A stretch of DNA of 64,000 bases from Shewanella livingstonensis (GTDB lineage Bacteria > Pseudomonadota > Gammaproteobacteria > Enterobacterales > Shewanellaceae), in contig NZ_CP034015.1 of NCBI RefSeq assembly GCF_003855395.1, forward strand, positions 2,490,001 to 2,554,000, read 5' to 3'. Below the pieces are notes generated by a model, which was not told where the DNA came from, searched no databases, and saw only the letters and a list, made by a program, of their open reading frames with translations. Every line of letters starts with the position of its first letter. Within the stretch, counting starts at the first letter, position 1. Made by a program: the position numbers and the translations under genes. Positions 1-64,000 of the stretch are shown here, in pieces.

Positions 1-75
1 GCTATCAATATATCCATTATTAATATGCCCTTTTGAATGCATTCGTTTGAAGTATCAACGAGTGGGTATTAACAA

Positions 76-528
76 TTACTGAGCCGTTGCGGCAACACTT
101 AACGTATTGAGCACACCAGAAATTTTATCAATCACCTTATCGCAACCGGTAATACTATGACGCTGTTTAATGTACTGCGGATTATTGTAAGACAGCCAAA
201 CCTTGTTATCTGCATCCTCACTAATTAATACCTTCTGCGGTAAGTCAATTGCAGCCATTTGATTACACAACATTAATTGGGTACCAATTTTAGGATTACC
301 AAAAATGATCACTTCAGTTGGCCTCAGCGTTAAATCAACACCCGCGGCATTTTTTTGATGATCAATCCTAGCAAAAACCGTAAATCCTTTGTCTTTTATA
401 ATCGACTCAAATCTGTCAGCGGTTTCTTTGGCCGAGTAATGGCTTTCAAGCGAGATAAGGCTTTCTACGGCATAAGCTTGGGTAGAGGCGATTAAGACGA
501 CAAACGCTAAGGAGATATTGTTAATCAT
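76..528 (-). CDS. Secreted DUF302 family protein
   Basis: A 150-residue protein that matches the DUF302 pattern: a small single-domain fold with the central run EVIIFGNPKIGTQLM and a following MAAIDLPQKVLI segment. The first 20 or so residues (MINNISLAFVVLIASTQAYA) look like a Sec signal peptide ending in AYA, so the mature protein is probably periplasmic. The biochemical role of DUF302 proteins is unknown; some are thought to bind small ligands or metals. It stands alone, divergent from the low-complexity repeat just upstream of its start. The family call is fairly safe; function is not assigned. Confidence 0.85.
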   Translation of the reverse strand: MINNISLAFVVLIASTQAYAVESLISLESHYSAKETADRFESIIKDKGFTVFARIDHQKNAAGVDLTLRPTEVIIFGNPKIGTQLMLCNQMAAIDLPQKVLISEDADNKVWLSYNNPQYIKQRHSITGCDKVIDKISGVLNTLSVAATAQ

Positions 529-626
529 TATGGTTACCTATTTGTTCTGTGTAATAAATATAAAAACTTCAGTTTTATACTCAGTAAAGACGTATAGCAG
601 TTTTAGTAAATTGTTGTTTAATATGT

Positions 627-700
627 GTAAGTGCTTTTGTAAGTGCTTTTGTAAGTGCTTTTCCAAGTGCTTATTCAAGTGTGTTCCCCAAGTGCTTTTA
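627..700. repeat. 12-bp tandem repeat (gtaagtgctttt)
   Basis: Three exact tandem copies of gtaagtgctttt (627-662) are followed by degenerate copies to about 700. An open frame across it would read as repeated Lys-Cys-Phe-Cys, but this frame has no recognisable ribosome site and is best taken as a by-product of the repeat. The repeat lies in the upstream region of the DUF302 gene. Confidence 0.8.
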
Positions 701-833
701 AAGAGTGAGTATTTGTAACGTTAAATGCCTTAACCCAGCTTTTTAAGTCTTGAGTTAACGGCGGTTAACGATTTGCAAAGCATTGTCTAGGCTAGCGCGA
801 CTAACAGCAGTCTAGTCGTTTCAGGCCTCTTTA

Positions 834-1154
834 TTACTGTGGGGCTAATTTTACCGCCGTGCCAAAAGCCATTATTTCAGACGACCCATCCATTATTGCA
901 CTTGTTGTAAAGCGGATCCCCACAATCGCATCAGCCCCTTTTTGGGCCGCACTGGCAACTAAACGCTTAATGGCGACATCTCTGGCGTCACTTAACATTT
1001 CGGTGTAACCGCGGATCTCGCCACCGACAATACTCTTTAAGCCAGCCATGATATCTCGGCCAATATGTTTAGATTGAACCACATTACCTGTTACAACACC
1101 GACAATTTCAATAATGTCCCGACCGGGAATGGTTTCTGTTGTGGTGTAAATCAT
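834..1154 (-). CDS. YbjQ/UPF0145 family protein
   Basis: A 106-residue cytoplasmic protein typical in length and sequence for the UPF0145 (YbjQ) family. Diagnostic stretches are TTETIPGRDIIEIVGVVTGNVVQS near the N terminus, IGRDIMAGLKSIVGGEI in the middle, and GADAIVGIRFTT in the C-terminal half. Homologues form pentameric rings and have been called putative heavy-metal-binding proteins, but no function is established. The start ATG is preceded on the minus strand by AUGGAGGAUG-like sequence (a GGAGG core), a strong ribosome site. It is monocistronic here. Confidence 0.9.
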   Translation of the reverse strand: MIYTTTETIPGRDIIEIVGVVTGNVVQSKHIGRDIMAGLKSIVGGEIRGYTEMLSDARDVAIKRLVASAAQKGADAIVGIRFTTSAIMDGSSEIMAFGTAVKLAPQ

Positions 1155-1727
1155 ACATCCTCCATGAAAAATTAATCATAAACCATCGTACTGTGAACAG
1201 GTGTAAATAGGAATTCAATTAGTGAGACTTAAATGAACCCCTAATATGCTTGTTTACGCTTTAGGCGCATCTCGCAATAAAGAGCCGTCATCAATAGCCG
1301 TAATGTAGAGTCTTAATACAGAATGGTAATGTATACGATGCGTATACGATCCATTAACTGCTGGTGGACGTAATAGCTGACTTAATAAACCACTCAATAT
1401 GAAAGTAAGTAAACTCGATGTTTACAAATCGTTTATTAATTAACCTGCTCAACCTTATTTTGAGTAAATAAGCAGTTTAGTGAATAGAAGTTAAAAATTT
1501 ACCGAGGGTAATACTTTTATTTTTGCATAATCATGAATAGTTATTCTTATGGCACGCTGGTGGCATTAGTCTGCGTTAGCGGTGTTTTTTACTATCACTT
1601 TATTTTTATAGGGCTGTTTATGGCGTTAAACATGGCATAATTAGTCACTACTTTCAGCATTCGTTTTGTGTAAACGTTTTTAGTAATCGCTTTCGTGATA
1701 ATACTTTCGTGATAATAGAGGTTTTGT
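1155..1727. other. Intergenic region, no clear gene
   Basis: About 570 bases without a convincing gene. It contains a short direct repeat (gtatacgatgc / gtatacgatcc, near 1333-1353) and a second one (tttcgtgataata twice, 1691-1716) directly before the next gene. A 35-codon hydrophobic open frame at 1533-1640 is listed separately with low confidence. Confidence 0.5.
1533..1640 (+). CDS. Candidate 35-aa membrane microprotein
   Basis: An ATG-initiated frame of 35 codons reads MNSYSYGTLVALVCVSGV at its start and continues as a hydrophobic stretch with FYYHFIFIGLFMALNMA at its end. This would form one or two membrane segments. No strong Shine-Dalgarno sequence lies before the ATG, so it may be chance in AT-rich DNA. 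I did not recognise a family. Confidence 0.2.
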   Translation: MNSYSYGTLVALVCVSGVFYYHFIFIGLFMALNMA

Positions 1728-2603
1728 TTGGCTTCACATCATTCATTATTAAATCATCAACGTCATTTTGAACGTATAGGTCCCGACTATCGCAATGGCG
1801 ATTCGGTGAGCTTTTTAGACATCAAACACACCTTTGGTTTAAAGCACATCCGCGTAGGCAAATGGGTCAACCGTGAAGAGTCGGCATTAGCGGCTAACTT
1901 GATATTTGATTCATTAGCCGATCTCGCCAATATTCTAGGTGTACCGCCAGAGTTAATAGGTCTGCGTGGCAGCTTACGCTTTGCCTTTGGTCATGGCGGG
2001 CAAAAGGGAGTTCAGGCACATTACTCACCAGCGTATCGCGAACTTGCCTTAGCCAAAAATGCCGGCGCAGGGTCGTTAGCCCATGAGTTTTGGCATGCGT
2101 TCGACCATTACATCGCCGACAAAATGTTTATTGATGACAGCCTGCTAAGCCTTGATGAATACATTAGCCCAGATGCCTATATGAGTCCCACAAGCCGATA
2201 TGCTTGCGCTACCCATCATTGGCTTGCCGATAAGTCGATAGTCGCCCATCCACTTAATCAGCAACTGTCTCAGTTATTCAAAGTCACCTTTTTAAATGCC
2301 AATGGCCAGGAACCCCATGACTATGTGAGGCGATCAATCGCATTAGATAAGCTGCAAGGTTGTCATTACTTTGCTAAACCGACCGAAATGATGGCCCGCG
2401 CGTTTGAATCTTGCATTGAAAGGTATTCACAAGACTACGCCGAAATATCGAATCCGTACCTGGTCAATAGCACCATTAACTCGCCACTTGCCAAGCATGG
2501 TGCTTATCCTGACGCTGAACATTGCCGTGAAATATATCAAACGCTACTGGCTTATTTTGAGCCGTTAGGCATTGCGTTCGATAAACAGAATGCCCCAAAG
2601 TAA
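1728..2603 (+). CDS. Putative zinc-binding protein, CLCA_X/LPD1-like
   Basis: A 291-residue soluble protein. It starts at TTG, chosen because AGAGG lies six bases upstream and there is no earlier in-frame ATG. The N-terminal half carries LANILGVPPELIGLRGSL and FAFGHGGQKGVQAHY. Around residue 125 sits HEFWHAFDHY, a metallopeptidase-like HExxH motif followed by another Asp and His. The C-terminal part has KPTEMMARAFESCIE, supplying a possible downstream Glu. This pattern recalls the LPD1 domain and proteins annotated as the CLCA_X family. Metal binding and proteolysis are inference; no substrate or partner is apparent. It is not in an operon. Confidence 0.65.
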   Translation: MASHHSLLNHQRHFERIGPDYRNGDSVSFLDIKHTFGLKHIRVGKWVNREESALAANLIFDSLADLANILGVPPELIGLRGSLRFAFGHGGQKGVQAHYSPAYRELALAKNAGAGSLAHEFWHAFDHYIADKMFIDDSLLSLDEYISPDAYMSPTSRYACATHHWLADKSIVAHPLNQQLSQLFKVTFLNANGQEPHDYVRRSIALDKLQGCHYFAKPTEMMARAFESCIERYSQDYAEISNPYLVNSTINSPLAKHGAYPDAEHCREIYQTLLAYFEPLGIAFDKQNAPK

Positions 2604-2629
2604 GCCGCAATTTGATTGATAACCTTAAG

Positions 2630-2790
2630 CGAAATGGACAGCTTCGAGCTAAAGTAGGATTGCTTTGAGCCAAATATACAGCCTTGAGCGAGAACATTAG
2701 CCTTGAGCGGGACATTAGCTTTGAGTGAGGCAATTAACCTTGATCGATACAACTAGTCTTAAACTCAGCAAAGCGCCTTAAGCCAGATTA
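2630..2790. repeat. Degenerate tandem repeat (cttgagcg..cattag)
   Basis: Four to six imperfect copies of an 18-20 bp unit of the form ccttgagcgggacattag follow the previous gene. The units drift in sequence toward the downstream side. They are noncoding in appearance and open frames on the other strand only mirror the repeat. Confidence 0.6.
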
Positions 2791-2879
2791 AGCCCGTTAA
2801 CTGAACTATCACTTTTATACAATCTCACAAGTAACAATCCGCTTAGTTAACCAAAACGCAGAATAATAAAACCATACAT

Positions 2880-3146
2880 TAGGGCCTGTTGATCTTTGCT
2901 GGTTGAATTTTGTTCGAGTTAAAAACGTTTTAATCGAGGCGAATGGATTGATGCCTAGTCATCTAAGCAAAATGCATTCAACAAAGAGTAAAACGTTTTT
3001 AGCCGAACCCTTCGGGCAGCGTTTGTTGGCCATTTTTACTGTGTTATCGACTTTTTATGTAGAATAACTACACCTCAAAGTCTCTGCCTTGTACAAATGG
3101 CCAACAATTCGCTGCAAAAATAACCTTGAAAGATCAACAGGCCCTA
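2880..3146 (+). mobile_element. MITE-like dispersed repeat, copy 1 (267 bp)
   Basis: Bounded by 18-bp inverted repeats TAGGGCCTGTTGATCTTT and its complement. It is the same element as at 24748-25027 and 37863-38142, but in opposite orientation and with about 13 bases missing in the part near 3091. It encodes no transposase. The terminal TA may be target duplication. This copy lies 44 bases upstream of the insertion sequence that begins at 3191. Confidence 0.88.
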
Positions 3147-3182
3147 ATAAAAAGGCCTAGCGATTAAGCTAAGCCTTGGTGT

Positions 3183-4172
3183 TTTGATTACATGCCTATG
3201 CATCTGAGTCAGTTTTGGCCTATTCTTATAGTATAAATCAAGACTAGAAGTGAGATTTGCTATGAAAATGCCTGAAACGAGTTTTTTTGAATGGCAACGT
3301 CAATTCAGCTCTGAAACTGATTGCTTAAATCACATTAAGAAAATGAGATGGCCTAATGGTTTTGTTTGCCCTAGATGCTCTTGTGAGCATGCCTATGAGC
3401 TTACAACCCGCAATTTATATGAATGCAGTCAATGTCATAAACAAACATCGGTCACAGCTGACACATTATTCCACGGTAGCCGTATTCCTATCACTAAGTG
3501 GTTTTGGGCAATCTACTTTTTAGGCTCAGATAAAGGCAGTATTTCAGCATTAAGATTGAGCAAGCACATTGAAGTTAATTGGCGAACGGCACGTTTGATA
3601 TTAAGTAAGCTGAGAACGGCTATGGGCCATAGAGACAGCTTATATAGACTGTCAGGCGTCATTGAAATTGATGATGCGTTAGTGGGTGGCAGAAGGAAGG
3701 GCAAGCGTGGACGTGGAGCAGAAGGTAAAACACCTGTTTTAGTTGCCGTTGAAAGCAAAGGAAAAAGAGCTGGATTTATTGCTATGCAGGCTGTGAATAG
3801 CGTTTGCCATGATAGTGTTGAAAAGTTCGTTGCCAAACACTTAACGAAACAGCAAGAAGTGCATACAGACGGCTTACCTGCGTTGAATATTATAGATAAG
3901 ACTCAACAACATGAAGCGAGGGTTACCCCCAGTGAGCTTGTTGATGAATGGCTGCCTTGGGTTCATATTGCCATTGGTAACTTAAAGGCATTTTTACTTG
4001 GGACATTTCATGGTGTTTCAGGAAAGTACCTGCAAGAATACCTGAGCGAGTTCTGTTATCGGTTCAATCGTAGACAAATGGAAAGAGAAATACCTAACAG
4101 ATTGTTAAATTTGGCAATGATTCACACGCCAATACATTCTTACTGAGCCAAGTGCATAGGCATGTTTGATTA
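3183..4172 (+). mobile_element. IS1595-type insertion sequence with 8-bp target duplication
   Basis: The element spans 3191-4164 (974 bp). Its ends are imperfect inverted repeats: catgcctatgcatctgagtc on the left and, reading inward from the right, catgcctatgcacttggctc. It is flanked on both sides by the identical octamer TTTGATTA (3183-3190 and 4165-4172). An 8-bp target duplication fits the IS1595 family, as does the single transposase gene inside. Both ends and the gene look intact, so the element may still be mobile. Confidence 0.92.
3262..4146 (+). CDS. IS1595 family transposase (ISXO2-like)
   Basis: A transposase of about 294 residues. An N-terminal zinc ribbon (CPRCSCEHAYEL then YECSQCHK, residues about 35-60) is followed by a helix-turn-helix-like segment and an ISXO2-type catalytic core. 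Acidic residues are visible in EIDDALVGGRRKGKRG and VHTDGLPAL. The C-terminal motif GTFHGVSGKYLQEYL with EFCYRFNRRQ is typical of the IS1595 group, whose third catalytic residue may be Asn or Glu (here likely the Asn of IGNLK). The ATG at 3262 was preferred over the GTG at 3250 because AGTGAG precedes it at a suitable distance. Confidence 0.92.
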   Translation: MKMPETSFFEWQRQFSSETDCLNHIKKMRWPNGFVCPRCSCEHAYELTTRNLYECSQCHKQTSVTADTLFHGSRIPITKWFWAIYFLGSDKGSISALRLSKHIEVNWRTARLILSKLRTAMGHRDSLYRLSGVIEIDDALVGGRRKGKRGRGAEGKTPVLVAVESKGKRAGFIAMQAVNSVCHDSVEKFVAKHLTKQQEVHTDGLPALNIIDKTQQHEARVTPSELVDEWLPWVHIAIGNLKAFLLGTFHGVSGKYLQEYLSEFCYRFNRRQMEREIPNRLLNLAMIHTPIHSY

Positions 4173-4267
4173 TAAAAGCTATTAAGGTGGATGACTGATA
4201 ACCGCGATTAAATACCAACAGTCGCTAGCGACTCATCGTCGTAATATCAATAGCGGTTAGCGAATGC

Positions 4268-5569
4268 TTATTGCTGTTTGTATACCACGCCGTCTTTCAT
4301 CACAAAGGTGACGTTTTCCATCAAACTTATGTTATCCAGCGGATTGCCATCAACAGCGATAATATCGGCCATAAATCCTGCTTTAATCTGGCCTAGGTTA
4401 TCTTGTTTTATCAAGGCAGCACTGTTAATGGTAGCGGCCTGCAGCGCTTGCATTGGCGTCATGCCAAAGGTCACCATGCGCGAGAACTGCTTACCGTTAT
4501 CGCCATGAGGATAAATAGCCGCGTCAGATCCAAACACCATCTTAGCGCCAGCTTTAACGGCTTTTCTAAAGCTGTCACGCTGGGCTTGCGACACTTGCTT
4601 TTCTTTGTTGATATTGGCTTCTGGTACGCCGTTAGCTGCGCCAAAGGCGAGGGTATATTCAGTGTTGTAAATATCGCAAGACAAATACGTACCTGCTTTT
4701 ATTGCCATCTTAATCGCTTCATCATCCATAAAACTGCAATGTTCAATGCTATCAACGCCTGCGCGTATTGCATCTTTAATGCCGCTAGTGCCATGTGCAT
4801 GTGCAGCAATAACCAGGCCGCGCATATGCGCTTCATCTGCAGCCGATTTGAGCTCTTCGTAAGTCATTTGCTGCGCACCAACCTGGGTACCTTTAGAAAA
4901 TACTCCGCCAGTGGCACAGACTTTAATCGCATTGGCGCCGTATTTTATGTTTTCACGTACTTTAGTGCGCACTTCCCAGGGGCCGTCGGCTACACCTTGA
5001 GCTTTAGCATGGGCTTCTGGTGCGGGGAAGTTATCATCGCAATGTCCGCCGGTAATGCCAATGGCATGTCCTACAGCCCAAATACGTGGCCCAGGAATAT
5101 CACCAGCATCGATTCCATCGCGGGTCGCAATCACTGAATAACCCGATGCGCCTAAGTCTCGCACTGTGGTAAAGCCTGCTAATAAGGTTTTCTGAGCATT
5201 TTTAACAGCTTTAACCGTTTGTCTTGGCACCGAATAATTCATCGACTCTAAAAAGTTATCTTCGGCATCAAAGGATAAATGCACGTGCATATCCATCACA
5301 CCAGGTACCAGTGTTTTACCCTTAAGATCAATCAAGCTGTAATCGGCTTTATTGGTAATGCTTGCTGCAGTGGTTACCTTAATGATTTTATGGTCAGCGA
5401 TGATAATTGCCGCATCGTTAACGCTTTTACCTTTAGCCACATCGATATAGGCATCGGCTAAAATCAGCGTGTCCTGAGCAAATACAGGCGCTATAAACGT
5501 GGCGCCTAAGCTTAGACTAATGGCAAGTTGAATCGCGTTAATCTTATATTTTTTTAAAGGCATCGCCAT
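4268..5569 (-). CDS. Secreted metal-dependent amidohydrolase (prolidase-like)
   Basis: A protein of about 433 residues in the amidohydrolase superfamily, in the branch of Xaa-Pro dipeptidase/imidazolonepropionase-like enzymes. Metal ligands are visible in MDMHVHLSF, AAHAHG, SIEHCSF and GSDAAIYPHG, and a Lys that may be carbamylated lies in AIKVCATGG. The start at 5569 (MAMPLKKYK) was chosen because AAGGA lies nine bases upstream, whereas the longer frame from 5608 lacks a ribosome site. The N terminus then forms a clean signal peptide ending in PVFA, so it is likely periplasmic. Related enzymes cleave dipeptides with C-terminal Pro, Arg or Lys; the substrate is not determined here. Confidence 0.88.
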   Translation of the reverse strand: MAMPLKKYKINAIQLAISLSLGATFIAPVFAQDTLILADAYIDVAKGKSVNDAAIIIADHKIIKVTTAASITNKADYSLIDLKGKTLVPGVMDMHVHLSFDAEDNFLESMNYSVPRQTVKAVKNAQKTLLAGFTTVRDLGASGYSVIATRDGIDAGDIPGPRIWAVGHAIGITGGHCDDNFPAPEAHAKAQGVADGPWEVRTKVRENIKYGANAIKVCATGGVFSKGTQVGAQQMTYEELKSAADEAHMRGLVIAAHAHGTSGIKDAIRAGVDSIEHCSFMDDEAIKMAIKAGTYLSCDIYNTEYTLAFGAANGVPEANINKEKQVSQAQRDSFRKAVKAGAKMVFGSDAAIYPHGDNGKQFSRMVTFGMTPMQALQAATINSAALIKQDNLGQIKAGFMADIIAVDGNPLDNISLMENVTFVMKDGVVYKQQ

Positions 5570-5821
5570 GGGTAAAAATCCTTCGTTGTTATTGTTAGTT
5601 GCGGACATTGTTTATTGTGCAGGTACTTGTCTATTTAATCGCGTAAAGCATTTAGCAGATAAAGCTCGTTAGCGGTAAAGACTAAAACGGATAAATTATA
5701 TTAACAACTTGTTAAATTTAACCGTACTCATATTGTGTATCAATTTGTATTAGCGGATAAAACGAGAGAGGCGTTTGGCGTCTATAGCGTAATGAGTCAA
5801 GTAGTCATTAAAAACCAAAAC

Positions 5822-5846
5822 AAAAGCCACGCGTGAGTGGCTTTTT
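5822..5846 (-). terminator. Hairpin terminator after the helicase gene
   Basis: AAAAGCCAC and GTGGCTTTT form a nine-bp stem with a short loop. Read on the minus strand it is followed by TTTTGTTTTGG, ending the methyltransferase-helicase transcript. It also has a short T run on the plus strand. Confidence 0.75.
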
Positions 5847-5877
5847 AGAGGCTAGCTTACTAATAAGCATTAAGCAT

Positions 5878-8772
5878 TCACACAAAGTCAGACTCATCCA
5901 ACACCTGCTTTAAGCGTGCAAAAGTGTTCATGGTTTCATTAGCAAGCATGGGCGCATAATCGAGGTTGTGGGCATTAAGTTGATATTGACCAGTATTAAG
6001 CTTACTCACTTTACGCAGTAAGTATTGGTTATCACCTGCAGCATCTTGGATTTCAATCGCCATAATTTTTCCGGTAATCGAACCTGCATTGATGGAGGTA
6101 ATACGTTCTAATAACAATAAATCACCATTGTTGATTGGATTTTTGCCGCCATTCATCGAATCGCCACTGGCTGGGGCAATAAAGAAGATTGATGGGTCTA
6201 ATTTGCTAAAGCTCTCGTTCAATTGTCGAGTGTCAACGTTATCATCTGATCCGGTTTTAAAGTGGCCACAGGCGATTTTTAAATCAGGATAAAAGCTCAG
6301 TGATGGCAGCTCTTTATCTTTACTCTCTTTGGAAATCGCAACAACGTTATCGTGATTGTTGTGAGTTGATACAGGCGCATTTATTTTAGCTTTGCTTAAG
6401 CGCTGGCTATAACGTGCAAGCAGTAATTGGCTTAACTCACTCATGCCAATTGTGACAGATTCAATATCATCGCTAGCAATATCTATATTGGCGTGTAAAC
6501 GATCATTTTTAACCACAAACCAGGATTGTGAGTCTGATTTATCCTGTTTGCATAAAAACGTAATCGGGTTGTCTAACCAGTACTTGCGCCATTTTGGTGA
6601 ATCGGCATCGATTAGCTGTAAATGGGCCTTAACGTCTTGAGTCCACAATTTAGGGTAACGTTTAAATACCTGCCAACTCTTGCTACATACCGCTTCAATT
6701 GTGGGGGGATGGTTTAATCCATTCAGCTCAATAAATGCTTCTAGTAAAATGGCTTTGAAGCATTTGCTCATAGTGGCTTTTTCAACGCCTCGACTTAAAA
6801 ATGCTAAATAGGGCGTTAAGGCTTGCAGTTGTGGATTATCATCTTGTTGGCTTATAACTAAGTCGAACCAACTATCATGTTGCTTGGTTAGTTTGCTCCA
6901 GTTAAAACCACTGTGATAAAACTCAGTTGCCGTAGGGCGATGGCCCAAGTCATCGTTGAGTAATTGGTACTGCTGATAAGCCTTAGTGTAATCAAGCTTT
7001 AATTGCTGCCAAAAATTAATGAGTTCAGGATCAATGTTGATGACACAATCAGGATGTATCTTAGGCGCCTTTAATTGCGTTAAAGTCTCTTCGGCATTAT
7101 TAATTTGCAGCAAAGCCATGGGACGATTCAAAAAGCTAATGTGATTACCGATAAAATCGATAACTGATACAAACGTTTTATTGGTCTCTGGTGAGGTGCG
7201 TAAACCCCGGCCTAATTGTTGTAAGAATAATATTTTAGATTCAGTCGGACGCAAAATTAAAATAGTGTCGATTGACGGTAAATCAGTGCCTTCATTAAAT
7301 AAGTCGACCGAGAAAATCACTTCAATTTTTCCCAAAGCTAACCAGCTTAACGCTTCACCACGCCTGACTTCTGAGTCACTGTGAACTGATACTGCTTTTA
7401 TGCCTCGTGCAGAGAACCATCTAGCCATAAAGTCGGCATGGGCTTTGGACACGCAAAAGGCCAAGGTGCGTTGTTGTTTGTGCGTTTGCCAATGACTAAA
7501 AACGTGTTTGGCGCGTTTTTCAGTGGCAAATTGGTTTTCTAGTGCCTTGGGGTCAAACTTACCATTGCGCCAAGGTAACTCTTGATAATCAACGGTTGTA
7601 TCGTTAATACCTTGATAGTGAAATGGCACCAGAATACCTGATTCAATTCCGTCGATGATGTTTCGTTCGAACACTAAATTGTTGTCACATAAAGACAAAA
7701 TATCTGCTTGGTCGGTTCGTTCTGGTGTGGCGGTTAAACCGAGTAAAAATTGTGGGGTAAAATGGGATAATAATGATTGATAACTCGCGGCGCCGGCATG
7801 GTGAAACTCATCAACAATAATGTAGTCAAAGTGATGTTGATTAATCTTACTGAGGTATTGTTGCTTGCCTAATGTCTGAATAGACGCAAATACAATGTCG
7901 GTATCGAGCACTTTGGTTTGGGCATTAAAATGACCGGTCACCAAACTTGGCAGCAAGGTGTTAAATGTACGCTCAGCTTGGAGTAATATTTCTTCGCGAT
8001 GAGCAACAAACAAGACCTTTTTCGCATTAAATTGTTGTACATCAAAGGCCGCTAGCCACGTTTTACCCATGCCTGTGGCTAACACTACCAACCCTTTAGA
8101 TTGCAGCGCCAAACGAGTTTCAGCTAAGGCAATTAATGCTTGTTGTTGCGCCGAATTTGGTACAGGTTCTGCTGGTTCTACTTCATTAACAATCACTAAA
8201 GGCGGTTTAAATAATTTACGCTTTTGGGCATAGTCGTTGATGAATGCATCACTAAGATCGATTGCCTGCGAATGATTGAAAATCTGCAAGAACTGCTGGC
8301 GGATATAACTAAACTCTTTAGGATCTTGGTTCGGCAATAAGTCATGGCGTAAGCACCATTCAAATGCGTGGGTGAATGCCGCTTTACTGATATTATTTGA
8401 GCCAATATAAGCACAACCTATATCTGCTAGTCCGTTTTGTTGCTGGACGAAAATATAGGTTTTCATGTGAAAGCTTTGATTATTTTTACAGGTAAATATC
8501 TTGGTTTTAGCGCCGCGTGATTGCAAAATCATTAAGTGGCGCAATGCCACTGGGTCGGTAATTAACAGGTAGTCAGAAGTAACGATTGAGATACTGGCAT
8601 CACGTGCTAATGCATCGGACAGCGCATCAAAAATTAAATTGAGCCCAGATTGCTGAATGAAAGAAACTGATATTTCAATATTCGTCGCACGGTTAATTGC
8701 TTGCTGCAACTTAGGTAAGAATGGATCATCCAAGCCACCACTGGTTAATACAGGTCCTTCTGCTAACTTCAT
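5878..8772 (-). CDS. PLD nuclease / SF2 helicase with C-terminal S24-like domain
   Basis: A 964-residue multidomain protein. Residues about 15-150 resemble a phospholipase D nuclease, with HMKTYIF (HxK) near 102 and GSNN near 124. Residues about 205-560 are a superfamily 2 helicase: ATGMGKTWLA near 235 (Walker A), IIVDEFHHAG near 323 (DEAH-like), and QQLGRGLRTS near 522 (motif VI). A DUF3427-like middle region follows. The last 110 residues look like an S24/LexA peptidase domain: APASGDSMNGG near 870 supplies a Ser, then NNGDLLLLERI, and YLLRKVS near 920 supplies a Lys. Similar PLD-helicase proteins are linked to DNA repair or phage defence. The gene follows the methyltransferase gene by nine bases, so the two are probably co-transcribed. 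Confidence 0.85.
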   Translation of the reverse strand: MKLAEGPVLTSGGLDDPFLPKLQQAINRATNIEISVSFIQQSGLNLIFDALSDALARDASISIVTSDYLLITDPVALRHLMILQSRGAKTKIFTCKNNQSFHMKTYIFVQQQNGLADIGCAYIGSNNISKAAFTHAFEWCLRHDLLPNQDPKEFSYIRQQFLQIFNHSQAIDLSDAFINDYAQKRKLFKPPLVIVNEVEPAEPVPNSAQQQALIALAETRLALQSKGLVVLATGMGKTWLAAFDVQQFNAKKVLFVAHREEILLQAERTFNTLLPSLVTGHFNAQTKVLDTDIVFASIQTLGKQQYLSKINQHHFDYIIVDEFHHAGAASYQSLLSHFTPQFLLGLTATPERTDQADILSLCDNNLVFERNIIDGIESGILVPFHYQGINDTTVDYQELPWRNGKFDPKALENQFATEKRAKHVFSHWQTHKQQRTLAFCVSKAHADFMARWFSARGIKAVSVHSDSEVRRGEALSWLALGKIEVIFSVDLFNEGTDLPSIDTILILRPTESKILFLQQLGRGLRTSPETNKTFVSVIDFIGNHISFLNRPMALLQINNAEETLTQLKAPKIHPDCVINIDPELINFWQQLKLDYTKAYQQYQLLNDDLGHRPTATEFYHSGFNWSKLTKQHDSWFDLVISQQDDNPQLQALTPYLAFLSRGVEKATMSKCFKAILLEAFIELNGLNHPPTIEAVCSKSWQVFKRYPKLWTQDVKAHLQLIDADSPKWRKYWLDNPITFLCKQDKSDSQSWFVVKNDRLHANIDIASDDIESVTIGMSELSQLLLARYSQRLSKAKINAPVSTHNNHDNVVAISKESKDKELPSLSFYPDLKIACGHFKTGSDDNVDTRQLNESFSKLDPSIFFIAPASGDSMNGGKNPINNGDLLLLERITSINAGSITGKIMAIEIQDAAGDNQYLLRKVSKLNTGQYQLNAHNLDYAPMLANETMNTFARLKQVLDESDFV

Positions 8773-8781
8773 GTTGTATCT

Positions 8782-9369
8782 CTATTTTAACGTCTTGATG
8801 AGTATGGCATTGAGCCATTTTTCGTTGCCGCGATTTGGGCGTACATCTGTCGTCACCCAAGTGTGCTTAATCACTAAATCAGTCTGTTGTATCCACTGTT
8901 GTAACCGAGACTCATCAGCATCGGCAAAAAAACGGCCGTTATGAGTTCTCTCCTGATTGCCATATTTAAACGAGCAATAGAATACGCCACCATCAACCAG
9001 TGTATTGGCCAAAAGAGCAAAGGTGTTGGGTAGGGCGCTTGCTTCAACATGAAGCAGAGATGCACAAGCCCAAATGCCGTCAAATACAAGCGAAGTGTCT
9101 ATTTCCTCAAAGGTACAAACCGTGACGTGTTGGCCAATATAATGTGATGCCGCTTTGGCTAAATCGGCACTGGCATCAATGGCGGTCACATTAAAACCCA
9201 ATTGAATAAAGGCTTTACTGTCTCGACCAGAACCACAACCCGCATCTAATACGTGTGCGTTAGCTGGGAGTTGTGCGACAAAGGCTTGATACAATTCGCT
9301 GACATCTGCATTCACAGTCGACTCGAAAAACTCTTGCGAATGTTGATCGTAAAACGCAATGGTAGACAT
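8782..9369 (-). CDS. Class I SAM-dependent methyltransferase
   Basis: A 195-residue Rossmann-fold methyltransferase. Motif I is VLDAGCGSGRDSKAF (about residues 40-54), motif II lies in FNVTAIDAS, and post-motifs follow in FDGIWACASLLHV and LVDGGVFYCSFK. The compact size and lack of a target-recognition domain resemble TehB-like or small-molecule/protein methyltransferases rather than typical DNA methyltransferases, so calling it a restriction partner would go beyond the evidence. Nine bases separate it from the helicase gene downstream, and an M15-like gene lies 111 bases upstream in the same direction. Confidence 0.88.
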   Translation of the reverse strand: MSTIAFYDQHSQEFFESTVNADVSELYQAFVAQLPANAHVLDAGCGSGRDSKAFIQLGFNVTAIDASADLAKAASHYIGQHVTVCTFEEIDTSLVFDGIWACASLLHVEASALPNTFALLANTLVDGGVFYCSFKYGNQERTHNGRFFADADESRLQQWIQQTDLVIKHTWVTTDVRPNRGNEKWLNAILIKTLK

Positions 9370-9480
9370 GGTTAACCTTATAATTTAACTCGTTTAAATA
9401 TTAATGATTAAATCTGAGAGCTTAAGTCTGCATACTTAAATGTAATCTTATGATCTATTTCCATCAACAACCTATTTCCA

Positions 9481-10071
9481 TCAATAATCAACTTGCTGAA
9501 TAACCGTTATGGCTACCTCGTCACGGCCTTTTTTAGACGGTACTCGGTGGCCAGTGTCGGCATTGGTTTTCATGGTTTGTAAAAATTGATTCATTTGTGG
9601 GCCAATACTGATGTGTATCGGTCGATTTTTACCGTAATAGTACAGACGATCGAATTTAAGGTTTTCACACATCCATAGTGCAACTTGCTGCATATCAATC
9701 GGTTGATCATCATTGTTATTGAGTACGGTAAAGTCGCAGGCGGCGCCTAGGCGGTCGCAGATGATTTTTTGATTTTGATTGAGTTCGTGCGAGCAATGTT
9801 GATCAAGCTTTGGCGCGATATGCGGATTACGATTTTTGGCAATTTTTCTAACCAGTTCGGGTGAACAAAAACCATAAGTCAGCGCTATTGGCCCAAATTG
9901 ATCGACTATTGGATCAAGTATTTGAGTGGCTAACAAACTGAGCGCGCGCCAGGTGTCGGGTTGCAGTGGCAAATTTTCTATTTGATGTTCGACAGCCGTA
10001 GCCCCACAGTTTATTAGGTCTGCGTAGGTAAAAAAGCGGCTGGCTTTGCCATTGATATTATAGGTAAACAA
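9481..10071 (-). CDS. Peptidase M15-like protein (D-Ala-D-Ala carboxypeptidase fold)
   Basis: A 196-residue protein resembling the M15A/VanY-DacA fold. Candidate zinc ligands follow the family order: His in HCSHELNQ (about residue 95), Asp in DRLGAACDF (about 112), and His in RPIHISIG (about 152). LTYGFCSPEL resembles the family's conserved fold-start stretch. An insertion separates the first His from GxAxD. There is no signal peptide, which is odd for a cell-wall hydrolase and suggests a cytoplasmic or phage-like role. A stop codon lies directly before the TTG used as start, and no good ATG follows, so TTG is the likely start. It may form a unit with the methyltransferase and helicase downstream. 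Confidence 0.65.
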   Translation of the reverse strand: MFTYNINGKASRFFTYADLINCGATAVEHQIENLPLQPDTWRALSLLATQILDPIVDQFGPIALTYGFCSPELVRKIAKNRNPHIAPKLDQHCSHELNQNQKIICDRLGAACDFTVLNNNDDQPIDMQQVALWMCENLKFDRLYYYGKNRPIHISIGPQMNQFLQTMKTNADTGHRVPSKKGRDEVAITVIQQVDY

Positions 10072-10509
10072 TCAATATCCGTTATCTGTATTCTGGTTTG
10101 GGGTAACAATACCGTGTATTGATTATGCTGACCAGATTGAACTGCTAATAGTGAAGATAAATGGTTGAAATTGAGACGATTCACCCATGTAGCCATCAAT
10201 ACACTGATTTACATCGTGATAAAGATGCGCTTGCTTGAGCTAAAATGTAAAAAATATAACCAATACGCTTAATTGATTTTCGCTATGGTACAAGGCTTTA
10301 TTACATTCTGAGTTGCTTTTAAGTTAACCCATTGATGTTTATCTAAGCTGGATTTACATGAGACCGATTTATACCAGACGGGTTTAATGATGTGGAGTTT
10401 AATATTTAATAAGGCGGAGGAAGATTTTGAAGACTATGGTAATGCAAGGTGGCTAATTGAATCGTGCATCGTCATCGTTTTTTGTATTACATTAATGTGT
10501 ATACAATCT
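10072..10509. other. Intergenic region, no clear gene
   Basis: About 440 bases between the M15-like gene and the Hpt gene. A 61-codon minus-strand frame (10014-10199) overlaps the M15-like gene start but has no recognisable family. It presumably holds the promoter of the M15/methyltransferase/helicase group, which I could not pinpoint. Confidence 0.4.
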
Positions 10510-11205
10510 CTATTTCAACTTTTGTGATAATGAACATAATGCGTCAAGTGCTTGGTCAAAATCTAACATTTCGACCGCATCAGATAGGGTGGTTAGTTCA
10601 TTTTCAAGTGTTAGATTATCCGATAGCTTGTTTTGTAGCTGCGCAGTGATGTCCAGAGCTTGGAGGTTGCCATCTTTTAGGTGTTGTTTAAGTTTTGCTA
10701 GCATTAAGGTTAGCTCAGCGCTTGAAACATTGGTTGCAGGTAGTGCGGCAGTTGTTTTGGGTGATTCTTTTAGTAACAGCGAATGGATATTTGATAGTTC
10801 AGCTTGCGCGACAAAGCGTAATTGCTGAACGAGGTCTACACAAAGCATCTCAAAGCGATAAGTATTTGTGCCATGAGCTTGCTTAAGATTAGCCTCGGAG
10901 TCACACAATGCTTGATGCAATGATGACAAGCCTGTTGAACCAGAACTGCCTTTAAGGGTATGAACAATTGCCAGTATTTCCTGAGCATTTTTTTGCTCGA
11001 TCATCAGATCTAAATTTTGAAATTGTTGCTTTAGGTTGGTTTCGAAAATGTTAATTAAGCGTCGATAAAATATTTCATTGCCACCAAAAGGTTTCAATAA
11101 ATTATCTAGCGCCTTATTGTCCGATTCTGAACTACAGTTAGTAACAATATTGTTATCAATTTCATCGATTGGCTGCTGATTTACAAGATTTTTATTGGCT
11201 TTCAT
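10510..11205 (-). CDS. Histidine phosphotransfer (Hpt) domain protein
   Basis: A 231-residue soluble phosphorelay protein. The N-terminal domain (about residues 35-130) has the Hpt signature IVHTLKGSSGSTGL with the phospho-acceptor His at residue 82, set in an all-helical pattern. The C-terminal half (about 150-231) repeats the Hpt-like helical rhythm (LAKLKQHLKDGNLQALD ... LDFDQALDAL) but lacks the HxLKG motif, so it looks like a degenerate second Hpt. It is divergent from the receiver/kinase pair 230 bases away and is a natural phosphate shuttle between them, which is inference from position. Confidence 0.85.
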   Translation of the reverse strand: MKANKNLVNQQPIDEIDNNIVTNCSSESDNKALDNLLKPFGGNEIFYRRLINIFETNLKQQFQNLDLMIEQKNAQEILAIVHTLKGSSGSTGLSSLHQALCDSEANLKQAHGTNTYRFEMLCVDLVQQLRFVAQAELSNIHSLLLKESPKTTAALPATNVSSAELTLMLAKLKQHLKDGNLQALDITAQLQNKLSDNLTLENELTTLSDAVEMLDFDQALDALCSLSQKLK

Positions 11206-11434
11206 ATCTATGGCTCTCGGATCATGATCACGTTGTTAGTTCACTACCAAAAAGTGAATAACCGTTAAATAAATATGGCGTTATTGGATGTTCTATACCC
11301 ATCGATAATGGAAATTTATTGTGGATCAATGGGGTTATTCAATGACTTAGTTTGCAACAACAATAATTATAATACAATATTAGTAAATCAAATTAGCCAA
11401 ATTTGATGTTTACAGCAATCAAACTGGAGCCAGA

Positions 11435-11842
11435 ATGCCTTTAGAGAAAATTTTACACGTAGAGGATGATGAGTCAATTCGGGTTATTGTTGAAATGGCT
11501 CTGGTTGATATATCAGGATATCACTTGGTTTCTTGCGAGGGTGGACATGAATCGATTAGCCAACTTGCGCATTTTACACCTGACTTAATATTGTTAGATG
11601 CCATGATGCCGGGTATGGATGGTCTGCAAACGCTGATTGAAATTCGTAAACAAGCGCATTGCCTCAATATTCCGGTGGTATTTATGACCGCCCGAATTCA
11701 GCAATCTGAAAAACAAGAATATTTAGATGCTGGCGCAGTGGCTGTTATTGAAAAACCATTTGATGCGATGAGTCTTGGCGATAGACTTGAGTCTATTTAT
11801 CACGCTGACCTAACGTCACCAGACATTACCCATCCGGAGTAA
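11435..11842 (+). CDS. CheY-like single-domain response regulator
   Basis: A 135-residue receiver with no output domain. The acidic pair is D11-D12 in HVEDDESIRV, the phospho-acceptor D55 in LILLDAMMPGMDG, T85 in VVFMTA, and K107 in IEKPFDA. It lies three bases before the histidine kinase gene, so the two are almost certainly co-expressed. Being output-free, it probably works as a phosphate relay or by protein contact. The start ATG is preceded by CTGGAGCCAGA, giving a GGAG ribosome site. Confidence 0.92.
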   Translation: MPLEKILHVEDDESIRVIVEMALVDISGYHLVSCEGGHESISQLAHFTPDLILLDAMMPGMDGLQTLIEIRKQAHCLNIPVVFMTARIQQSEKQEYLDAGAVAVIEKPFDAMSLGDRLESIYHADLTSPDITHPE

Positions 11843-11845
11843 CAG

Positions 11846-14599
11846 ATGCAAACGCCTGTATTAGCTATTTCCGAGCAAGCAAGAATTGTCGCACTGCAGA
11901 ATACCAGATTGTTAGACACCGACGCAGAGCAACGTTTTGATCGCTTAACTCATTTAGCTCAACTGTGTATAGGCACCGAAATTGTGCTTATTTCATTGGT
12001 TGATGCTAACCGTCAATGGTTCAAATCTAAGCAGGGTTTAGATGCGTGTGAAACCAGCCGAGATATCTCATTTTGTGGCCATACTATTTTAGCCGATGAT
12101 ATTTTTGAAGTTCCTGATGCTCTTTTAGATAGTCGATTTGCTGACAATCCGTTAGTTGTCGATGCGCCCCATATTCGATTTTATGCTGGCGTTCCTTTAG
12201 TGAGTCATGGCCAAAGGATTGGAACACTTTGCTTTATCGATAGTAAACCTCGTCATTTTAGCGACAAAGAACGGCAGATCGTTACTGAGTTTGCTAAGAG
12301 TGTTGAGCAAGAGATTGAAGACCGATTACAAGAGCATGCGCACGAGCAATTAGTGGCAAGTGAGCAAATGTATCGTTCGGTGCTTGAAGGTACACGGATA
12401 GGCACTTGGCAATGGAATATTCAAACCGGTGAAACGGTGCTTAACGAGCGTTGGGCTGAAATTATGGGTTATACGCTTGCAGAGCTTGAACCCATTGCTA
12501 TCGAAACCTGGTTAGCCATGATACATCCCGATGATTTAGCTTATTCTGATACCGCATTGGATAATCATCTTAATGGCTCAACGCTATTTTATGATGTTGA
12601 AAGTCGTATGAAGCATAAAGATGGTCATTTTGTGTGGGTGCATGATAGAGGCAAAATAGTTTCATATTCAGCCGATGGCCAACCACTGATGATGTATGGC
12701 ACTCATGCTGATATAACAGAACAAAAGAATAGTGAGTTAGCGTTATTGCAAAGTCGAGATCAATTTAAAACTTTGGTTGCCAATATACCGGGCATGACTT
12801 ACCGATGTCATCATGATGAACATTGGACCATGCTGTATATGAGTGAACATATTTATGCACTTTCAGGTTATCCAGCCAGTGATTTTATTAATAACTCTCT
12901 GCGCAGTTACGTTAGTATCGTTCATCCTGACGACAGGAAAGCGCTATTTGAAATCATCGACAAAGGGGTGAAGAGCCACTCTAGTTGGCTGTTAAATTTC
13001 CGTATTTTGCATAAAAATGGTTCTGTTGTCTGGGTAGAAGAGCGCGGCGCTGCTGAATATGACCGTACTGGTGCCGTTCAGTATCTTGACGGTTTTATTA
13101 TGGATGTTAGTAAAGAGAAAAAACTGCAAGACCAACTGTACAAATTGACGCAGCAGCTCCCAGGTGTGGTTTATCAGTATCAATCATGGCCAGACGGACG
13201 TAGCGCATTTCCTTATGCGAGTGATGCCATAGAAGACATTTATGGTGTAAAACCGCAAGAGGTTCTTACCGATGCGACTAATGCGTTTGCAAGAATATAC
13301 CCTGAGGATATAGCCGCTGTAGCGCTGAGTATCGAAGAATCGGCCAAACATCAGACGCTTTGGAAACAGGAATATCGTGTAGCCAATAAGGACAATACAC
13401 TCACGTGGATGTCGGGCAGTGCGACACCCGAAAAGATGCCCGACGGCAGTACTTTATGGCATGGCTATATTCAAGATATTACTCAAACCAAAGAACATTA
13501 CCTCAAACTAGAAAAGCTTAATCAACAACTTAATATAGCTCAGAAAAGCCTTGATTTAGGCAGTGAGCAAGCTCAAATTGGTTATTGGCAAGCTTCATTG
13601 AAACAAGGAACCTTGTGGTGGTCACCGATTATTTATCAAATTTTTGGTTTTGATTCACAAGATATCGTTCCAAGTGTGACCTTGTTTAAAAGTGCTGTGC
13701 ATCCAGACGATATCGATAAAGTAGAAAAAAGTGAACAACAAGCTCGGGTGACAGGTATTCATAACGTCGTTCATCGAATTATTCGACCTAATGGCGAGGT
13801 TCGCTGGGTACATGAGTTAGGGCAAGTCGCTGAGGATAAAGATTCGGATCAGGTGATGATAGGATCGGTACAAGACGTGACTGAGCGGATGCAATTACAA
13901 CAAATTAAAGATGATTTCATTTCAACGGTAAGTCATGAGTTACGTACTCCGCTAACATCGATTTACGGTGCATTAACCTTATTGCAGTCGGGTAAGTTGG
14001 TCACACTGCCTACGAAAGCTGAAAAGCTGATTGAAATTGCCAGCAGTAATTGTAAGCAGCTTAGCCGTTTGATCAATGATTTATTAGACATTGAAAAACT
14101 CGCTGCGGGTAAAATGTTGTTTGAAATGAAACTATCCAATGTGGTTCCGCTTTTGCAAAGAGCAATTAACGATCATCAACCCTATGCAGATCTTCATCAA
14201 ATTACCTTAGCGCTACAATTAGATAAGCCAATAGATGAGATTTTACTTTTTGTTGATGAGCATCGTCTGTTACAAATTTTGACTAATTTTCTATCCAATG
14301 CGGTTAAGTTTTCTCCTCCATCGGCCAGGGTTACTTTGTCTGCAACGCTTATGGGTGATGAAATTGAGATAGCTGTGCAAGACCAAGGTAGCGGGATCCC
14401 TGCTGACTTTCAGGGCAAAATTTTTGAGCGTTTTTCACAAGCAGATGCTAGTAGCTCTAAAGCTAAAGGGGGTACTGGTTTAGGTTTGGCACTTTGTAAG
14501 GAGCTTATTGAAGCAATGAATGGCAGTATTGGTTATCGCTCTGAACCAGATTGTGGTGCGCGATTTTATATTAGGTTACCCATTTCAACAGAAAGTTAA
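11846..14599 (+). CDS. GAF/multi-PAS sensor histidine kinase
   Basis: A 917-residue soluble kinase. Domains in order: GAF (about 20-165, with DISFCGHTI and FYAGVPLVS typical of free-methionine-reductase-like GAFs), four PAS/PAC units (about 170-295, 298-425, 430-555, 565-685, several with HPDD motifs), HisKA with SHELRTPLTS (phospho-His near residue 697), and a HATPase domain (NFLSNAVKFSP; QDQGSGIP; GGTGLGLALCK). No transmembrane segments are visible, so it senses a cytoplasmic signal. It has no receiver of its own; the receiver gene three bases upstream and the divergent Hpt gene supply the rest of a relay. Confidence 0.92.
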   Translation: MQTPVLAISEQARIVALQNTRLLDTDAEQRFDRLTHLAQLCIGTEIVLISLVDANRQWFKSKQGLDACETSRDISFCGHTILADDIFEVPDALLDSRFADNPLVVDAPHIRFYAGVPLVSHGQRIGTLCFIDSKPRHFSDKERQIVTEFAKSVEQEIEDRLQEHAHEQLVASEQMYRSVLEGTRIGTWQWNIQTGETVLNERWAEIMGYTLAELEPIAIETWLAMIHPDDLAYSDTALDNHLNGSTLFYDVESRMKHKDGHFVWVHDRGKIVSYSADGQPLMMYGTHADITEQKNSELALLQSRDQFKTLVANIPGMTYRCHHDEHWTMLYMSEHIYALSGYPASDFINNSLRSYVSIVHPDDRKALFEIIDKGVKSHSSWLLNFRILHKNGSVVWVEERGAAEYDRTGAVQYLDGFIMDVSKEKKLQDQLYKLTQQLPGVVYQYQSWPDGRSAFPYASDAIEDIYGVKPQEVLTDATNAFARIYPEDIAAVALSIEESAKHQTLWKQEYRVANKDNTLTWMSGSATPEKMPDGSTLWHGYIQDITQTKEHYLKLEKLNQQLNIAQKSLDLGSEQAQIGYWQASLKQGTLWWSPIIYQIFGFDSQDIVPSVTLFKSAVHPDDIDKVEKSEQQARVTGIHNVVHRIIRPNGEVRWVHELGQVAEDKDSDQVMIGSVQDVTERMQLQQIKDDFISTVSHELRTPLTSIYGALTLLQSGKLVTLPTKAEKLIEIASSNCKQLSRLINDLLDIEKLAAGKMLFEMKLSNVVPLLQRAINDHQPYADLHQITLALQLDKPIDEILLFVDEHRLLQILTNFLSNAVKFSPPSARVTLSATLMGDEIEIAVQDQGSGIPADFQGKIFERFSQADASSSKAKGGTGLGLALCKELIEAMNGSIGYRSEPDCGARFYIRLPISTES

Positions 14600-14775
14600 A
14601 ATAGGCGGGCAAATTCACTTACACGAGGTGTAAGCCGATGCATCTGGCGGCAAACTTGCTCTGCATCATATTAACGTTGATATAACAGACATAACGCTTA
14701 GGTCAATTAATAACAAAGGTTGCTCAATCGAAGCGGCGGGTTATTACCTCAAGCAATGTTATTACAAAAGACAAA

Positions 14776-14815
14776 AGGGTCACATTACGGTATGTAGGTA
14801 ATGTGACCCTTTTTG
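14776..14815. terminator. Bidirectional terminator
   Basis: A 13-bp perfect stem, AGGGTCACATTAC with GTAATGTGACCCT, with a nine-base loop. The plus strand continues TTTTTG and the minus strand TTTTGTCTTTTG. It can end both the kinase transcript and the convergent U32 gene. Confidence 0.9.
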
Positions 14816-14846
14816 TTTCAAGCTAGGGTTAAACGCGCGTAATCGG

Positions 14847-17087
14847 TTATAAACCTTGTTGATACTGGGCGTTGGTCGAGATAGTGACCAGTTGATTAAG
14901 TTCAACTTTAGCAGTAACCACACCCTTAAGTACGTTTTCAAAGTGACTAACGAGTTGAGTTTTATCGATTTCAGCTTTTGAGCCAGAACCAATGTTGGTG
15001 AGGTCGATAAAGAATTCATCAAATAAGTGTGATAAATCTTCAACCGCTTCAATATTTAAAAACTGCTCGTGATTGTAAATGCTTGGGTAACCGCCTTTTT
15101 GCTTGTCTACTGCAAACGAAATGCCTTTGACGTTTGTGATAGTGGTGGCTTTTTCACATTTCAGCATGCAGCCGTCTTCAATACTGGGCTTATTACAACC
15201 AACGGTTTGTTGGAAGAAACATTGCCTGCTGGTCATCATCAAAATCGGATGATAAATACTGTAAAGCAATTTAAAGTTTTCTGGTCTGGCGATATTTTTA
15301 ATTTGGTTGCGGTTAATCTCGTTAGAAATAAACGCGCCAGCACAATTAAGCTGTTCTTGTAGCGTAAGCAATGCATAAGAGTTGGTAGTGTTTAAAAATG
15401 GACCAGCAATCCACTCAATGCCCATTTCATAGGCTTTAAACGCCACACCTGTGTTGTTAGTTACAATACGCTTAGGCTTAACCACGTCTAATACTCTTAC
15501 CGCTTCGATGTAATCTTTGCCAATAAGCACCGCAGGGAACCACGGAATTAACCTTGGATTGCGCAAGAAAATGTCGATGTACTTGTTGTCGTTTTTCTTA
15601 AAACTTTCTGGCAACTTAAAGTAAATATCAGCGTCAGTCACATCGCACAAGTTGACGTCTTTTTCGTCACTGATAAGTAACGATAACGTTGGGGTGTCGG
15701 TTACTTTTGGATGTTTAGGTAACTTAGGCAGTGTCACCGCACCAATATATTCTCGTTGGGTTAGCTGTAATAACAACTCGTTTTTAAGCTGAGTTAATTG
15801 GCTAAACGGCAGGCTTAAATCGGCCTCTAAACCATCAAAGTTAAACGCTTGTAATAGATAGCCACTGTTTTTTAGGCTCTTAAAGCGTTTTTCAATAGCG
15901 GCTTCATCAACGCGAGACTCGGTAGCTTTAGTCAACATAAGTGTTGAGTTAATAACAAAGTTTTGCGCAGGGGTGCTAACCGTTAACGATAATGGCTGAT
16001 CCACTTTTCCGGCAAATGCCAGTGATAGTGTTGGTTTAGCAATACTTAAGTGATTAATCTTTTCTGCAACTAATTGCACAATGGCGTCTTTTTCTGAAGA
16101 CAGCGTTTGTTGTGCTTCTTGAATTTGCACCACAGAGATGGCGTTACTCTGATCGTTAGCATGTTTAAAGCTGTTATCGCGTGGATTATCGATAAACATG
16201 TCTTTAGTGAGATTACCTTTTAAAAATGAATTGGTAAAATCACGGTTAAACACTTTGTGTAAGTTTGAGTCGTCAGATAATAGTTTGCCGGTGTCGATAA
16301 ATTTGTCGATCTGTTTACGCCAGCTATCTACCACGGTGTGCACATATTGTGCACCTTTGATGCGGCCTTCAATTTTAAGCGAGTCAACGCCGGCGTCAAC
16401 CAACTCTGGTAAGTCAAAATAGGCTGAGTTGTCTTTTAAGTTCAGTGGGAACTTGTTACCGGTTGCAGTGACTTCATATTCATCGCGACATGCCTGGCTA
16501 CAACGGCCACGGTTGCCTGAATTGCCGACACTGACTGAACTTGAATAACATTGGCCTGAGAAGGCGATGCATAACGCGCCGTGAACAAATACTTCAGTAA
16601 GTACATCATGGTCATGGGCGAGGGTAGTGAGACTTTTAATTTCCCCTAGGTTTAGCTCGCGCGACAAGTTGACTCGGGTCGCGCCAATTTTAGCTAAAAA
16701 GCCAATTTGGCCTTCGTTATGGGTTGTTAGTTGTGTAGAGGCGTGAATAGCCAAGCTCGGGAAATGCTTGCTGACTAAATTAAACAGACCTAGGTCTTGT
16801 ACGATAATGCCGTCGACACCGGTATTGACCAGTTGATTGAGCAATTTCACCAGTGTTGGAACTTCGTTTTCAAGAATAACGATATTCATGGTAAGAAACA
16901 CTTCGCACTGATACTGATGAGCAAGCGCGATAACACCAATTAAGTCATCGAATGATAAGTTTGCAGCTCGGTTACGTGCGTTAAAGGTATCTAAGCCACA
17001 ATAAACGGCGTTAGCACCGGCTATAATCGCAGCTTTGATAGCATCGACATCTCCGCCTGGTGCCAATAATTCGATTTTTCTATTCAT
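14847..17087 (-). CDS. U32 family peptidase, RlhA-like
   Basis: A 746-residue U32 family protein. The N-terminal barrel begins ELLAPGGDVDAIKAAI with NAVYCGLDTFNAR, and the conserved Cys cluster FSGQCYSSS with GNRGRCSQACR (about residues 185-205) marks the family. A middle DUF3656-like region and a C-terminal Cys-rich part (SRQCFF ... VGCNKPS ... GCMLKCEKA) follow. E. coli RlhA, the closest well-known relative, is needed for hydroxylation of 23S rRNA C2501; whether this longer protein does the same is inference. It is monocistronic, ending at the bidirectional terminator. Confidence 0.82.
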   Translation of the reverse strand: MNRKIELLAPGGDVDAIKAAIIAGANAVYCGLDTFNARNRAANLSFDDLIGVIALAHQYQCEVFLTMNIVILENEVPTLVKLLNQLVNTGVDGIIVQDLGLFNLVSKHFPSLAIHASTQLTTHNEGQIGFLAKIGATRVNLSRELNLGEIKSLTTLAHDHDVLTEVFVHGALCIAFSGQCYSSSVSVGNSGNRGRCSQACRDEYEVTATGNKFPLNLKDNSAYFDLPELVDAGVDSLKIEGRIKGAQYVHTVVDSWRKQIDKFIDTGKLLSDDSNLHKVFNRDFTNSFLKGNLTKDMFIDNPRDNSFKHANDQSNAISVVQIQEAQQTLSSEKDAIVQLVAEKINHLSIAKPTLSLAFAGKVDQPLSLTVSTPAQNFVINSTLMLTKATESRVDEAAIEKRFKSLKNSGYLLQAFNFDGLEADLSLPFSQLTQLKNELLLQLTQREYIGAVTLPKLPKHPKVTDTPTLSLLISDEKDVNLCDVTDADIYFKLPESFKKNDNKYIDIFLRNPRLIPWFPAVLIGKDYIEAVRVLDVVKPKRIVTNNTGVAFKAYEMGIEWIAGPFLNTTNSYALLTLQEQLNCAGAFISNEINRNQIKNIARPENFKLLYSIYHPILMMTSRQCFFQQTVGCNKPSIEDGCMLKCEKATTITNVKGISFAVDKQKGGYPSIYNHEQFLNIEAVEDLSHLFDEFFIDLTNIGSGSKAEIDKTQLVSHFENVLKGVVTAKVELNQLVTISTNAQYQQGL

Positions 17088-17169
17088 GATATTTTCGCTA
17101 TTTTTATTCGGTAAATACTAATTTTAGGACGCGAGTTTACGTGTATCTGATGCTGATTACTATTTTATA

Positions 17170-17403
17170 TCAGCTCAAGTTAATAAACGCTTGGTAATCA
17201 GCCCTTTGTTCCGCTTGTTTACACGTCGCTAATTGTATTGGTAACCCGTTGCGTAATGGTAAAGCGGTTAATGACCAGGTTAAGTTGTCGATATGATGGT
17301 TTTTGCTCAGCGGGGAAAACATGCAGATTGACCGCGACAGGCTAATAAGAATAGAGAACATAGCAATAAGTGTAAGACAGCTTAATCGTTTAATACACGG
17401 CAT
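17170..17403 (-). CDS. Possible small exported protein
   Basis: A 77-residue frame with a hydrophobic N terminus (CLTLIAMFSILISLS) that could be a signal peptide or a membrane anchor, followed by a hydrophilic tail with LATCKQAEQRADYQAF. GGACT lies about 16 bases before the ATG, rather far for a ribosome site. No family recognised. It could be a chance frame. Confidence 0.35.
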   Translation of the reverse strand: MPCIKRLSCLTLIAMFSILISLSRSICMFSPLSKNHHIDNLTWSLTALPLRNGLPIQLATCKQAEQRADYQAFINLS

Positions 17404-17610
17404 TTTAGCAGCTTGTTTAGTCCTTTTTTAAGCCTACTGGAAATGTGTCAAAGGGCAGATTAAGACTGACCTAACACTTGTTACAGCGATAACCGATAGA
17501 AAAGCAGGTAGTGTTGGTTGCCAAGCCAGTATAAGCAGACAATGATAAAAATATGATATGGCTTAAGAATTACTTTTGCTCATTTAATGAGAAAAAGATG
17601 ACAAAACAAA

Positions 17611-17633
17611 AAGGTCTTCTTTAAGAAGACCTT
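17611..17633 (-). terminator. Terminator of the hydroxyisobutyrate dehydrogenase-like gene
   Basis: AAGGTCTTCTT and AAGAAGACCTT form an 11-bp stem. On the minus strand it is followed by TTTTTGTTTTG, a classical rho-independent signal about 50 bases after the stop codon. Confidence 0.85.
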
Positions 17634-17684
17634 TCCTATTCGATTTGCCAGTAAATGCTAACAAATAAATGGGTTAGCGTTGAA

Positions 17685-18563
17685 TTACTTTGCTAATTTT
17701 ACAAAGTAGTCAAAAATTTCTGGTACATTGCCGTTACCTAAACCTGAGTCAAACGCAGCTTGTAGGTTAGCTGATGAACCTTCAGCAATTTTCGACTCGG
17801 TACCTAAATCTTCTACCATTTTTAAGAAGTAACCAAGGTCCTTGTTGGCATTAGCGATAGAGAAACCTAAGTCGCTGACACCATCCACGGCATAATTCTT
17901 ACAGAACTTCATGAAAGGTGAGTTAGAGGGGCCTGCCGACATAATGTCGAATAGTTGTTGGCGGTCAACACCAGCAAGATCTGCTACCGCAAATGCTTGT
18001 GACATGGCACAAACTGTTGTCATGCCCATAAAGTTGTTAATGAGTTTAGTGGTGTGACCGGCACCCAAAGCACCAAGATGGAAGACATTTTCACCTTGTT
18101 CGTCTAGTACGGGTTTAACTTTATTAAATGTGTCAAGATCACCAGCTGCCATGATGTTTAATAAACCATCTTTAGCATGTGCAGGCGTTCGGCCGAGTGG
18201 GGCGTCGATCATTCCGGCACCTTTAGCGGCTAAATCAGCACCAATTTTACGTGTTGAAGATGGAATAGAAGTACCGAAATCAATAAGCACTGAACCTTCT
18301 TTTATACCCGCTAAAATACCATCGTCAGCGTAAACAAGCTTTTCTACCACGGCAGATGTCGTTAAACAAAGCATAACAATATCGCTGGCTGCAGCAAGTT
18401 CTTTTGCTGAACTCACTGCGTTAGCGCCACGAGCAACACAAGTAGCAACTGCTTCTTTACTAAGGTCCATTACATTTAGCTGGTAACCTCTTTTTTGTAG
18501 GTTCTCAACCATGTTGCCGCCCATAAGGCCAAGACCGATGAAACCGATGACTGGTTTTGTCAT
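17685..18563 (-). CDS. 3-hydroxyisobutyrate dehydrogenase family protein
   Basis: A 292-residue NAD(P)-dependent beta-hydroxyacid dehydrogenase. The N-terminal Rossmann signature is GFIGLGLMGGNMVENL, the substrate-binding segment DAPLGRTPAHAKDG replaces the usual APVSGG, and the catalytic Lys lies in GAGHTTKLINNFM (about residue 172). Length fits 3-hydroxyisobutyrate dehydrogenase, tartronate semialdehyde reductase and related GLYR enzymes, which cannot be told apart by eye. It lies downstream of a TonB receptor in the same direction but behind that gene's terminator. AGGAG precedes the ATG on the minus strand. Confidence 0.85.
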   Translation of the reverse strand: MTKPVIGFIGLGLMGGNMVENLQKRGYQLNVMDLSKEAVATCVARGANAVSSAKELAAASDIVMLCLTTSAVVEKLVYADDGILAGIKEGSVLIDFGTSIPSSTRKIGADLAAKGAGMIDAPLGRTPAHAKDGLLNIMAAGDLDTFNKVKPVLDEQGENVFHLGALGAGHTTKLINNFMGMTTVCAMSQAFAVADLAGVDRQQLFDIMSAGPSNSPFMKFCKNYAVDGVSDLGFSIANANKDLGYFLKMVEDLGTESKIAEGSSANLQAAFDSGLGNGNVPEIFDYFVKLAK

Positions 18564-18961
18564 ATCTAACTCCTAAATATATTGGTTAATGCGTATCTGA
18601 GTGTTCAAAATTGCTCACCGTATAAATAGGTGCGCTAGATTATTTATTTAAAAGCCAGCTACAATCGGGGCAGATGTCTTTTTATCATTATGGTGTTTTA
18701 CTCAATTTATATGAGTCAATTTAGTGGCAAGAGTCAACTTAACTTACTTACCAGAATGTATTACAAAATAGTAATTAATACTGACCATTTTGTCAACCAA
18801 TTGATAGTGTTTTGACATACCAAAACTGTGACTGGTAAAGATCATGGTCAGAGATGGATTCATATCAATATAGCGTGTACTGATTTACCATTAGCTTATG
18901 GCCGCTCTGAACTGACATTGTATAAACATGGTTAGTATTAATGTGGATTTGGTTGTTTATT

Positions 18962-18989
18962 AAAAAGCCTATCAATGTGATAGGCTTTA
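18962..18989 (-). terminator. Terminator of the TonB receptor gene
   Basis: AAAGCCTATCA and TGATAGGCTTT form an 11-bp stem, and on the minus strand it is followed by a T-rich stretch. It lies just past the stop of the TonB-dependent receptor gene. Confidence 0.85.
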
Positions 18990-19007
18990 CATTAAGAGCT
19001 TTACAGA

Positions 19008-21992
19008 TTAAAACTTAGCTCGAACACCAAGAGTATAGCGACGATCTGCTTCGCTATAAGCCCAGATAGAATCAAGTTCAGTGGTGTAAACGATCGGTTC
19101 ACCGGTTAAGTTGACCGCATTGGCTACAACGGTGAAGTTGTCGTTAATATCCCAACTTACCGAGAAATCAAATTGGCCTCTGGCTTCACGATAACTATTA
19201 CCTACAGTTGGGTCGTAGTTATCGGCTGAAGGATCGTTTTGGTTGAAAACGTTATAACCTAAAGCTCCGACTGTTTGCACACGCTTGGTGCTTTGATCAT
19301 CTAAATAACGATCACGCCAGTTGTAAGCTAAACGTAACTGAACATCTTCACCTTCCCAATAAAATTGAGTGTTAGCAGTATGTTTGGAGATATTCAGTAA
19401 TGGGTTACCGTCTGGTTGTTCACTATCTGCAAAGGTATAGTTAGCATTAACGCCTAAACCAGACCAGATACCAGGTAAAAAGTTAAATTGTTGCTGGTAA
19501 CCTAATTCCAAACCTCTCACTTCACCACTGCCACCATTGACATCAGTGTCAATGACAATACCGGTACGACCCGCTGCTTTTTGAGCATCAACATAAGCCA
19601 GACCTTGGTCTTGTGTGGCATTAATAATCTCACCTTGGCTTTGACCTGCGGTATCAAGTAAACAAATATTATTCCATTGGGTGGTATTTTGTCCGCTAAC
19701 GGTACTTGAGTCGGCCAGACAGCTGCTGTCGGTTTGGGTAAACGATTTAACATCTTTATAGAAAAGCGCCGCAGAAACGATGCCACCTTCACTAAAGTAA
19801 TGCTCAACTGAAATATCATATTGAGTCACGCGATATGGTTCTAATTGATAAGAGCCTTGAGTACCGGTTACTAACGAGTTATCGATTGATAATGCAGGAC
19901 TTAATTCATCAAAATCAGCACGACGCATAACTTTAGCTGCTGCAAAACGCACTAGGGTTTCTTCTGATAGATTATAGGTAACATTTAAGCTAGGTAAAAA
20001 GTCTGAATAATCATTTGTACCGGTATTGAGTATTTTTTTACCATTACTGTCGACGGAATCAACAATGCTAGATTCCAATTCAGTTTGAATATAACGTCCA
20101 CCCACTACTGCGGTAATGTCATCAAAATCTAAATGGAACTGAGCGTATATCGCACTGGTTTTTTCATTGATAAACTTATACGCACCAGTATCTTCGAGCA
20201 TATTATCTGCTAGGTTACCGGTCATAGCATAAGAGGTGCCAGCTAACATTTGTTGAACTAATGCGTAAGTTGCTTCGGTATTTTGTAAGCGATTAGCGTC
20301 ATAAACATTGTAAGTGAGTAAATCATTTTGACCGGCAATGCCTGTTTGGTCGAATGAGTTGCTCATGTTGATTGTTTTAAAGCTGTCGCTAATAATTGGG
20401 TTATCAATCCAGGTTGGACTGTACAAACCATCTGCGTTTTTAGCTTTCTTATATGAATCTTTAAGCGTGTTGCCATTAGGCTTAAGATCGAATCGATTAG
20501 AACTGTAATCTCTATCGGTAAAACGGACACCCGTTTTTATTGCAGAGATAAAGTCTACGCCAACATCGTGGATTTTAAAATCAAATCGTAATGCTTGCTC
20601 TTCGTTATCGGTATCCAAGGTTTTATGAAAAAACTCACGGAAAACTAAGTTGTCTGGGTTAGTCAACATGCCAGTGTCGGCAAACATATAAGACGGTATG
20701 CCACTGCCAGTTGTTAAGCTGCCTGTGCTGGTATGTGTGGTTAGGTTAAGCGTTGGGTCTGTGCGTTCAATTGGACGTAAATTAAATTCAGAGGCCGTTT
20801 GATGCTCTTCCGATTTAGATATTGAATATTCTGCTGAAAATTCAATGTCATCGGTAATATTCCATTCTGTACCAATGGCATGAGAAGAGGTTTCAGATGT
20901 AGTGAAATCACTCCATGTTTTAGGAATAGTCAGTACACCGGTTAAATCGTAATTTTGAAGCTCTCCATTGTTATCATAATAAGAGTCGCTCCTTGGTGTT
21001 ACGCTGCCACCAACATCAAGAATAGAATAAGCCGCTTGGCCGCCATCAAGTTTGGTTGCGTTCATATCAACGTAGATATTGAGATCTTCGTTTGTAGGTG
21101 CCCATTGTAAAGATAAACCAAAAGCAGTACGTTCACGCTCTTCTGTTTTTTGCTCTACTGTGCTTTCAGTTCTGCGAAGATACTTACCGTTAGGGCCATT
21201 AGATACATCAACAATGCCATCACCGTTAAGATCTATATTGTCTTGTAAATCAACCTTGTTAAAGTACTCATCGCGACGTAATTCACGGTCTTGGTAGGAT
21301 ACGTTAGCAGAAGCACCGAAAGTACCGTACTCACCTAAATCCCAATTATTACCCATTGCGGCGGTAAAGTTTGGCGCAATATTTTCTGTTTTATCGGCGT
21401 ATTCACCGTCAAGTGTAATGGCAAAAAGTGGATCGGTTAGCTCTAATGGACGTACCGTTTGCATATTTACGGTGCCACCTAAAGCACCTTCAATCATTTC
21501 AGGTGTTGGTGATTTAATGACTTCAACGGTTTTTAAAAAGGTTGAAGGAAAATCATCTAAACTAATGCCGCCACGTCCAGGGCCAGCAGTAGAGCGACCA
21601 TTGAGTAAAATAAGGTTTTCAGATACACCACGAATAGTAACCGATTCACCGACACCAAAATCAGATTCAATTGACACACCTGTGATACGTTGCAAGGCTT
21701 CTGCAATGTTGTTGTCGGGTAGTTTACCAATGTCTTCGGCGACAATAACATCGACGATGCGGTTATCCGTTCGTTTAAGTAAGTTAGCTGCTTTTAAGCT
21801 GCCAAAAATACCTCGAACGGCAATAACTTCAATCTCACTTTTTTCAACTTCTTCAGCTTTTATTTGTTCTGCTGTATCTGCTGCCAATGCTGGCATACTT
21901 AACATGGCCGTTAACGTTGCACCAAAAATGGTGATATTGTTGGCTTTACTTTTAGCGCCACTAAACATCGCACTTATCTTATTTAGCTTCAT
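19008..21992 (-). CDS. TonB-dependent outer membrane receptor
   Basis: About 994 residues: signal peptide (ending MPALA), a TonB-box-like run SEIEVIAVRGI, plug domain (VAEDIGKLPDNNIAEALQRITGV, VTIRGVSENLILLNGR, EGALGGTVNMQT), and a long beta barrel ending in the terminal aromatic motif RYTLGVRAKF. Its size and plug resemble the TonB-Xanth-Caul type (TIGR01782-like), often linked to uptake of oligosaccharides or other large nutrients. The ATG at 21992 was preferred because GGGGGG lies directly upstream; the longer frame starts at a TTG inside that ribosome site. The leader carries GntR-like operator sequences. The substrate is unknown. Confidence 0.92.
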   Translation of the reverse strand: MKLNKISAMFSGAKSKANNITIFGATLTAMLSMPALAADTAEQIKAEEVEKSEIEVIAVRGIFGSLKAANLLKRTDNRIVDVIVAEDIGKLPDNNIAEALQRITGVSIESDFGVGESVTIRGVSENLILLNGRSTAGPGRGGISLDDFPSTFLKTVEVIKSPTPEMIEGALGGTVNMQTVRPLELTDPLFAITLDGEYADKTENIAPNFTAAMGNNWDLGEYGTFGASANVSYQDRELRRDEYFNKVDLQDNIDLNGDGIVDVSNGPNGKYLRRTESTVEQKTEERERTAFGLSLQWAPTNEDLNIYVDMNATKLDGGQAAYSILDVGGSVTPRSDSYYDNNGELQNYDLTGVLTIPKTWSDFTTSETSSHAIGTEWNITDDIEFSAEYSISKSEEHQTASEFNLRPIERTDPTLNLTTHTSTGSLTTGSGIPSYMFADTGMLTNPDNLVFREFFHKTLDTDNEEQALRFDFKIHDVGVDFISAIKTGVRFTDRDYSSNRFDLKPNGNTLKDSYKKAKNADGLYSPTWIDNPIISDSFKTINMSNSFDQTGIAGQNDLLTYNVYDANRLQNTEATYALVQQMLAGTSYAMTGNLADNMLEDTGAYKFINEKTSAIYAQFHLDFDDITAVVGGRYIQTELESSIVDSVDSNGKKILNTGTNDYSDFLPSLNVTYNLSEETLVRFAAAKVMRRADFDELSPALSIDNSLVTGTQGSYQLEPYRVTQYDISVEHYFSEGGIVSAALFYKDVKSFTQTDSSCLADSSTVSGQNTTQWNNICLLDTAGQSQGEIINATQDQGLAYVDAQKAAGRTGIVIDTDVNGGSGEVRGLELGYQQQFNFLPGIWSGLGVNANYTFADSEQPDGNPLLNISKHTANTQFYWEGEDVQLRLAYNWRDRYLDDQSTKRVQTVGALGYNVFNQNDPSADNYDPTVGNSYREARGQFDFSVSWDINDNFTVVANAVNLTGEPIVYTTELDSIWAYSEADRRYTLGVRAKF

Positions 21993-22017
21993 AATTCCCC
22001 CCAAAGAATCCTTTATT

Positions 22018-22133
22018 TGGTATTACCTTTTGGTATGACCAATTGTTGTTGTTTTAATCAACAGAAACATTTATATAACATGTTACCAATAATAGCAAAC
22101 GATCATTACCAAAATAAATATATTGTCATACCA
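22018..22133 (-). promoter_or_regulatory. Candidate GntR/FadR-type operators before the TonB receptor
   Basis: The leader contains TGGTATGACCA (22031-22041) and TTGTCATACCA (22123-22133, reads TGGTATGACAA on the other strand). Both fit the FadR-subfamily consensus TNGTNNNACNA. A near match, TGGTATTACCT, lies at 22018-22028, and two further TTACCAA half-sites lie near 22083 and 22106. They sit 26-140 bases before the start codon. The regulator is not identified in this window. Confidence 0.5.
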
Positions 22134-22141
22134 AGATGTGT

Positions 22142-22720
22142 GAGCTAATGATTTTTTATTATACTTTTCTCTTATGACTTACCTGAATCTATAACGTAAT
22201 ATTCGGACTATGTCTGGATTTATATTAAGTTATCCTGGCGATGAAATTATCATTGTCTGCACAAACCTCAACTGGGGTAAACAATGACAATAAGTTTGCC
22301 AATATAGGCTTATTTGGCTTATTTGGCTTATTTGATTATAAATTCACAAGTGGATGCTCACAAAAAAGAGGTGTTTACCGTTGGCGTATTACATGTAAGT
22401 GCAGTAATTATCTTAGTAATTAACTTAGTAATCCGATGCAGTAATCAGTTGAGTAACTTGTATCGTCCATGAGTTAATAACTCGTTTTTAGGTTTGTTAA
22501 TCAAAGCTGAGGGGCGGGGTAATGTAAATAAAATACGAAGGATGAGCCAAACAACTAAAAAGCAGTTTTCTGGATGTAAGCGTAATGCTGAGTGTACTGA
22601 GGTAAATGAGTGTACTGAGGTAAATAGGTAGTACCATCATTAACCAAGACAACTTTAGCTTAGTGTTAAGTTTGCGCTCGTTGCTGCTGTAATATAATTG
22701 AGTGAACGTGATTAAAAACA
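22142..22720. other. Intergenic region with two short tandem repeats
   Basis: No convincing gene was seen. It has GGCTTATTT three times in tandem (about 22308-22334) and an 18-bp unit tgagtgtactgaggtaaa twice (22589-22624). Open frames of 60-74 codons here have no family resemblance. Confidence 0.5.
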
Positions 22721-22724
22721 AAAA

Positions 22725-22754
22725 AGCCTTTATTTGATAAACAAATAAAGGCTT
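22725..22754 (-). terminator. Terminator of the ABC-F gene
   Basis: AAGCCTTTATTTG and CAAATAAAGGCTT form a 13-bp stem with a short AT loop, followed on the minus strand by TTTTTTGTTTTTAATC. Confidence 0.9.
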
Positions 22755-22772
22755 AATATTTGTTGCTATTGA

Positions 22773-24389
22773 TTACTGGCTATTACGCGCTACGTTGGCA
22801 GCCGCTTCTGCTTGGCTTGCAAGATATTCGTCAAACGTACCTTGGAAGTTAATCAATTTTTTGTCTTTTACATCAATAATACGTGTAGCCAAAGATGACA
22901 CGAATTCACGGTCATGGCTAACAAATATCAATGTGCCTTCAAATAATTTCAAGGCTTGGTTTAGCGCTTCAATCGCTTCCATATCCATGTGGTTGGTTGG
23001 TTCGTCCATTACCAGTACGTTAATATCCATCATCATTAACTTACCAAATAATAAACGGTTTTTTTCACCACCAGAACAATTACGGACTTTTTTGTTGGCA
23101 TCGTCATCGGAGAATAATAAACGGCCTAACATGCCACGAACCATTAAATCATTGTGTTTTGGTGTGCGCCATAATGACATCCAATCAAATAAAGTCATGT
23201 CATTATCAAAGTCAGAGGTGCTGTCTTGCGGGCAATAACCAATCGCAGCATTTTCAGACCATTTAATACGGCCATGATTGTGTTCTAACTCATTCACTAA
23301 GCAGCGTAATAGGGTTGTTTTACCTACGCCGTTCTCGCCAATAATCGCTAGTTTTGAACCTGCTTCAAGAATAAGGTCGCCGTGTTCGAATAACACTTCA
23401 TCGAATCCGTGTGACAACTCTTCAAGTACCAGTGCTTGGCGATGCAGCTTTTTGCTTTCTGCAAAACGAATTGACGGGGTAATACGGCTAGATGACTTAA
23501 CATCATCTAACTTAATTTTGTCCATCTTTTTAGCGCGTGAGCTAGCTTGTTTTGCTTTAGATGCGTTGGCACCAAAGCGGTTAACGAAGTCTTGTAACTC
23601 ATCAATTTCAGCACTTTTCTTGGCGTTACCGGCTAATAGTTGTTCACGTATTAAGCCTGATTGAGCAAGGAAGTATTCGTAGTTACCTGGATAAACGCGT
23701 AATTCGCCATAATCGATATCAGCCATATGAGTACAGACAGAGTTTAAGAAATGTCTGTCGTGCGAAATGATGATCATGGTGCATTTACGTTTGTTTAGCT
23801 CGGTGGCTAACCAACTGATGGTATGAATATCCAAGTTGTTGGTTGGCTCATCCAGTAACAATATGTCTGGATTAGCGAATAAAGCTTGTGCTAATAGCAC
23901 GCGCAACTTCCAACCCGGAGCAACCTGTTGCATTAAACCAAAGTGAAATGACTCTTCAATACCGGCTTCTAACAGAATTTCACCCGCGCGACTTTCAGCT
24001 GTGTAGCCGTCCATTTCAGCGAACTGACTTTCTAAGTCGCCTACTCGCATACCGTCTTCATCGGTCATTTCTGCTTTGGCATAAATGCTGTCACGTTCTT
24101 GTTTGACTTTCCACAGTCCAACATCACCCATGATCACGGCATCAACAACGCTATATTGTTCAAACGCAAACTGATCTTGACTAAGCGTACCGACTTTAAA
24201 GCCTGGTGTAATCGATACGTTGCCTGATGTTGGGGCAAGAGCGCCACTCAAAATTTTCATGAACGTAGACTTACCACAGCCATTTGCGCCGATTAAACCG
24301 TAACGGTTACCGTGACCAAATTGAGCCGAGATGTTTTCAAATAATGGCTCAGGGCCAAACTGCATGGTGATATTAGCGGTAGAAATCAA
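22773..24389 (-). CDS. ybiT: ABC-F family ATPase, YbiT type
   Basis: About 538 residues with two ABC domains and no membrane segments. The start [21 protein letters not shown] aligns in style with E. coli YbiT, so the TTG at 24389 was preferred over the longer frame at 24431. Walker A motifs are GANGCGKST and GENGVGKTT; Walker B stretches are [11 protein letters not shown] and [11 protein letters not shown]; signature motifs are [12 protein letters not shown] (degenerate) and [16 protein letters not shown] proteins bind the ribosomal E site and modulate translation. It is monocistronic with its own terminator. Confidence 0.9.
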
Positions 24390-24747
24390 AGCAATGTTCC
24401 AACTGTGTACTAACTGAATCTTTATCAACAAAGGGCAAGTAAACAGCCGTGTGAAAATAAGACTTACGTGAGTATATGTAAGTAAATAGGCCGCGGATTA
24501 TACAGGTTAGGGTTAATTTGTCGATTTATAATCTGCTAATATTGTCTTCCATAGCCTTCTACACTCAGATGATCATAGCCTCTGCTGACAATAAGCGGTT
24601 TAACGGAGGAAGATATTGCAAAATAGTGTTTAATAGAATGACACTTAGCGAGGCATTGATAAGGTCACAATTATCCCTTAGTTGGATAATTTATAAGGTT
24701 TAGTTAATGATTCAGCTTGGTTTACCCCATTATTGATAGGTTCATAT

Positions 24748-25027
24748 TAGGGCCGGTTGATCTTTCAAGGTTATTTTTGCAGCGAATTGTTGGCCATTAC
24801 TCACATTTACAACTGCGCGGTAGAGACTTTGAGGTGTAGTTATTCTACATAAAAAGTCGATAACACAGTAAAAATGGCCAACAAACGCTGCCCGAAGGGT
24901 TCGGCTAAAAACGTTTTACTCTTTGTTGAATGCATTTTGCTTAGATGACTAGGCATCAATCCATTCGCCTCGATTAAAACGTTTTTAACTCGAACAAAAT
25001 TCAACCAGCAAAGATCAACAGGCCCTA
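24748..25027 (-). mobile_element. MITE-like dispersed repeat, copy 2 (280 bp)
   Basis: The same element as copy 3 (37863-38142) in the same orientation and of equal length, nearly identical in sequence, with inverted ends TAGGGCCGGTTGATCTTT (one base changed) and AAAGATCAACAGGCCCTA. No coding capacity for a transposase. Confidence 0.9.
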
Positions 25028-25506
25028 ACCTTAGGATAAAACAATACAGTAAAAGTGGAACTTCGCACTTAACTGATCATGTCATAGTACCCACATCATG
25101 TTGAAGTAACTTAAGCTGCATATCGGTAAATATTGTCGTTCGACACAGCAACAAGCACACCAATAACCACGCGCTTCAAATGATAATGTTATTAAGCATG
25201 TCACTTGTCTAAAGTAGCCATAATTCCCGTAAACCCCTAATGTGTCGAAAGATTTATTATTGATATCTTGATCACAACAATGAGACTTAACAATGATTTA
25301 GGAATATATCATCTCCTATGCCTTTTGTAAGTTGTTATACTTTAATCGATAAATAAATCACTCTACATGAGTTGATTATAGTATGAGGCAGAAACGATTT
25401 TTTTAAATGTGGTAGGGTTCATTAGGCATTTAACGATTTGCTCACATTTTACAAGTATGAATTTGTAGCATTCGGCTATATATAATGCTCTAGGAATAAC
25501 GTAATA
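25028..25506. other. Upstream region of the GGDEF/EAL gene
   Basis: About 480 bases without a gene. It must hold the promoter of the following GGDEF/EAL gene; TTGTAAGTTGTTATACT near 25326-25342 is promoter-like but not convincing. No other structure seen. Confidence 0.35.
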
Positions 25507-28221
25507 ATGGCAAATAAACCCAAATCATTTGCACATGTTCTTTTTTGTTTGTTGTTACTGTTGTCGTTGGTCAACGTTACACATGCAGAAATCGTTGAGC
25601 CAGTATTCATTACAAAACAAGAACAACGTTGGTTAAGCGAACACCAACCTATTCGTGTTGGTATTGATGGTTACTTTCCTCCTTATAGTTATATCAATCA
25701 GCATAACCAACCCGTTGGCATGGCTGTTGATACCTTATTATTGATTGGAAAGAAAATAGACATTGAGTTTGTGTTCAGCGATGAGCATCGCTGGCCAAAT
25801 ATTATCCAAAATTTATATCGTAAAGATATTGATATCGTTTTAACCATGGTCAACACTCCAGAGCGCGACAATAAGTTTCTATTCACGAGTCCTATTGTGT
25901 ATAAATCGTTGGTCGTAATTGCTAAAAAAAATAAGTATCAAATTAACAATCGCAGCGATATCGCTAATAAGACCATCGCACTGGTGAAGGGTTATCAATA
26001 TAGCGATAAGGTGATTAAAGAATTCCCCAGTGTGATCCCGTTTTATGTCGATAACATGCGTGAGGCAATGGAAGCGGTTCAGGCTAATCAAGCTGATGCG
26101 GCAATCACCTTTTTTGCTGCGGCAAATTACTATCAAATAAAGTATGCTATTTCAGATTTAAAATTTGTGGCTTTTTATGAAAAAAATAATGCTAATGAGG
26201 CAATAGCCATAAGATCTGATGCATCCTTATTGGCCAGCATAATGCAAAAAGGTTTAGATTCATTAACCCCAAGTGAAAAACAAACCATTAATCAAACTTG
26301 GGGTGCCAATATTACTCTACCCAAAGATTATCAAGATTTAGTTAAATTGGCTGCTGGCGCAGGTTTACTTATCCTGTTGCTTTGTTTGTGGATATTACAA
26401 GCTAAACGGCATAATAAAGCATTGGTATTGGCAAATAAGAATACCGAAAATGCCTATATGGAGTTGAATGATCTAAAAGATAATCTGCAAACTATTGTCC
26501 TTGAAAGAACATTACAATTAACTAATAGTGAAAATAGGTATCGTGGATTAGTTGAGTCGTTAGACGATGAGTATATTTTCTATCAACATGATACTAAAGG
26601 GTTTATTAATTATATTAGCCCTTCAGTTACTCATATTTTAGGCCACACGATTACTGGTTTCGGTGACTTCTATAATAAATTTTTAACTGAAAATCCAAAA
26701 AACCAACTCATTTCAGGCTACATAGAGCGGATCTTAAATGGTGAGCATTTACCACCCTTTGAAATGGAAGTGGCAGATGTAAATGGTCATCCTCACAGTT
26801 TTGAAGTGTTAGAAAGACCAATGTACGATGCAGATGGTGATTGTATTGGCTGCGAAGGTATTGCTCATGATGTCACTGCGCGTAAACAGCAACAAGATGA
26901 GTTGTATCAATTATCGCATTATGACGACCTAACGGGCTTAGTTAACCGCTATTACTTTAAAATACTACTCGATGAAAATATTCAAGCATGTCAGCAAAAC
27001 CAACAACCATTAGCACTACTTTTTTTAGACTTAACACGATTGAAAATTATTAATGATAACTTCGGTCACAGTGCTGGCGACCATATTTTAAAACAAGCGG
27101 CTACGCGTATTAATACCACGCTAAAAGGGATTTTTACCGTGTCGCGTTTTGGTGGCGATAAGTTTTGTATTGCGTTACCAAATGCCTCTGCTGACAATGC
27201 CAATGCCACTGCAATCGAGTTAGTTAATGTGTTTCAACATCACTTTGAGTTTTTAGAGCAGTCTATTATTTTAGGTTGTCGTGTTGGTATTAGTCTTTTT
27301 CCTGAAGATGGCCAAGATGCTGAATCCATGTTGAGCCAGGCTGATTCTGCATTGTATGAAGCGAAAAAAAGGCCGCTCGGAGTCGCATTTTGTAATAAAC
27401 AACAATCACTGCATAATAAACGTCGCCTTGCCATAGAGCAGGGATTACGCAATGCTCTAGCTGCTCCTCTTGTTAACGACTATCAATTATTTGCTGTGTA
27501 TCAGCCTTTAATCTATTTGCCGAGCCAACATTTAGCAGGATTTGAAGCGTTAATGCGCTGGCATCATCCGGAGTTTGGGCTTATATCTCCCGCTGAATTT
27601 ATTCCTGTTGCAGAAGATACCGGACTCATTTTTGAGTTAAGCCGTTGGATGCTAACTTCAGTGTGTCAACAAACTGTAAAATGGCATCAACAAGGGTTTA
27701 ACTTTCAGCGTATCTCAGTTAATTTATCAGCCTTAGAATTAATGAATATTAACTTGGCGGATGATTTATTATCGATCATTTCAAATGCAGGGGCTCAACC
27801 TCAATGGTTTAAATTTGAAATTACCGAAACGGCGTTGATGGCTATTCCTGAGCAATCAATTGAAATTTTGCAAAAACTGATCCAGGCCGATATTCATGTG
27901 GTTATTGACGACTTTGGCACTGGCTATTCGTCACTTGCTTATCTTAAATCACTACCGGCGAAAATGTTAAAAATCGATCAGTCATTTATTAATAATCTCA
28001 TTAACTCAGTAGAAGACCAAGCCGTAGTAAAAGCTGTCATCAGTATGGCTCATTCACTTGGTAAGCAGGTTACTGCCGAGGGCGTTGAACTTCAGGTACA
28101 ATTAGATTTTCTCGTTGAACACGGGTGTGATGTGGCGCAGGGATATTATTTTTCAAAACCCATCAGTGCTGAAGATGGCTATAAAAAATATAATGTAAAC
28201 GCTGATATAACAGATATATAG
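25507..28221 (+). CDS. Membrane GGDEF/EAL protein with periplasmic solute-binding sensor
   Basis: 904 residues. A signal peptide (ending VTHA) leads to a periplasmic SBP_bac_3/BvgS-like domain (about 30-265, QPIRVGIDGYFPPYSY), then a membrane segment (about 277-297), a short coiled coil, a PAS domain (about 340-465), GGDEF (about 470-625) and EAL (about 650-890). The cyclase motif reads RFGGDKF in place of GGDEF, which usually abolishes diguanylate cyclase activity. The EAL domain keeps FEALMRW, ITETALM, IDDFGTGYSS and KIDQSF, so c-di-GMP phosphodiesterase activity is the likely output, tuned by an amino-acid-like ligand in the periplasm. Monocistronic, convergent to the LysR gene. Confidence 0.92.
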   Translation: MANKPKSFAHVLFCLLLLLSLVNVTHAEIVEPVFITKQEQRWLSEHQPIRVGIDGYFPPYSYINQHNQPVGMAVDTLLLIGKKIDIEFVFSDEHRWPNIIQNLYRKDIDIVLTMVNTPERDNKFLFTSPIVYKSLVVIAKKNKYQINNRSDIANKTIALVKGYQYSDKVIKEFPSVIPFYVDNMREAMEAVQANQADAAITFFAAANYYQIKYAISDLKFVAFYEKNNANEAIAIRSDASLLASIMQKGLDSLTPSEKQTINQTWGANITLPKDYQDLVKLAAGAGLLILLLCLWILQAKRHNKALVLANKNTENAYMELNDLKDNLQTIVLERTLQLTNSENRYRGLVESLDDEYIFYQHDTKGFINYISPSVTHILGHTITGFGDFYNKFLTENPKNQLISGYIERILNGEHLPPFEMEVADVNGHPHSFEVLERPMYDADGDCIGCEGIAHDVTARKQQQDELYQLSHYDDLTGLVNRYYFKILLDENIQACQQNQQPLALLFLDLTRLKIINDNFGHSAGDHILKQAATRINTTLKGIFTVSRFGGDKFCIALPNASADNANATAIELVNVFQHHFEFLEQSIILGCRVGISLFPEDGQDAESMLSQADSALYEAKKRPLGVAFCNKQQSLHNKRRLAIEQGLRNALAAPLVNDYQLFAVYQPLIYLPSQHLAGFEALMRWHHPEFGLISPAEFIPVAEDTGLIFELSRWMLTSVCQQTVKWHQQGFNFQRISVNLSALELMNINLADDLLSIISNAGAQPQWFKFEITETALMAIPEQSIEILQKLIQADIHVVIDDFGTGYSSLAYLKSLPAKMLKIDQSFINNLINSVEDQAVVKAVISMAHSLGKQVTAEGVELQVQLDFLVEHGCDVAQGYYFSKPISAEDGYKKYNVNADITDI

Positions 28222-28453
28222 CTAACGATGATTGATAACATAATTAGGCACCCGGTTATCAGTATCGTTTAGCTACAGTTAAAAAATAAACAGATTAATA
28301 GATAACCTTTCGCAACAAACAGTGACCATAAGCTTGCTTTGTGATCTCAATGTCGTCAGCAGTCAACCCCCTGCGTCAGGATAGTTATCTCCTCGATAAC
28401 TAATGGTTTATTTAACCAGATTCAACTCGAGTATACGGGGTTTTTATTGTCCA

Positions 28454-29368
28454 TTATGGGACAGGTATTTTGGTATTTGTTGCTGCAATAATCATTTTAT
28501 TTCTAAGCCATTTATTTGCAGGCTCTTTGTCGACATTAACATGCCAATATAAATGTACCCCTATGTCGGGTAATTCTACTGGCATAGGGTAGATAGAGAT
28601 ATCAAGCATCTTGCTATACATTGCAGCGGCTGTTTTCGGTAATGTTAGCAGCATGTCGTTATTTAAAATGACTCTACAGGCTGATAATGCGTGCTGGCAG
28701 CGTAACGATATTTTTCGATGTAAACCAATACGCGACAGTTCAAAATCTTCCAAACTAGGTCCAGTAGATCGAGATGATACAAGCACATGGTCTAGTCGTA
28801 AGTAAGTTTCTAAATCGAGTGTTTCTTTAATGGCAGGGTGGTTTTTACGCGCTACAACGACCAGTTGATCTAACTCTAATTGTGTATGCATAATATTATT
28901 GCTAACGGGTATTAAGGTGTCTATAGCTAAATCAATATCGCCACTGGCCAGTTTGTTTTCAAGTTCAGTACGTCTCACTCGTTTATTACTGCTTAAATTG
29001 ATGGCCGGCGATTCTAACAACAAGCTTTGTTGCAATATAGGCAAGTAATAGGGTTCTAATGAACCATGTAATGACAGTGAAAAGCTTTTACGTGAGGTTA
29101 AAGGCTCAAATTGCCTTGATTGCACCAAGCACACTTGTAATTGGTGCAAGGCTTCTCGCACATCATCAATCACATTTTTTGCCACAGGCGTTGGGCGCAT
29201 TTCGTTACCTTGCCTTATAAACAAAGCATCATCGAAATGGGTGCGTAATTTACCCAGTGAGTGGCTCACCGCTGGCTGCGATAAATTCAACACCGACGCC
29301 GCTTTAGTAATATTGCCTTCACAATATATTGCATCGAACACTACAAACAAATTCAAATCAATTTTCAT
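28454..29368 (-). CDS. LysR family transcriptional regulator
   Basis: A 304-residue LysR regulator. The N-terminal winged helix-turn-helix is LNLFVVFDAIYCEGNITKAASVLNLSQPAVSHSLGKLR, and the rest is a LysR substrate-binding domain. The ATG at 29368 was preferred over the GTG two codons upstream because GGAG lies five bases before it. It is divergent from the acyl-CoA catabolic series beginning at 29584; the 215-base gap holds a T-N11-A box at 29435-29457. The same box recurs before the MaoC gene, so this protein is the best candidate for regulator of both transcripts (inference). Confidence 0.9.
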   Translation of the reverse strand: MKIDLNLFVVFDAIYCEGNITKAASVLNLSQPAVSHSLGKLRTHFDDALFIRQGNEMRPTPVAKNVIDDVREALHQLQVCLVQSRQFEPLTSRKSFSLSLHGSLEPYYLPILQQSLLLESPAINLSSNKRVRRTELENKLASGDIDLAIDTLIPVSNNIMHTQLELDQLVVVARKNHPAIKETLDLETYLRLDHVLVSSRSTGPSLEDFELSRIGLHRKISLRCQHALSACRVILNNDMLLTLPKTAAAMYSKMLDISIYPMPVELPDIGVHLYWHVNVDKEPANKWLRNKMIIAATNTKIPVP

Positions 29369-29434
29369 ACTCACTCCAGTGATCTTCTGATGTGCATTAA
29401 GACCACCTTAGACGTGCCTACTATTTAAAATACA

Positions 29435-29489
29435 AATAGTAGGGTATTAGAACTATTCATTTGTTCAATTTAGATGTTGGCATTAGCAT
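29435..29489 (+). promoter_or_regulatory. LysR box and promoter, copy A
   Basis: AATAGT-N11-ACTATT (29435-29457) is a perfect LysR-type dyad. Directly adjoining are TTGTTC (29461-29466) and TAGCAT (29484-29489) with a 17-bp spacer, a plausible -35/-10 pair reading toward the gene at 29584. The block from the dyad to TAGCAT is repeated almost base for base, with the same spacing, at 38159-38213. Confidence 0.7.
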
Positions 29490-29583
29490 AGTCAAGTAGA
29501 TTCGATATAGCACAAAATACATTCAAAATAATTGATTGTTTACCAATTGAGTCATCATTCTTTTACTAAGTCAGAGAAACTAA

Positions 29584-30312
29584 ATGGCAGCAATTTATTT
29601 GATTCGACACGGACAAGCCTCTTTTGGAAGCACTGATTACGATCAATTATCAACCAAGGGTAGCCAGCAAGCTACATTACTAGGTGAATATTGGCGCTCC
29701 AGATCGGCCCCTAGCAAATTCTATTGTGGTGATTTGTTGCGCCATGGCCAAACGTTGACTCATTTTGTTAACGGCTACCAAGGTGAATCAACGCCGATGG
29801 TTATCCACTCGGGTTTTAATGAGTTTGATCATGTAGATATTTTGCAGAAATATAACGGCCAATGGCATGACTTTGCTCAGATGGCAGATCTGTTACAACA
29901 ATATGAAGAACCTAATAAAATACTCCACAAAGAGTTTTATCAAGCGTTAAATCGTTGGATGAGTGGTGATCACGATTTGGAATACAAAGAAAGTTGGCCA
30001 CAGTTTAAAAGTCGCTGTATTCGAGCGTTGCAAAATATTATTGAACAAGAATTAGTAAAAAAGCGACAGGGTAATAATGTCAACACCACAAAGTCTACAG
30101 ACATTGTAGTGTTTACATCTGGCGGTACTATTTCGACTATCGTGCAACATGTATTGCAATTAAGCGATCAACAAACGTTAGCGATTAATCAACAGACCAG
30201 AAATACCAGTGTGACCAAACTGCTTTTTTCCGAAAGCATGTTGAGCGTAGATTACTTCAATAACTACAGCCATTTAGAAGTTGCCGGTGATCAATGGATA
30301 ACCTTTAGATAA
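29584..30312 (+). CDS. Histidine phosphatase superfamily protein, second His replaced
   Basis: 242 residues in the phosphoglycerate-mutase-like fold. The N-terminal catalytic loop LIRHGQASFG with His9 is intact, as are the LLRHGQTL Arg and the NEFDH Glu region. In the C-terminal motif, where relatives have VSHGG, this protein has FTSGGTIS, so the second catalytic His seems replaced by Ser. It heads the acyl-CoA catabolic series, directly behind the LysR-controlled promoter. A phosphatase fits a pathway with a phosphorylated acyl intermediate, but the substitution raises doubt about normal activity. Confidence 0.85.
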   Translation: MAAIYLIRHGQASFGSTDYDQLSTKGSQQATLLGEYWRSRSAPSKFYCGDLLRHGQTLTHFVNGYQGESTPMVIHSGFNEFDHVDILQKYNGQWHDFAQMADLLQQYEEPNKILHKEFYQALNRWMSGDHDLEYKESWPQFKSRCIRALQNIIEQELVKKRQGNNVNTTKSTDIVVFTSGGTISTIVQHVLQLSDQQTLAINQQTRNTSVTKLLFSESMLSVDYFNNYSHLEVAGDQWITFR

Positions 30313-30447
30313 CGACATAGATATTGGAACCAAAACGTATATTGAAATTGACACGAACTTATACACACTTCTCTGTAACTCTTGCTTTAAAAGTAACATT
30401 TTGCTTTAAAAGTGACAGTTACCACCTAAATATAATAAGGAAATGAC

Positions 30448-31218
30448 ATGAATAAGGGCGATTTATTTGATTTAACAGGGAAAGTGGCATTAGTGACTGG
30501 GGCAAGCCGTGGTATTGGCGAAAGTGTTGCTAAAGTATTAGCCCAATATGGTGCTCATGTGATTGTATCCAGTCGAAAACTAGCAGCATGCCAAACAGTA
30601 GTCGATCAAATTGTTGCTGCAGGTGGCAGTGCACAAGCCATCGCTTGTCATATTGGCGAGTTAGATCAAATTGATTCAATTTTTGCCGCTATTAAACAGC
30701 AACATGGCAAGCTGGATATTTTGGTGAATAACGCCGCCGCTAATCCTTATTTTGGTCATATTATTGATACCGATTTGACTGCGTTTCAAAAAACGGTAGA
30801 TGTGAATATTCGCGGTTATTTCTTTATGTCGACCAAGGGGGCGCAATTAATGAAAGACAGCGGCGGCGGATCGATTGTCAATGTTGCTTCAGTTAACGGC
30901 GTTATTCCGGGTGATTTTCAAGGTATTTACTCCATTACTAAAGCGGCGGTTATTTCCATGACCCAAGCTTTTGCCAAAGAGTGTGCCCAGTTTAATATTC
31001 GCGTAAACGCATTATTACCCGGCGGCACTGACACTAAATTTGCTTCCGCACTTGTTGATAATCCAGCGATTCTTAAACAAATGATGCACCACGTACCGAT
31101 GAAGCGCGTTGCTCAACCAGATGAAATGGCGGGCACTGTCTTATATTTAGCCTCTAACGCATCAAGCTACACTACCGGCACAGCCATCAATGTCGACGGC
31201 GGCTATCTGATTGGTTAG
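30448..31218 (+). CDS. SDR family oxidoreductase
   Basis: A 256-residue classical short-chain dehydrogenase. Cofactor motif VTGASRGIGESVAKVL, structural NNAAANPYFG, catalytic Ser in VNVASVNG, and YSITKAAV (YxxxK) are all present, ending with the usual TGTAINVDGGYLIG. Likely oxidises a hydroxyacyl or alcohol intermediate. AATAAGGAAATGAC precedes the ATG, giving AAGGA. Member of the LysR-promoter transcript. Confidence 0.88.
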   Translation: MNKGDLFDLTGKVALVTGASRGIGESVAKVLAQYGAHVIVSSRKLAACQTVVDQIVAAGGSAQAIACHIGELDQIDSIFAAIKQQHGKLDILVNNAAANPYFGHIIDTDLTAFQKTVDVNIRGYFFMSTKGAQLMKDSGGGSIVNVASVNGVIPGDFQGIYSITKAAVISMTQAFAKECAQFNIRVNALLPGGTDTKFASALVDNPAILKQMMHHVPMKRVAQPDEMAGTVLYLASNASSYTTGTAINVDGGYLIG

Positions 31219-31253
31219 TCCCCAAACAATAACAAAAATTAGTTCAGGAATTC

Positions 31254-32381
31254 ATGATGAATAGCACTAAAAACACCAGCATAACTAAGTTGTTTGACCC
31301 GTTTACGACCAAATCGTTGTCTTTAAAAAACAAAACCGTTATGGCGCCGATGACACGTGCATTTTCGCCTAACTATATTCCTAATGATGAGGTTGCTGCC
31401 TATTACCGCCGACGTGCCGAAGGTGATGTGGGTCTTATTATTACTGAAGGGACCTTTATCTCCCATGAAGGTGCTAATGGATATGAGAATGTACCGGCGA
31501 TTTATGGTGAACAAGCTTTAGCTGGTTGGAAGCATGTTGTTGATGAAGTGCATGCCGTAGGCGGCAAAATAGCGCCACAACTTTGGCATGTGGGCTCGGT
31601 GAGAAAATTAGGAATTGGCCCACACAAAGAGGCGCCAGCTTATAGCCCTTCAGGTTTGTATAAGCCAGGTGCTGAAAATGGTGTTGCCATGACTCAAAAG
31701 GATATTGATGACGTGGTCGCATCATTTGCCCAGGCGGCGCTTGATGCTAAAAACATTGGCTTTGATGCTATTGAAGTTCACGGCGCCCATGGTTATCTAG
31801 TTGATCAGTTTTTTTGGCAAGGAACAAATCAACGAACCGATAAATACGGTGGCTCGTTAGAAAATCGTACTCGTTTTGGTGTCGAGATAGTCAAAGCAAT
31901 CCGCGCAGCAGTGGGTAACGACTTTACGATTATTTTCCGTTTTTCGCAGTGGAAACAACAAGATTACAACGCTAAATTGTGTCAAACACCTGAAGAGTTA
32001 GCCATCTTTTTAGGCTTATTAAGCGATGCTGGTGTCGATATATTTCACGCGAGTACTCGTCGTTTTTGGGTGGCAGAATTTGAAGGCTCTGATCTTGGTC
32101 TTGCGGGTTGGACTAAAAAGTTGACCAACAAGCCCGTGATCACTGTGGGTAATGTTGGTTTAGATGCGGACTTTATTGGTGAGGGTAATGCGGATTTGTC
32201 GGGGACCTCTAATCCAACGGGTATCGATGAGTTATTAGTGCGCTTAAACAATGATGAATTTGATTTAGTCGCCATTGGTCGTGCGCTATTAGTTGATCCG
32301 CAGTGGGTTAACAAAATTAAGCAGAATGCCATTGATGAGATTAAGCCGTTTAATAAAAAGTCATTAATGTCGTTGAGTTGA
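31254..32381 (+). CDS. Old Yellow Enzyme family NADH:flavin oxidoreductase
   Basis: 375 residues with an FMN TIM barrel: KNKTVMAPMTRAFSPN at the N terminus, IAPQLWHVGSVR, and HGAHGYLVDQFFWQGTNQRTD with KYGGSLENR. The order is typical of Old Yellow Enzyme-type enone/dienoyl reductases (12-oxophytodienoate reductase, NemA). No Fe-S Cys cluster of the FadH (2,4-dienoyl-CoA reductase) type is seen. Probably reduces an activated double bond in the catabolic series. AGGAATTC lies before the first of two adjacent ATGs. Confidence 0.9.
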   Translation: MMNSTKNTSITKLFDPFTTKSLSLKNKTVMAPMTRAFSPNYIPNDEVAAYYRRRAEGDVGLIITEGTFISHEGANGYENVPAIYGEQALAGWKHVVDEVHAVGGKIAPQLWHVGSVRKLGIGPHKEAPAYSPSGLYKPGAENGVAMTQKDIDDVVASFAQAALDAKNIGFDAIEVHGAHGYLVDQFFWQGTNQRTDKYGGSLENRTRFGVEIVKAIRAAVGNDFTIIFRFSQWKQQDYNAKLCQTPEELAIFLGLLSDAGVDIFHASTRRFWVAEFEGSDLGLAGWTKKLTNKPVITVGNVGLDADFIGEGNADLSGTSNPTGIDELLVRLNNDEFDLVAIGRALLVDPQWVNKIKQNAIDEIKPFNKKSLMSLS

Positions 32382-32455
32382 TCAGTTGAGTCAGTGGGTT
32401 AACACTCATAGTGAGCGCTATTAACGCAGTCATTACCAGGTAAAAGGATAACGAA

Positions 32456-33667
32456 ATGAATTTTGAATATAGCGAAAAAGTTCAAGAATTAATCAAACGA
32501 GTCAACGACTTTATGGATTTGCATGTGTTTCCAGTAGAGGAAGAAATGCATAAGCAAGTTGAGCTTGATCCCTGGTCAACGCCACCGTTAATGGAACAAC
32601 TTAAAGCCAAGGCCAAGGCAGAAGGGCTATGGAATTTATTTTTACCGGTTGTCTACGGCAAATACAGTGCCGGACTCACCAATTTAGAATATGCACCGCT
32701 TGCTGAAATTATGGGCAAAGTGATGTGGGCACCTGAAGTGTTTAACTGCTCAGCGCCCGATACTGGCAACATGGAAGTACTGGCTAAATACGGTAGTGAA
32801 GCACAAAAGAAACAATGGTTAGAGCCGTTACTTGACGGAAAAATACGCTCTGCTTTTGCAATGACAGAACCAGAAGTGGCTTCAAGCGATGCGACTAATA
32901 TTGAATTGAGCATAGTGCGTGATGGCGATGAATATGTGATTAATGGCCGCAAGTTTTACATTAGCGGCGCATGCCGTAAGCAATGCGAAATTATGATTGT
33001 GATGGGTAAAACCGACCCTGATAACAGCAACCGCTATATTCAGCAATCGCAAGTGCTTGTGCCGATGAACACTCCAGGTGTCACTATGGTGAGACCGATG
33101 AAAGTGTTTGGATATGACGATTCACCAGAAGGACATGCTGAGGTAACGTTTACCAATGTGCGTGTCCCACTTGAAAATATTATTGCCGGCGAAGGCAAAG
33201 GCTTTGAAATTGCTCAAGGTCGTCTTGGCCCTGGTCGTATTCATCACTGTATGCGTTCAGTCGGTATTGCTCAGCGGGCGCTAGATTTGATGTGTAAACG
33301 AGTTGGCGAGCGCATTGTATTTGGTCAACCGATGATAAAACAACAATCGGTACGTGAAGATATTGCCAAATCAGCCTGCCAAATTGAACAAGCGCGGTTG
33401 ATGACTTTAAAAGCGGCGCAAAAAATGGACACTGAAGGCAATAAAGCCGCTAAAGAGTTAATAGCGATGATTAAAATTGTCGCCCCAAGTATGTCGCTTG
33501 ATGTAATAGACCGGGCGATTCAATGTCATGGTGCTGTGGGCGTGAGTCAAGACACCTTTTTAGCACATGCTTGGGCTGGCCAGCGAACGTTACGTTTAGC
33601 CGATGGTCCTGATCAAGTGCATATGATGCAGTTAGGTCGAGATTTAGTCAAAAAAATCGTTGTATAA
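32456..33667 (+). CDS. Acyl-CoA dehydrogenase (ACAD10/11-like)
   Basis: A 403-residue flavoenzyme. The FAD/substrate stretch is [15 protein letters not shown], followed by [12 protein letters not shown] and [22 protein letters not shown], and a C-terminal [25 protein letters not shown] helix with [11 protein letters not shown]. This is the ACAD10/ACAD11 subfamily style rather than short-chain ACADs. It sits directly before a phosphotransferase gene, and in animals and in Pseudomonas levulinate catabolism the same two activities act in succession on 4-hydroxyacyl-CoA. AAAAGGATAACG gives the ribosome site. Confidence 0.9.
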
Positions 33668-33763
33668 GAGTATTTTCGAGTTGAAATGCAGTAAGCGTTG
33701 CAACTCGTTATCGCGCTTTTACTTAGCTAAATCACATCAATAAAACCACGAGAGTATGACTCA

Positions 33764-34801
33764 ATGTCACAAGTATTCCCTATCAATAATGAACAGCTTA
33801 GTGCTTATTTAGAGCAATATGTTGAAGGTTTTAAAGGGCCAATTAGCCTAGAAAAGTTTTCTGGTGGTCAATCAAACCCAACTTACAAAGTGACCTCAGC
33901 ATCAGGTGTGTATGTGTTACGTCGCCAACCGCCGGGTAAATTATTAAAGTCGGCCCATGCAGTAGACCGTGAGTATCGGGTATTACATGCGCTTAAAGAT
34001 AGCGATGTGCCCGTGGCTAGCGTGTTTCACCTGTGTGAAGACATCAGCGTAATCGGTTCAATGTTTTATGTAATGGAGTTTTGCGATGGCACGGTTTATT
34101 GGAGTGCATCATTAGCCGAAATTGATACAAACGATCGACGTTCAGCTATGTATAACGCGATGAATAAGGTCTTAGTTGCGCTGCATAGTGTTGATGTTAA
34201 TGCGGTTGGTTTAGCCGATTACGGTAAAGCGGGTAATTACTTTGAACGTCAACTGGGTCGTTGGACTTCACAATACCGCGCGACAGAATTAAAAAAAATT
34301 GTCGCCATGGACGAGTTAAGTCAATGGCTTGAGCAACATTTACCCCATGATGATGGCCGTGTTTGTTTAGTCCATGGTGACTTTCGTTTAGACAATATGA
34401 TGTTTGCTAAAGATAAGCCTGAAGTGATCGCCTTACTCGATTGGGAGTTATCAACTCTAGGTCATCCATTTGCTGATTTAGCTTATCAATGCATGCAACT
34501 GCGTATGCCTGCTGGTATGGGCACCATTGACGGTTTAAAAGATATCGACCGTGCCAGTTTAGGTATCCCGTCTGAAGAGGAATATGTCGCACTATATTGC
34601 CAACGTATGGGTATTGAGCAGATTGAGCACTGGGGTTTTTATCTGGCGTTTAGTTTTTTTCGTTTAGCAGCAATTGCTCAAGGTGTGGCTAAACGTGCCA
34701 GCGAAGGTAATGCCTCTAATGAACATGCCAATAAAGTGGGCGCATTTGTTGAGCCACTGGCCAAAATGGCCTTAGAGGTGATAGCCAATGAAACAAAGTG
34801 A
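33764..34801 (+). CDS. APH-type phosphotransferase (LvaA/ACAD10-kinase-like)
   Basis: 345 residues with an aminoglycoside-phosphotransferase/choline-kinase fold. KFSGGQSNPTYKVT with YVLRRQPPGKLLKSAHAVDREYRVL forms the nucleotide lobe, LVHGDFRLDNMMF is the catalytic HxDxxxxN loop, and LLDWELSTLGHPFADLAY carries the metal-binding Asp. Not antibiotic resistance: the sequence style and the neighbour match the kinase domain of ACAD10/11 and LvaA, which phosphorylate 4-hydroxyacyl-CoA. Substrate here is inferred. Confidence 0.88.
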   Translation: MSQVFPINNEQLSAYLEQYVEGFKGPISLEKFSGGQSNPTYKVTSASGVYVLRRQPPGKLLKSAHAVDREYRVLHALKDSDVPVASVFHLCEDISVIGSMFYVMEFCDGTVYWSASLAEIDTNDRRSAMYNAMNKVLVALHSVDVNAVGLADYGKAGNYFERQLGRWTSQYRATELKKIVAMDELSQWLEQHLPHDDGRVCLVHGDFRLDNMMFAKDKPEVIALLDWELSTLGHPFADLAYQCMQLRMPAGMGTIDGLKDIDRASLGIPSEEEYVALYCQRMGIEQIEHWGFYLAFSFFRLAAIAQGVAKRASEGNASNEHANKVGAFVEPLAKMALEVIANETK

Positions 34802-35008
34802 TCGACATTAGTTATCGCCTAGCGGCTGCCAGAATTCAGCAAAAAACCTTTAGCGTTAAGTCATTAACACTCAGCAATCAACTAAAAATATTCAGCGACA
34901 AACAAGCAGTAATAAATAATTAGTCATAAACAACAAAATATAAAAATAACATCAATAAGACTATCGAACATAGCATCAACAAGACCATCAATTACAGGAG
35001 TTACTCGC

Positions 35009-35770
35009 ATGGATCCATTATTAGACTTTACCGGTAAGGTAGCCGTTATTACTGGCGCAGCTCAAGGCTTTGGTCAATTACTGGCACAAGAGTTAGCCAA
35101 ACGTGGCGCTAAATTAGTCATTAGCGACATTAATGAAGCGGGCGTGAAAAAAGTGGCGGCCGATATTGCTGCCACGGGAGCCGACGTTATTGCAATGCAA
35201 TGCGATGTGTCGAAAGAGGCGTCATGTAAAGCTATGGTTGATAGTGCGATTGAACATTTTGGTCGCGTCGATATTGGGGTCAATAATGCCGGCATTGCCC
35301 ATGAGTTTATGCCGCTTCATCTCATCGATGAAGCGATTATGGACAGCCAATTTGCGGTTAATGTTAAAGGTGTGCAATTTGGTATGCGCCATCAAATACA
35401 GCAAATGCTAAGGCAAGGCGAGGGCGCCATTCTCAATGTAAGCTCGATGGCGGGTCTTGGCGGCGCAGCCAGAGGCAGTGCATATTCAATGGCTAAACAT
35501 GCGGTAATTGGCTTAACCAAAACTGGCGCGGTTGAATACGGGCGTAACAATATACGCATTAATGCAATATGCCCGTTCTTTACCCTTACGCCGATGGTGA
35601 CTAACTTTGCTGACGAAGAAAAGCAAAAGAAAATGGCCCTCGGCGCACCAATGAATCGTTTAGGTGAGCCAAAAGAAATTGTTACCGTGATGCTGATGAT
35701 GTTGTCACCTGCCAACACTTATATGACAGGCCAATGTATTGCCGTCGATGGCGGTGTATCAGCGTTCTAA
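35009..35770 (+). CDS. SDR family oxidoreductase
   Basis: 253 residues, classical SDR: VITGAAQGFGQLLAQEL, a cofactor Asp in LVISDINEAG (suggesting NAD), NNAGIAHEFMPLHL, ILNVSSMAGLGG, and the active-site YSMAKHAV. GGAGTTACTCGC lies before the ATG. Placed between the kinase and the large acyl-CoA dehydrogenase in the same transcript. Confidence 0.88.
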   Translation: MDPLLDFTGKVAVITGAAQGFGQLLAQELAKRGAKLVISDINEAGVKKVAADIAATGADVIAMQCDVSKEASCKAMVDSAIEHFGRVDIGVNNAGIAHEFMPLHLIDEAIMDSQFAVNVKGVQFGMRHQIQQMLRQGEGAILNVSSMAGLGGAARGSAYSMAKHAVIGLTKTGAVEYGRNNIRINAICPFFTLTPMVTNFADEEKQKKMALGAPMNRLGEPKEIVTVMLMMLSPANTYMTGQCIAVDGGVSAF

Positions 35771-35868
35771 CTGTTGCAGCGAGTATGAGTCCATGAACCT
35801 CATTTTCTCAGCCCTTCGCTTAATCATTTTCAATGTAATAGAACAACACAAAATAAGAAGAGAGTATT

Positions 35869-37674
35869 ATGCCTGCAACGTTAATGAATCAACGCGACCT
35901 TGAATTTATGCTGTATGAACTGTTTGATAGTGAAGCATTAACCAGCAGAGAGCGTTACCAAGATCATGATCGCCAAACCTTTAATGAAGTGGTTAATACC
36001 GCCAAAACGATTGCTGAAAAGTATTTTCTTCCTATTCGCCAAAAACTTGATACCCATCAACCTACCTTTGATGGTAAAAAAGTACATATTATTCCTGAGC
36101 TTAAAATAGCCATTGACGCAGTAAACGAGTCAGGTATTGGCGCTGCCACTGCTGATTATGATTTAGGTGGTATGCAATTGCCGCCCATTATAGCCAGTGC
36201 AGCGGGGGCGTATCTTAGTGTTGCTGGCGGCGTAGGCATGGGTTACAACATGTTGACGACCGCAAATGCTAATTTACTCCAAGCCCATGGTAGCCCTGAG
36301 CTAATTGAAACCTGGGTTAAACCGATGCGAGAAGGTCGATTTATGGGCACTATGGCCATGACCGAACCAGGCAGCGGCTCTGCGTTAGGTGATTTAATCA
36401 CTAAAGCGGTTAAAGCCGATGATGGTACTTATCGTATTAGCGGTAATAAAATCTATATCTCCGGTGGTGACCATGATTTAAGTGACAACATTGTTCATTT
36501 AGTGTTGGCACGTATTCAAGGTGCACCCAAAGGCGTCAAAGGGATTTCGTTATTTGTGGTGCCTAAATTTTTACTTAATGATGATGGTTCAATTGGTGCA
36601 GACAATGAAGTCGCGCTTGCAGGGTTATTTCATAAAATGGGCGGCCGAGCTCAAACCTCTACCGCACTCAGTTTCGGTGAAAAAAATGGATCGATTGGCT
36701 ATTTAGTCGGTGAAGAACATTGCGGCTTAAAATACATGTTCCACATGATGAACGAAGCCCGGATTATGGTCGGCACTAGCGGTGCTGTGCTGGCAGTTGC
36801 TGGTTATCAATATTCTGTCGATTACGCCAAAAACCGCCCGCAAGGTCGATTACCATCATGTAAAGATCCACACTCTCCAATGGTCAATATTATTGAGCAT
36901 GCAGATGTAAAGCGAATGCTATTAGCTCAAAAAGCCTATGCAGAAGGGGCTATGGCCTTAGTGTTGTACGGCACTCAACTAAGTGATGATTCTCATACCG
37001 CAGACACACCTGAGCAACGTCAACATGCGCATACCTTGTTAGATTTTTTAACCCCAATCATTAAAACATGGCCGTCGGAATATGGCCCTAAGGCCAACTC
37101 ATTGGCGATTCAAGTAATGGGTGGTCATGGCTATATTAATGAACATCCAGTTGAAATGTTCTACCGTGATAATCGCTTAAACCCCATTCACGAAGGTACT
37201 ACCGGTATTCAGTCTTTAGATTTAATGACTCGCAAAGTGCCGATGAATAACATGGAGGGTTATAAGGCAACATTAGCTGAAATAGTAAAAACCATTGATG
37301 AGGCTAAGCAATACCCCAGTTTAAATGAATTTTCTAATCAGCTAAGCCAAGCGGTTGCAACATTAACTATCACCACCAAAGCGGTGTTAAGCGCGATGTC
37401 GAATACTAATATTGATTTGGCGCTGGCCAATTCAGTGAAATACTTAGAGTTATTTGGTCATGTGATTATTGGGTGGTTATGGCTCAAGCAAAGCATTGTC
37501 GCCACAAAAGCATTAGCCCAGCAACCACATCAATCTGACGTGCATTTTTACCAAGGTAAATTACAAGCCAGTCAGTATTTTTATCGCTTTGAATTACCTG
37601 AAATAAGCCTGTGGTCAAACTTATTGATTAATACTGATAGCACCAGCTTTGATATGCAGCCAGATTGGTTTTAA
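35869..37674 (+). CDS. Long acyl-CoA dehydrogenase with C-terminal extension
   Basis: 601 residues. The core has MGTMAMTEPGSGSALGDLITKA, ISGNKIYISGGDHDL, and QVMGGHGYINEHPVEMFYRDNRLNPIHEGTTGIQSLDLM. The Glu in the last stretch probably acts as the catalytic base of this family. About 130 extra residues follow the core, as in DmdC-like and AidB-neighbour long ACADs of marine bacteria. It ends the first LysR-controlled series; a strong terminator follows. Confidence 0.9.
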   Translation: MPATLMNQRDLEFMLYELFDSEALTSRERYQDHDRQTFNEVVNTAKTIAEKYFLPIRQKLDTHQPTFDGKKVHIIPELKIAIDAVNESGIGAATADYDLGGMQLPPIIASAAGAYLSVAGGVGMGYNMLTTANANLLQAHGSPELIETWVKPMREGRFMGTMAMTEPGSGSALGDLITKAVKADDGTYRISGNKIYISGGDHDLSDNIVHLVLARIQGAPKGVKGISLFVVPKFLLNDDGSIGADNEVALAGLFHKMGGRAQTSTALSFGEKNGSIGYLVGEEHCGLKYMFHMMNEARIMVGTSGAVLAVAGYQYSVDYAKNRPQGRLPSCKDPHSPMVNIIEHADVKRMLLAQKAYAEGAMALVLYGTQLSDDSHTADTPEQRQHAHTLLDFLTPIIKTWPSEYGPKANSLAIQVMGGHGYINEHPVEMFYRDNRLNPIHEGTTGIQSLDLMTRKVPMNNMEGYKATLAEIVKTIDEAKQYPSLNEFSNQLSQAVATLTITTKAVLSAMSNTNIDLALANSVKYLELFGHVIIGWLWLKQSIVATKALAQQPHQSDVHFYQGKLQASQYFYRFELPEISLWSNLLINTDSTSFDMQPDWF

Positions 37675-37698
37675 TTTAGTCACTAATCTACTGTTTAT

Positions 37699-37722
37699 CC
37701 AATGCTGCTTAAGCTGCATTGG
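37699..37722 (+). repeat. Near-perfect 24-bp palindrome
   Basis: CCAATGCTGCTTAAGCTGCATTGG is a palindrome apart from two T-T mismatches, 25 bases after the stop codon of the 601-residue ACAD gene. It lacks a T run, so it may act as an mRNA 3-prime stabiliser rather than as a terminator. Confidence 0.55.
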
Positions 37723-37788
37723 AGTTCCGTTTGGCTTAATAGCGTTAGTTAACAATTAGTAAAGTTATATAAGCGAATTTAATAATCA

Positions 37789-37822
37789 CATTACTGCTAT
37801 TAGCGGTAATGTTTTTGTTTTT
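37789..37822 (+). terminator. Rho-independent terminator of the first catabolic series
   Basis: CATTACTGCT and AGCGGTAATG pair over ten positions (one G-U) with an ATT loop, followed directly by TTTTTGTTTTT. It separates the 29.6-37.7 kb series from the series starting at 38275. Confidence 0.88.
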
Positions 37823-37862
37823 AAAGCCCGCACTATATTGACACTTCAGCACCCTCTCAATC

Positions 37863-38142
37863 TAGGGCCTGTTGATCTTTCAAGGTTATTTTTGCAGCGA
37901 ATTGTTGGCCATTACTCACATTTACAACTGCGCGGCAGAGACTTTGAGGTGTAGTTATTCTACATAAAAAGTCGATAACACAGTAAAAATGGCCAACAAA
38001 CGCTGCCCGAAGGGTTCGGCTAAAAACGTTTTACTCTTTGTTGAATGCATTTTGCTTAGATGACTAGGCATCAATCCATTCGCCTCGATTAAAACGTTTT
38101 TAACTCGAACAAAATTCAACCAGCAAAGATCAACAGGCCCTA
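37863..38142 (-). mobile_element. MITE-like dispersed repeat, copy 3 (280 bp)
   Basis: Has perfect 18-bp terminal inverted repeats, TAGGGCCTGTTGATCTTT and its complement, and a sequence nearly identical to copy 2. It lies between the terminator of the first catabolic series and the promoter of the second, ending 17 bases before the LysR box. A 65-codon frame inside has no transposase motif. Confidence 0.9.
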
Positions 38143-38158
38143 GGCTATTCATCTTGTG

Positions 38159-38213
38159 AATAGCTTAGTATCAAAACTATTCATTTGTTTAATTTACCTA
38201 CCGCACTTAGCAT
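38159..38213 (+). promoter_or_regulatory. LysR box and promoter, copy B
   Basis: AATAGC-N11-ACTATT (38159-38181) followed by TTGTTT (38185-38190) and TAGCAT (38208-38213), spacer 17 bp. It aligns without gaps with the promoter at 29435-29489; AACTATTCATTTGTT is identical in both. It drives the MaoC-SDR-thiolase series. Confidence 0.7.
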
Positions 38214-38274
38214 GAGATATCGCTTAAATTTCATTCATGGATAGTACCGCGAAAGTACATAAGGAAAGGGAATC

Positions 38275-38736
38275 ATGCCGACAGTCATTAATCGTAACGA
38301 TATTGCCAACTATATTGGTCACCAAGCAACGCCAACCCAGTGGTATCAAATCAGCCAAAATCAAATTAATCAATTTGCAGATTGCACTCTGGATCATCAA
38401 TTTATTCACGTCGATGTTGAAAAAGCTAAAGCAACACCTTTTGGCTCGACCATTGCTCACGGCTTTTTATCATTATCAATGTTGTCTCATTTTGCTGAAG
38501 AATTTAGCGTCATTATTGATGGCTTTTATATGGGCCTCAATGCTGGTTTCGATAAAGTCAGATTTTTGCAGCCTGTCACAGTTAATAGCCGCATTAGAGC
38601 CCATGCGAAAACCCTTTCTATTGAAGAGAAAAAACCCGGCCAATTTCGCATATCAACCGAAGTAACCATTGAAATTGAAGGTGTAGATACACCAGCACTG
38701 GTTGCCGAGTGGATTTCAGTGCAAATGGTTAAGTAA
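38275..38736 (+). CDS. MaoC family enoyl-CoA hydratase
   Basis: 153 residues, a single hot-dog domain. The catalytic D-x4-H motif is seen in FADCTLDHQFIHVD, and FGSTIAHGFLSLSML matches the hydratase-2 motif. Likely (R)-specific hydration of enoyl-CoA, paired with the following MFE2-type dehydrogenase. AAAGGGAATC lies before the ATG. First gene behind promoter copy B. Confidence 0.92.
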   Translation: MPTVINRNDIANYIGHQATPTQWYQISQNQINQFADCTLDHQFIHVDVEKAKATPFGSTIAHGFLSLSMLSHFAEEFSVIIDGFYMGLNAGFDKVRFLQPVTVNSRIRAHAKTLSIEEKKPGQFRISTEVTIEIEGVDTPALVAEWISVQMVK

Positions 38737-38817
38737 TGTCGATTAAGGCATGATCGTTAAATATAGATATTGATTAAAAAGAAAAATAATAAATAAAAAC
38801 AAAATTAAGGTAATAAC

Positions 38818-39738
38818 ATGACAATCAGTTTTGCAGGGAAAGTGGCTATTGTAACGGGTGCGGGTAATGGTTTAGGCCGTTCACATGCACTGGAATTAGC
38901 CCGACGCGGCGCCAAAGTGGTTGTTAATGATTTAGGTGGATTGCGTGATGGTAGTGGCGCATCTTCTGCCGCGTCTCAAGAGGTTGTAGAGTTAATTAAA
39001 GCGATGGGCGGCGAGGCTATGAGTCATGGCGCTAATGTTGCCCATTTTGACGAAGTGCAAGACATGGTGCAACAAACCATGGATAAATGGGGCCGTGTCG
39101 ATATTTTGATTAATAACGCCGGTATTTTACGCGATAAGTCGTTTTCTAAAATGACCTTAGATGACTTTAAGCTGGTCATGGACGTACATGTTATGGGGTC
39201 GGTTAACTGCACTAAAGCGGTGTGGGAAATCATGAAGCAACAAAACTACGGCCGAATCGTAATGACAACCTCATCAAGTGGCATGTACGGCAACTTTGGT
39301 CAGGCCAATTATGGTGCTGCTAAAATGGCGCTAATCGGCCTAATGAATACCTTAGTGCTCGAAGGTGCTAAAAATAATATCAATATCAATGCGCTTGCGC
39401 CAACGGCTGGCACACGTATGACCGAAGATTTAATGCCTGAAGAAATCGTTAAAGCCTTTGCTCCAGAAGCGGTAACCGCAGGAATGCTGACCTTGTGTGA
39501 TGAAGATGCGCCAAATCGATTTATTTTATGTGCCGGAGCTGGCGGATATTCAAGCGCGAGTATTTTTGAAACCGAAGGCTGCTTTATTCCTACTGCGAAA
39601 CAAAGCCCAGAAACCGTGCGTGAAAACTGGGATCAGCTCACCGATCAACACCATCAAAAAGCTTTACTCTCTGGTGCGCAACAAGGCGAAAAATTTGTTA
39701 TGAAGGCCATGGCGTTCATGAAATCTCAACAACGCTAA
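38818..39738 (+). CDS. MFE2-type (R)-3-hydroxyacyl-CoA dehydrogenase (SDR)
   Basis: 306 residues, in the style of the dehydrogenase part of the peroxisomal multifunctional enzyme 2 (HSD17B4). VTGAGNGLGRSHALELARRGAKVVVND and NNAGILRDKSFSKMTLDDF are family hallmarks, with YGNFGQANYGAAKMAL as active site. In MFE2 it acts on the product of the hydratase-2 domain, which is encoded separately just upstream here. TAAGGTAATAAC gives the ribosome site. Confidence 0.92.
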   Translation: MTISFAGKVAIVTGAGNGLGRSHALELARRGAKVVVNDLGGLRDGSGASSAASQEVVELIKAMGGEAMSHGANVAHFDEVQDMVQQTMDKWGRVDILINNAGILRDKSFSKMTLDDFKLVMDVHVMGSVNCTKAVWEIMKQQNYGRIVMTTSSSGMYGNFGQANYGAAKMALIGLMNTLVLEGAKNNININALAPTAGTRMTEDLMPEEIVKAFAPEAVTAGMLTLCDEDAPNRFILCAGAGGYSSASIFETEGCFIPTAKQSPETVRENWDQLTDQHHQKALLSGAQQGEKFVMKAMAFMKSQQR

Positions 39739-39791
39739 ACGAGTATTAATTAATTTACCGCGTATTACCGTTAATTATAAAAGGATTTATC

Positions 39792-40973
39792 ATGAGAGAA
39801 GCCGTCATTGTATCCGCCGCCAGAACCCCGATTGGTAAAGCTTATCGCGGCGCCTTTAATGATTTGTCTGCACCCACATTAGCCGCTGTAGCGGTAAATG
39901 CAGCAGTAGAAAGAGCGGGAATAGATCCTAATGAAATTGAAGACTGTATTTTTGGCGCAGCCTTAACCCAAGGCAACCAAGGCATGAACTTTGGTCGTCA
40001 AGTGGCCATGGCGGCGCAATTACCGGTTTCTGTACCCGGCATGACAGTCGACCGTCAATGTTCATCTGGATTAATGTCTATTGCCATTGCCGCCAACCAT
40101 ATTGTGTGTGATGGTGCCCAAGTTGTGGTTGCCGGTGGTTGTGACTCTATCAGCTTGGTACAAAACGATAAGATGAACATGCATCGCGTGGTAGACCCTA
40201 GCGTAAAAGCCTATCGTCCAGCGATTTATATGCCGATGCTCGATACCGCTGAAGTGGTGGCTAAGCGATATGGTATTTCACGTGAGGCACAAGATGCCTA
40301 CGCATTATTATCCCAACAACGCACCGCAGCAGCCCAAGTTGAAGGCCGATTTGATGCTGAAATAGTGCCCGTCAGTTGCACTATGCTAGTGATGGACAAA
40401 GCCAGCGGTGAAATCAGTAAACAGGCAGTAACCTTAACTAAAGATGAAGGTAATCGCCCATCAACTAATTTAGACGGTTTAGCGGGCTTAAAAGCGGTTA
40501 AAGAAAACGGATCGATTACCGGCGGTAATGCATCACAACTTTCTGATGGCGCAGCAGCCGTGGTGGTAATGGAACGTCAACTCGCCGAGCAACGAGGCTT
40601 AACGCCATTAGGCGTGTACCGTGGCATGGTGGTTACTGGGTGTGAGCCTGATGAGATGGGCATAGGTCCTATTTATGCTATTCCTAAATTACTTGAGCGC
40701 CACGGCCTAAACATCGACGATATTGGTTTATGGGAAATCAATGAGGCGTTTGCGGTTCAGGTCATTTACTGTGCTGAAAAGCTGGGTATTCCTGCTGATC
40801 GCTTAAACGTTGATGGCGGCGCCATCTCAATTGGTCATCCATACGGCATGAGCGGCACACGTATGGTGATGCACGCATTGATTGAAGGTAAACGCCGTGG
40901 GGTTAAATACGTGGTTGTTAGTATGTGTATTGGCGGTGGTCAAGGCGCAGCAGGCTTATTTGAAGTGCTATAA
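39792..40973 (+). CDS. Acetyl-CoA C-acyltransferase (thiolase)
   Basis: 393 residues, thiolase II family. The nucleophile Cys is near residue 90 in [30 protein letters not shown] supplies the His near 349; [13 protein letters not shown] supplies the second Cys near 379. Completes the spiral hydratase-dehydrogenase-thiolase in gene order. AAAGGATTTATC before the ATG. Confidence 0.94.
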
Positions 40974-41204
40974 GGTTAATGCTGATGCTAACTGCTAGCA
41001 AAGTCGTACGTTAAGTTTTAATTTAAGATTTGTGTGTAGATTAAGAGAAAGTACAAAATAAGTACAAAATAAATAAAATGAAAAGCGTGAGTTTGCACAT
41101 TTACAATAATAATAAACATTGATAGCGGCTAGGGTATTGGGTTCTGTTGCGTATTTGAGATGAACTTCACAGCTGCTAATAACATTACATTTGGGGACAA
41201 TATT

Positions 41205-42869
41205 ATGGAAAAGATTTGGCTTGAAAAGAGTTATCCGCCTGGGGTTGAGTTTGAAATCAATCCTGATAAATATAATTCTTTGGCAGATTTGTTTTTAAAA
41301 TACACCAAGTTATATGCCGCGAATACAGCATTTATCAATATGGATGTGAGTATCACTTATCAGCAGCTTGCACAACAGGCGACTGATTTTGCCGCTTACT
41401 TACAGCAAGATTTGGGCTTAGTAAAAGGCGATAAATTTGCCATTATGATCCCTAATACGCTGCAATATCCTATCGCGTTATTTGGCGCGCTTATTGCTGG
41501 CCTCACGGTTGTTAACGTTAACCCTTTGTATACTGCTCGCGAGCTTGAACATCAATTAAAAGACTCGGGTGCTAAAGGGATCCTAATCCTCGAAAACTTT
41601 GCTCATGTATTGCAAGCCGTTATGGATAAAACCGATGTTAAGCATGTTATTACCACTGGCGTAGGTGACCGTTTAGGGCTGATTAAAGGTGCACTTATTA
41701 ATGGTGCTATTAAGCATGTTAAAAAATTGGTGCCTGCATTTGATTTACCTACTGCGATTAAATTTAATGATGCTATGTCCAGGGGCAGTAAACAAACATT
41801 TATACCTGTTGAGGTTATTGGGTCTGATTTGGCCTTTTTACAATATACCGGTGGCACTACAGGTCCATCAAAAGGCGCTATGCTGACTCATCGTAATATG
41901 GTTGCTAACCTTGAACAGTCAAATGCAATGACCAAAAATGTCTACGAAGTAGGTAAAGAAATCATTGTCACCGCATTGCCGCTTTATCATATTTACGCCT
42001 TAACCTCTAATTGCTTAGCCTTTTTACCCTTTGGTGGCATCAATCTATTAATCACTAATCCACGTGACATGGCGGGTTTTGTTAAAGAGTTAGCTAAATA
42101 TCGCTTTACGGTGATTACTGGCGTAAACACATTATTTAACGGCTTGTTGCATACCCCAGGGTTTGACCAACTTGATTTTAGTGCCTTAAAAATGGGTTTT
42201 GGTGGCGGTATGTCGGTGCAGCGACCCGTTGCAGAACTTTGGGAAAAAGTCACTAAAAGCCGCCTCTTAGAAGGATATGGTTTAACTGAGTGCGCACCTT
42301 TAGTGACCATGAGTCCTTATAATCAAAAAAGTTACAATGGCTCAATTGGCTTGCCTGCACCTTCAACCGATATTCGTCTTGTGGGGGCCGATGGTGAAGA
42401 CGTGGCGTTAGGCGAGCCAGGTGAAATGTGGGTTAAAGGCCCACAGGTGATGAAAGGTTACTACAATCGTCAAAAAGCCACTGATGAAGTACTGATTGAT
42501 GGTTGGCTAGCCACTGGTGATATTGCCACCATGGATGAAACTGGTTTTTTCAAAATTGTTGACCGTAAAAAAGACATGATTAACGTTTCTGGCTTTAACG
42601 TGTTTCCAAACGAGATTGAAGAAGTGCTGGTGATGCATGAAGGTATACTTGAAGCTGCGGCTGTAGGGACCTCGTGTGATATTACTGGTGAACGAGTTAA
42701 AGTGTATATTGTTAGAAAAGATCCAACCCTTACAGAACAAGATGTGTTTGACCATTGTAATAAAATGCTCACTAACTATAAGCGTCCTAAGGTGGTTGAG
42801 TTTATGAATGAATTACCTAAAAGTAATGTCGGTAAGGTTCTACGAAAAGATCTTCGTAATAAGGCATAA
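41205..42869 (+). CDS. fadD: Long-chain fatty acid-CoA ligase
   Basis: About 554 residues, adenylate-forming enzyme. The AMP motif YTGGTTGPSKGAMLTH, GYGLTECAPLV, GWLATGDIA and DRKKDMINVSGFNVFPNEIE are as in FadD. The start at 41205 (MEKIWLEKSYPPGV) was chosen because GGGGACA lies before it and because FadD proteins begin similarly; the longer frame at 41160 lacks a ribosome site. It activates fatty acids for the pathway upstream. It may be a second FadD copy dedicated to this cluster, so substrate range is open. Confidence 0.9.
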   Translation: MEKIWLEKSYPPGVEFEINPDKYNSLADLFLKYTKLYAANTAFINMDVSITYQQLAQQATDFAAYLQQDLGLVKGDKFAIMIPNTLQYPIALFGALIAGLTVVNVNPLYTARELEHQLKDSGAKGILILENFAHVLQAVMDKTDVKHVITTGVGDRLGLIKGALINGAIKHVKKLVPAFDLPTAIKFNDAMSRGSKQTFIPVEVIGSDLAFLQYTGGTTGPSKGAMLTHRNMVANLEQSNAMTKNVYEVGKEIIVTALPLYHIYALTSNCLAFLPFGGINLLITNPRDMAGFVKELAKYRFTVITGVNTLFNGLLHTPGFDQLDFSALKMGFGGGMSVQRPVAELWEKVTKSRLLEGYGLTECAPLVTMSPYNQKSYNGSIGLPAPSTDIRLVGADGEDVALGEPGEMWVKGPQVMKGYYNRQKATDEVLIDGWLATGDIATMDETGFFKIVDRKKDMINVSGFNVFPNEIEEVLVMHEGILEAAAVGTSCDITGERVKVYIVRKDPTLTEQDVFDHCNKMLTNYKRPKVVEFMNELPKSNVGKVLRKDLRNKA

Positions 42870-42928
42870 GCTTAAATCTCGGCAACACTGTCGGCATGTA
42901 TTGTCGACAGTTCAATAATAAGAATCCT

Positions 42929-43993
42929 ATGTTAGAAATCTATGCCGGTGAAATGGCGTTAAGAAAGATCCATCAGGATGGATTTTCTCCAGCGATATTT
43001 AGCGCTTTTCTTGGTGCAAGTGGTGGACCTAAATGGTTTACCTTATTGGGATTAGATAAATATATCTTTGGTGAATTTTTTAATGGCAGGCAGCAGCCAT
43101 TAAATGTTATTGGTTCAAGTGCTGGTGCTTTTCGTGCGGCATGCTTTGCCCAACATGATCCCGTTGCAGCAATTGAACGTTTAGCTAAAAATTACAGTGA
43201 AACCGTGTATTCAGATGATAAGAAACCTCAGGCTGAAGAAATCACCACCAAAGCTTTTGAATTACTCGAAGTCCTTTTTGGCGATACCGGTGCCGATGAA
43301 ATTATCAATAATCCGGTATTCAAAGCTCATTTTATCGTTGCTAAGTGCAATGGATTAGTCGCTTCAGAAAATAAGTTTAAACAAACGCTTGGGTTAACTC
43401 ACAGTTTTATCCGCAACGCTATCAGTCGACCATTACTCAATCGTCAGTATGAACGGTATATTTTTCAGCATAAGCACAGTGATTTGGTTATTGTTGATCC
43501 CGATAATATTCCAACTACAGCAGTGGCTTTTAGCCCACAAAATATCAAAGATGCATTATTGGCATCGGGTTCTATTCCTGTAGTGATGCAAGGTATAAAA
43601 GACATTACTGATTGTCCTCCGGGCATGTATCGCGATGGCGGGATTATTGATTATCATTTTGACTTTAAAATTCAAAATGAAGGGTTAATCCTTTATCCTC
43701 ATTTTAGTTCAACTTTAAAAGCGGGCTGGTTTGATAAAAATTTATCGCGAAAAGTCCGACTAGAGCACTACGATAAAACCGTATTATTGTGTCCTTCTGC
43801 AGAGTTTATTGATTCATTGCCCTACCATAAAATTCCCGACCGTACTGATTTTATCGAAATGAAACCAGCACAACGGATCCAATATTGGCAACAGGTTTTT
43901 GTTGAAAGTGAAAAACTTGCCCAGCACTTTAAACACTTTTATCAAACACAAAATATCAGCAGTATAAAAAGCATCAAGCAACTCATCACGTAA
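42929..43993 (+). CDS. Patatin-like phospholipase family protein
   Basis: About 354 residues. A patatin Ser-Asp dyad is visible: GASGGPKW as oxyanion-type Gly loop, IGSSAGAFRA with GxSxG near residue 65, and YRDGGIIDYH with the DGG Asp near residue 240. Start moved to 42929 (MLEIYAGEMALRK). No signal peptide. Probably releases acyl chains from a lipid or thioester for the neighbouring ligase; this is inference. Confidence 0.82.
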   Translation: MLEIYAGEMALRKIHQDGFSPAIFSAFLGASGGPKWFTLLGLDKYIFGEFFNGRQQPLNVIGSSAGAFRAACFAQHDPVAAIERLAKNYSETVYSDDKKPQAEEITTKAFELLEVLFGDTGADEIINNPVFKAHFIVAKCNGLVASENKFKQTLGLTHSFIRNAISRPLLNRQYERYIFQHKHSDLVIVDPDNIPTTAVAFSPQNIKDALLASGSIPVVMQGIKDITDCPPGMYRDGGIIDYHFDFKIQNEGLILYPHFSSTLKAGWFDKNLSRKVRLEHYDKTVLLCPSAEFIDSLPYHKIPDRTDFIEMKPAQRIQYWQQVFVESEKLAQHFKHFYQTQNISSIKSIKQLIT

Positions 43994-44055
43994 TAACATT
44001 CATCTATCAGCATGACGAATAACGATTATTCATTTACATACAAAGGGAATCAAAT

Positions 44056-45054
44056 ATGAGCACATTTACAGCCATTAACTTAGTCGCCCGTCCTCAAGGT
44101 GGCCCAATTGGCCCTGAACTATTTGAAATTGTAGAAAAGCCAATGCCTAAAGTGGCAGATGGACAATTTTTGGTTAAACAAAATCATATGTCACTTGATC
44201 CGGCCATGTTTGGTTGGATGAGCGCTGATACACAAAGCTACATTCCTCCCGTTACGTTAGGTGAGGTTATGCGCAGTTCTGGTATAGGTGAAATTGTAGA
44301 AAGTAACCATCCTGGCTTTAAGGTTGGCGACCGAGTGATGGGCATGATGGGTTGGCAAGAATATTTTTTAAGTAATGGTGCTGGGTTAAATAAAGTGACT
44401 GCACCACTACCCGATGAAGCTGTATTATCGGTATTTGCGCTACCGGGGTTAACGGCAACGCAAGGGCTTTTCAACGTAGGCAAACCGCAAAAAGGCGAAA
44501 CCATTGTCGTTTCTGGCGCAGCGGGTTCGGTGGGCTCTATTGTTGGTCAGCTTGCTAAAGCAGATGGCCTAAGAGTTATCGGCATTGTTGGCAGTGACGA
44601 AAAGGCCGACTGGATTGTTAATGAGCTAGGTTTTGATGGCGCGATTAATTATAAGACTGATGATTTAGCAGCAAAACTGGCCGAATTAACCCCAGACGGT
44701 GTTGATGTGTATTTTGAAAACACCGGTGGCCCAATTCAGCATCATGTATTTGCCAAAATGAATGCACATGGTCGAATTGTGGTGTGCGGCATGATTGCCG
44801 ATTACCCAAAAGCAGTACCTGACCTAGGTCCCAGTTGGATCCAAATTATTAAGAAACGCCTAATAATCCAAGGCTTCACCATGCCAGATCATTTCGGTGA
44901 TGTGCCGGCCTTACTTGAAAAATTAACCCCTTATGTTATGAAAGGGCAAATAAAACATCGCGCTCATGTGTTAAATGGCCTTGAGTCAGCCATTACTGGC
45001 TTAAACTTGTTTTTCACTGGTGATAACAAAGGCAAATTAATCGTTAAATTATAA
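44056..45054 (+). CDS. NADP-dependent MDR oxidoreductase (CurA/PTGR-like)
   Basis: 332 residues, zinc-free medium-chain reductase of the leukotriene B4 12-hydroxydehydrogenase group. VSGAAGSVGSIVGQLAK is the nucleotide motif, GMMGWQEYF and LPGLTATQGLFNVGKP are typical of the group, with YFENTGGPIQHHVF and RIVVCGMIADY. Acts on enones or 2-alkenals. AAAGGGAATC before the ATG. Closely spaced behind the lipase gene. Confidence 0.9.
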   Translation: MSTFTAINLVARPQGGPIGPELFEIVEKPMPKVADGQFLVKQNHMSLDPAMFGWMSADTQSYIPPVTLGEVMRSSGIGEIVESNHPGFKVGDRVMGMMGWQEYFLSNGAGLNKVTAPLPDEAVLSVFALPGLTATQGLFNVGKPQKGETIVVSGAAGSVGSIVGQLAKADGLRVIGIVGSDEKADWIVNELGFDGAINYKTDDLAAKLAELTPDGVDVYFENTGGPIQHHVFAKMNAHGRIVVCGMIADYPKAVPDLGPSWIQIIKKRLIIQGFTMPDHFGDVPALLEKLTPYVMKGQIKHRAHVLNGLESAITGLNLFFTGDNKGKLIVKL

Positions 45055-45151
45055 CGATTTATTGTTAAATCAATACCGTTAAAGCTGTTAAAGAGATTTG
45101 TGAGCTTGACTGTATTGATCTGATATTTTTATTCCAAGCTAGGCGACCAAT

Positions 45152-47266
45152 ATGAGCGAAACTAATACCCATTATCGAAATTGCAATATTTGTGAAGCCA
45201 TGTGTGGCTTGGAAATTACCTACCAAGATAAAAAAATAATAGCGATCAAAGGCGATCAACACGATCCCTTTAGTCAAGGTTATAACTGCCCTAAAGCATT
45301 AGCCTTAGAAGATTTTTATAACGATAAAGACCGCTTAAAAACGCCAATTAAACGCACCAATTCTGGCTGGCAAGCCATTAGCTGGGATGACGCCTTTAGC
45401 GAAATAGTTGAAAAATTTAAAAGCATTCAACAGCAACACGGTAAAAATGCCTTAGCCGTGTACTTAGGCAACCCAAATGCTCATAGTCTAGGTAATGCAC
45501 TATTTCTTAAGCCCTTTTTAAAATCGCTTGGCACCATAAACCGTTTTAGTTCAGCCTCTGCCGACCAATTACCGCACCACGTTGCGGCTAATTATATGTT
45601 TGGCGCCGGCATGTTAATTCCGGTGCCAGATATTGATAGAACTGACTTTATGTTAATTATCGGCGCAAATCCTGTTGTTTCTAACGGCAGTATGATGACA
45701 GCGCCCAATGTTATTGGCCGCATGAAAGCGATTCAAAAACGTGGTGGCAAAATAGTTGTTGTTGACCCTCGTAGAACCCGCACCGCTAAAATTGCCGATC
45801 AACATTTGTTTATTCGTCCAGAAAAAGATGCTTTATTACTGCTCGCATTGATTCATTGTGTATTTTCGCGCAACAAAGTTAATTTACGTCATTTAGAACA
45901 GCAAGTAGATGGGCTTGATGATGTTGCAAGAATAGCCAAAACCTATTCACCAGAAGCCGTTGCCGAGGTTGTCGGTATCGATGCCAGTACTATTGAAGCA
46001 TTAGCCGATGACATGTTGGCTGCAGACTCTGCAGTATGTTACAGCCGTATGGGGGCATCAACGCAAACTTTTGGCGGCTTATGTTTATGGCTTACCAATG
46101 TGCTCAATATTATTACCGGCAACTTTGACCGCGCTGGCGGAGCGATGTTTCCACAACCTGCTTTTGATTTATTGCGCAATCACAAACCTGGCCATAAAAG
46201 CTCGTTTGGTCAGCATCACACTCGGGTACGTAAATTGCCATTTTTTAATGGTGAATTTCCGGTGGCGACATTAGCTGAAGAAATACAAACACCGGGACAA
46301 GGGCAGATTAAAAGCTTAATTACCGTTGCGGGTAATCCGGTATTGTCGTCGCCCAGTGGCCATCAATTAGCCCAAGCTTTTGCTGGGTTAGACTATATGG
46401 TTTCGATTGATATTTATCTTAACGAAACCACGAAATATGCCGACATTATTCTGCCGGGTACCACAGGTCTTGAAAATTCACACTTTGATGTTTTCTTTAA
46501 TTCATTTTCGGTGAGAAACACGGTTAAATACTCAGCGCCATTATTTGAAAAACAGGCTGAGCAACGTGCTGACTGGCAAATACTCAAAGAAATTTCGATG
46601 CGGATGCTCAATATTGCCACAGACGATCCAATGCAAAACATCACCCCAGAAATCATTTTAGACATGGAGCTAAAAAAAGGGCCTTACGGCGAGCAAGGCA
46701 TGAGTTTGCAAAAGTTAATCTACCATCCTCATGGTATCGATATTGGCCCATTAATGCCGTGTTTAGCTGAGCGAATTAAAACTGCCAATGGCAAAATTGA
46801 TTTATTTCCGCAGGTGTATCGTGACGACTTACCGCGTTTGCAAAAGGTGATGGCACAACCTGCGCGGGACATAGCCTATCCATTTGAGTTAATTGGCCGT
46901 CGATTAGTGAAAAGCCATAACACCTGGACCCAAAACTCGGCCAGGTTAATTAAAGGCAAAAATCCGTGTACCTTAGAAGTGCATTCACAAGATGCACATG
47001 CACTTGGGATCACACAAGGACAACGTGTTACCGTCAATTCCGCTGTGGGGCAAATTGAAATTGAAGTGGTCATTACCGACGATATTCAACAAGGCGTAGT
47101 GACAATGCCACAAGGCTGGGGCCACAATCAGCAAGGCACTAACATGTCGGTGGCGGCAACTCAGCCTGGGGTGAGCATTAATGATTTAACAGATGCTAAT
47201 CGAGTTGATATGCTTACCGGAAATGCGGCATTCAATGGCACACCCGTTGCGATTAAGGTTGCTTAA
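45152..47266 (+). CDS. Molybdopterin oxidoreductase (DMSO reductase family)
   Basis: 704 residues. An N-terminal 4Fe-4S site uses C11, C14, C18 and C46 (RNCNICEAMCGL ... YNCPKAL). It is followed by molybdopterin-guanine-dinucleotide-binding regions (LIIGANPVVSNGSMM, VVDPRRTRTAKIA, YADIILPGTTGLENS) and a C-terminal MGD-binding domain (NSAVGQIEIEVV, MPQGWGHNQQGTN). No Tat signal is seen, so it is cytoplasmic. No electron-transfer or membrane subunit lies nearby. The substrate is unknown; it may act on a pathway intermediate. A MoxR and a VWA gene follow directly. Confidence 0.9.
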   Translation: MSETNTHYRNCNICEAMCGLEITYQDKKIIAIKGDQHDPFSQGYNCPKALALEDFYNDKDRLKTPIKRTNSGWQAISWDDAFSEIVEKFKSIQQQHGKNALAVYLGNPNAHSLGNALFLKPFLKSLGTINRFSSASADQLPHHVAANYMFGAGMLIPVPDIDRTDFMLIIGANPVVSNGSMMTAPNVIGRMKAIQKRGGKIVVVDPRRTRTAKIADQHLFIRPEKDALLLLALIHCVFSRNKVNLRHLEQQVDGLDDVARIAKTYSPEAVAEVVGIDASTIEALADDMLAADSAVCYSRMGASTQTFGGLCLWLTNVLNIITGNFDRAGGAMFPQPAFDLLRNHKPGHKSSFGQHHTRVRKLPFFNGEFPVATLAEEIQTPGQGQIKSLITVAGNPVLSSPSGHQLAQAFAGLDYMVSIDIYLNETTKYADIILPGTTGLENSHFDVFFNSFSVRNTVKYSAPLFEKQAEQRADWQILKEISMRMLNIATDDPMQNITPEIILDMELKKGPYGEQGMSLQKLIYHPHGIDIGPLMPCLAERIKTANGKIDLFPQVYRDDLPRLQKVMAQPARDIAYPFELIGRRLVKSHNTWTQNSARLIKGKNPCTLEVHSQDAHALGITQGQRVTVNSAVGQIEIEVVITDDIQQGVVTMPQGWGHNQQGTNMSVAATQPGVSINDLTDANRVDMLTGNAAFNGTPVAIKVA

Positions 47267-47316
47267 CGTCAATTAGAATATTTGCTTAAAAAACGACATC
47301 AATAAAAAGGTTAACC

Positions 47317-48150
47317 ATGTTTAAAAGTACTGAAAATTATATAGCATCAAACGATCTCACCATGGCGGTAAATGCGGCGATAGCATTAGAAAAACCGTTA
47401 TTAATTAAAGGTGAACCCGGTACCGGTAAAACCCAGTTAGCCGAAGAATTAGCTAAATCACTTAATTGTAAATTGTATCAATGGCACATTAAATCGACCA
47501 CAAAAGCACAGCAAGGGCTTTATGAGTACGATGCGGTGTCGCGTTTGCGTGACAGCCAGTTAGGTGATGCCAAGGTTCATGATATTGGCAATTACATCGT
47601 TAAAGGTAAGTTATGGCAGGCGTTTGAAGAAGAACAAAGACCCATATTGCTGATTGACGAAATTGATAAAGCCGATATTGAGTTTCCTAACGATTTGCTT
47701 CAAGAACTCGATAAAATGGAGTTTTATGTTTATGAAACCCAACAAGTGATTAAAGCAAAACAACGACCGATAATTATCATCACCTCTAACAATGAAAAAG
47801 AGTTACCTGATGCCTTTTTAAGACGCTGTTTTTTCCATTACATTAAGTTTCCCACTAAAGCTGAAATGGAAAAAATCATCGATGTGCATCATCCTGATGT
47901 AAAACAAGCGTTGTTAACACAAGCACTAGAGGTATTTTTTGATTTACGCGAGATCAATGGCATCAAGAAAAAACCGTCTACATCAGAGTTAATTGATTGG
48001 TTAAAGCTATTGATATCAGACGATATTTCACAACAGACATTATTGGATAACAAATCAGACATTATTCCTTTGTTTGGCGCACTGTTAAAAAATGAGCAAG
48101 ATGTTTCATTGATTGAAAAACTGGCCTTTATGAGCCGCAGAAACAGGTGA
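47317..48150 (+). CDS. MoxR family AAA+ ATPase (CoxD-like)
   Basis: 277 residues. Walker A GEPGTGKTQ at residues 32-40, Walker B PILLIDEIDKAD near 110-120, sensor 1 IIITSNNEKELPDAFLRRC with the Arg finger. The family acts as chaperone with VWA proteins in metal-centre or complex maturation; this one is followed by the VWA protein gene after seven bases. In carbon monoxide dehydrogenase operons, the equivalent pair CoxD/CoxE matures the Mo-Cu centre. Confidence 0.92.
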   Translation: MFKSTENYIASNDLTMAVNAAIALEKPLLIKGEPGTGKTQLAEELAKSLNCKLYQWHIKSTTKAQQGLYEYDAVSRLRDSQLGDAKVHDIGNYIVKGKLWQAFEEEQRPILLIDEIDKADIEFPNDLLQELDKMEFYVYETQQVIKAKQRPIIIITSNNEKELPDAFLRRCFFHYIKFPTKAEMEKIIDVHHPDVKQALLTQALEVFFDLREINGIKKKPSTSELIDWLKLLISDDISQQTLLDNKSDIIPLFGALLKNEQDVSLIEKLAFMSRRNR

Positions 48151-48157
48151 TCTAACA

Positions 48158-49330
48158 GTGTTTATTGATTTTTTCCTTACCCTAAAAAAGCACAAAGTGC
48201 CTTGTAGCTTACGTGAGCTATTAGACCTTATCGCCTTGCTAAAGAAAGGAGTGATTTTTGCCAATGTAGACGATTTTTATAACCTCGCTAAAATCGTCAT
48301 GGTTAAAGATGAAATTCATTATGATAAATACGATAACGCCTTTGCTGAGTACTTTAACGGCATAGAAAATATTGATATTTTCGATAAAATTTTGCCGGAA
48401 GATTGGCTGCGTAAAGAGTTCGAAAAACATCTGACTCAAGAAGAAAAAGACCAACTCAAATCAATGGGCGGCCTTGAAGAATTAATGAAGACGTTAAAAG
48501 AACGTCTTGAACAACAAAAAAAACGTCATGCTGGCGGTAATAAATGGGTTGGCACCGGCGGCACATCACCGTTTGGAGCTTATGGTTATAACCCCGAAGG
48601 GATTAGAGTAGGCCAAGACAAAAACCGTAACAACAGTGCCGTTAAAGTGTGGGACAAACGCGAATTTAAAAATTTTGACCAAGACCGCGAATTGGGCACC
48701 CGTAATATCAAATTAGCCCTTAAAAAACTGAGAAAATTTGCCCGAACTGGCGCCAGTGAAAAGCTCGACATTAATACCACGATTAGCTCAACGGCTAAAA
48801 ACGGTGGCATGTTAGATGTGCATATGGAACCTGAGCGTCATAACGCCGTTAAAGTGCTGATGTTTTTCGATATTGGTGGTTCGATGGATGATTATATTCA
48901 TACTTGCGAAGAGCTATTTTCTGCAGCCCACAGTGAATTTAAGCATCTTAAGTTCTTTTATTTTCACAATTGTTTGTATGAAAGGGTGTGGCAGGATAAT
49001 AGCCGAAGATTTGATAGAATGATTGATCTTGAAGAAATTATCAGAACATTCTCATCTGATTACAAAGTCATTTTTGTTGGCGATGCCACTATGGGGCCTT
49101 ATGAAATTATCGCTAAAGGTGGCAGTGTCGAACACTGGAATGAAAAACCCGGTATCGAATATATGAATCGACTGCTCAGTCACTTCAATAAGGTTGCGTG
49201 GTTAAATCCACAGCCTGAAAATCACTGGCAAATTCATCATTCAATTTCGATTATTCAACAGTTGGTGAGCAATAAAATGTACCCCCTTACCGTTGATGGT
49301 ATTGGCCGGGCGATTAAAGACTTGAGTTAA
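48158..49330 (+). CDS. VWA domain protein, CoxE-like
   Basis: 390 residues, matching the CoxE/DUF58-neighbour VWA type. The N-terminal half is helical and charged (RKEFEKHLTQEEKDQL). The MIDAS-like motif reads LMFFDIGGSMDDYIH near residue 232, where the usual DxSxS is replaced by DIGGS, as is common in this family. Partner of the MoxR ATPase just upstream. Starts at GTG, with ACAG and GGTGAT before it, so the start is less certain. Confidence 0.88.
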   Translation: MFIDFFLTLKKHKVPCSLRELLDLIALLKKGVIFANVDDFYNLAKIVMVKDEIHYDKYDNAFAEYFNGIENIDIFDKILPEDWLRKEFEKHLTQEEKDQLKSMGGLEELMKTLKERLEQQKKRHAGGNKWVGTGGTSPFGAYGYNPEGIRVGQDKNRNNSAVKVWDKREFKNFDQDRELGTRNIKLALKKLRKFARTGASEKLDINTTISSTAKNGGMLDVHMEPERHNAVKVLMFFDIGGSMDDYIHTCEELFSAAHSEFKHLKFFYFHNCLYERVWQDNSRRFDRMIDLEEIIRTFSSDYKVIFVGDATMGPYEIIAKGGSVEHWNEKPGIEYMNRLLSHFNKVAWLNPQPENHWQIHHSISIIQQLVSNKMYPLTVDGIGRAIKDLS

Positions 49331-49381
49331 TGTCAACTCGGGTTAATCGAATCGAAAAACAATAACAAGAAGGCAAGAAAT

Positions 49382-50290
49382 ATGGAATTTTTACGCACCG
49401 ATGATAGTTGTTTTGCTCATTTACCCGATTACCACTTTACCGCTAAATATTTGATGGTTGACGACAGTGAAGGTGGCGAGCTTCGAGTTCATTATCTTGA
49501 TGAAGGCCCTAAAGATGCTGCGCCGATATTATTGCTGCACGGTGAACCAACATGGAGCTTTTTGTATCGCAAGATGATCCCTATTTTGGTAAAAGCAGGC
49601 CATCGGGTGATTGCGCCTGATTTAGTTGGTTTTGGCCGCTCAGATAAACCAACCAAACGCACTGATTATACTTATCAGCGCCATGTTGATTGGATCACAT
49701 CTTTAGTATCACAACTCGAATTAACCAATATCACTTTGGTGTGTCAAGATTGGGGCGGGTTAATTGGTTTACGATTAGCCGCAGAAGAGCCCGATCGTTT
49801 TGCCCGTATTGTGGCTGCCAATACCATGTTGCCAACAGGTGATCATGAGCCTGGTGAAGCGTTTAAAAAATGGCGTCAGTTCTCACAAGAGGTAGATGTT
49901 TTCCCTACAGGTAGCATGATAAACCGTGCATGTGTTGCCACCTTAGCTGCAGATGTGATTGCCGCTTATGATGCTCCGTTTCCAGGTGAAAGTTACAAAG
50001 AGGGCGCTCGCCAGTTTCCGTTATTAGTGCCGATTACCCCTGATGATCCTGCTGCCGATAAAAACCGCGCCGCATGGAAAGTATTATCGCAATGGCAAAA
50101 GCCATTTTTAACGGCGTTTAGTGATTCAGATCCAATCACTGCTGGCGGCGACAAGCTGATGCAAAAACTGATACCGGGTACAAAAGGGCAACAGCATACG
50201 ACTATTATCAGTGCAGGCCACTTTTTACAAGAAGACAAAGGTGAAGTGTTAGCTGACGTCGTAGTTCAATTTATTGCCGATAATAGTTAG
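49382..50290 (+). CDS. Haloalkane dehalogenase
   Basis: 302 residues, alpha/beta hydrolase of the haloalkane dehalogenase family, subfamily I style. LLHGEPTWSFLYRKMIP gives the oxyanion HGEP, VCQDWGGLIGL has the nucleophile Asp near residue 123 with the halide-binding Trp next to it, FSDSDPIT the acid near 250 and AGHFLQED the His near 280. It hydrolyses carbon-halogen bonds to alcohols. Its presence at the end of the acyl-CoA series suggests use of halogenated alkanes or acids, but promiscuous family members are common. AAGAAGGCAAG gives the ribosome site. Confidence 0.9.
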   Translation: MEFLRTDDSCFAHLPDYHFTAKYLMVDDSEGGELRVHYLDEGPKDAAPILLLHGEPTWSFLYRKMIPILVKAGHRVIAPDLVGFGRSDKPTKRTDYTYQRHVDWITSLVSQLELTNITLVCQDWGGLIGLRLAAEEPDRFARIVAANTMLPTGDHEPGEAFKKWRQFSQEVDVFPTGSMINRACVATLAADVIAAYDAPFPGESYKEGARQFPLLVPITPDDPAADKNRAAWKVLSQWQKPFLTAFSDSDPITAGGDKLMQKLIPGTKGQQHTTIISAGHFLQEDKGEVLADVVVQFIADNS

Positions 50291-50340
50291 CGTTAATAAA
50301 ATGACAGTTAATAAAAAATAGTAATAAAAGACTCCTAATA

Positions 50341-50372
50341 AAAAGAGCAGCCAAATATGGCTGCTCTTTTTA
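50341..50372. terminator. Bidirectional terminator
   Basis: AAAAGAGCAGCCA and TGGCTGCTCTTTT form a 13-bp stem with a four-base loop, with T runs on both strands. It separates the dehalogenase gene from the convergent FAD-dependent gene. Confidence 0.92.
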
Positions 50373-50433
50373 TATAATTCATTTTGTAGAACTACGTTTA
50401 TTGACCCTAATTAATGATCAACCCAATAGCCTA

Positions 50434-52053
50434 TTAACTATTCGACATTGCTTTTATCATGTCTAATGCAACGGCTTCGGCAATACTAATACCGTCGATA
50501 CCCGCTGATAATATCCCGCCGGCATAACCAGCACCTTCACCTGCAGGGTATAAGCCTTTAGTATTAATACTTTGGTAATCGGCGCCACGTTTAATTTGCA
50601 CCGGTGAAGAGGTGCGAGTTTCAACGCCGGTTAACATGGCATCTTGACTGTCAAACCCCCTAATTTTCTTACCAAACGCCGGTATTGCTTCACGGATAGC
50701 ATCGATGGCGAATTGTGGTAACGCATCGCTTAAATCAGTCATTTTTACATTGGGTTTGTAAGATGGTTCAACGTTTTCAAACGGTTTACCCGATCCTGCC
50801 GCTAAAAAGTCACCGACCATTTGTGCAGGCGCATCGTAATTACTCCCCCCCATAACATAAGCATGGCGTTCCAGTTTTCGTTGCAGTGCAATACCTTGCA
50901 ATGGATCGTTATCAAAATCACTTGGATCTATGCCCACCACAATGGCACTGTTGGCATTACGTTCACTGCGCGAATATTGGCTCATGCCATTAGTCACTAC
51001 CGCATGTTCTTCAGACGTTGCCGCCACAACCACACCACCAGGACACATACAAAAGCTGTAAACACTGCGACCACTCTTACAATGATGCACGAGCTTATAA
51101 TCAGCTGCGCCTAACATTGGGTGACCAGCGTTAATGCCAAAGCGATCTTTATCAATCATCTCTTGTTTGTGTTCAATACGAAAACCAATTGAAAATGACT
51201 GTGCCTGCATATACACGCCTTTATCATGCAACATTTGGAATGTATCGCGGGCACTGTGGCCAATGGCTGCAATCACATGCTTAGAATGCAGTACTTCACC
51301 ATTTCTGAGGGTGACACCCGTCACTTCCCGATCGATTATGTTGATTTCATCTACGCGGGTTTCAAAACGAATGTCTCCGCCTAAGCGAATGATCTCTCGG
51401 CGCATTTTTTCCACCATGGTGACCAATTTAAAGGTACCAATGTGCGGTTTGCTTACATAAATAATTTCTGCAGGTGCGCCAGCAGCAACAAATTCTTGTT
51501 TTACTTTTAAGCCTTTAAAACCTGGGTCTTTAACCTGGCTGTATAACTTACCATCGGAAAACGTGCCTGCGCCACCTTCACCAAATTGTACATTTGATTC
51601 GGTATTTAGCTCACTGGTACGCCAAAAGCGAAAGGTATCTTTAGCACGTTCGTGTACTGATTTACCGCGTTCTAAAATAATCGGCTTAAAGCCCATTTGC
51701 GCCAACATCAACCCAACAAACAAACCACAAGGGCCCATACCAATCACGATTGGACGTTCGGTTAACCCTTCTGGTGCACACGCGACATATTTATAATCAG
51801 TATCGGGCGACACGCGAATATTATGGTCATCTGCAAGTGATGCCAATAACGCGGCTTCGTCGACATTGGTTAAGGTTACATCCAAGGTATAAATTAAGAA
51901 AATTAAGTTCTTTTTGCGCGCATCGTAGCCACGTTTAAACACATGTATGTCAACCAGCTGATCCGCTGAAATAGAGAGCCTTTGCAACACGACTTGTTGC
52001 AGTGCATCTTCATTATGGTCTAGAGACAATTGTACTTGGTTTAAACGGATCAT
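50434..52053 (-). CDS. NAD(P)/FAD-dependent oxidoreductase (COG2509-like)
   Basis: 539 residues. After an N-terminal domain of about 100 residues, the FAD-binding motif GMGPCGLFVGLMLAQMG with Glu in PIILERG is seen, and later GGAGTFSDGKLYS, HVIAAIGHSARDTF and PAGEGAGYAGGILSAG. The set matches the large bacterial uncharacterised FAD-dependent dehydrogenases of COG2509. Reaction unknown. Monocistronic and convergent with the catabolic series, ending at the shared terminator. Confidence 0.88.
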   Translation of the reverse strand: MIRLNQVQLSLDHNEDALQQVVLQRLSISADQLVDIHVFKRGYDARKKNLIFLIYTLDVTLTNVDEAALLASLADDHNIRVSPDTDYKYVACAPEGLTERPIVIGMGPCGLFVGLMLAQMGFKPIILERGKSVHERAKDTFRFWRTSELNTESNVQFGEGGAGTFSDGKLYSQVKDPGFKGLKVKQEFVAAGAPAEIIYVSKPHIGTFKLVTMVEKMRREIIRLGGDIRFETRVDEINIIDREVTGVTLRNGEVLHSKHVIAAIGHSARDTFQMLHDKGVYMQAQSFSIGFRIEHKQEMIDKDRFGINAGHPMLGAADYKLVHHCKSGRSVYSFCMCPGGVVVAATSEEHAVVTNGMSQYSRSERNANSAIVVGIDPSDFDNDPLQGIALQRKLERHAYVMGGSNYDAPAQMVGDFLAAGSGKPFENVEPSYKPNVKMTDLSDALPQFAIDAIREAIPAFGKKIRGFDSQDAMLTGVETRTSSPVQIKRGADYQSINTKGLYPAGEGAGYAGGILSAGIDGISIAEAVALDMIKAMSNS

Positions 52054-52406
52054 GATTTACCTAAGAAAGAGACTTAAAAAACAGCGCATAGTTTACGTGA
52101 TTTAACCTTAAAATGAAATTATCTATTGATGACATATGACATATGCCATACTGGCAGGTTCTATTAATGATATAGATTAAATTATGGCATTAGCTGAATT
52201 TGTTTGCCTTTGTAGTGTTCCGTCTAGACGGTTCATTTAGTGTTAATCTATAAACCATTTGATGATTTTTACCATGTTGTCATTCAATCTTTCGGTGTTG
52301 GTCAGCTATTGAAAATTTAATCACACCAGTTACGGTATTCCATTAGTAAAATGAATGGTTTAGTTTACTGAGGTATTTGTAGTTGGTTGAGTAAAAGGGA
52401 GAAGTA

Positions 52407-53201
52407 ATGTTACATCAAGGAATTTCTATCATGCTGGCCCCAGTATTAGTGTTTCAGGGACTTAAGGTTCGCCGTACTACGCCAAGGTTGCCTGAACCCG
52501 AGGGTAAACGAGTTGGGCAAACTGGATCTAATCCTGCGTTAAACTTGCTTATTTTAGGCGACTCAGCTGCTGCAGGCGTTGGAGTGACCAATCAACAACA
52601 CGCTCTATTGGGACAGATTATTGAGCAATTAAGCCCTCAACTCGAATTTAGTTATGCATTGTTTGCTAAAACTGGATCGACCACAGCCACCACGTTACAA
52701 GCCTTACATGAACGCATTGATACAGCCCATCCAATCCTCAGCCAAAAGCACTATGATGTTATTGTTACATCACTGGGTGTCAACGACATTACTTCATCAA
52801 TCAGTTGCGATAAGTGGTTGCAGCAACAAAAACAGTTGTTAGAACTCATTACTCAGCGCTATAAACCCAAACTGATATTAGTGACTGCGTTACCGCCACT
52901 GGGGTTATTTCCTGTTTTGCCTAATCCACTTCGGTGGAGCTTAGGCCAGCGAGCAAATCAATTTAATCGCCAGTTACAGCAATTACTGATTAAGTTAAAT
53001 CAACAAGTCAACCAACCGACAGATTTCAGATTAATTAAATTACCATTAGACAACCCACAACCTGACATCACTATGCTCGAGTTTATGCGCCAAGTGATGG
53101 CTACCGATGGGTTTCACCCAGGTGCCCCGATTTATTCAGCGTGGGCTAATTTGGTTGTTGAGCAAATAGTTGGTGGTATTAAATCTGCAGCGATTGAATA
53201 A
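52407..53201 (+). CDS. SGNH/GDSL hydrolase
   Basis: 264 residues. Catalytic Ser53 lies in LLILGDSAAAGVGV (block I), the Asn block in VTSLGVNDI, and the Asp-His pair in ATDGFHPGAPIY near residues 234-237. The N terminus has only weak hydrophobicity and no clear signal peptide. Likely an intracellular ester hydrolase; substrate unknown. AAGGGAGAAGTA precedes the ATG, a strong ribosome site. Confidence 0.9.
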   Translation: MLHQGISIMLAPVLVFQGLKVRRTTPRLPEPEGKRVGQTGSNPALNLLILGDSAAAGVGVTNQQHALLGQIIEQLSPQLEFSYALFAKTGSTTATTLQALHERIDTAHPILSQKHYDVIVTSLGVNDITSSISCDKWLQQQKQLLELITQRYKPKLILVTALPPLGLFPVLPNPLRWSLGQRANQFNRQLQQLLIKLNQQVNQPTDFRLIKLPLDNPQPDITMLEFMRQVMATDGFHPGAPIYSAWANLVVEQIVGGIKSAAIE

Positions 53202-53273
53202 AATAGCTGTATGTATCATGCCATACGTAATGTGTGGAATTTATCATAGCAACGGTTAGGGCTAACATACTTC

Positions 53274-53334
53274 TGCCCCAAAGCTTGTTTAGGCTATGGC
53301 CTGCGGCCACTAACGTCGTGGCGCTTCACCCACC
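53274..53334 (+). repeat. REP-like repeat, copy 1
   Basis: Contains GCTATGGCCTGCGGCCACTA and GTGGCGCTTCACCCAC, both self-complementary. The same core recurs at 53437-53480, 54641-54683 and, inverted, 57611-57655. Confidence 0.7.
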
Positions 53335-53379
53335 CAGACTATGGTCGTCATTTTTCAACTTACGCGGGTTAATTTAATC

Positions 53380-53745
53380 GTCTTCCCGGTAATGCTTTTG
53401 AGCCGGGATCCAGGTGTTAGTTTTTGTACTTATGTGCTTATGACCTACGGCCACAAACGTCGTGGCGCTTCGCCCACACCAGACCAAGAGGTAATTAACG
53501 TCTATTCCCTCTTGGAACTCCCAGCCGCCACATCAAAATTATCTGAAAAACGATAATTTCGCGACGTGGTTAAATCCAGCTTTTGTCCTCGTTTGTAGCC
53601 AGCTTCGGCCTTATTCGAAAATGCTAACGCTTCCGATGGTACATCCTGTACCTCGAAAGCTAGCCTGACATCCATGTCAGGACTCACGTCATTTTCTTCA
53701 ACGTCCTCAAGTTCAGAGTTGAATTTAGACTGTTGCAAGCAACAG
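53380..53745 (+). repeat. Left arm of ~350-bp island-flanking inverted repeat
   Basis: Aligns with the complement of about 57345-57705. Shared landmarks in order: AGCCGGGATCCAGGTGTT, the REP-like core, CTTCGGCCTTATTCGAAAAT, GACATCCATGTC, and AGTTCAGAGTTGAATTTAGA. Similarity is patchy in the middle. No transposase belongs to it. Confidence 0.7.
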
Positions 53746-54012
53746 AACATAAGCCAGAACATGGCCACCCATCCCAAGTATTTCTACTTGATTGCTATCA
53801 AGTTTTTCTGCTATGAAGAATTCTGGATATGACAGGTAAGTCGCTAATTTAACTTTAATTTTAAACATGTTTATTAAAGTTGGTGAGTTGAGTACATCTA
53901 GCCAAACCCTCGCCAAAGCCATGAAAACGGGTTATGTTACTTATATAAATTATGGAGGGAATTTTTTAGTAAATTTTTTTTAAAAATATTCTAAGGGTGC
54001 AGAGGTCAATAT

Positions 54013-54456
54013 ATGTGGAACAAAATGCTAACAATGAAATTGTTGTCTTTTTCAATATGTATATATTTTCTTATTTTTTCAAACAACACGTTAGCTACAA
54101 AAGAAATTGATTATAAAGACGTAAATTTCTACACTTTGGCTGCTAATGAGACCGTTTTGGATGGTAAAAAAATACTGATTCAAGGATGGTTAGAAGTTTG
54201 GGGTGACTTTGATGGTGGTAAATACTCTGTCTATTTGTATCCAGTTGATATTAGCCGAGGGAATAAGAATTCTTTTGATAGAATAATGGTTGTTGTAGAT
54301 AAGGAAGCATTCGACTTTGCTAAAGAAAGTCTTAATAAAAAAGCTGTTCAAGTAATAGGCACTTATAGTCTAAAAAAGCCTTCAAAGAGTGGTGTTTTCG
54401 GTGATATAAGTAAATTGTCAAGATTAAGGATTAATCCATTAGCTGAAAATAAATAA
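54013..54456 (+). CDS. Small exported protein, OB-fold-like
   Basis: 147 residues with a signal peptide (LLSFSICIYFLIFSNNTLA) and a mature part with GKKILIQGWLEVWGDFDGG and VQVIGTYSLKK, a beta-rich pattern like tRNA_anti/OB-fold proteins. Base use is more AT-rich than the surrounding housekeeping genes, suggesting transfer. GAGG lies eight bases before the ATG. The position among Rhs debris is compatible with an immunity protein, but nothing shows this. Confidence 0.65.
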   Translation: MWNKMLTMKLLSFSICIYFLIFSNNTLATKEIDYKDVNFYTLAANETVLDGKKILIQGWLEVWGDFDGGKYSVYLYPVDISRGNKNSFDRIMVVVDKEAFDFAKESLNKKAVQVIGTYSLKKPSKSGVFGDISKLSRLRINPLAENK

Positions 54457-54640
54457 GTCACCTAGTGCGCCGAGCTAAATTAGTAGATGTACAAATTATG
54501 GGTGGCATTCTTTTGAATTGTGCTTGCGATAAAGAGCAGTCAAGCCTCGGGTACCACTCTTTATTACAAATAGCATAAATAGTTCTTTGAAATAAATAGT
54601 AAAATAAAAGTCTTCGAAATCACTACTCCAGCTCGTTTAA

Positions 54641-54683
54641 GCCCCAAAGTGTGTTTAGGCTATGGCCTGCGGCCACTAACGTC
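54641..54683 (+). repeat. REP-like repeat, copy 3 (partial)
   Basis: GCCCCAAAGT then GCTATGGCCTGCGGCCACTA as in the copy at 53274, ending at ACGTC. It runs straight into the open frame that follows, marking a recombination joint. Confidence 0.65.
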
Positions 54684-54908
54684 TGTTCCCTCTTTATTTT
54701 CTATAAAAGAATTGGCCCAGCCGACATTGATGTAAATGGCTGGATTATGATTAAAAGGACGGGAGAGCAAAGCTTAGAAAATAGCCATTCTTCTATACAA
54801 AAATTAGGTAGTGATATTAAAGGTATTAGACGAGAGTATAATAACAACCCAACTGGCTTCATTCAGCAGATTATTGGTGTCCCAGATATAAATCCTAGAG
54901 GTAATTAA
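54684..54908 (+). pseudogene. Orphan C-terminal protein fragment (possible toxin tail)
   Basis: An open frame without its own start or ribosome site, beginning at the repeat joint. It reads RIGPADIDVNGWIMIKRTG and continues for about 50 residues, ending in GVPDINPRGN. It is followed after two bases by a membrane protein gene. The layout, a beheaded tail followed by a small gene near an Rhs core remnant, is that of a displaced Rhs-type toxin tip and its immunity gene. I did not recognise the tail family. Confidence 0.45.
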
Positions 54909-54910
54909 AG

Positions 54911-55273
54911 ATGCATTATCTTCGTAGCTTTATTATTGGTGGCTATGCATATTACAGAAATAAAAACTTTGAGCATGGTAAGGCTGTTACCATGTTAATG
55001 CTACCTGTTATTGGCTTGCCCACATTAATTTTGAGCGGCATAGGGCTTTATTTATTTCAAGACCTGTCATTTTATATTGATAATTATGCACTTGAGCTAA
55101 TATTGATGTTTTTGATAGCCAGTACTTTGGGAACGTACAAGGTAGAAAAGTTTTTAGATGAATATAAGGGTGAGGAAGTGTTAACAACACTATCAAAAGA
55201 AATTCGTATTCATAGCGTAATTGTTTACACCCTGATTGCTGTAAATTTTTGCGTTTGGTACTTTCTGAGGTAG
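54911..55273 (+). CDS. Small membrane protein (possible immunity protein)
   Basis: 120 residues with about three hydrophobic segments: AVTMLMLPVIGLPTLILSGIG, the ALELILMFLIAS region, and a C-terminal VIVYTLIAVNFCVWYF. GAGG lies ten bases before the ATG, overlapping the end of the toxin-tail-like fragment. A perfect hairpin follows. No family recognised; the immunity role is inferred from position only. Confidence 0.6.
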   Translation: MHYLRSFIIGGYAYYRNKNFEHGKAVTMLMLPVIGLPTLILSGIGLYLFQDLSFYIDNYALELILMFLIASTLGTYKVEKFLDEYKGEEVLTTLSKEIRIHSVIVYTLIAVNFCVWYFLR

Positions 55274-55341
55274 CAAACGATATTTAGCATTTAACGTGAC
55301 GTATATGGTTAAAAATATTAAGTCCGTCAGTTAGAGTGATT

Positions 55342-55366
55342 ACAAAGTCCGCATTGCGGACTTTGT
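55342..55366. terminator. Perfect 25-bp hairpin after the membrane protein gene
   Basis: ACAAAGTCCGC, ATT loop, GCGGACTTTGT. The T run is short, but the stem position 68 bases after the stop codon fits a terminator. Confidence 0.65.
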
Positions 55367-55697
55367 TGTCTCTGACCTAGGCTGCCAGCGTGTTTTCGTT
55401 TGTCTTTTTGATCTGCTTTCGGTTGCTTGTTCGGCCTGTTGCTCTGCGAGGTACTCACTGGCCATGGCCTTGTGTTTATTGATGCTCATGCAGCGGGCCA
55501 AGGTTTTCAGCCGCGTTTCAGTGTCCGGCGTCTGGCCGTTGTCTTTATGGCGGCTTCCGGCCACAGACTGTCTGATAGCCTATTTAAATCAGCCAATTAA
55601 CTAAAAAAGCGTCTCTATGAAATTTTTTTCAACTAGGTATACTGAGCTTAATTTGATGCTCTTTAACACCGCAGCTCTCTAGGCGAAAACGCCTCCA
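55367..55697. other. Intergenic region of unlike base composition, no clear gene
   Basis: The first 200 bases are GC-richer than their surroundings and could be a remnant of a transferred gene; a 74-codon minus-strand frame there (55340-55564) is charged but matches nothing I know. The rest is AT-rich and leads into the Rhs remnant. Confidence 0.4.
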
Positions 55698-55892
55698 ACG
55701 CTTGGACGCACGTCAGGTTCGCTCATTCACATGAACGGTCGGGTGTACGATTACAACCTTGGCCGCTTTTTGAGTGTGGATCCGCTTATTCAGAGCCCAA
55801 CATCGACCCAATCGGTGAATCCTTACTCGTATATCATGAATAACCCGCTGGCGGGGACAGATCCGACATGGTATGCGATCGATAAAATTTAG
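55698..55892 (+). pseudogene. Rhs core-domain remnant
   Basis: One frame reads LIHMNGRVYDYNLGRF, then LSVDPLIQSPTSTQ and NPYSYIMNNPLAGTDPT, the unmistakable RHS-repeat-associated core. Intact Rhs proteins run for over a thousand residues before this and carry a variable toxin after it. Here only about 60 residues remain, and the frame closes at TAG 12 bases before the insertion sequence begins. Confidence 0.88.
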
Positions 55893-55895
55893 TGG

Positions 55896-57245
55896 GGTCA
55901 GTGTCTGACGAATCCCCACAAAAGAATGAATAAAAATAATGAGATAGGTTAAAAACTGAGGAACATTCATGGTATTTGGTGATCAAATTTATCGCCAAAC
56001 AAAAATTACCACGAGTAAATGCCATGAATGCAAAACAAGTTTTATCAAAATGCCTCTCACTTGTCACCCCATTAATGCACAAAACACTCCGCTTTAGCTT
56101 GTTTACTGCCATTGAAAGCTCAATGAATGGTGGCTCGCTTTCTATCACCGGACTTGGTCGCAACATTACTAATAAAGCTAAAGAAAAACATAAGATTAAG
56201 CGTGTAGATAGGCTTTGTAATAATACCAATGTTCATCGTGAAATCGAGCTTGTATACACCCGTATGGCCTGCTTGCTAGTCGGAAAGATGAAGCAACCCA
56301 TTATTCATATCGATTGGTCAGATCTTGATGACAGAAAGCAGCATTTTCTCATTCGAGCATCTTTGGCGGCTCAAGGACGCTCATTGACACTTTATGAAGA
56401 AATACACCCCCTAAACAAAAAAGAGAAACCTAAAACTCATCTACTCTTTCTGACCAAACTTAAGGCGATGCTACCTAACGACAGCAAGCCTGTCATCGTG
56501 ACTGATGCTGGATTTCGAATTCCATGGTTTAAACAAATACTGTCACTTGATTGGGATTATGTCGGACGATTCAGAAACAGAACTCACTGTAAAAAGCATG
56601 TTGAGGATGATTGGTTTCCAGTTAAAAATTTGTATGTTCAAGCAAACTCAAGTGCCAAAAATCTCGGCATATATTACTTAGGTGAGCAAACTGCTTTTAA
56701 ATCTCGCTTAGTGATTTTTAAACGTAACGCTAAAGGGCGAAAAGACAAAGTGGCAACAGGTGATAAAGCTAGACAGAGTAAACAGTCACGAACAAGTGCC
56801 GAGCGAGAAAAAGAGCCGTGGTTACTGGCAACATCGCTATGCAGTAGCAGAAATGCTGCTAAAAGAGTCGTTAAAATTTATGCGACGAGGATGCAAATAG
56901 AAGAGAGCTTTAGGGATGTCAAAACGGGTTTGAAAATGAATGATAGTGGCTCAAGGATTACGCATAAGCTCAGCGTATTGTTACTCATCGCCTGCTTATC
57001 TCAATTTATGTTATACCTGTTAGGGTTGGCAGTTAAAGCGGCTGATAAACATAGACAATACCAAGCGAATTCAATCAAGCACCGTAATGTTTTATCAAAT
57101 CAATTTATAGGATTAAGGGCCTATAAAGATAAGTCTTTGAGGCTACTGAAGTCTCACTGGTTAGCAGGAATTAAGATGCTACAATCGTTAATCAAGGAGC
57201 CACAAGCATGTTATTAAATTCGTGGGGATCCCTCAGGGTCAGGGT
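55896..57245 (+). mobile_element. IS10-type (IS4 family) insertion sequence
   Basis: The element spans about 55905-57236 (1332 bp). Ends read CTGACGAATCCCCAC on the left and CTGAGGGATCCCCAC inward from the right, close to the IS10 end CTGAGAGATCCCC. Flanks are GGTCAGTGT and GGTCAGGGT, a nine-base target duplication with one mismatch; nine is the length known for IS10. It sits 3-prime of the Rhs core remnant. Confidence 0.88.
56024..57217 (+). CDS. IS4 family transposase, IS10 group
   Basis: About 397 residues. IHIDWSDLDDRKQHF carries the first catalytic Asp, VIVTDAGFRIPWFKQ the second, and YATRMQIEESFRDVK is the IS4 signature Y-(2)-R-(3)-E-(6)-K with the catalytic Glu. Overall it resembles IS10 transposase (402 residues). 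The ATG at 56024 (MNAKQVLSK) was chosen over upstream TTG/GTG codons because of the match in length and a GAG before it. It appears intact. Confidence 0.92.
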   Translation: MNAKQVLSKCLSLVTPLMHKTLRFSLFTAIESSMNGGSLSITGLGRNITNKAKEKHKIKRVDRLCNNTNVHREIELVYTRMACLLVGKMKQPIIHIDWSDLDDRKQHFLIRASLAAQGRSLTLYEEIHPLNKKEKPKTHLLFLTKLKAMLPNDSKPVIVTDAGFRIPWFKQILSLDWDYVGRFRNRTHCKKHVEDDWFPVKNLYVQANSSAKNLGIYYLGEQTAFKSRLVIFKRNAKGRKDKVATGDKARQSKQSRTSAEREKEPWLLATSLCSSRNAAKRVVKIYATRMQIEESFRDVKTGLKMNDSGSRITHKLSVLLLIACLSQFMLYLLGLAVKAADKHRQYQANSIKHRNVLSNQFIGLRAYKDKSLRLLKSHWLAGIKMLQSLIKEPQACY

Positions 57246-57344
57246 AAACTTTTATAAAAAGTAAATTGAAACACTGGCTTTTCTAACACACTTTTGTCCA
57301 ATAACAAGCTAGCCTTAGCGTTCAAATGTCCAAAAACGAGCTAG

Positions 57345-57705
57345 TTACTGCTTGAAAATGTCTAAATTCAACTCTGAACTTGAGGCCGTTGAAGAAAATA
57401 GCGTGAGCCCAGACATGGATGTCTGGCTAGCTTTGGAGGGGAAGGGACGCCCCATCTGAAGCGTTAGCATTTTCGAATAAGGCCGAAGCAGACTACAAAC
57501 GCGGTCTGAAGATGGATTACATTTCCGTCGCAATTTTTTCGCTCATCAGAAAATATTGCCGGAACGCTGAGGGTTTGCAAAGGGGTACAAGCGCTTTACC
57601 CCTTTGCTCTGGTGTGGGCGAAGCGCCACGACGTTAGTGGCCGCAGGCCATAAGCAAAACAAACACCTGGATCCCGGCTCAATAGCACTGCCGGGACGAC
57701 AAGAA
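57345..57705 (-). repeat. Right arm of island-flanking inverted repeat
   Basis: Inverted counterpart of 53380-53745. It includes the REP-like core at 57611-57655, and TCCCGGCTCAATAGCACTGC near 57673, which pairs within itself as a REP-type hairpin. No gene of its own was seen in 57237-57749. Confidence 0.7.
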
Positions 57706-57749
57706 GGGGGTTAATAACTTTACTATCATCTAAAAGCCTGATCGTGCTT

Positions 57750-58850
57750 TTACTGCTTGGTATAACTAATCCGGTACACGGCATTGGCAAAGTCATCTGA
57801 TACCAAGATCGAGCCATCTGTCAGGGTCATCACATCTACAGGGCGGCCCCAGCTTTGTTCACCTTCAAGCCAACCCGTAGCAAACGGCTTATAGTCAATC
57901 ACCTTATTCCCCTCAAGTGCCACCTGCATAATGCGATAACCCACTTTGTTAGTGCGATTCCACGACCCGTGCTGCGCGATTAAGATGGTGTTTTTATATT
58001 CAGCAGGAAATTGCTTGCCCTGGTAAAATTCCATGCCTAACGCAGCGACATGAGCGCCTAGGGTTAATGCTGGCGGTGTATTCAGTTTGGCAATCTCTGG
58101 ATTGGTAAATTCGGGATCTGCGATATTGTTATTGTGAATATAAGGAAAACCAAAGTGTTGGCCGGTTTGGCTGACACGATTTAGCTCATCATCGGGTAGG
58201 TCATCGCCCATCATATCGCGGCCATTATCGGTAAACCATAATTCTCCGGTTTGTGGGTGGAAATCAAAGCCGACACTGTTACGGACACCTTGGGCTATTG
58301 TGATGGTTTGTTTAGTTTCAAGATCCAATTGTAAAATAGAAGCAAATGGCAATTCGCTTTTACACACATTACACGGTGCGCCGACGGGGATATACAGCTT
58401 TCCGTCTGGACCAAAGGTGATAAATTTCCAGCCGTGATGGGACTTGTTAGGTAACTTGTCGTACACCAATTCTGGTTTAGGAATCGAGGGTAATGATTGC
58501 TCAATATCAGGATAACGCCAGATTTTATCGACTTCGGCGACATACAAACTGCCATTAAGGTAAGCAAGGCCGGATGGCATAAATAAATCCGTTGCAATAA
58601 CGATTTTCTTATCGACTTTAAAATTATTATCACTGTCTATAAGCGCATAAACATTGCCTGCTTTGCGACTGCCTACAAAAACAGTTCCGTTTTCACCAAG
58701 CGCCATCTGGCGCGCATTTTCAACATTCTCGGCATACACATCAATGGTAAACCCTGCTGGTAATTGGATGTTATTTAACGGCAGTGCATAGGCTGAATAA
58801 GAGACGCCCAAAAGTGCGAGGGTAGATAGCAAACTGATTGGTTTAATCAT
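57750..58850 (-). CDS. PQQ-dependent sugar dehydrogenase (sorbosone dehydrogenase-like)
   Basis: 366 residues. Signal peptide (ending AYA) then a six-bladed propeller typical of the soluble PQQ glucose/sorbosone dehydrogenase group: IQLPAGFTIDVYAENVENAR, NKSHHGWKFITFGPDGKLYIPVG, GVRNSVGFDFHP, GELWFTDNGRD, HGSWNRTNKVGYR. Conserved His/Arg positions are present. Periplasmic; needs PQQ supplied from elsewhere. Last gene of a minus-strand group. Confidence 0.88.
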   Translation of the reverse strand: MIKPISLLSTLALLGVSYSAYALPLNNIQLPAGFTIDVYAENVENARQMALGENGTVFVGSRKAGNVYALIDSDNNFKVDKKIVIATDLFMPSGLAYLNGSLYVAEVDKIWRYPDIEQSLPSIPKPELVYDKLPNKSHHGWKFITFGPDGKLYIPVGAPCNVCKSELPFASILQLDLETKQTITIAQGVRNSVGFDFHPQTGELWFTDNGRDMMGDDLPDDELNRVSQTGQHFGFPYIHNNNIADPEFTNPEIAKLNTPPALTLGAHVAALGMEFYQGKQFPAEYKNTILIAQHGSWNRTNKVGYRIMQVALEGNKVIDYKPFATGWLEGEQSWGRPVDVMTLTDGSILVSDDFANAVYRISYTKQ

Positions 58851-58921
58851 ATTGGGCCTCTTAAAGTAGATTGTTTATCGGTATGAGTTATTTGAGTCGT
58901 TGCCGAGAGTTGGGGTAATGA

Positions 58922-59707
58922 TCACCAGTCTTTAATGATCTGTTTCACCATATTGGCGGTATTTTCAGGTTGTTCTAATGGGAACATGTGGCCGCCGTTG
59001 GGTAACGTCATTAACTCTATGTCATTTAGTTTGGCAAACCGCACAAAATGCTTAATCGGAAATATATTCGTTTTTTCGCCATATATCAGCTTGGCAGGCA
59101 CTTTTAGTTTGTTTTTATATTGAGCTAAGTTAGTGGGTAAATGCCTAAAAATATCCGCTTCAACGGCTGGCGAGAAGGTCAGTTCTAAATGTTTGTTACG
59201 CATAGTCGCGCCAGAATGCACATAGTCTTGTAAGCAACGGGGATCGAAGTTTTTAAATAAAGTCTTCTGTGAAAAATACTCAACTAAATTTGTGTTTTCT
59301 GGCCACTGATTTTGACGGGTTTTCGCTTTACCTGCTGGTGATAGTTTATCAATATAGGGCGTGCGCTTAATAAAACTCAGCAGATGTGAGAATGCGCCCG
59401 TTACAACGGGTGGGTCTAACATCACCAAGCCGCGAAATAATTCAGGGTGTTGGCAAGCTGCAATAAATGAAATAACGCCGCCAAAAGAATGACCGACACA
59501 AATCACTTTCTCATCTTGCTTTTTAATAAATTCAATAAGTTCTGTGACAAGGTGTTGCCAGTTACTGTGTATCGGATACATCACATTATGGCCAAATTGG
59601 TCGTGGGCTACGGTGCGATAATGGCTATCAAATTCAGCTAAAAATGTGATGTAGCTTCCGGCAGGAAAGCCATTAGCATGAACCAAGTTAATCAATGGGT
59701 TTGTCAT
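58922..59707 (-). CDS. Alpha/beta hydrolase
   Basis: About 261 residues starting MTNPLINLVHANGFPAGSY; this start was chosen because AGAGACTCT precedes the ATG and hydrolases of this type begin so. The oxyanion region is HANGFPAGS, the nucleophile elbow VGHSFGGVIS with Ser near residue 85, and the His near GGHMFPLEQPE. Probably an esterase or thioesterase. Follows the crotonase genes by about 100 bases. Confidence 0.85.
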   Translation of the reverse strand: MTNPLINLVHANGFPAGSYITFLAEFDSHYRTVAHDQFGHNVMYPIHSNWQHLVTELIEFIKKQDEKVICVGHSFGGVISFIAACQHPELFRGLVMLDPPVVTGAFSHLLSFIKRTPYIDKLSPAGKAKTRQNQWPENTNLVEYFSQKTLFKNFDPRCLQDYVHSGATMRNKHLELTFSPAVEADIFRHLPTNLAQYKNKLKVPAKLIYGEKTNIFPIKHFVRFAKLNDIELMTLPNGGHMFPLEQPENTANMVKQIIKDW

Positions 59708-59809
59708 AGAGTCTCTAAAGGGTTTTAGCGCTATTTGTGAGTAATTTAATTGAAATAAATTCACTCAGTATTTAAATTAAACACAACTAGCACTGTTATT
59801 TCCGAATGC

Positions 59810-60664
59810 TTAGAATATTTTTGTAGGATCAATCTGAGTTAACTCAGCAAACTCGGGCGGACGATTTTGTGCTTTGGCTTTGAAAATTTCCATCATATCG
59901 TTTTGTGGCTGGAACATACCACTTTGCCATACCGACATATAATTTAAACTGTCTTGAACGCTGTGGTCGCGGGCATAGTTGATCATCTCTTTACAACCCG
60001 TAACGGCTAAAGGTGAGCGAGCGGCAATTTCTGCGGCTATGGCCAATACTGCGGTGATCATCGACTCTTGGGTGTCATACACTTGATTGACTAAACCGGC
60101 TTGTTTGGCTTCTTCTGCAGGCATTCTGCGGCCAGTATAAGCCAGCTCTTTGACTAATCCGATTGAAATTAACTTAGGTAAACGCTGCAGCGTACCCACA
60201 TCGGCAGTCATACCGAGCTTGGTTTCTTCAATACTAAAAAAAGCATCGCTAGTGCAATAACGACAATCGGCTGCGGTGACCATATCCACAGCGCCGCCAA
60301 TACAGCCGCCTTGTATCGCCATTAATACTGGCATCCGCGCAGTTTCTAATACGGTAAAACAGTCTTGCAGCTTTAGCACTAAGCGGCGTAATTGGTCGTG
60401 TTTACGACCCAATTCGATATTATCATCAGCGCCATTGGCGCTAAATACGGCTAAGTCCATACCTGCACAAAAGTGTTTACCGGTTGATGAGATCACAATC
60501 GCACGGGCGGCTGATTTATTATTTATATCGTGGATAACACTTGGGAATTCATGCCAGAAATCGACATTCATAGCATTCAATTCGTTAGGGCGGTTAAGGA
60601 CGATATGGGCTACTTTATTGCTAATATCGACGGTCAGCGTTTTATAATTTACCGGTGAAGTCAT
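59810..60664 (-). CDS. Crotonase, dienoyl-CoA isomerase-like
   Basis: 284 residues, enoyl-CoA hydratase/isomerase fold. FCAGMDLAVFS forms the oxyanion region, and IQGGCIGGAVDMVTAADCRYCTSDAFF with SIEETKLGMTADVGTLQRLPKL closely resembles delta3,5-delta2,4-dienoyl-CoA isomerase (ECH1), including the three acidic residues that define that activity. It would handle unsaturated fatty acids. Ten bases behind the next crotonase gene. Confidence 0.88.
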   Translation of the reverse strand: MTSPVNYKTLTVDISNKVAHIVLNRPNELNAMNVDFWHEFPSVIHDINNKSAARAIVISSTGKHFCAGMDLAVFSANGADDNIELGRKHDQLRRLVLKLQDCFTVLETARMPVLMAIQGGCIGGAVDMVTAADCRYCTSDAFFSIEETKLGMTADVGTLQRLPKLISIGLVKELAYTGRRMPAEEAKQAGLVNQVYDTQESMITAVLAIAAEIAARSPLAVTGCKEMINYARDHSVQDSLNYMSVWQSGMFQPQNDMMEIFKAKAQNRPPEFAELTQIDPTKIF

Positions 60665-60674
60665 GACGATATCC

Positions 60675-61367
60675 TTATAGATTCAATGTAATTTTCTTAT
60701 CTAACGTTATGGCGGCATCAAGTGATGCGAGTATTTCATGGCGCTCTTTTAATTTGGTACCGTGATGGGCTTTCATATTAAGCGTTTGCATCTGTTTAGC
60801 AATATTGTGCGCTGTGCTCATTAGCTGTTCTGAAGGCACGACTTGATCTAGTAACCCTGCTAGCACCGCTGATTCGGGGGCGAATAATTCGGCATTGATC
60901 ACTGCACGGCTTAGGTAGTTTCGCGGAATACGATTACGGGCAATTTCAATTCCAGCCTGATGCATTGTCATGCCAATAGCGACTTCGTTTAAGCCAATTT
61001 TAAACTCACCTGCACAGCCAATACGATAATCACAACTTAGTAATAAAAACGCGCCTTTGGCGATAGCATGGCCGGTACACACACCAATAATGGGTGTTGG
61101 GAACGCTAACATTCTGCGCGCTAACGTCGAACCTGCGGTAACAAGGGCGATTGCCGCCTCTGAGCTTTGCTTCATGGTTTTTAAGTCATAACCGCCTGAG
61201 AATATGCCTGCTTGGCCCGTTAGCATCACCACCGCGCCTTGCTGCTCGGCATCATCTAAAGCGGAATTGATTTGTGCTATCACCTCCGGCGATATCGCAT
61301 TTACCTTGCCATTATTTAAGCTGATAATGTGGACGTTATGTTCAATTGTTACGTTAATCAAGTGCAT
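60675..61367 (-). CDS. Crotonase/enoyl-CoA hydratase family protein
   Basis: 230 residues, shorter than typical hydratases. The oxyanion motifs FSGGYDLKTM and GHAIAKGAFLLLSCDYRIG are present, then FKIGLNEVAIGMTMHQAGIE. The usual catalytic Glu pair of true enoyl-CoA hydratases is not plain, so it may be an isomerase or thioesterase-like crotonase. Between the transporter and the ECH1-like gene in the same direction. Confidence 0.85.
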   Translation of the reverse strand: MHLINVTIEHNVHIISLNNGKVNAISPEVIAQINSALDDAEQQGAVVMLTGQAGIFSGGYDLKTMKQSSEAAIALVTAGSTLARRMLAFPTPIIGVCTGHAIAKGAFLLLSCDYRIGCAGEFKIGLNEVAIGMTMHQAGIEIARNRIPRNYLSRAVINAELFAPESAVLAGLLDQVVPSEQLMSTAHNIAKQMQTLNMKAHHGTKLKERHEILASLDAAITLDKKITLNL

Positions 61368-61404
61368 TTTTTATACCTAATAATTTGTTATTGTTTGATT
61401 TTAT

Positions 61405-62328
61405 CTAAAGGCTTGTCACTGTTTGGTTGTTATTATTAGCTTTTAATTGTCTTGCTTTCCAATATTTGCTGTTCAACATAGCAACTAAAAATCCCGCGGT
61501 AAATAACATGGTCAAGGTGTAGATCGCAGGTGTGAAAGACATTTTGTAATTTGCCAGTAGTGTTAACGCCATAAACATCGACAAGGTACTATTTTGCAGC
61601 CCAACTTCAATAGTAATTGAGGTGCGCTGCGCAAAGTTTAAACCAAACCATTTGCTTGAATAGTAGCCCAGTAGCATAGTTGAAATATTTAAAATAATAG
61701 AAACCGGGCCCGCTGCAATAAGCGCAGGGATAACAATGTCTTGCTGAATATAAGTTAAAAATATAATCAGTAGGGTGAGAAATAATATCCCAAATCTAGA
61801 CACATGCACTTGAGTGCTTTTGGCTAGATTTGGTGCAAACCGTCTGATCAACATCCCCACTGCAATAGGCACAATAGTGAGCTTCATTAGGCTTATCATG
61901 GTGGCAATAATCGGCAGTTGGAATTCATTGCCTTCGCCCATAAAGTGAACCAAGGAGAAATTAAGTACTACAGGGATGGTAAATACGGTAATTAAACTTG
62001 CCACAGCGGTCATGGTCACTGAAAGTGCCACATCAGCTTTGGCTAAATGAGAAAACATGTTCGAAGTGGTTCCACCAGGGCAGAGTACCAATAGCATGAC
62101 CCCGACAGCGTATTCAGGCTCTAACGGCATAATACTGGCTAAGCCAAAACCGATAATGGGTAACAGCAGTAATTGATTGGTTAAGCCTATGGCAACGGCT
62201 TTAGGATATTTTACCACGCGCTTAAAATCATCGACCACCAGCGATAACCCCATACCCATCATTATTAAGAAGATGCACACTGGGATGACTTGTGAATTTA
62301 CAAATGTGACCAGTTCAATATTATCCAT
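61405..62328 (-). CDS. Bile acid:sodium symporter (BASS) family transporter
   Basis: About 307 residues with nine to ten hydrophobic segments. VCIFLIMMGMGLSLVVDDF and VLCPGGTTSNMFSHLAKADVALSVTMTA are the conserved crossover-region patterns of BASS proteins, followed by VGLQNSTLSMFMAL. The start MDNIELVTFVN was chosen because GAGG lies six bases upstream. Likely takes up an organic acid (steroid or other carboxylate) with sodium. Its location suggests a substrate for the adjoining acyl-CoA enzymes. Confidence 0.9.
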   Translation of the reverse strand: MDNIELVTFVNSQVIPVCIFLIMMGMGLSLVVDDFKRVVKYPKAVAIGLTNQLLLLPIIGFGLASIMPLEPEYAVGVMLLVLCPGGTTSNMFSHLAKADVALSVTMTAVASLITVFTIPVVLNFSLVHFMGEGNEFQLPIIATMISLMKLTIVPIAVGMLIRRFAPNLAKSTQVHVSRFGILFLTLLIIFLTYIQQDIVIPALIAAGPVSIILNISTMLLGYYSSKWFGLNFAQRTSITIEVGLQNSTLSMFMALTLLANYKMSFTPAIYTLTMLFTAGFLVAMLNSKYWKARQLKANNNNQTVTSL

Positions 62329-62384
62329 AATAACCTCTAGCAGAGAAGACCTTTTATCGGTCAAGAACGTCCGTGTAATGTGTT

Positions 62385-63518
62385 TTAGTTCGTTTTCAAG
62401 CAGATGATTTGACCCACAGAAGCATCTGCAGTACCGGCCAACACTTTTTGATAAACAACATCAAGTTGGTCAATATCATTGGTGTGGACAATGGTGATGC
62501 TTGCCCGGCAAAATTCGATATAGTCGAGTAACGACAGACTCAGTTGCTTCATTATTTCGCCAGCCCCCCAATCTAGGCTGCGTTTTTTTAATTGAGTCGG
62601 GGCAAAAAAGAAGGTCGGGGTCGCGCCAGGTAAGTGATTAGCACTCACAGTGTCACTCATATCGATGTCGCCATGCTGAGTCGCGCCAATTCTGCAGGAG
62701 TATTTTAGTTGGTTAGCAAAATGATGATGGATGCTCGACAACGTGGTTTTCCCGCCAGCCATATCAACTAAAATCGAATTGATACTGGGATCGAGTGTGG
62801 ATATTTCTTGATAACTAACCACCTTGTCATAACAGCCCAAGGATTCGACAAACTCTCGGTTTGCGGCAGAGGTAATACCTATGGCAGGACGTTCACCACG
62901 TTGCTTTATGGTAAAGGCGAGGGCGATGCTGGTTTTACTTGAGGCGCTGGTAATCACATATTGCTGCGCGTCAAAATAGTCATTATCAAACATGAAATCA
63001 TCTACTAACCAAGATGTAGTGAATAAGCCCCGTAATAATATGTCGTAGTCTTCATTTTGTTGTTGGTAAAATGGGTTTTGGCTGACACGATCAAATTTAC
63101 TATAAACCGGCGCTAAACCTTCACGACATGAACTTACATCTGAAAATCCAGCTTTATTAATGTTCCCTGCAAGAATTTTCAGGTGGCTTGCCATTGGCAT
63201 AAAACCCCACACTCTTTCGCCGACTTTAATCTGTTGGTTATTTGACGATACAACATCGGCATAGCCCATCACGGGTAAGCGTCCCCATTGATGTTGATCA
63301 GTGTCAGACGGGAAGAATCGCCAGTACCCAAGTGAATCACCGGTGATGCCATAGCTGATATTATTAGCGGTTAGGGCAAACTTATCGATTCGAAGTAACA
63401 CTTCGTCTTCAGCTAATGGCTGCGTGATGTCGAGTCTAGTCACGCGTGTGTTGTGTAGTGCATTTTTGGTTACTTCAAATACACGTGCCTGGTTTGTTGA
63501 TGTCTGAGGTAGTGTCAT
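62385..63518 (-). CDS. DUF2855 family protein
   Basis: 377 residues, matching the DUF2855 pattern: LLRIDKFALTANNISYGITGDSLGYWRFFP near the start, MGYADVVSSNNQQIKVGERVWGFMPMASHL, and YVITSASSKTSIALAF. It looks like a divergent zinc-free MDR reductase with a Rossmann half but without the usual glycine motif. Function unknown; commonly placed among acyl-CoA enzymes. 56 bases upstream of the transporter gene. Confidence 0.9.
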   Translation of the reverse strand: MTLPQTSTNQARVFEVTKNALHNTRVTRLDITQPLAEDEVLLRIDKFALTANNISYGITGDSLGYWRFFPSDTDQHQWGRLPVMGYADVVSSNNQQIKVGERVWGFMPMASHLKILAGNINKAGFSDVSSCREGLAPVYSKFDRVSQNPFYQQQNEDYDILLRGLFTTSWLVDDFMFDNDYFDAQQYVITSASSKTSIALAFTIKQRGERPAIGITSAANREFVESLGCYDKVVSYQEISTLDPSINSILVDMAGGKTTLSSIHHHFANQLKYSCRIGATQHGDIDMSDTVSANHLPGATPTFFFAPTQLKKRSLDWGAGEIMKQLSLSLLDYIEFCRASITIVHTNDIDQLDVVYQKVLAGTADASVGQIICLKTN

Positions 63519-63607
63519 AAAATCCTTTTTAGCTGTTGTGTTAATTATTGTTCTAAGAGGGCTTTAGTGAATGTCTGGTTGTTGTGTTAGCGGTACTCGT
63601 TTTTAGG

Positions 63608-64000
63608 CTAATTGATGAATTCAGCTATCGCACGATTCACTTCATCGGGTCTTTCATGGTGCAGCCAATGGCTGGTATTGGGAAAACGGATAAGCGTGCA
63701 ATTGGCGACATAGCGATTAAGGTCATTAAGGTTGTCGTTAACAAATGCGAGATCTTGTTCGCCCCACAACACTAAGGTGGGAATATTAATACGGATATTA
63801 GGGATTTTTATTTCGGCGGTATTTTTTATTTGTGCGCTGTGGACAGGCTGTTTATTAGACAGATTTTCGCTTTCATCATCTGGCTCATGTGCCGCTAATT
63901 GCGGCATAGCGCGGTAATATTGCAACATGCCGTTTATGGCACCGTCTTGGCGCCACACTTGACGATACTGTGCGCGTACTTCATCTGTAAACACGCCTTC
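63608..64000 (-). CDS. Alpha/beta hydrolase, N-terminal part outside window
   Basis: At least 131 residues; the frame is open to the window end. It shows the C-terminal part of an alpha/beta hydrolase: NIPTLVLWGEQDLAFVNDNL supplies the acid Asp and FPNTSHWLHHERPDEVNRAI supplies the catalytic His. The nucleophile lies beyond the window. The style resembles epoxide hydrolase or haloalkane dehalogenase relatives. It is first in the minus-strand group seen here. Confidence 0.85.
   Translation of the reverse strand, partial: EGVFTDEVRAQYRQVWRQDGAINGMLQYYRAMPQLAAHEPDDESENLSNKQPVHSAQIKNTAEIKIPNIRINIPTLVLWGEQDLAFVNDNLNDLNRYVANCTLIRFPNTSHWLHHERPDEVNRAIAEFIN

What the first reader, a model, noticed from the sequence alone, without database searches (positions are those of the whole stretch)
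29435..38213. Two nearly identical LysR-box promoters 8.7 kb apart define one regulon
29435-29489 and 38159-38213 align without gaps: AATAG(T/C)-N11-ACTATT, a shared CATTTGTT, a 17-bp spacer, and TAGCAT. N11 differs more than the arms, as expected for a binding site under selection. One copy is next to a divergent LysR gene; the other lies just after a terminator and a mobile repeat, before the MaoC gene. This suggests the second operon was split off and kept its control. The same site should mark other regulon members in the genome.
Basis: partly seen in the sequence, partly recalled or inferred. Interest (0 to 1): 0.75.

Follow-up and report, generated by a model that had tools for sequence, protein, structure and literature searches.

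The report
LysR regulon for hydroxy-fatty-acid breakdown
Two look-alike promoters in this marine Shewanella genome belong to a predicted four-promoter control circuit, run by one LysR-type regulator, over a large gene set that probably imports and breaks down hydroxylated fatty acids.

Summary
The regulon idea is strongly supported. The box lies upstream of the LysR gene in 34 of 34 named loci. In 129 Shewanella genomes it scores 47 bits or more in the 20 with the orthologue and at most 23.9 in the other 109. Among 394 order-wide genomes the 12 with the orthologue are the 12 best box scorers.

The site is two tandem ATT-N9-AAT elements 32 bp apart, a standard LysR layout near -66 and -34 (starts inferred).

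Two further promoters share the layout 4 kb past the window: one before a TonB-receptor operon running back into it (57750-63518), one, weaker, before an acyl-CoA dehydrogenase. The mobile repeat is a late insertion. The second box looks gained inside an older contiguous operon.

The genes include ACAD10/11-type kinase and dehydrogenase halves, suggesting 4-hydroxyacyl catabolism. Binding, inducer and substrate are untested.

The parts
28454..29374 (-). LysR-type regulator gene (start at 29374 GTG or 29368 ATG); predicted controller of the regulon
   Evidence: Pfam HTH_1 and LysR_substrate above cut-off; orthologues of 71% identity or more in 20 of 129 Shewanella genomes, own included, and 63-97% in 34 named loci
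29421..29439 (+). promoter 1, upstream (recognition) site CTATT-N9-AATAG, centre 29430, about -66
   Evidence: ATT-N9-AAT here in 28 of 32 LysR-adjacent boxes
29453..29471 (+). promoter 1, downstream (activation) site CTATT-N9-AATTT, centre 29462, about -34, overlapping the -35
   Evidence: ATT-N9-AAT in 32 of 32 LysR-adjacent boxes
29461..29489 (+). promoter 1 core: TTGTTC, 17 bp, TAGCAT
   Evidence: sequence; conserved in the alignment
29467..29495 (-). predicted lysR promoter, TTGACT-17-TAAATT, whose -10 lies on the right half of the activation site
   Evidence: AGTCAA follows the TAGCAT in 28 of 32 LysR-adjacent boxes and 0 of 32 other boxes; AATTTA in 26 of 32 against 1 of 32, that one being the window's own promoter 2
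29584..37674 (+). operon 1: histidine phosphatase, SDR, OYE-type flavin oxidoreductase, ACAD11-like dehydrogenase (32456-33667), APH-type kinase (33764-34801), SDR, second acyl-CoA dehydrogenase
   Evidence: that they form one transcript is inferred from spacing
37863..38142 (.). MITE-like repeat with inverted ends, a late insertion upstream of promoter 2; not part of the control region
   Evidence: at least 40 copies in the genome (40 of 83 candidates scored); absent at the same place in relative G020
38145..38163 (+). promoter 2, upstream site CTATT-N9-AATAG, centre 38154
   Evidence: right half less constant in relatives
38177..38195 (+). promoter 2, downstream site CTATT-N9-AATTT, centre 38186
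   Evidence: ATT-N9-AAT in 22 of 22 boxes of the set not next to LysR
38185..38213 (+). promoter 2 core: TTGTTT, 17 bp, TAGCAT
38275..45054 (+). operon 2: MaoC dehydratase, SDR, thiolase, FadD-type ligase, patatin-like, CurA-type enone reductase; 45152-47266 molybdopterin oxidoreductase may follow
   Evidence: the patatin-like and molybdopterin names are read by eye from the sequence, not from a family search; one transcript is inferred
57750..63518 (-). window part of operon 3: GSDH-like, alpha/beta hydrolase, two enoyl-CoA hydratases, SBF transporter, DUF2855; its upstream genes (hydrolase, nitroreductase, TonB receptor) and its box (window-equivalent 68100-68168) lie beyond the window end
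   Evidence: one transcript is inferred

Best explanation
A LysR-type regulator, as a tetramer, sits on two same-oriented ATT-N9-AAT elements whose centres are 32 bp (about three helical turns) apart, near -66 and -34, at each of four promoters. With an inducer it activates a sigma-70-type promoter (TTGTTY-17-TAGCAT at promoters 1 and 2). At its own gene the downstream element covers the -10 of the divergent lysR promoter, giving autoregulation. The targets are two acyl-CoA/short-chain-dehydrogenase operons, a TonB-receptor, SBF-transporter and enoyl-CoA-hydratase operon, and a further large acyl-CoA dehydrogenase. Together they most likely take up and degrade fatty acids that carry a hydroxyl group, using a split ACAD10/11-type kinase-dehydrogenase pair (as LvaA/LvaC) to remove a 4-hydroxyl. 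Shown by comparison: the boxes, their geometry, their conservation and their co-occurrence with the regulator. Inferred: binding, tetramer, activation rather than repression, the inducer, the transcription starts, the operon extents and the substrate class. The confidence given is for the LysR regulon; for the 4-hydroxy substrate class it is about 0.5.
For: Box upstream of the regulator in 34 of 34 named loci, score 38-46 of 46, against a maximum of 30 in one draw of 683 kb of first-order Markov sequence. The neighbour varies but the box stays: histidine phosphatase in most loci, TonB receptor in L125, L126, L129, L131 and L132, APH kinase in L128, SDR2 in L130. Box and orthologue coincide in 20 of 20 against 0 of 109 Shewanella genomes at 24 bits or more, and in 12 of 12 against 0 of 382 order-wide at 28.9 bits or more (cut-off set afterwards, next best 27.7). 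A third box at 28.7-41.6 bits occurs in 17 of 20 regulator-bearing Shewanella, although no Shewanella third box was in the training set. By coordinates the TonB receptor lies 207-241 bases downstream of it in 14 of the 17 and in part in one more, G132. In G068, where receptor to SBF are missing, the box stands before the enoyl-CoA hydratase. A divergently facing fourth box lies 174-251 bases away (low coordinate to low coordinate) in 13 of the 17, in the part of the list shown. The lysR promoter overlap is supported by AGTCAA in 28 of 32 LysR-adjacent boxes against 0 of 32 others. ACAD1 matches ACAD11 chains at 446-453 bits and the putative dehydrogenase 4hr3 at 427, against 154 for the next dehydrogenase. 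The APH protein matches 3dxp (named putative acyl-CoA dehydrogenase) at 373 bits and the ACAD11 kinase part at 268-272.
Against: No binding, expression or growth data. The third and fourth boxes depart from consensus: box 3 has CAATT in place of the second CTATT, and box 4 keeps ATT-N9-AAT at the downstream site in 0 of 5 and at the upstream site in 3 of 5 examined and scores only 18.3 bits in this genome, no better than some background matches. Regulator and genes are inherited together, so co-occurrence partly reflects shared descent, and many of the 34 loci are close relatives. Some genomes counted are the same species as loci in the training alignment. The order-wide gap is narrow (28.9 against 27.7 bits). 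Three Shewanella with a 42%-identical LysR and core genes have no listed model match above background; the two examined show only a partial box (29 and 28 of 46). Nothing tests the 4-hydroxy substrate, and the histidine phosphatase, OYE and nitroreductase are not explained by it.
Confidence: 0.85

Rival explanations
1. The boxes are bound by another regulator (global or encoded elsewhere), and the LysR gene is only a neighbour or one more target.
For: No binding data. Three promoters in this genome away from the LysR intergenic region also carry the box.
Against: Genomes without the orthologue have no box at 24 bits or more, 0 of 109. The layout with T-N11-A at about -65 and a site over the -35 is the LysR-family one as described in PMC8407307 (passages). 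The box stays upstream of lysR when the gene beside it changes.
Confidence: 0.08
2. One reading: AATAGY-N11-ACTATT is the primary palindrome and the upstream CTATT is incidental.
For: It is a perfect 6-bp inverted repeat in copy 1 and intact in 23 of 32 LysR-adjacent boxes.
Against: Intact in only 6 of 22 boxes not next to LysR and in 0 of 10 third- and fourth-type boxes; its left arm decays in copy 2 of relatives. The ATT-N9-AAT geometry recurs at both sites (48 and 54 of 54).
Confidence: 0.12
3. The regulon serves ordinary or branched fatty acids, steroid side chains or another hydrophobic substrate, not 4-hydroxy acids.
For: Most genes are generic beta-oxidation types; a bile-acid-symporter-family (SBF) transporter and a TonB receptor are present.
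Against: An ACAD11-like dehydrogenase and APH-type kinase are neighbours in operon 1 of most loci long enough to show them; L125 and L130 lack them in the stretch held, and L128 shows the kinase alone. ACAD10/11 and LvaA/LvaC act on 4-hydroxyacyl-CoAs (PMC11342911, passages and section 13; PMC12440821, passages).
Confidence: 0.35
4. The second promoter is an old operon break that kept the ancestral control.
For: Same gene order and same box; L121 has a MaoC box although it is outside the Shewanella clade; starred branches of the tree force only one change.
Against: Seven loci have ACAD2 and MaoC contiguous without a box between, in the lineages around the clade; flanks outside the box show no evident similarity between copies 1 and 2.
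Confidence: 0.25

Closest known systems
LysR-type (LTTR) recognition/activation promoter architecture
   Same: 50-60 bp site, T-N11-A element near -65, second element over the -35 (general description read in PMC8407307 passages); divergent regulator gene
   Different: The two elements are both ATT-N9-AAT and 32 bp apart; I did not see that exact sequence in the passages read
Pseudomonas lva operon (LvaA kinase, LvaC dehydrogenase, activator LvaR)
   Same: Separate APH-type kinase and ACAD10/11-type dehydrogenase encoded next to each other; SDR and ligase genes also present (lva gene content beyond LvaA, LvaC and LvaE recalled)
   Different: Here the regulator is LysR-type and the set includes a TonB receptor, SBF transporter, OYE, two more large ACADs and a beta-oxidation set; the family of LvaR was not stated in the passages read
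Mammalian ACAD10/ACAD11
   Same: ACAD1 and the kinase resemble the two ACAD11 domains; the ADGPD stretch of ACAD11 is kept
   Different: Two polypeptides instead of one; bacterial, in a predicted inducible regulon
BsrA (Pseudomonas LTTR)
   Same: Best NCBIfam match of the regulator, 215.9 bits
   Different: Far under the family cut-off of 480; BsrA is reported to bind 765 regions with little conserved beyond T-N11-A (PMC8407307 passages), here four sites in one neighbourhood
Reconstructed Shewanella regulons (BMC Genomics 2011, PMC3223726)
   Same: Same comparative method and genus, includes S. frigidimarina NCIMB 400; lists FadR and PsrA for fatty acid degradation
   Different: No row of the two tables names a hydroxy-fatty-acid regulon; the rows marked in S. 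frigidimarina alone are AlgR and MtlR2. Section 6 part 1 and section 8 were read; section 6 part 2, the additional files and the families of the SO-numbered regulators were not seen

Membership tests
LysR-type regulator | N-terminal HTH_1 and C-terminal LysR substrate-binding domain | tested here: met
   both above cut-off
LTTR-controlled promoter | T-N11-A dyad near -65, second element overlapping -35 | tested here: met
   by sequence and conservation; the start site itself is inferred
LTTR-controlled promoter | binding by the named regulator | not testable with these tools
   co-occurrence only
LTTR-controlled promoter | divergent, overlapping regulator promoter | tested here: met
   TTGACT-17-TAAATT by sequence; AGTCAA in 28 of 32 LysR-adjacent boxes and 0 of 32 others; promoter activity untested
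BsrA equivalog | NCBIfam NF050187 score at or above 480 | tested here: not met
   215.9 bits
ACAD10/11-LvaC type dehydrogenase | much closer to ACAD10/11 than to other ACADs | tested here: met
   446-453 against 154 bits, the putative dehydrogenase 4hr3 (427) aside
ACAD10/11-LvaC type dehydrogenase | catalytic aspartate | tested here: inconclusive
   RLADGPD aligned identically to human ACAD11; that this Asp is the catalytic one is recalled, not mapped here
ACAD10/11-LvaA type kinase | similarity to the ACAD11 kinase domain with HGD...N motif | tested here: met
   268-272 bits to 8v3u/8v3v; HGDFRLDN read in the sequence (motif recalled)
4-hydroxyacyl catabolic pathway | phosphorylation and phosphate elimination from 4-hydroxyacyl-CoA | not testable with these tools
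   no assay

The most novel reading that the evidence does not exclude
A dedicated LysR-type regulon of marine Shewanella, Colwellia and kin for sensing, importing through the outer membrane and degrading oxygenated (4-hydroxy and enone) lipids. It would be a whole-cell bacterial counterpart of ACAD10/11 metabolism, with a LysR protein that senses such a lipid or its CoA ester.
Probability: 0.4. Interest if true: 0.62.

Novelty: new member of a known kind. Interest (0 to 1): 0.47.

Why it matters
It gives an exact, testable DNA code for a regulator and assigns about 24 genes to one circuit, including a TonB receptor and transporter that could not be linked to the pathway from the window alone. 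It offers a bacterial system, with regulator and uptake genes attached, for the recently described ACAD10/11 route for 4-hydroxy fatty acids.

Tried and rejected

Short pattern CTATT-N9-AATAG-N13-CTATT with up to 3 mismatches: useless genome-wide, 187+156 hits against 227+226 for the reversed control; only the two exact hits mean anything. The longer pattern in 99 genomes with up to 3 mismatches hit 23: the 8 regulator-bearing Shewanella (0-1 mismatch in each one's best match) and 15 others at 2-3 mismatches, like the control counts.

First script consensus had one base too many and gave deflated scores; corrected, and only one search is used.

Rows left out of the 52-box alignment: three near-duplicate LysR-adjacent boxes (L105, L109, L113), the MaoC box of L109, and weaker or shifted boxes scoring 31-36 (L124 1067, L125 6629, L128 11878 and 11979, L133 9885); the two window boxes and the third and fourth boxes were kept out on purpose. 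The tree labels counted six contiguous ACAD2-MaoC loci; L125, the seventh, was overlooked there.

Hit at genome 4403148 with 3 mismatches: not among the listed model matches; taken as chance. Two further weak matches in this genome at E up to 0.5 were not listed and not examined.

Mobile repeat as the carrier of the promoter: rejected, since it is absent in G020 while the promoter is kept, and the flanking loci of G068 and G080 show no match to it. Plasmid collection: 13 records with 68-79% identical copies, in Pseudoalteromonas, Vibrio and Catenovulum.

Literature: the rows listed by searches showed no paper on this regulon; most lists were cut, subscription papers are not held, and RegPrecise itself was not seen.

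Trees: the LysR tree has 17 of 34 inner branches starred and three long rows, so the number of gains of box 2 is not settled.
Full report
OBSERVATION. The two stretches are as described: 40 of 55 positions agree without gaps. Outside 29421-29489 and its counterpart the flanks show no evident similarity. So the pair is real and specific.

REGISTER. Both copies read CTATT-N9-AATAG-N13-CTATT-N9-AATTT, then 12 bases and TAGCAT. In the recognised LysR-family layout (T-N11-A element near -65 and a second element over the -35; passages of PMC8407307) the upstream element is the recognition site and the downstream one the activation site. If transcription starts about 7 bases after TAGCAT (inferred), their centres lie at -66 and -34, 32 bp or about three turns apart.

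CONSERVATION. The regulator's orthologues were found in 34 named loci of Shewanella, Cognaticolwellia, Colwellia, Litorilituus, Thalassotalea, Thalassomonas and unassigned MAGs, 63-97% identical. All 34 have the box in the region upstream of lysR, scoring 38-46 of 46 fixed positions; one draw of first-order Markov sequence of the same total length (683 kb) reached 30. Many of the 34 are close relatives, so they are not independent.

CO-OCCURRENCE. A sequence-only model was built from 52 boxes that exclude the window and the Shewanella third and fourth boxes. In 129 Shewanella genomes (own included) 20 have an orthologue of 71% identity or more and three have a relative of 42% at E up to 1e-60. 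The best model score is 47.1 bits or more in the 20 and 23.9 or less in the other 109 (stricter filters). In a sample of 394 genomes of the order, own included, 12 have an orthologue at E of 1e-100 or better. The same 12, and no other, have a box of 28.9 bits or more, by coordinates beside the regulator. That cut-off was set after seeing the scores, and the next best elsewhere is a partial match of 27.7 bits. Some of these genomes are the species of the training loci.

THE REGULON. In this genome the model gives four sites in 39 kb: boxes 1 and 2 (65.8 and 62.2 bits), box 3 at genome 2558100-2558168 on the minus strand (39.9 bits) and box 4 at 2558287-2558355 on the plus strand (18.3 bits, in the range of background). 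Window position 1 is genome 2490001, so boxes 3 and 4 lie 4.1-4.4 kb beyond the window end. Box 3 heads a TonB-dependent receptor, nitroreductase, alpha/beta hydrolase, DUF2855 protein, SBF transporter, two enoyl-CoA hydratases, alpha/beta hydrolase and GSDH-like protein; the last six are inside the window at 57750-63518. Box 4 heads a large acyl-CoA dehydrogenase. Box 3 is found in 17 of the 20 regulator-bearing Shewanella; the receptor starts 207-241 bases downstream in 14 of them and is matched in part in a fifteenth, G132. In G068 the genes from receptor to SBF are missing and the box stands before the first hydratase; the seventeenth, G073, was not examined. G027, G101 and G151 gave no third box; G151 has the receptor, matched from residue 16 on, the other two have no receptor match at E up to 1e-150. 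Box 4 is listed within 251 bases of box 3, facing away, in 13 of the 17, which is why I count it in spite of its score (five compared). In five loci (L125, L126, L129, L131, L132) the receptor instead lies beside the regulator, with the box in front of it. In four of these the histidine-phosphatase operon behind it has its own box; in L125 a second receptor copy and the OYE gene have theirs. In L128 a weaker box (34 of 46) precedes the SBF gene. These rearrangements argue that the box travels with function rather than with place.

LYSR GENE ITSELF. After TAGCAT the LysR-adjacent boxes share AGTCAA (28 of 32) and AATTTA at the downstream site (26 of 32); the other boxes do not (0 of 32 and 1 of 32, the one being promoter 2 of the window). 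Read on the other strand these are TTGACT-17-TAAATT, a good promoter for lysR whose -10 is covered by the activation site. Autoregulation is thus the likely reason for the extra conservation (inference).

HISTORY. Box 2 occurs in 19 of the 20 Shewanella; in G027 the contig ends before its expected place. In seven named loci (L118, L125, L127, L128, L130, L133, L135) ACAD2 and MaoC are about 45-105 bp apart and no box lies between. On the LysR tree, with six of these labelled, the MaoC box needs two changes, though well-supported branches force only one. A promoter gained inside a long operon explains this with least effort, so 'split off and kept its control' is only partly right. The repeat at 37863-38142 has at least 40 copies in the genome, is absent at this place in G020, and is not matched in the corresponding stretches of G068 and G080. 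The box-1 to box-2 distance is 217-514 bases shorter in G020, G062, G068, G073 and G080 and 46 shorter in G025. It is a late neighbour. Cognaticolwellia-type regulators group with Shewanella ones, which suggests transfer of the cluster between families.

WHEN THE REGULATOR DIVERGES. G120, G121 and G124 have a 42%-identical LysR with an APH-kinase orthologue of 64-65% about 3.4 kb from it. In the two examined (G120, G124) the intergenic region keeps AATAG or AATAA and GGTATCAAAA but not CTATTCATTTG. G112 has a related gene set (APH 55%) without the orthologue and no box at E up to 0.5. This fits co-evolution of site and protein but is weak evidence.

FUNCTION. ACAD1 (32456-33667) scores 446-453 bits against ACAD11 chains, 427 against the putative dehydrogenase 4hr3, and 154 at best against any other dehydrogenase. 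The neighbouring kinase-like protein scores 373 bits against 3dxp, named a putative acyl-CoA dehydrogenase, and 268-272 against the kinase part of ACAD11. ACAD10/11 and the bacterial LvaA/LvaC phosphorylate 4-hydroxyacyl-CoA and eliminate the phosphate (PMC11342911, passages and section 13; PMC12440821, passages). With a ligase, thiolase, hydratases, dehydrogenases, enone reductase, TonB receptor and transporter, the regulon plausibly imports and degrades hydroxylated fatty acids. Chain length, inducer and the roles of the histidine phosphatase, OYE and nitroreductase are unknown.

KNOWN OR NEW. The kind of system is ordinary: a LysR-type catabolic regulon. I saw no description of this one in the rows listed by six literature searches or in the two main-text tables of the Shewanella regulon survey, which does list FadR and PsrA for fatty acid degradation (PMC3223726, section 6 part 1 and section 8; its additional files and the RegPrecise database were not seen).

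Noticed in passing
57750-63518 (minus strand): These window genes are the tail of a TonB-receptor operon whose promoter box lies outside the window; from the window alone they look unrelated to the LysR cluster.
   Followed up: yes
37863-38142: A 280-bp MITE-like repeat with inverted ends, at least 40 copies in this genome, with 68-79% identical relatives on Pseudoalteromonas, Vibrio and Catenovulum replicons.
   Followed up: partly
L107, L108, L109, L110, L119: Regulators of Cognaticolwellia and two uncultured Colwellia (86-92% identical to the window's) group among Shewanella ones in the tree, suggesting transfer of the cluster between families.
   Followed up: partly
L127 about 9457-9952; L133 about 9769-9953: Two boxes some 430 bases (L127) or 120 bases (L133, one weak) apart between LysR and the histidine phosphatase and no receptor gene, as if the TonB receptor had been lost and its promoter left behind.
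   Followed up: no
G080, G132, G143 (TonB receptor orthologues): The receptor gene matches as two separate pieces or only in part in these genomes, so it may be broken or cut by assembly.
   Followed up: no
L124 1067 (+), L130 10262 (+): A box downstream of lysR, facing away from it; no homologue of the window proteins compared was found on that strand behind it. Possible further regulon members.
   Followed up: no
55976-57217: An open frame that looks like an IS4-type transposase (judged by eye from the sequence) between the two parts of the regulon.
   Followed up: no
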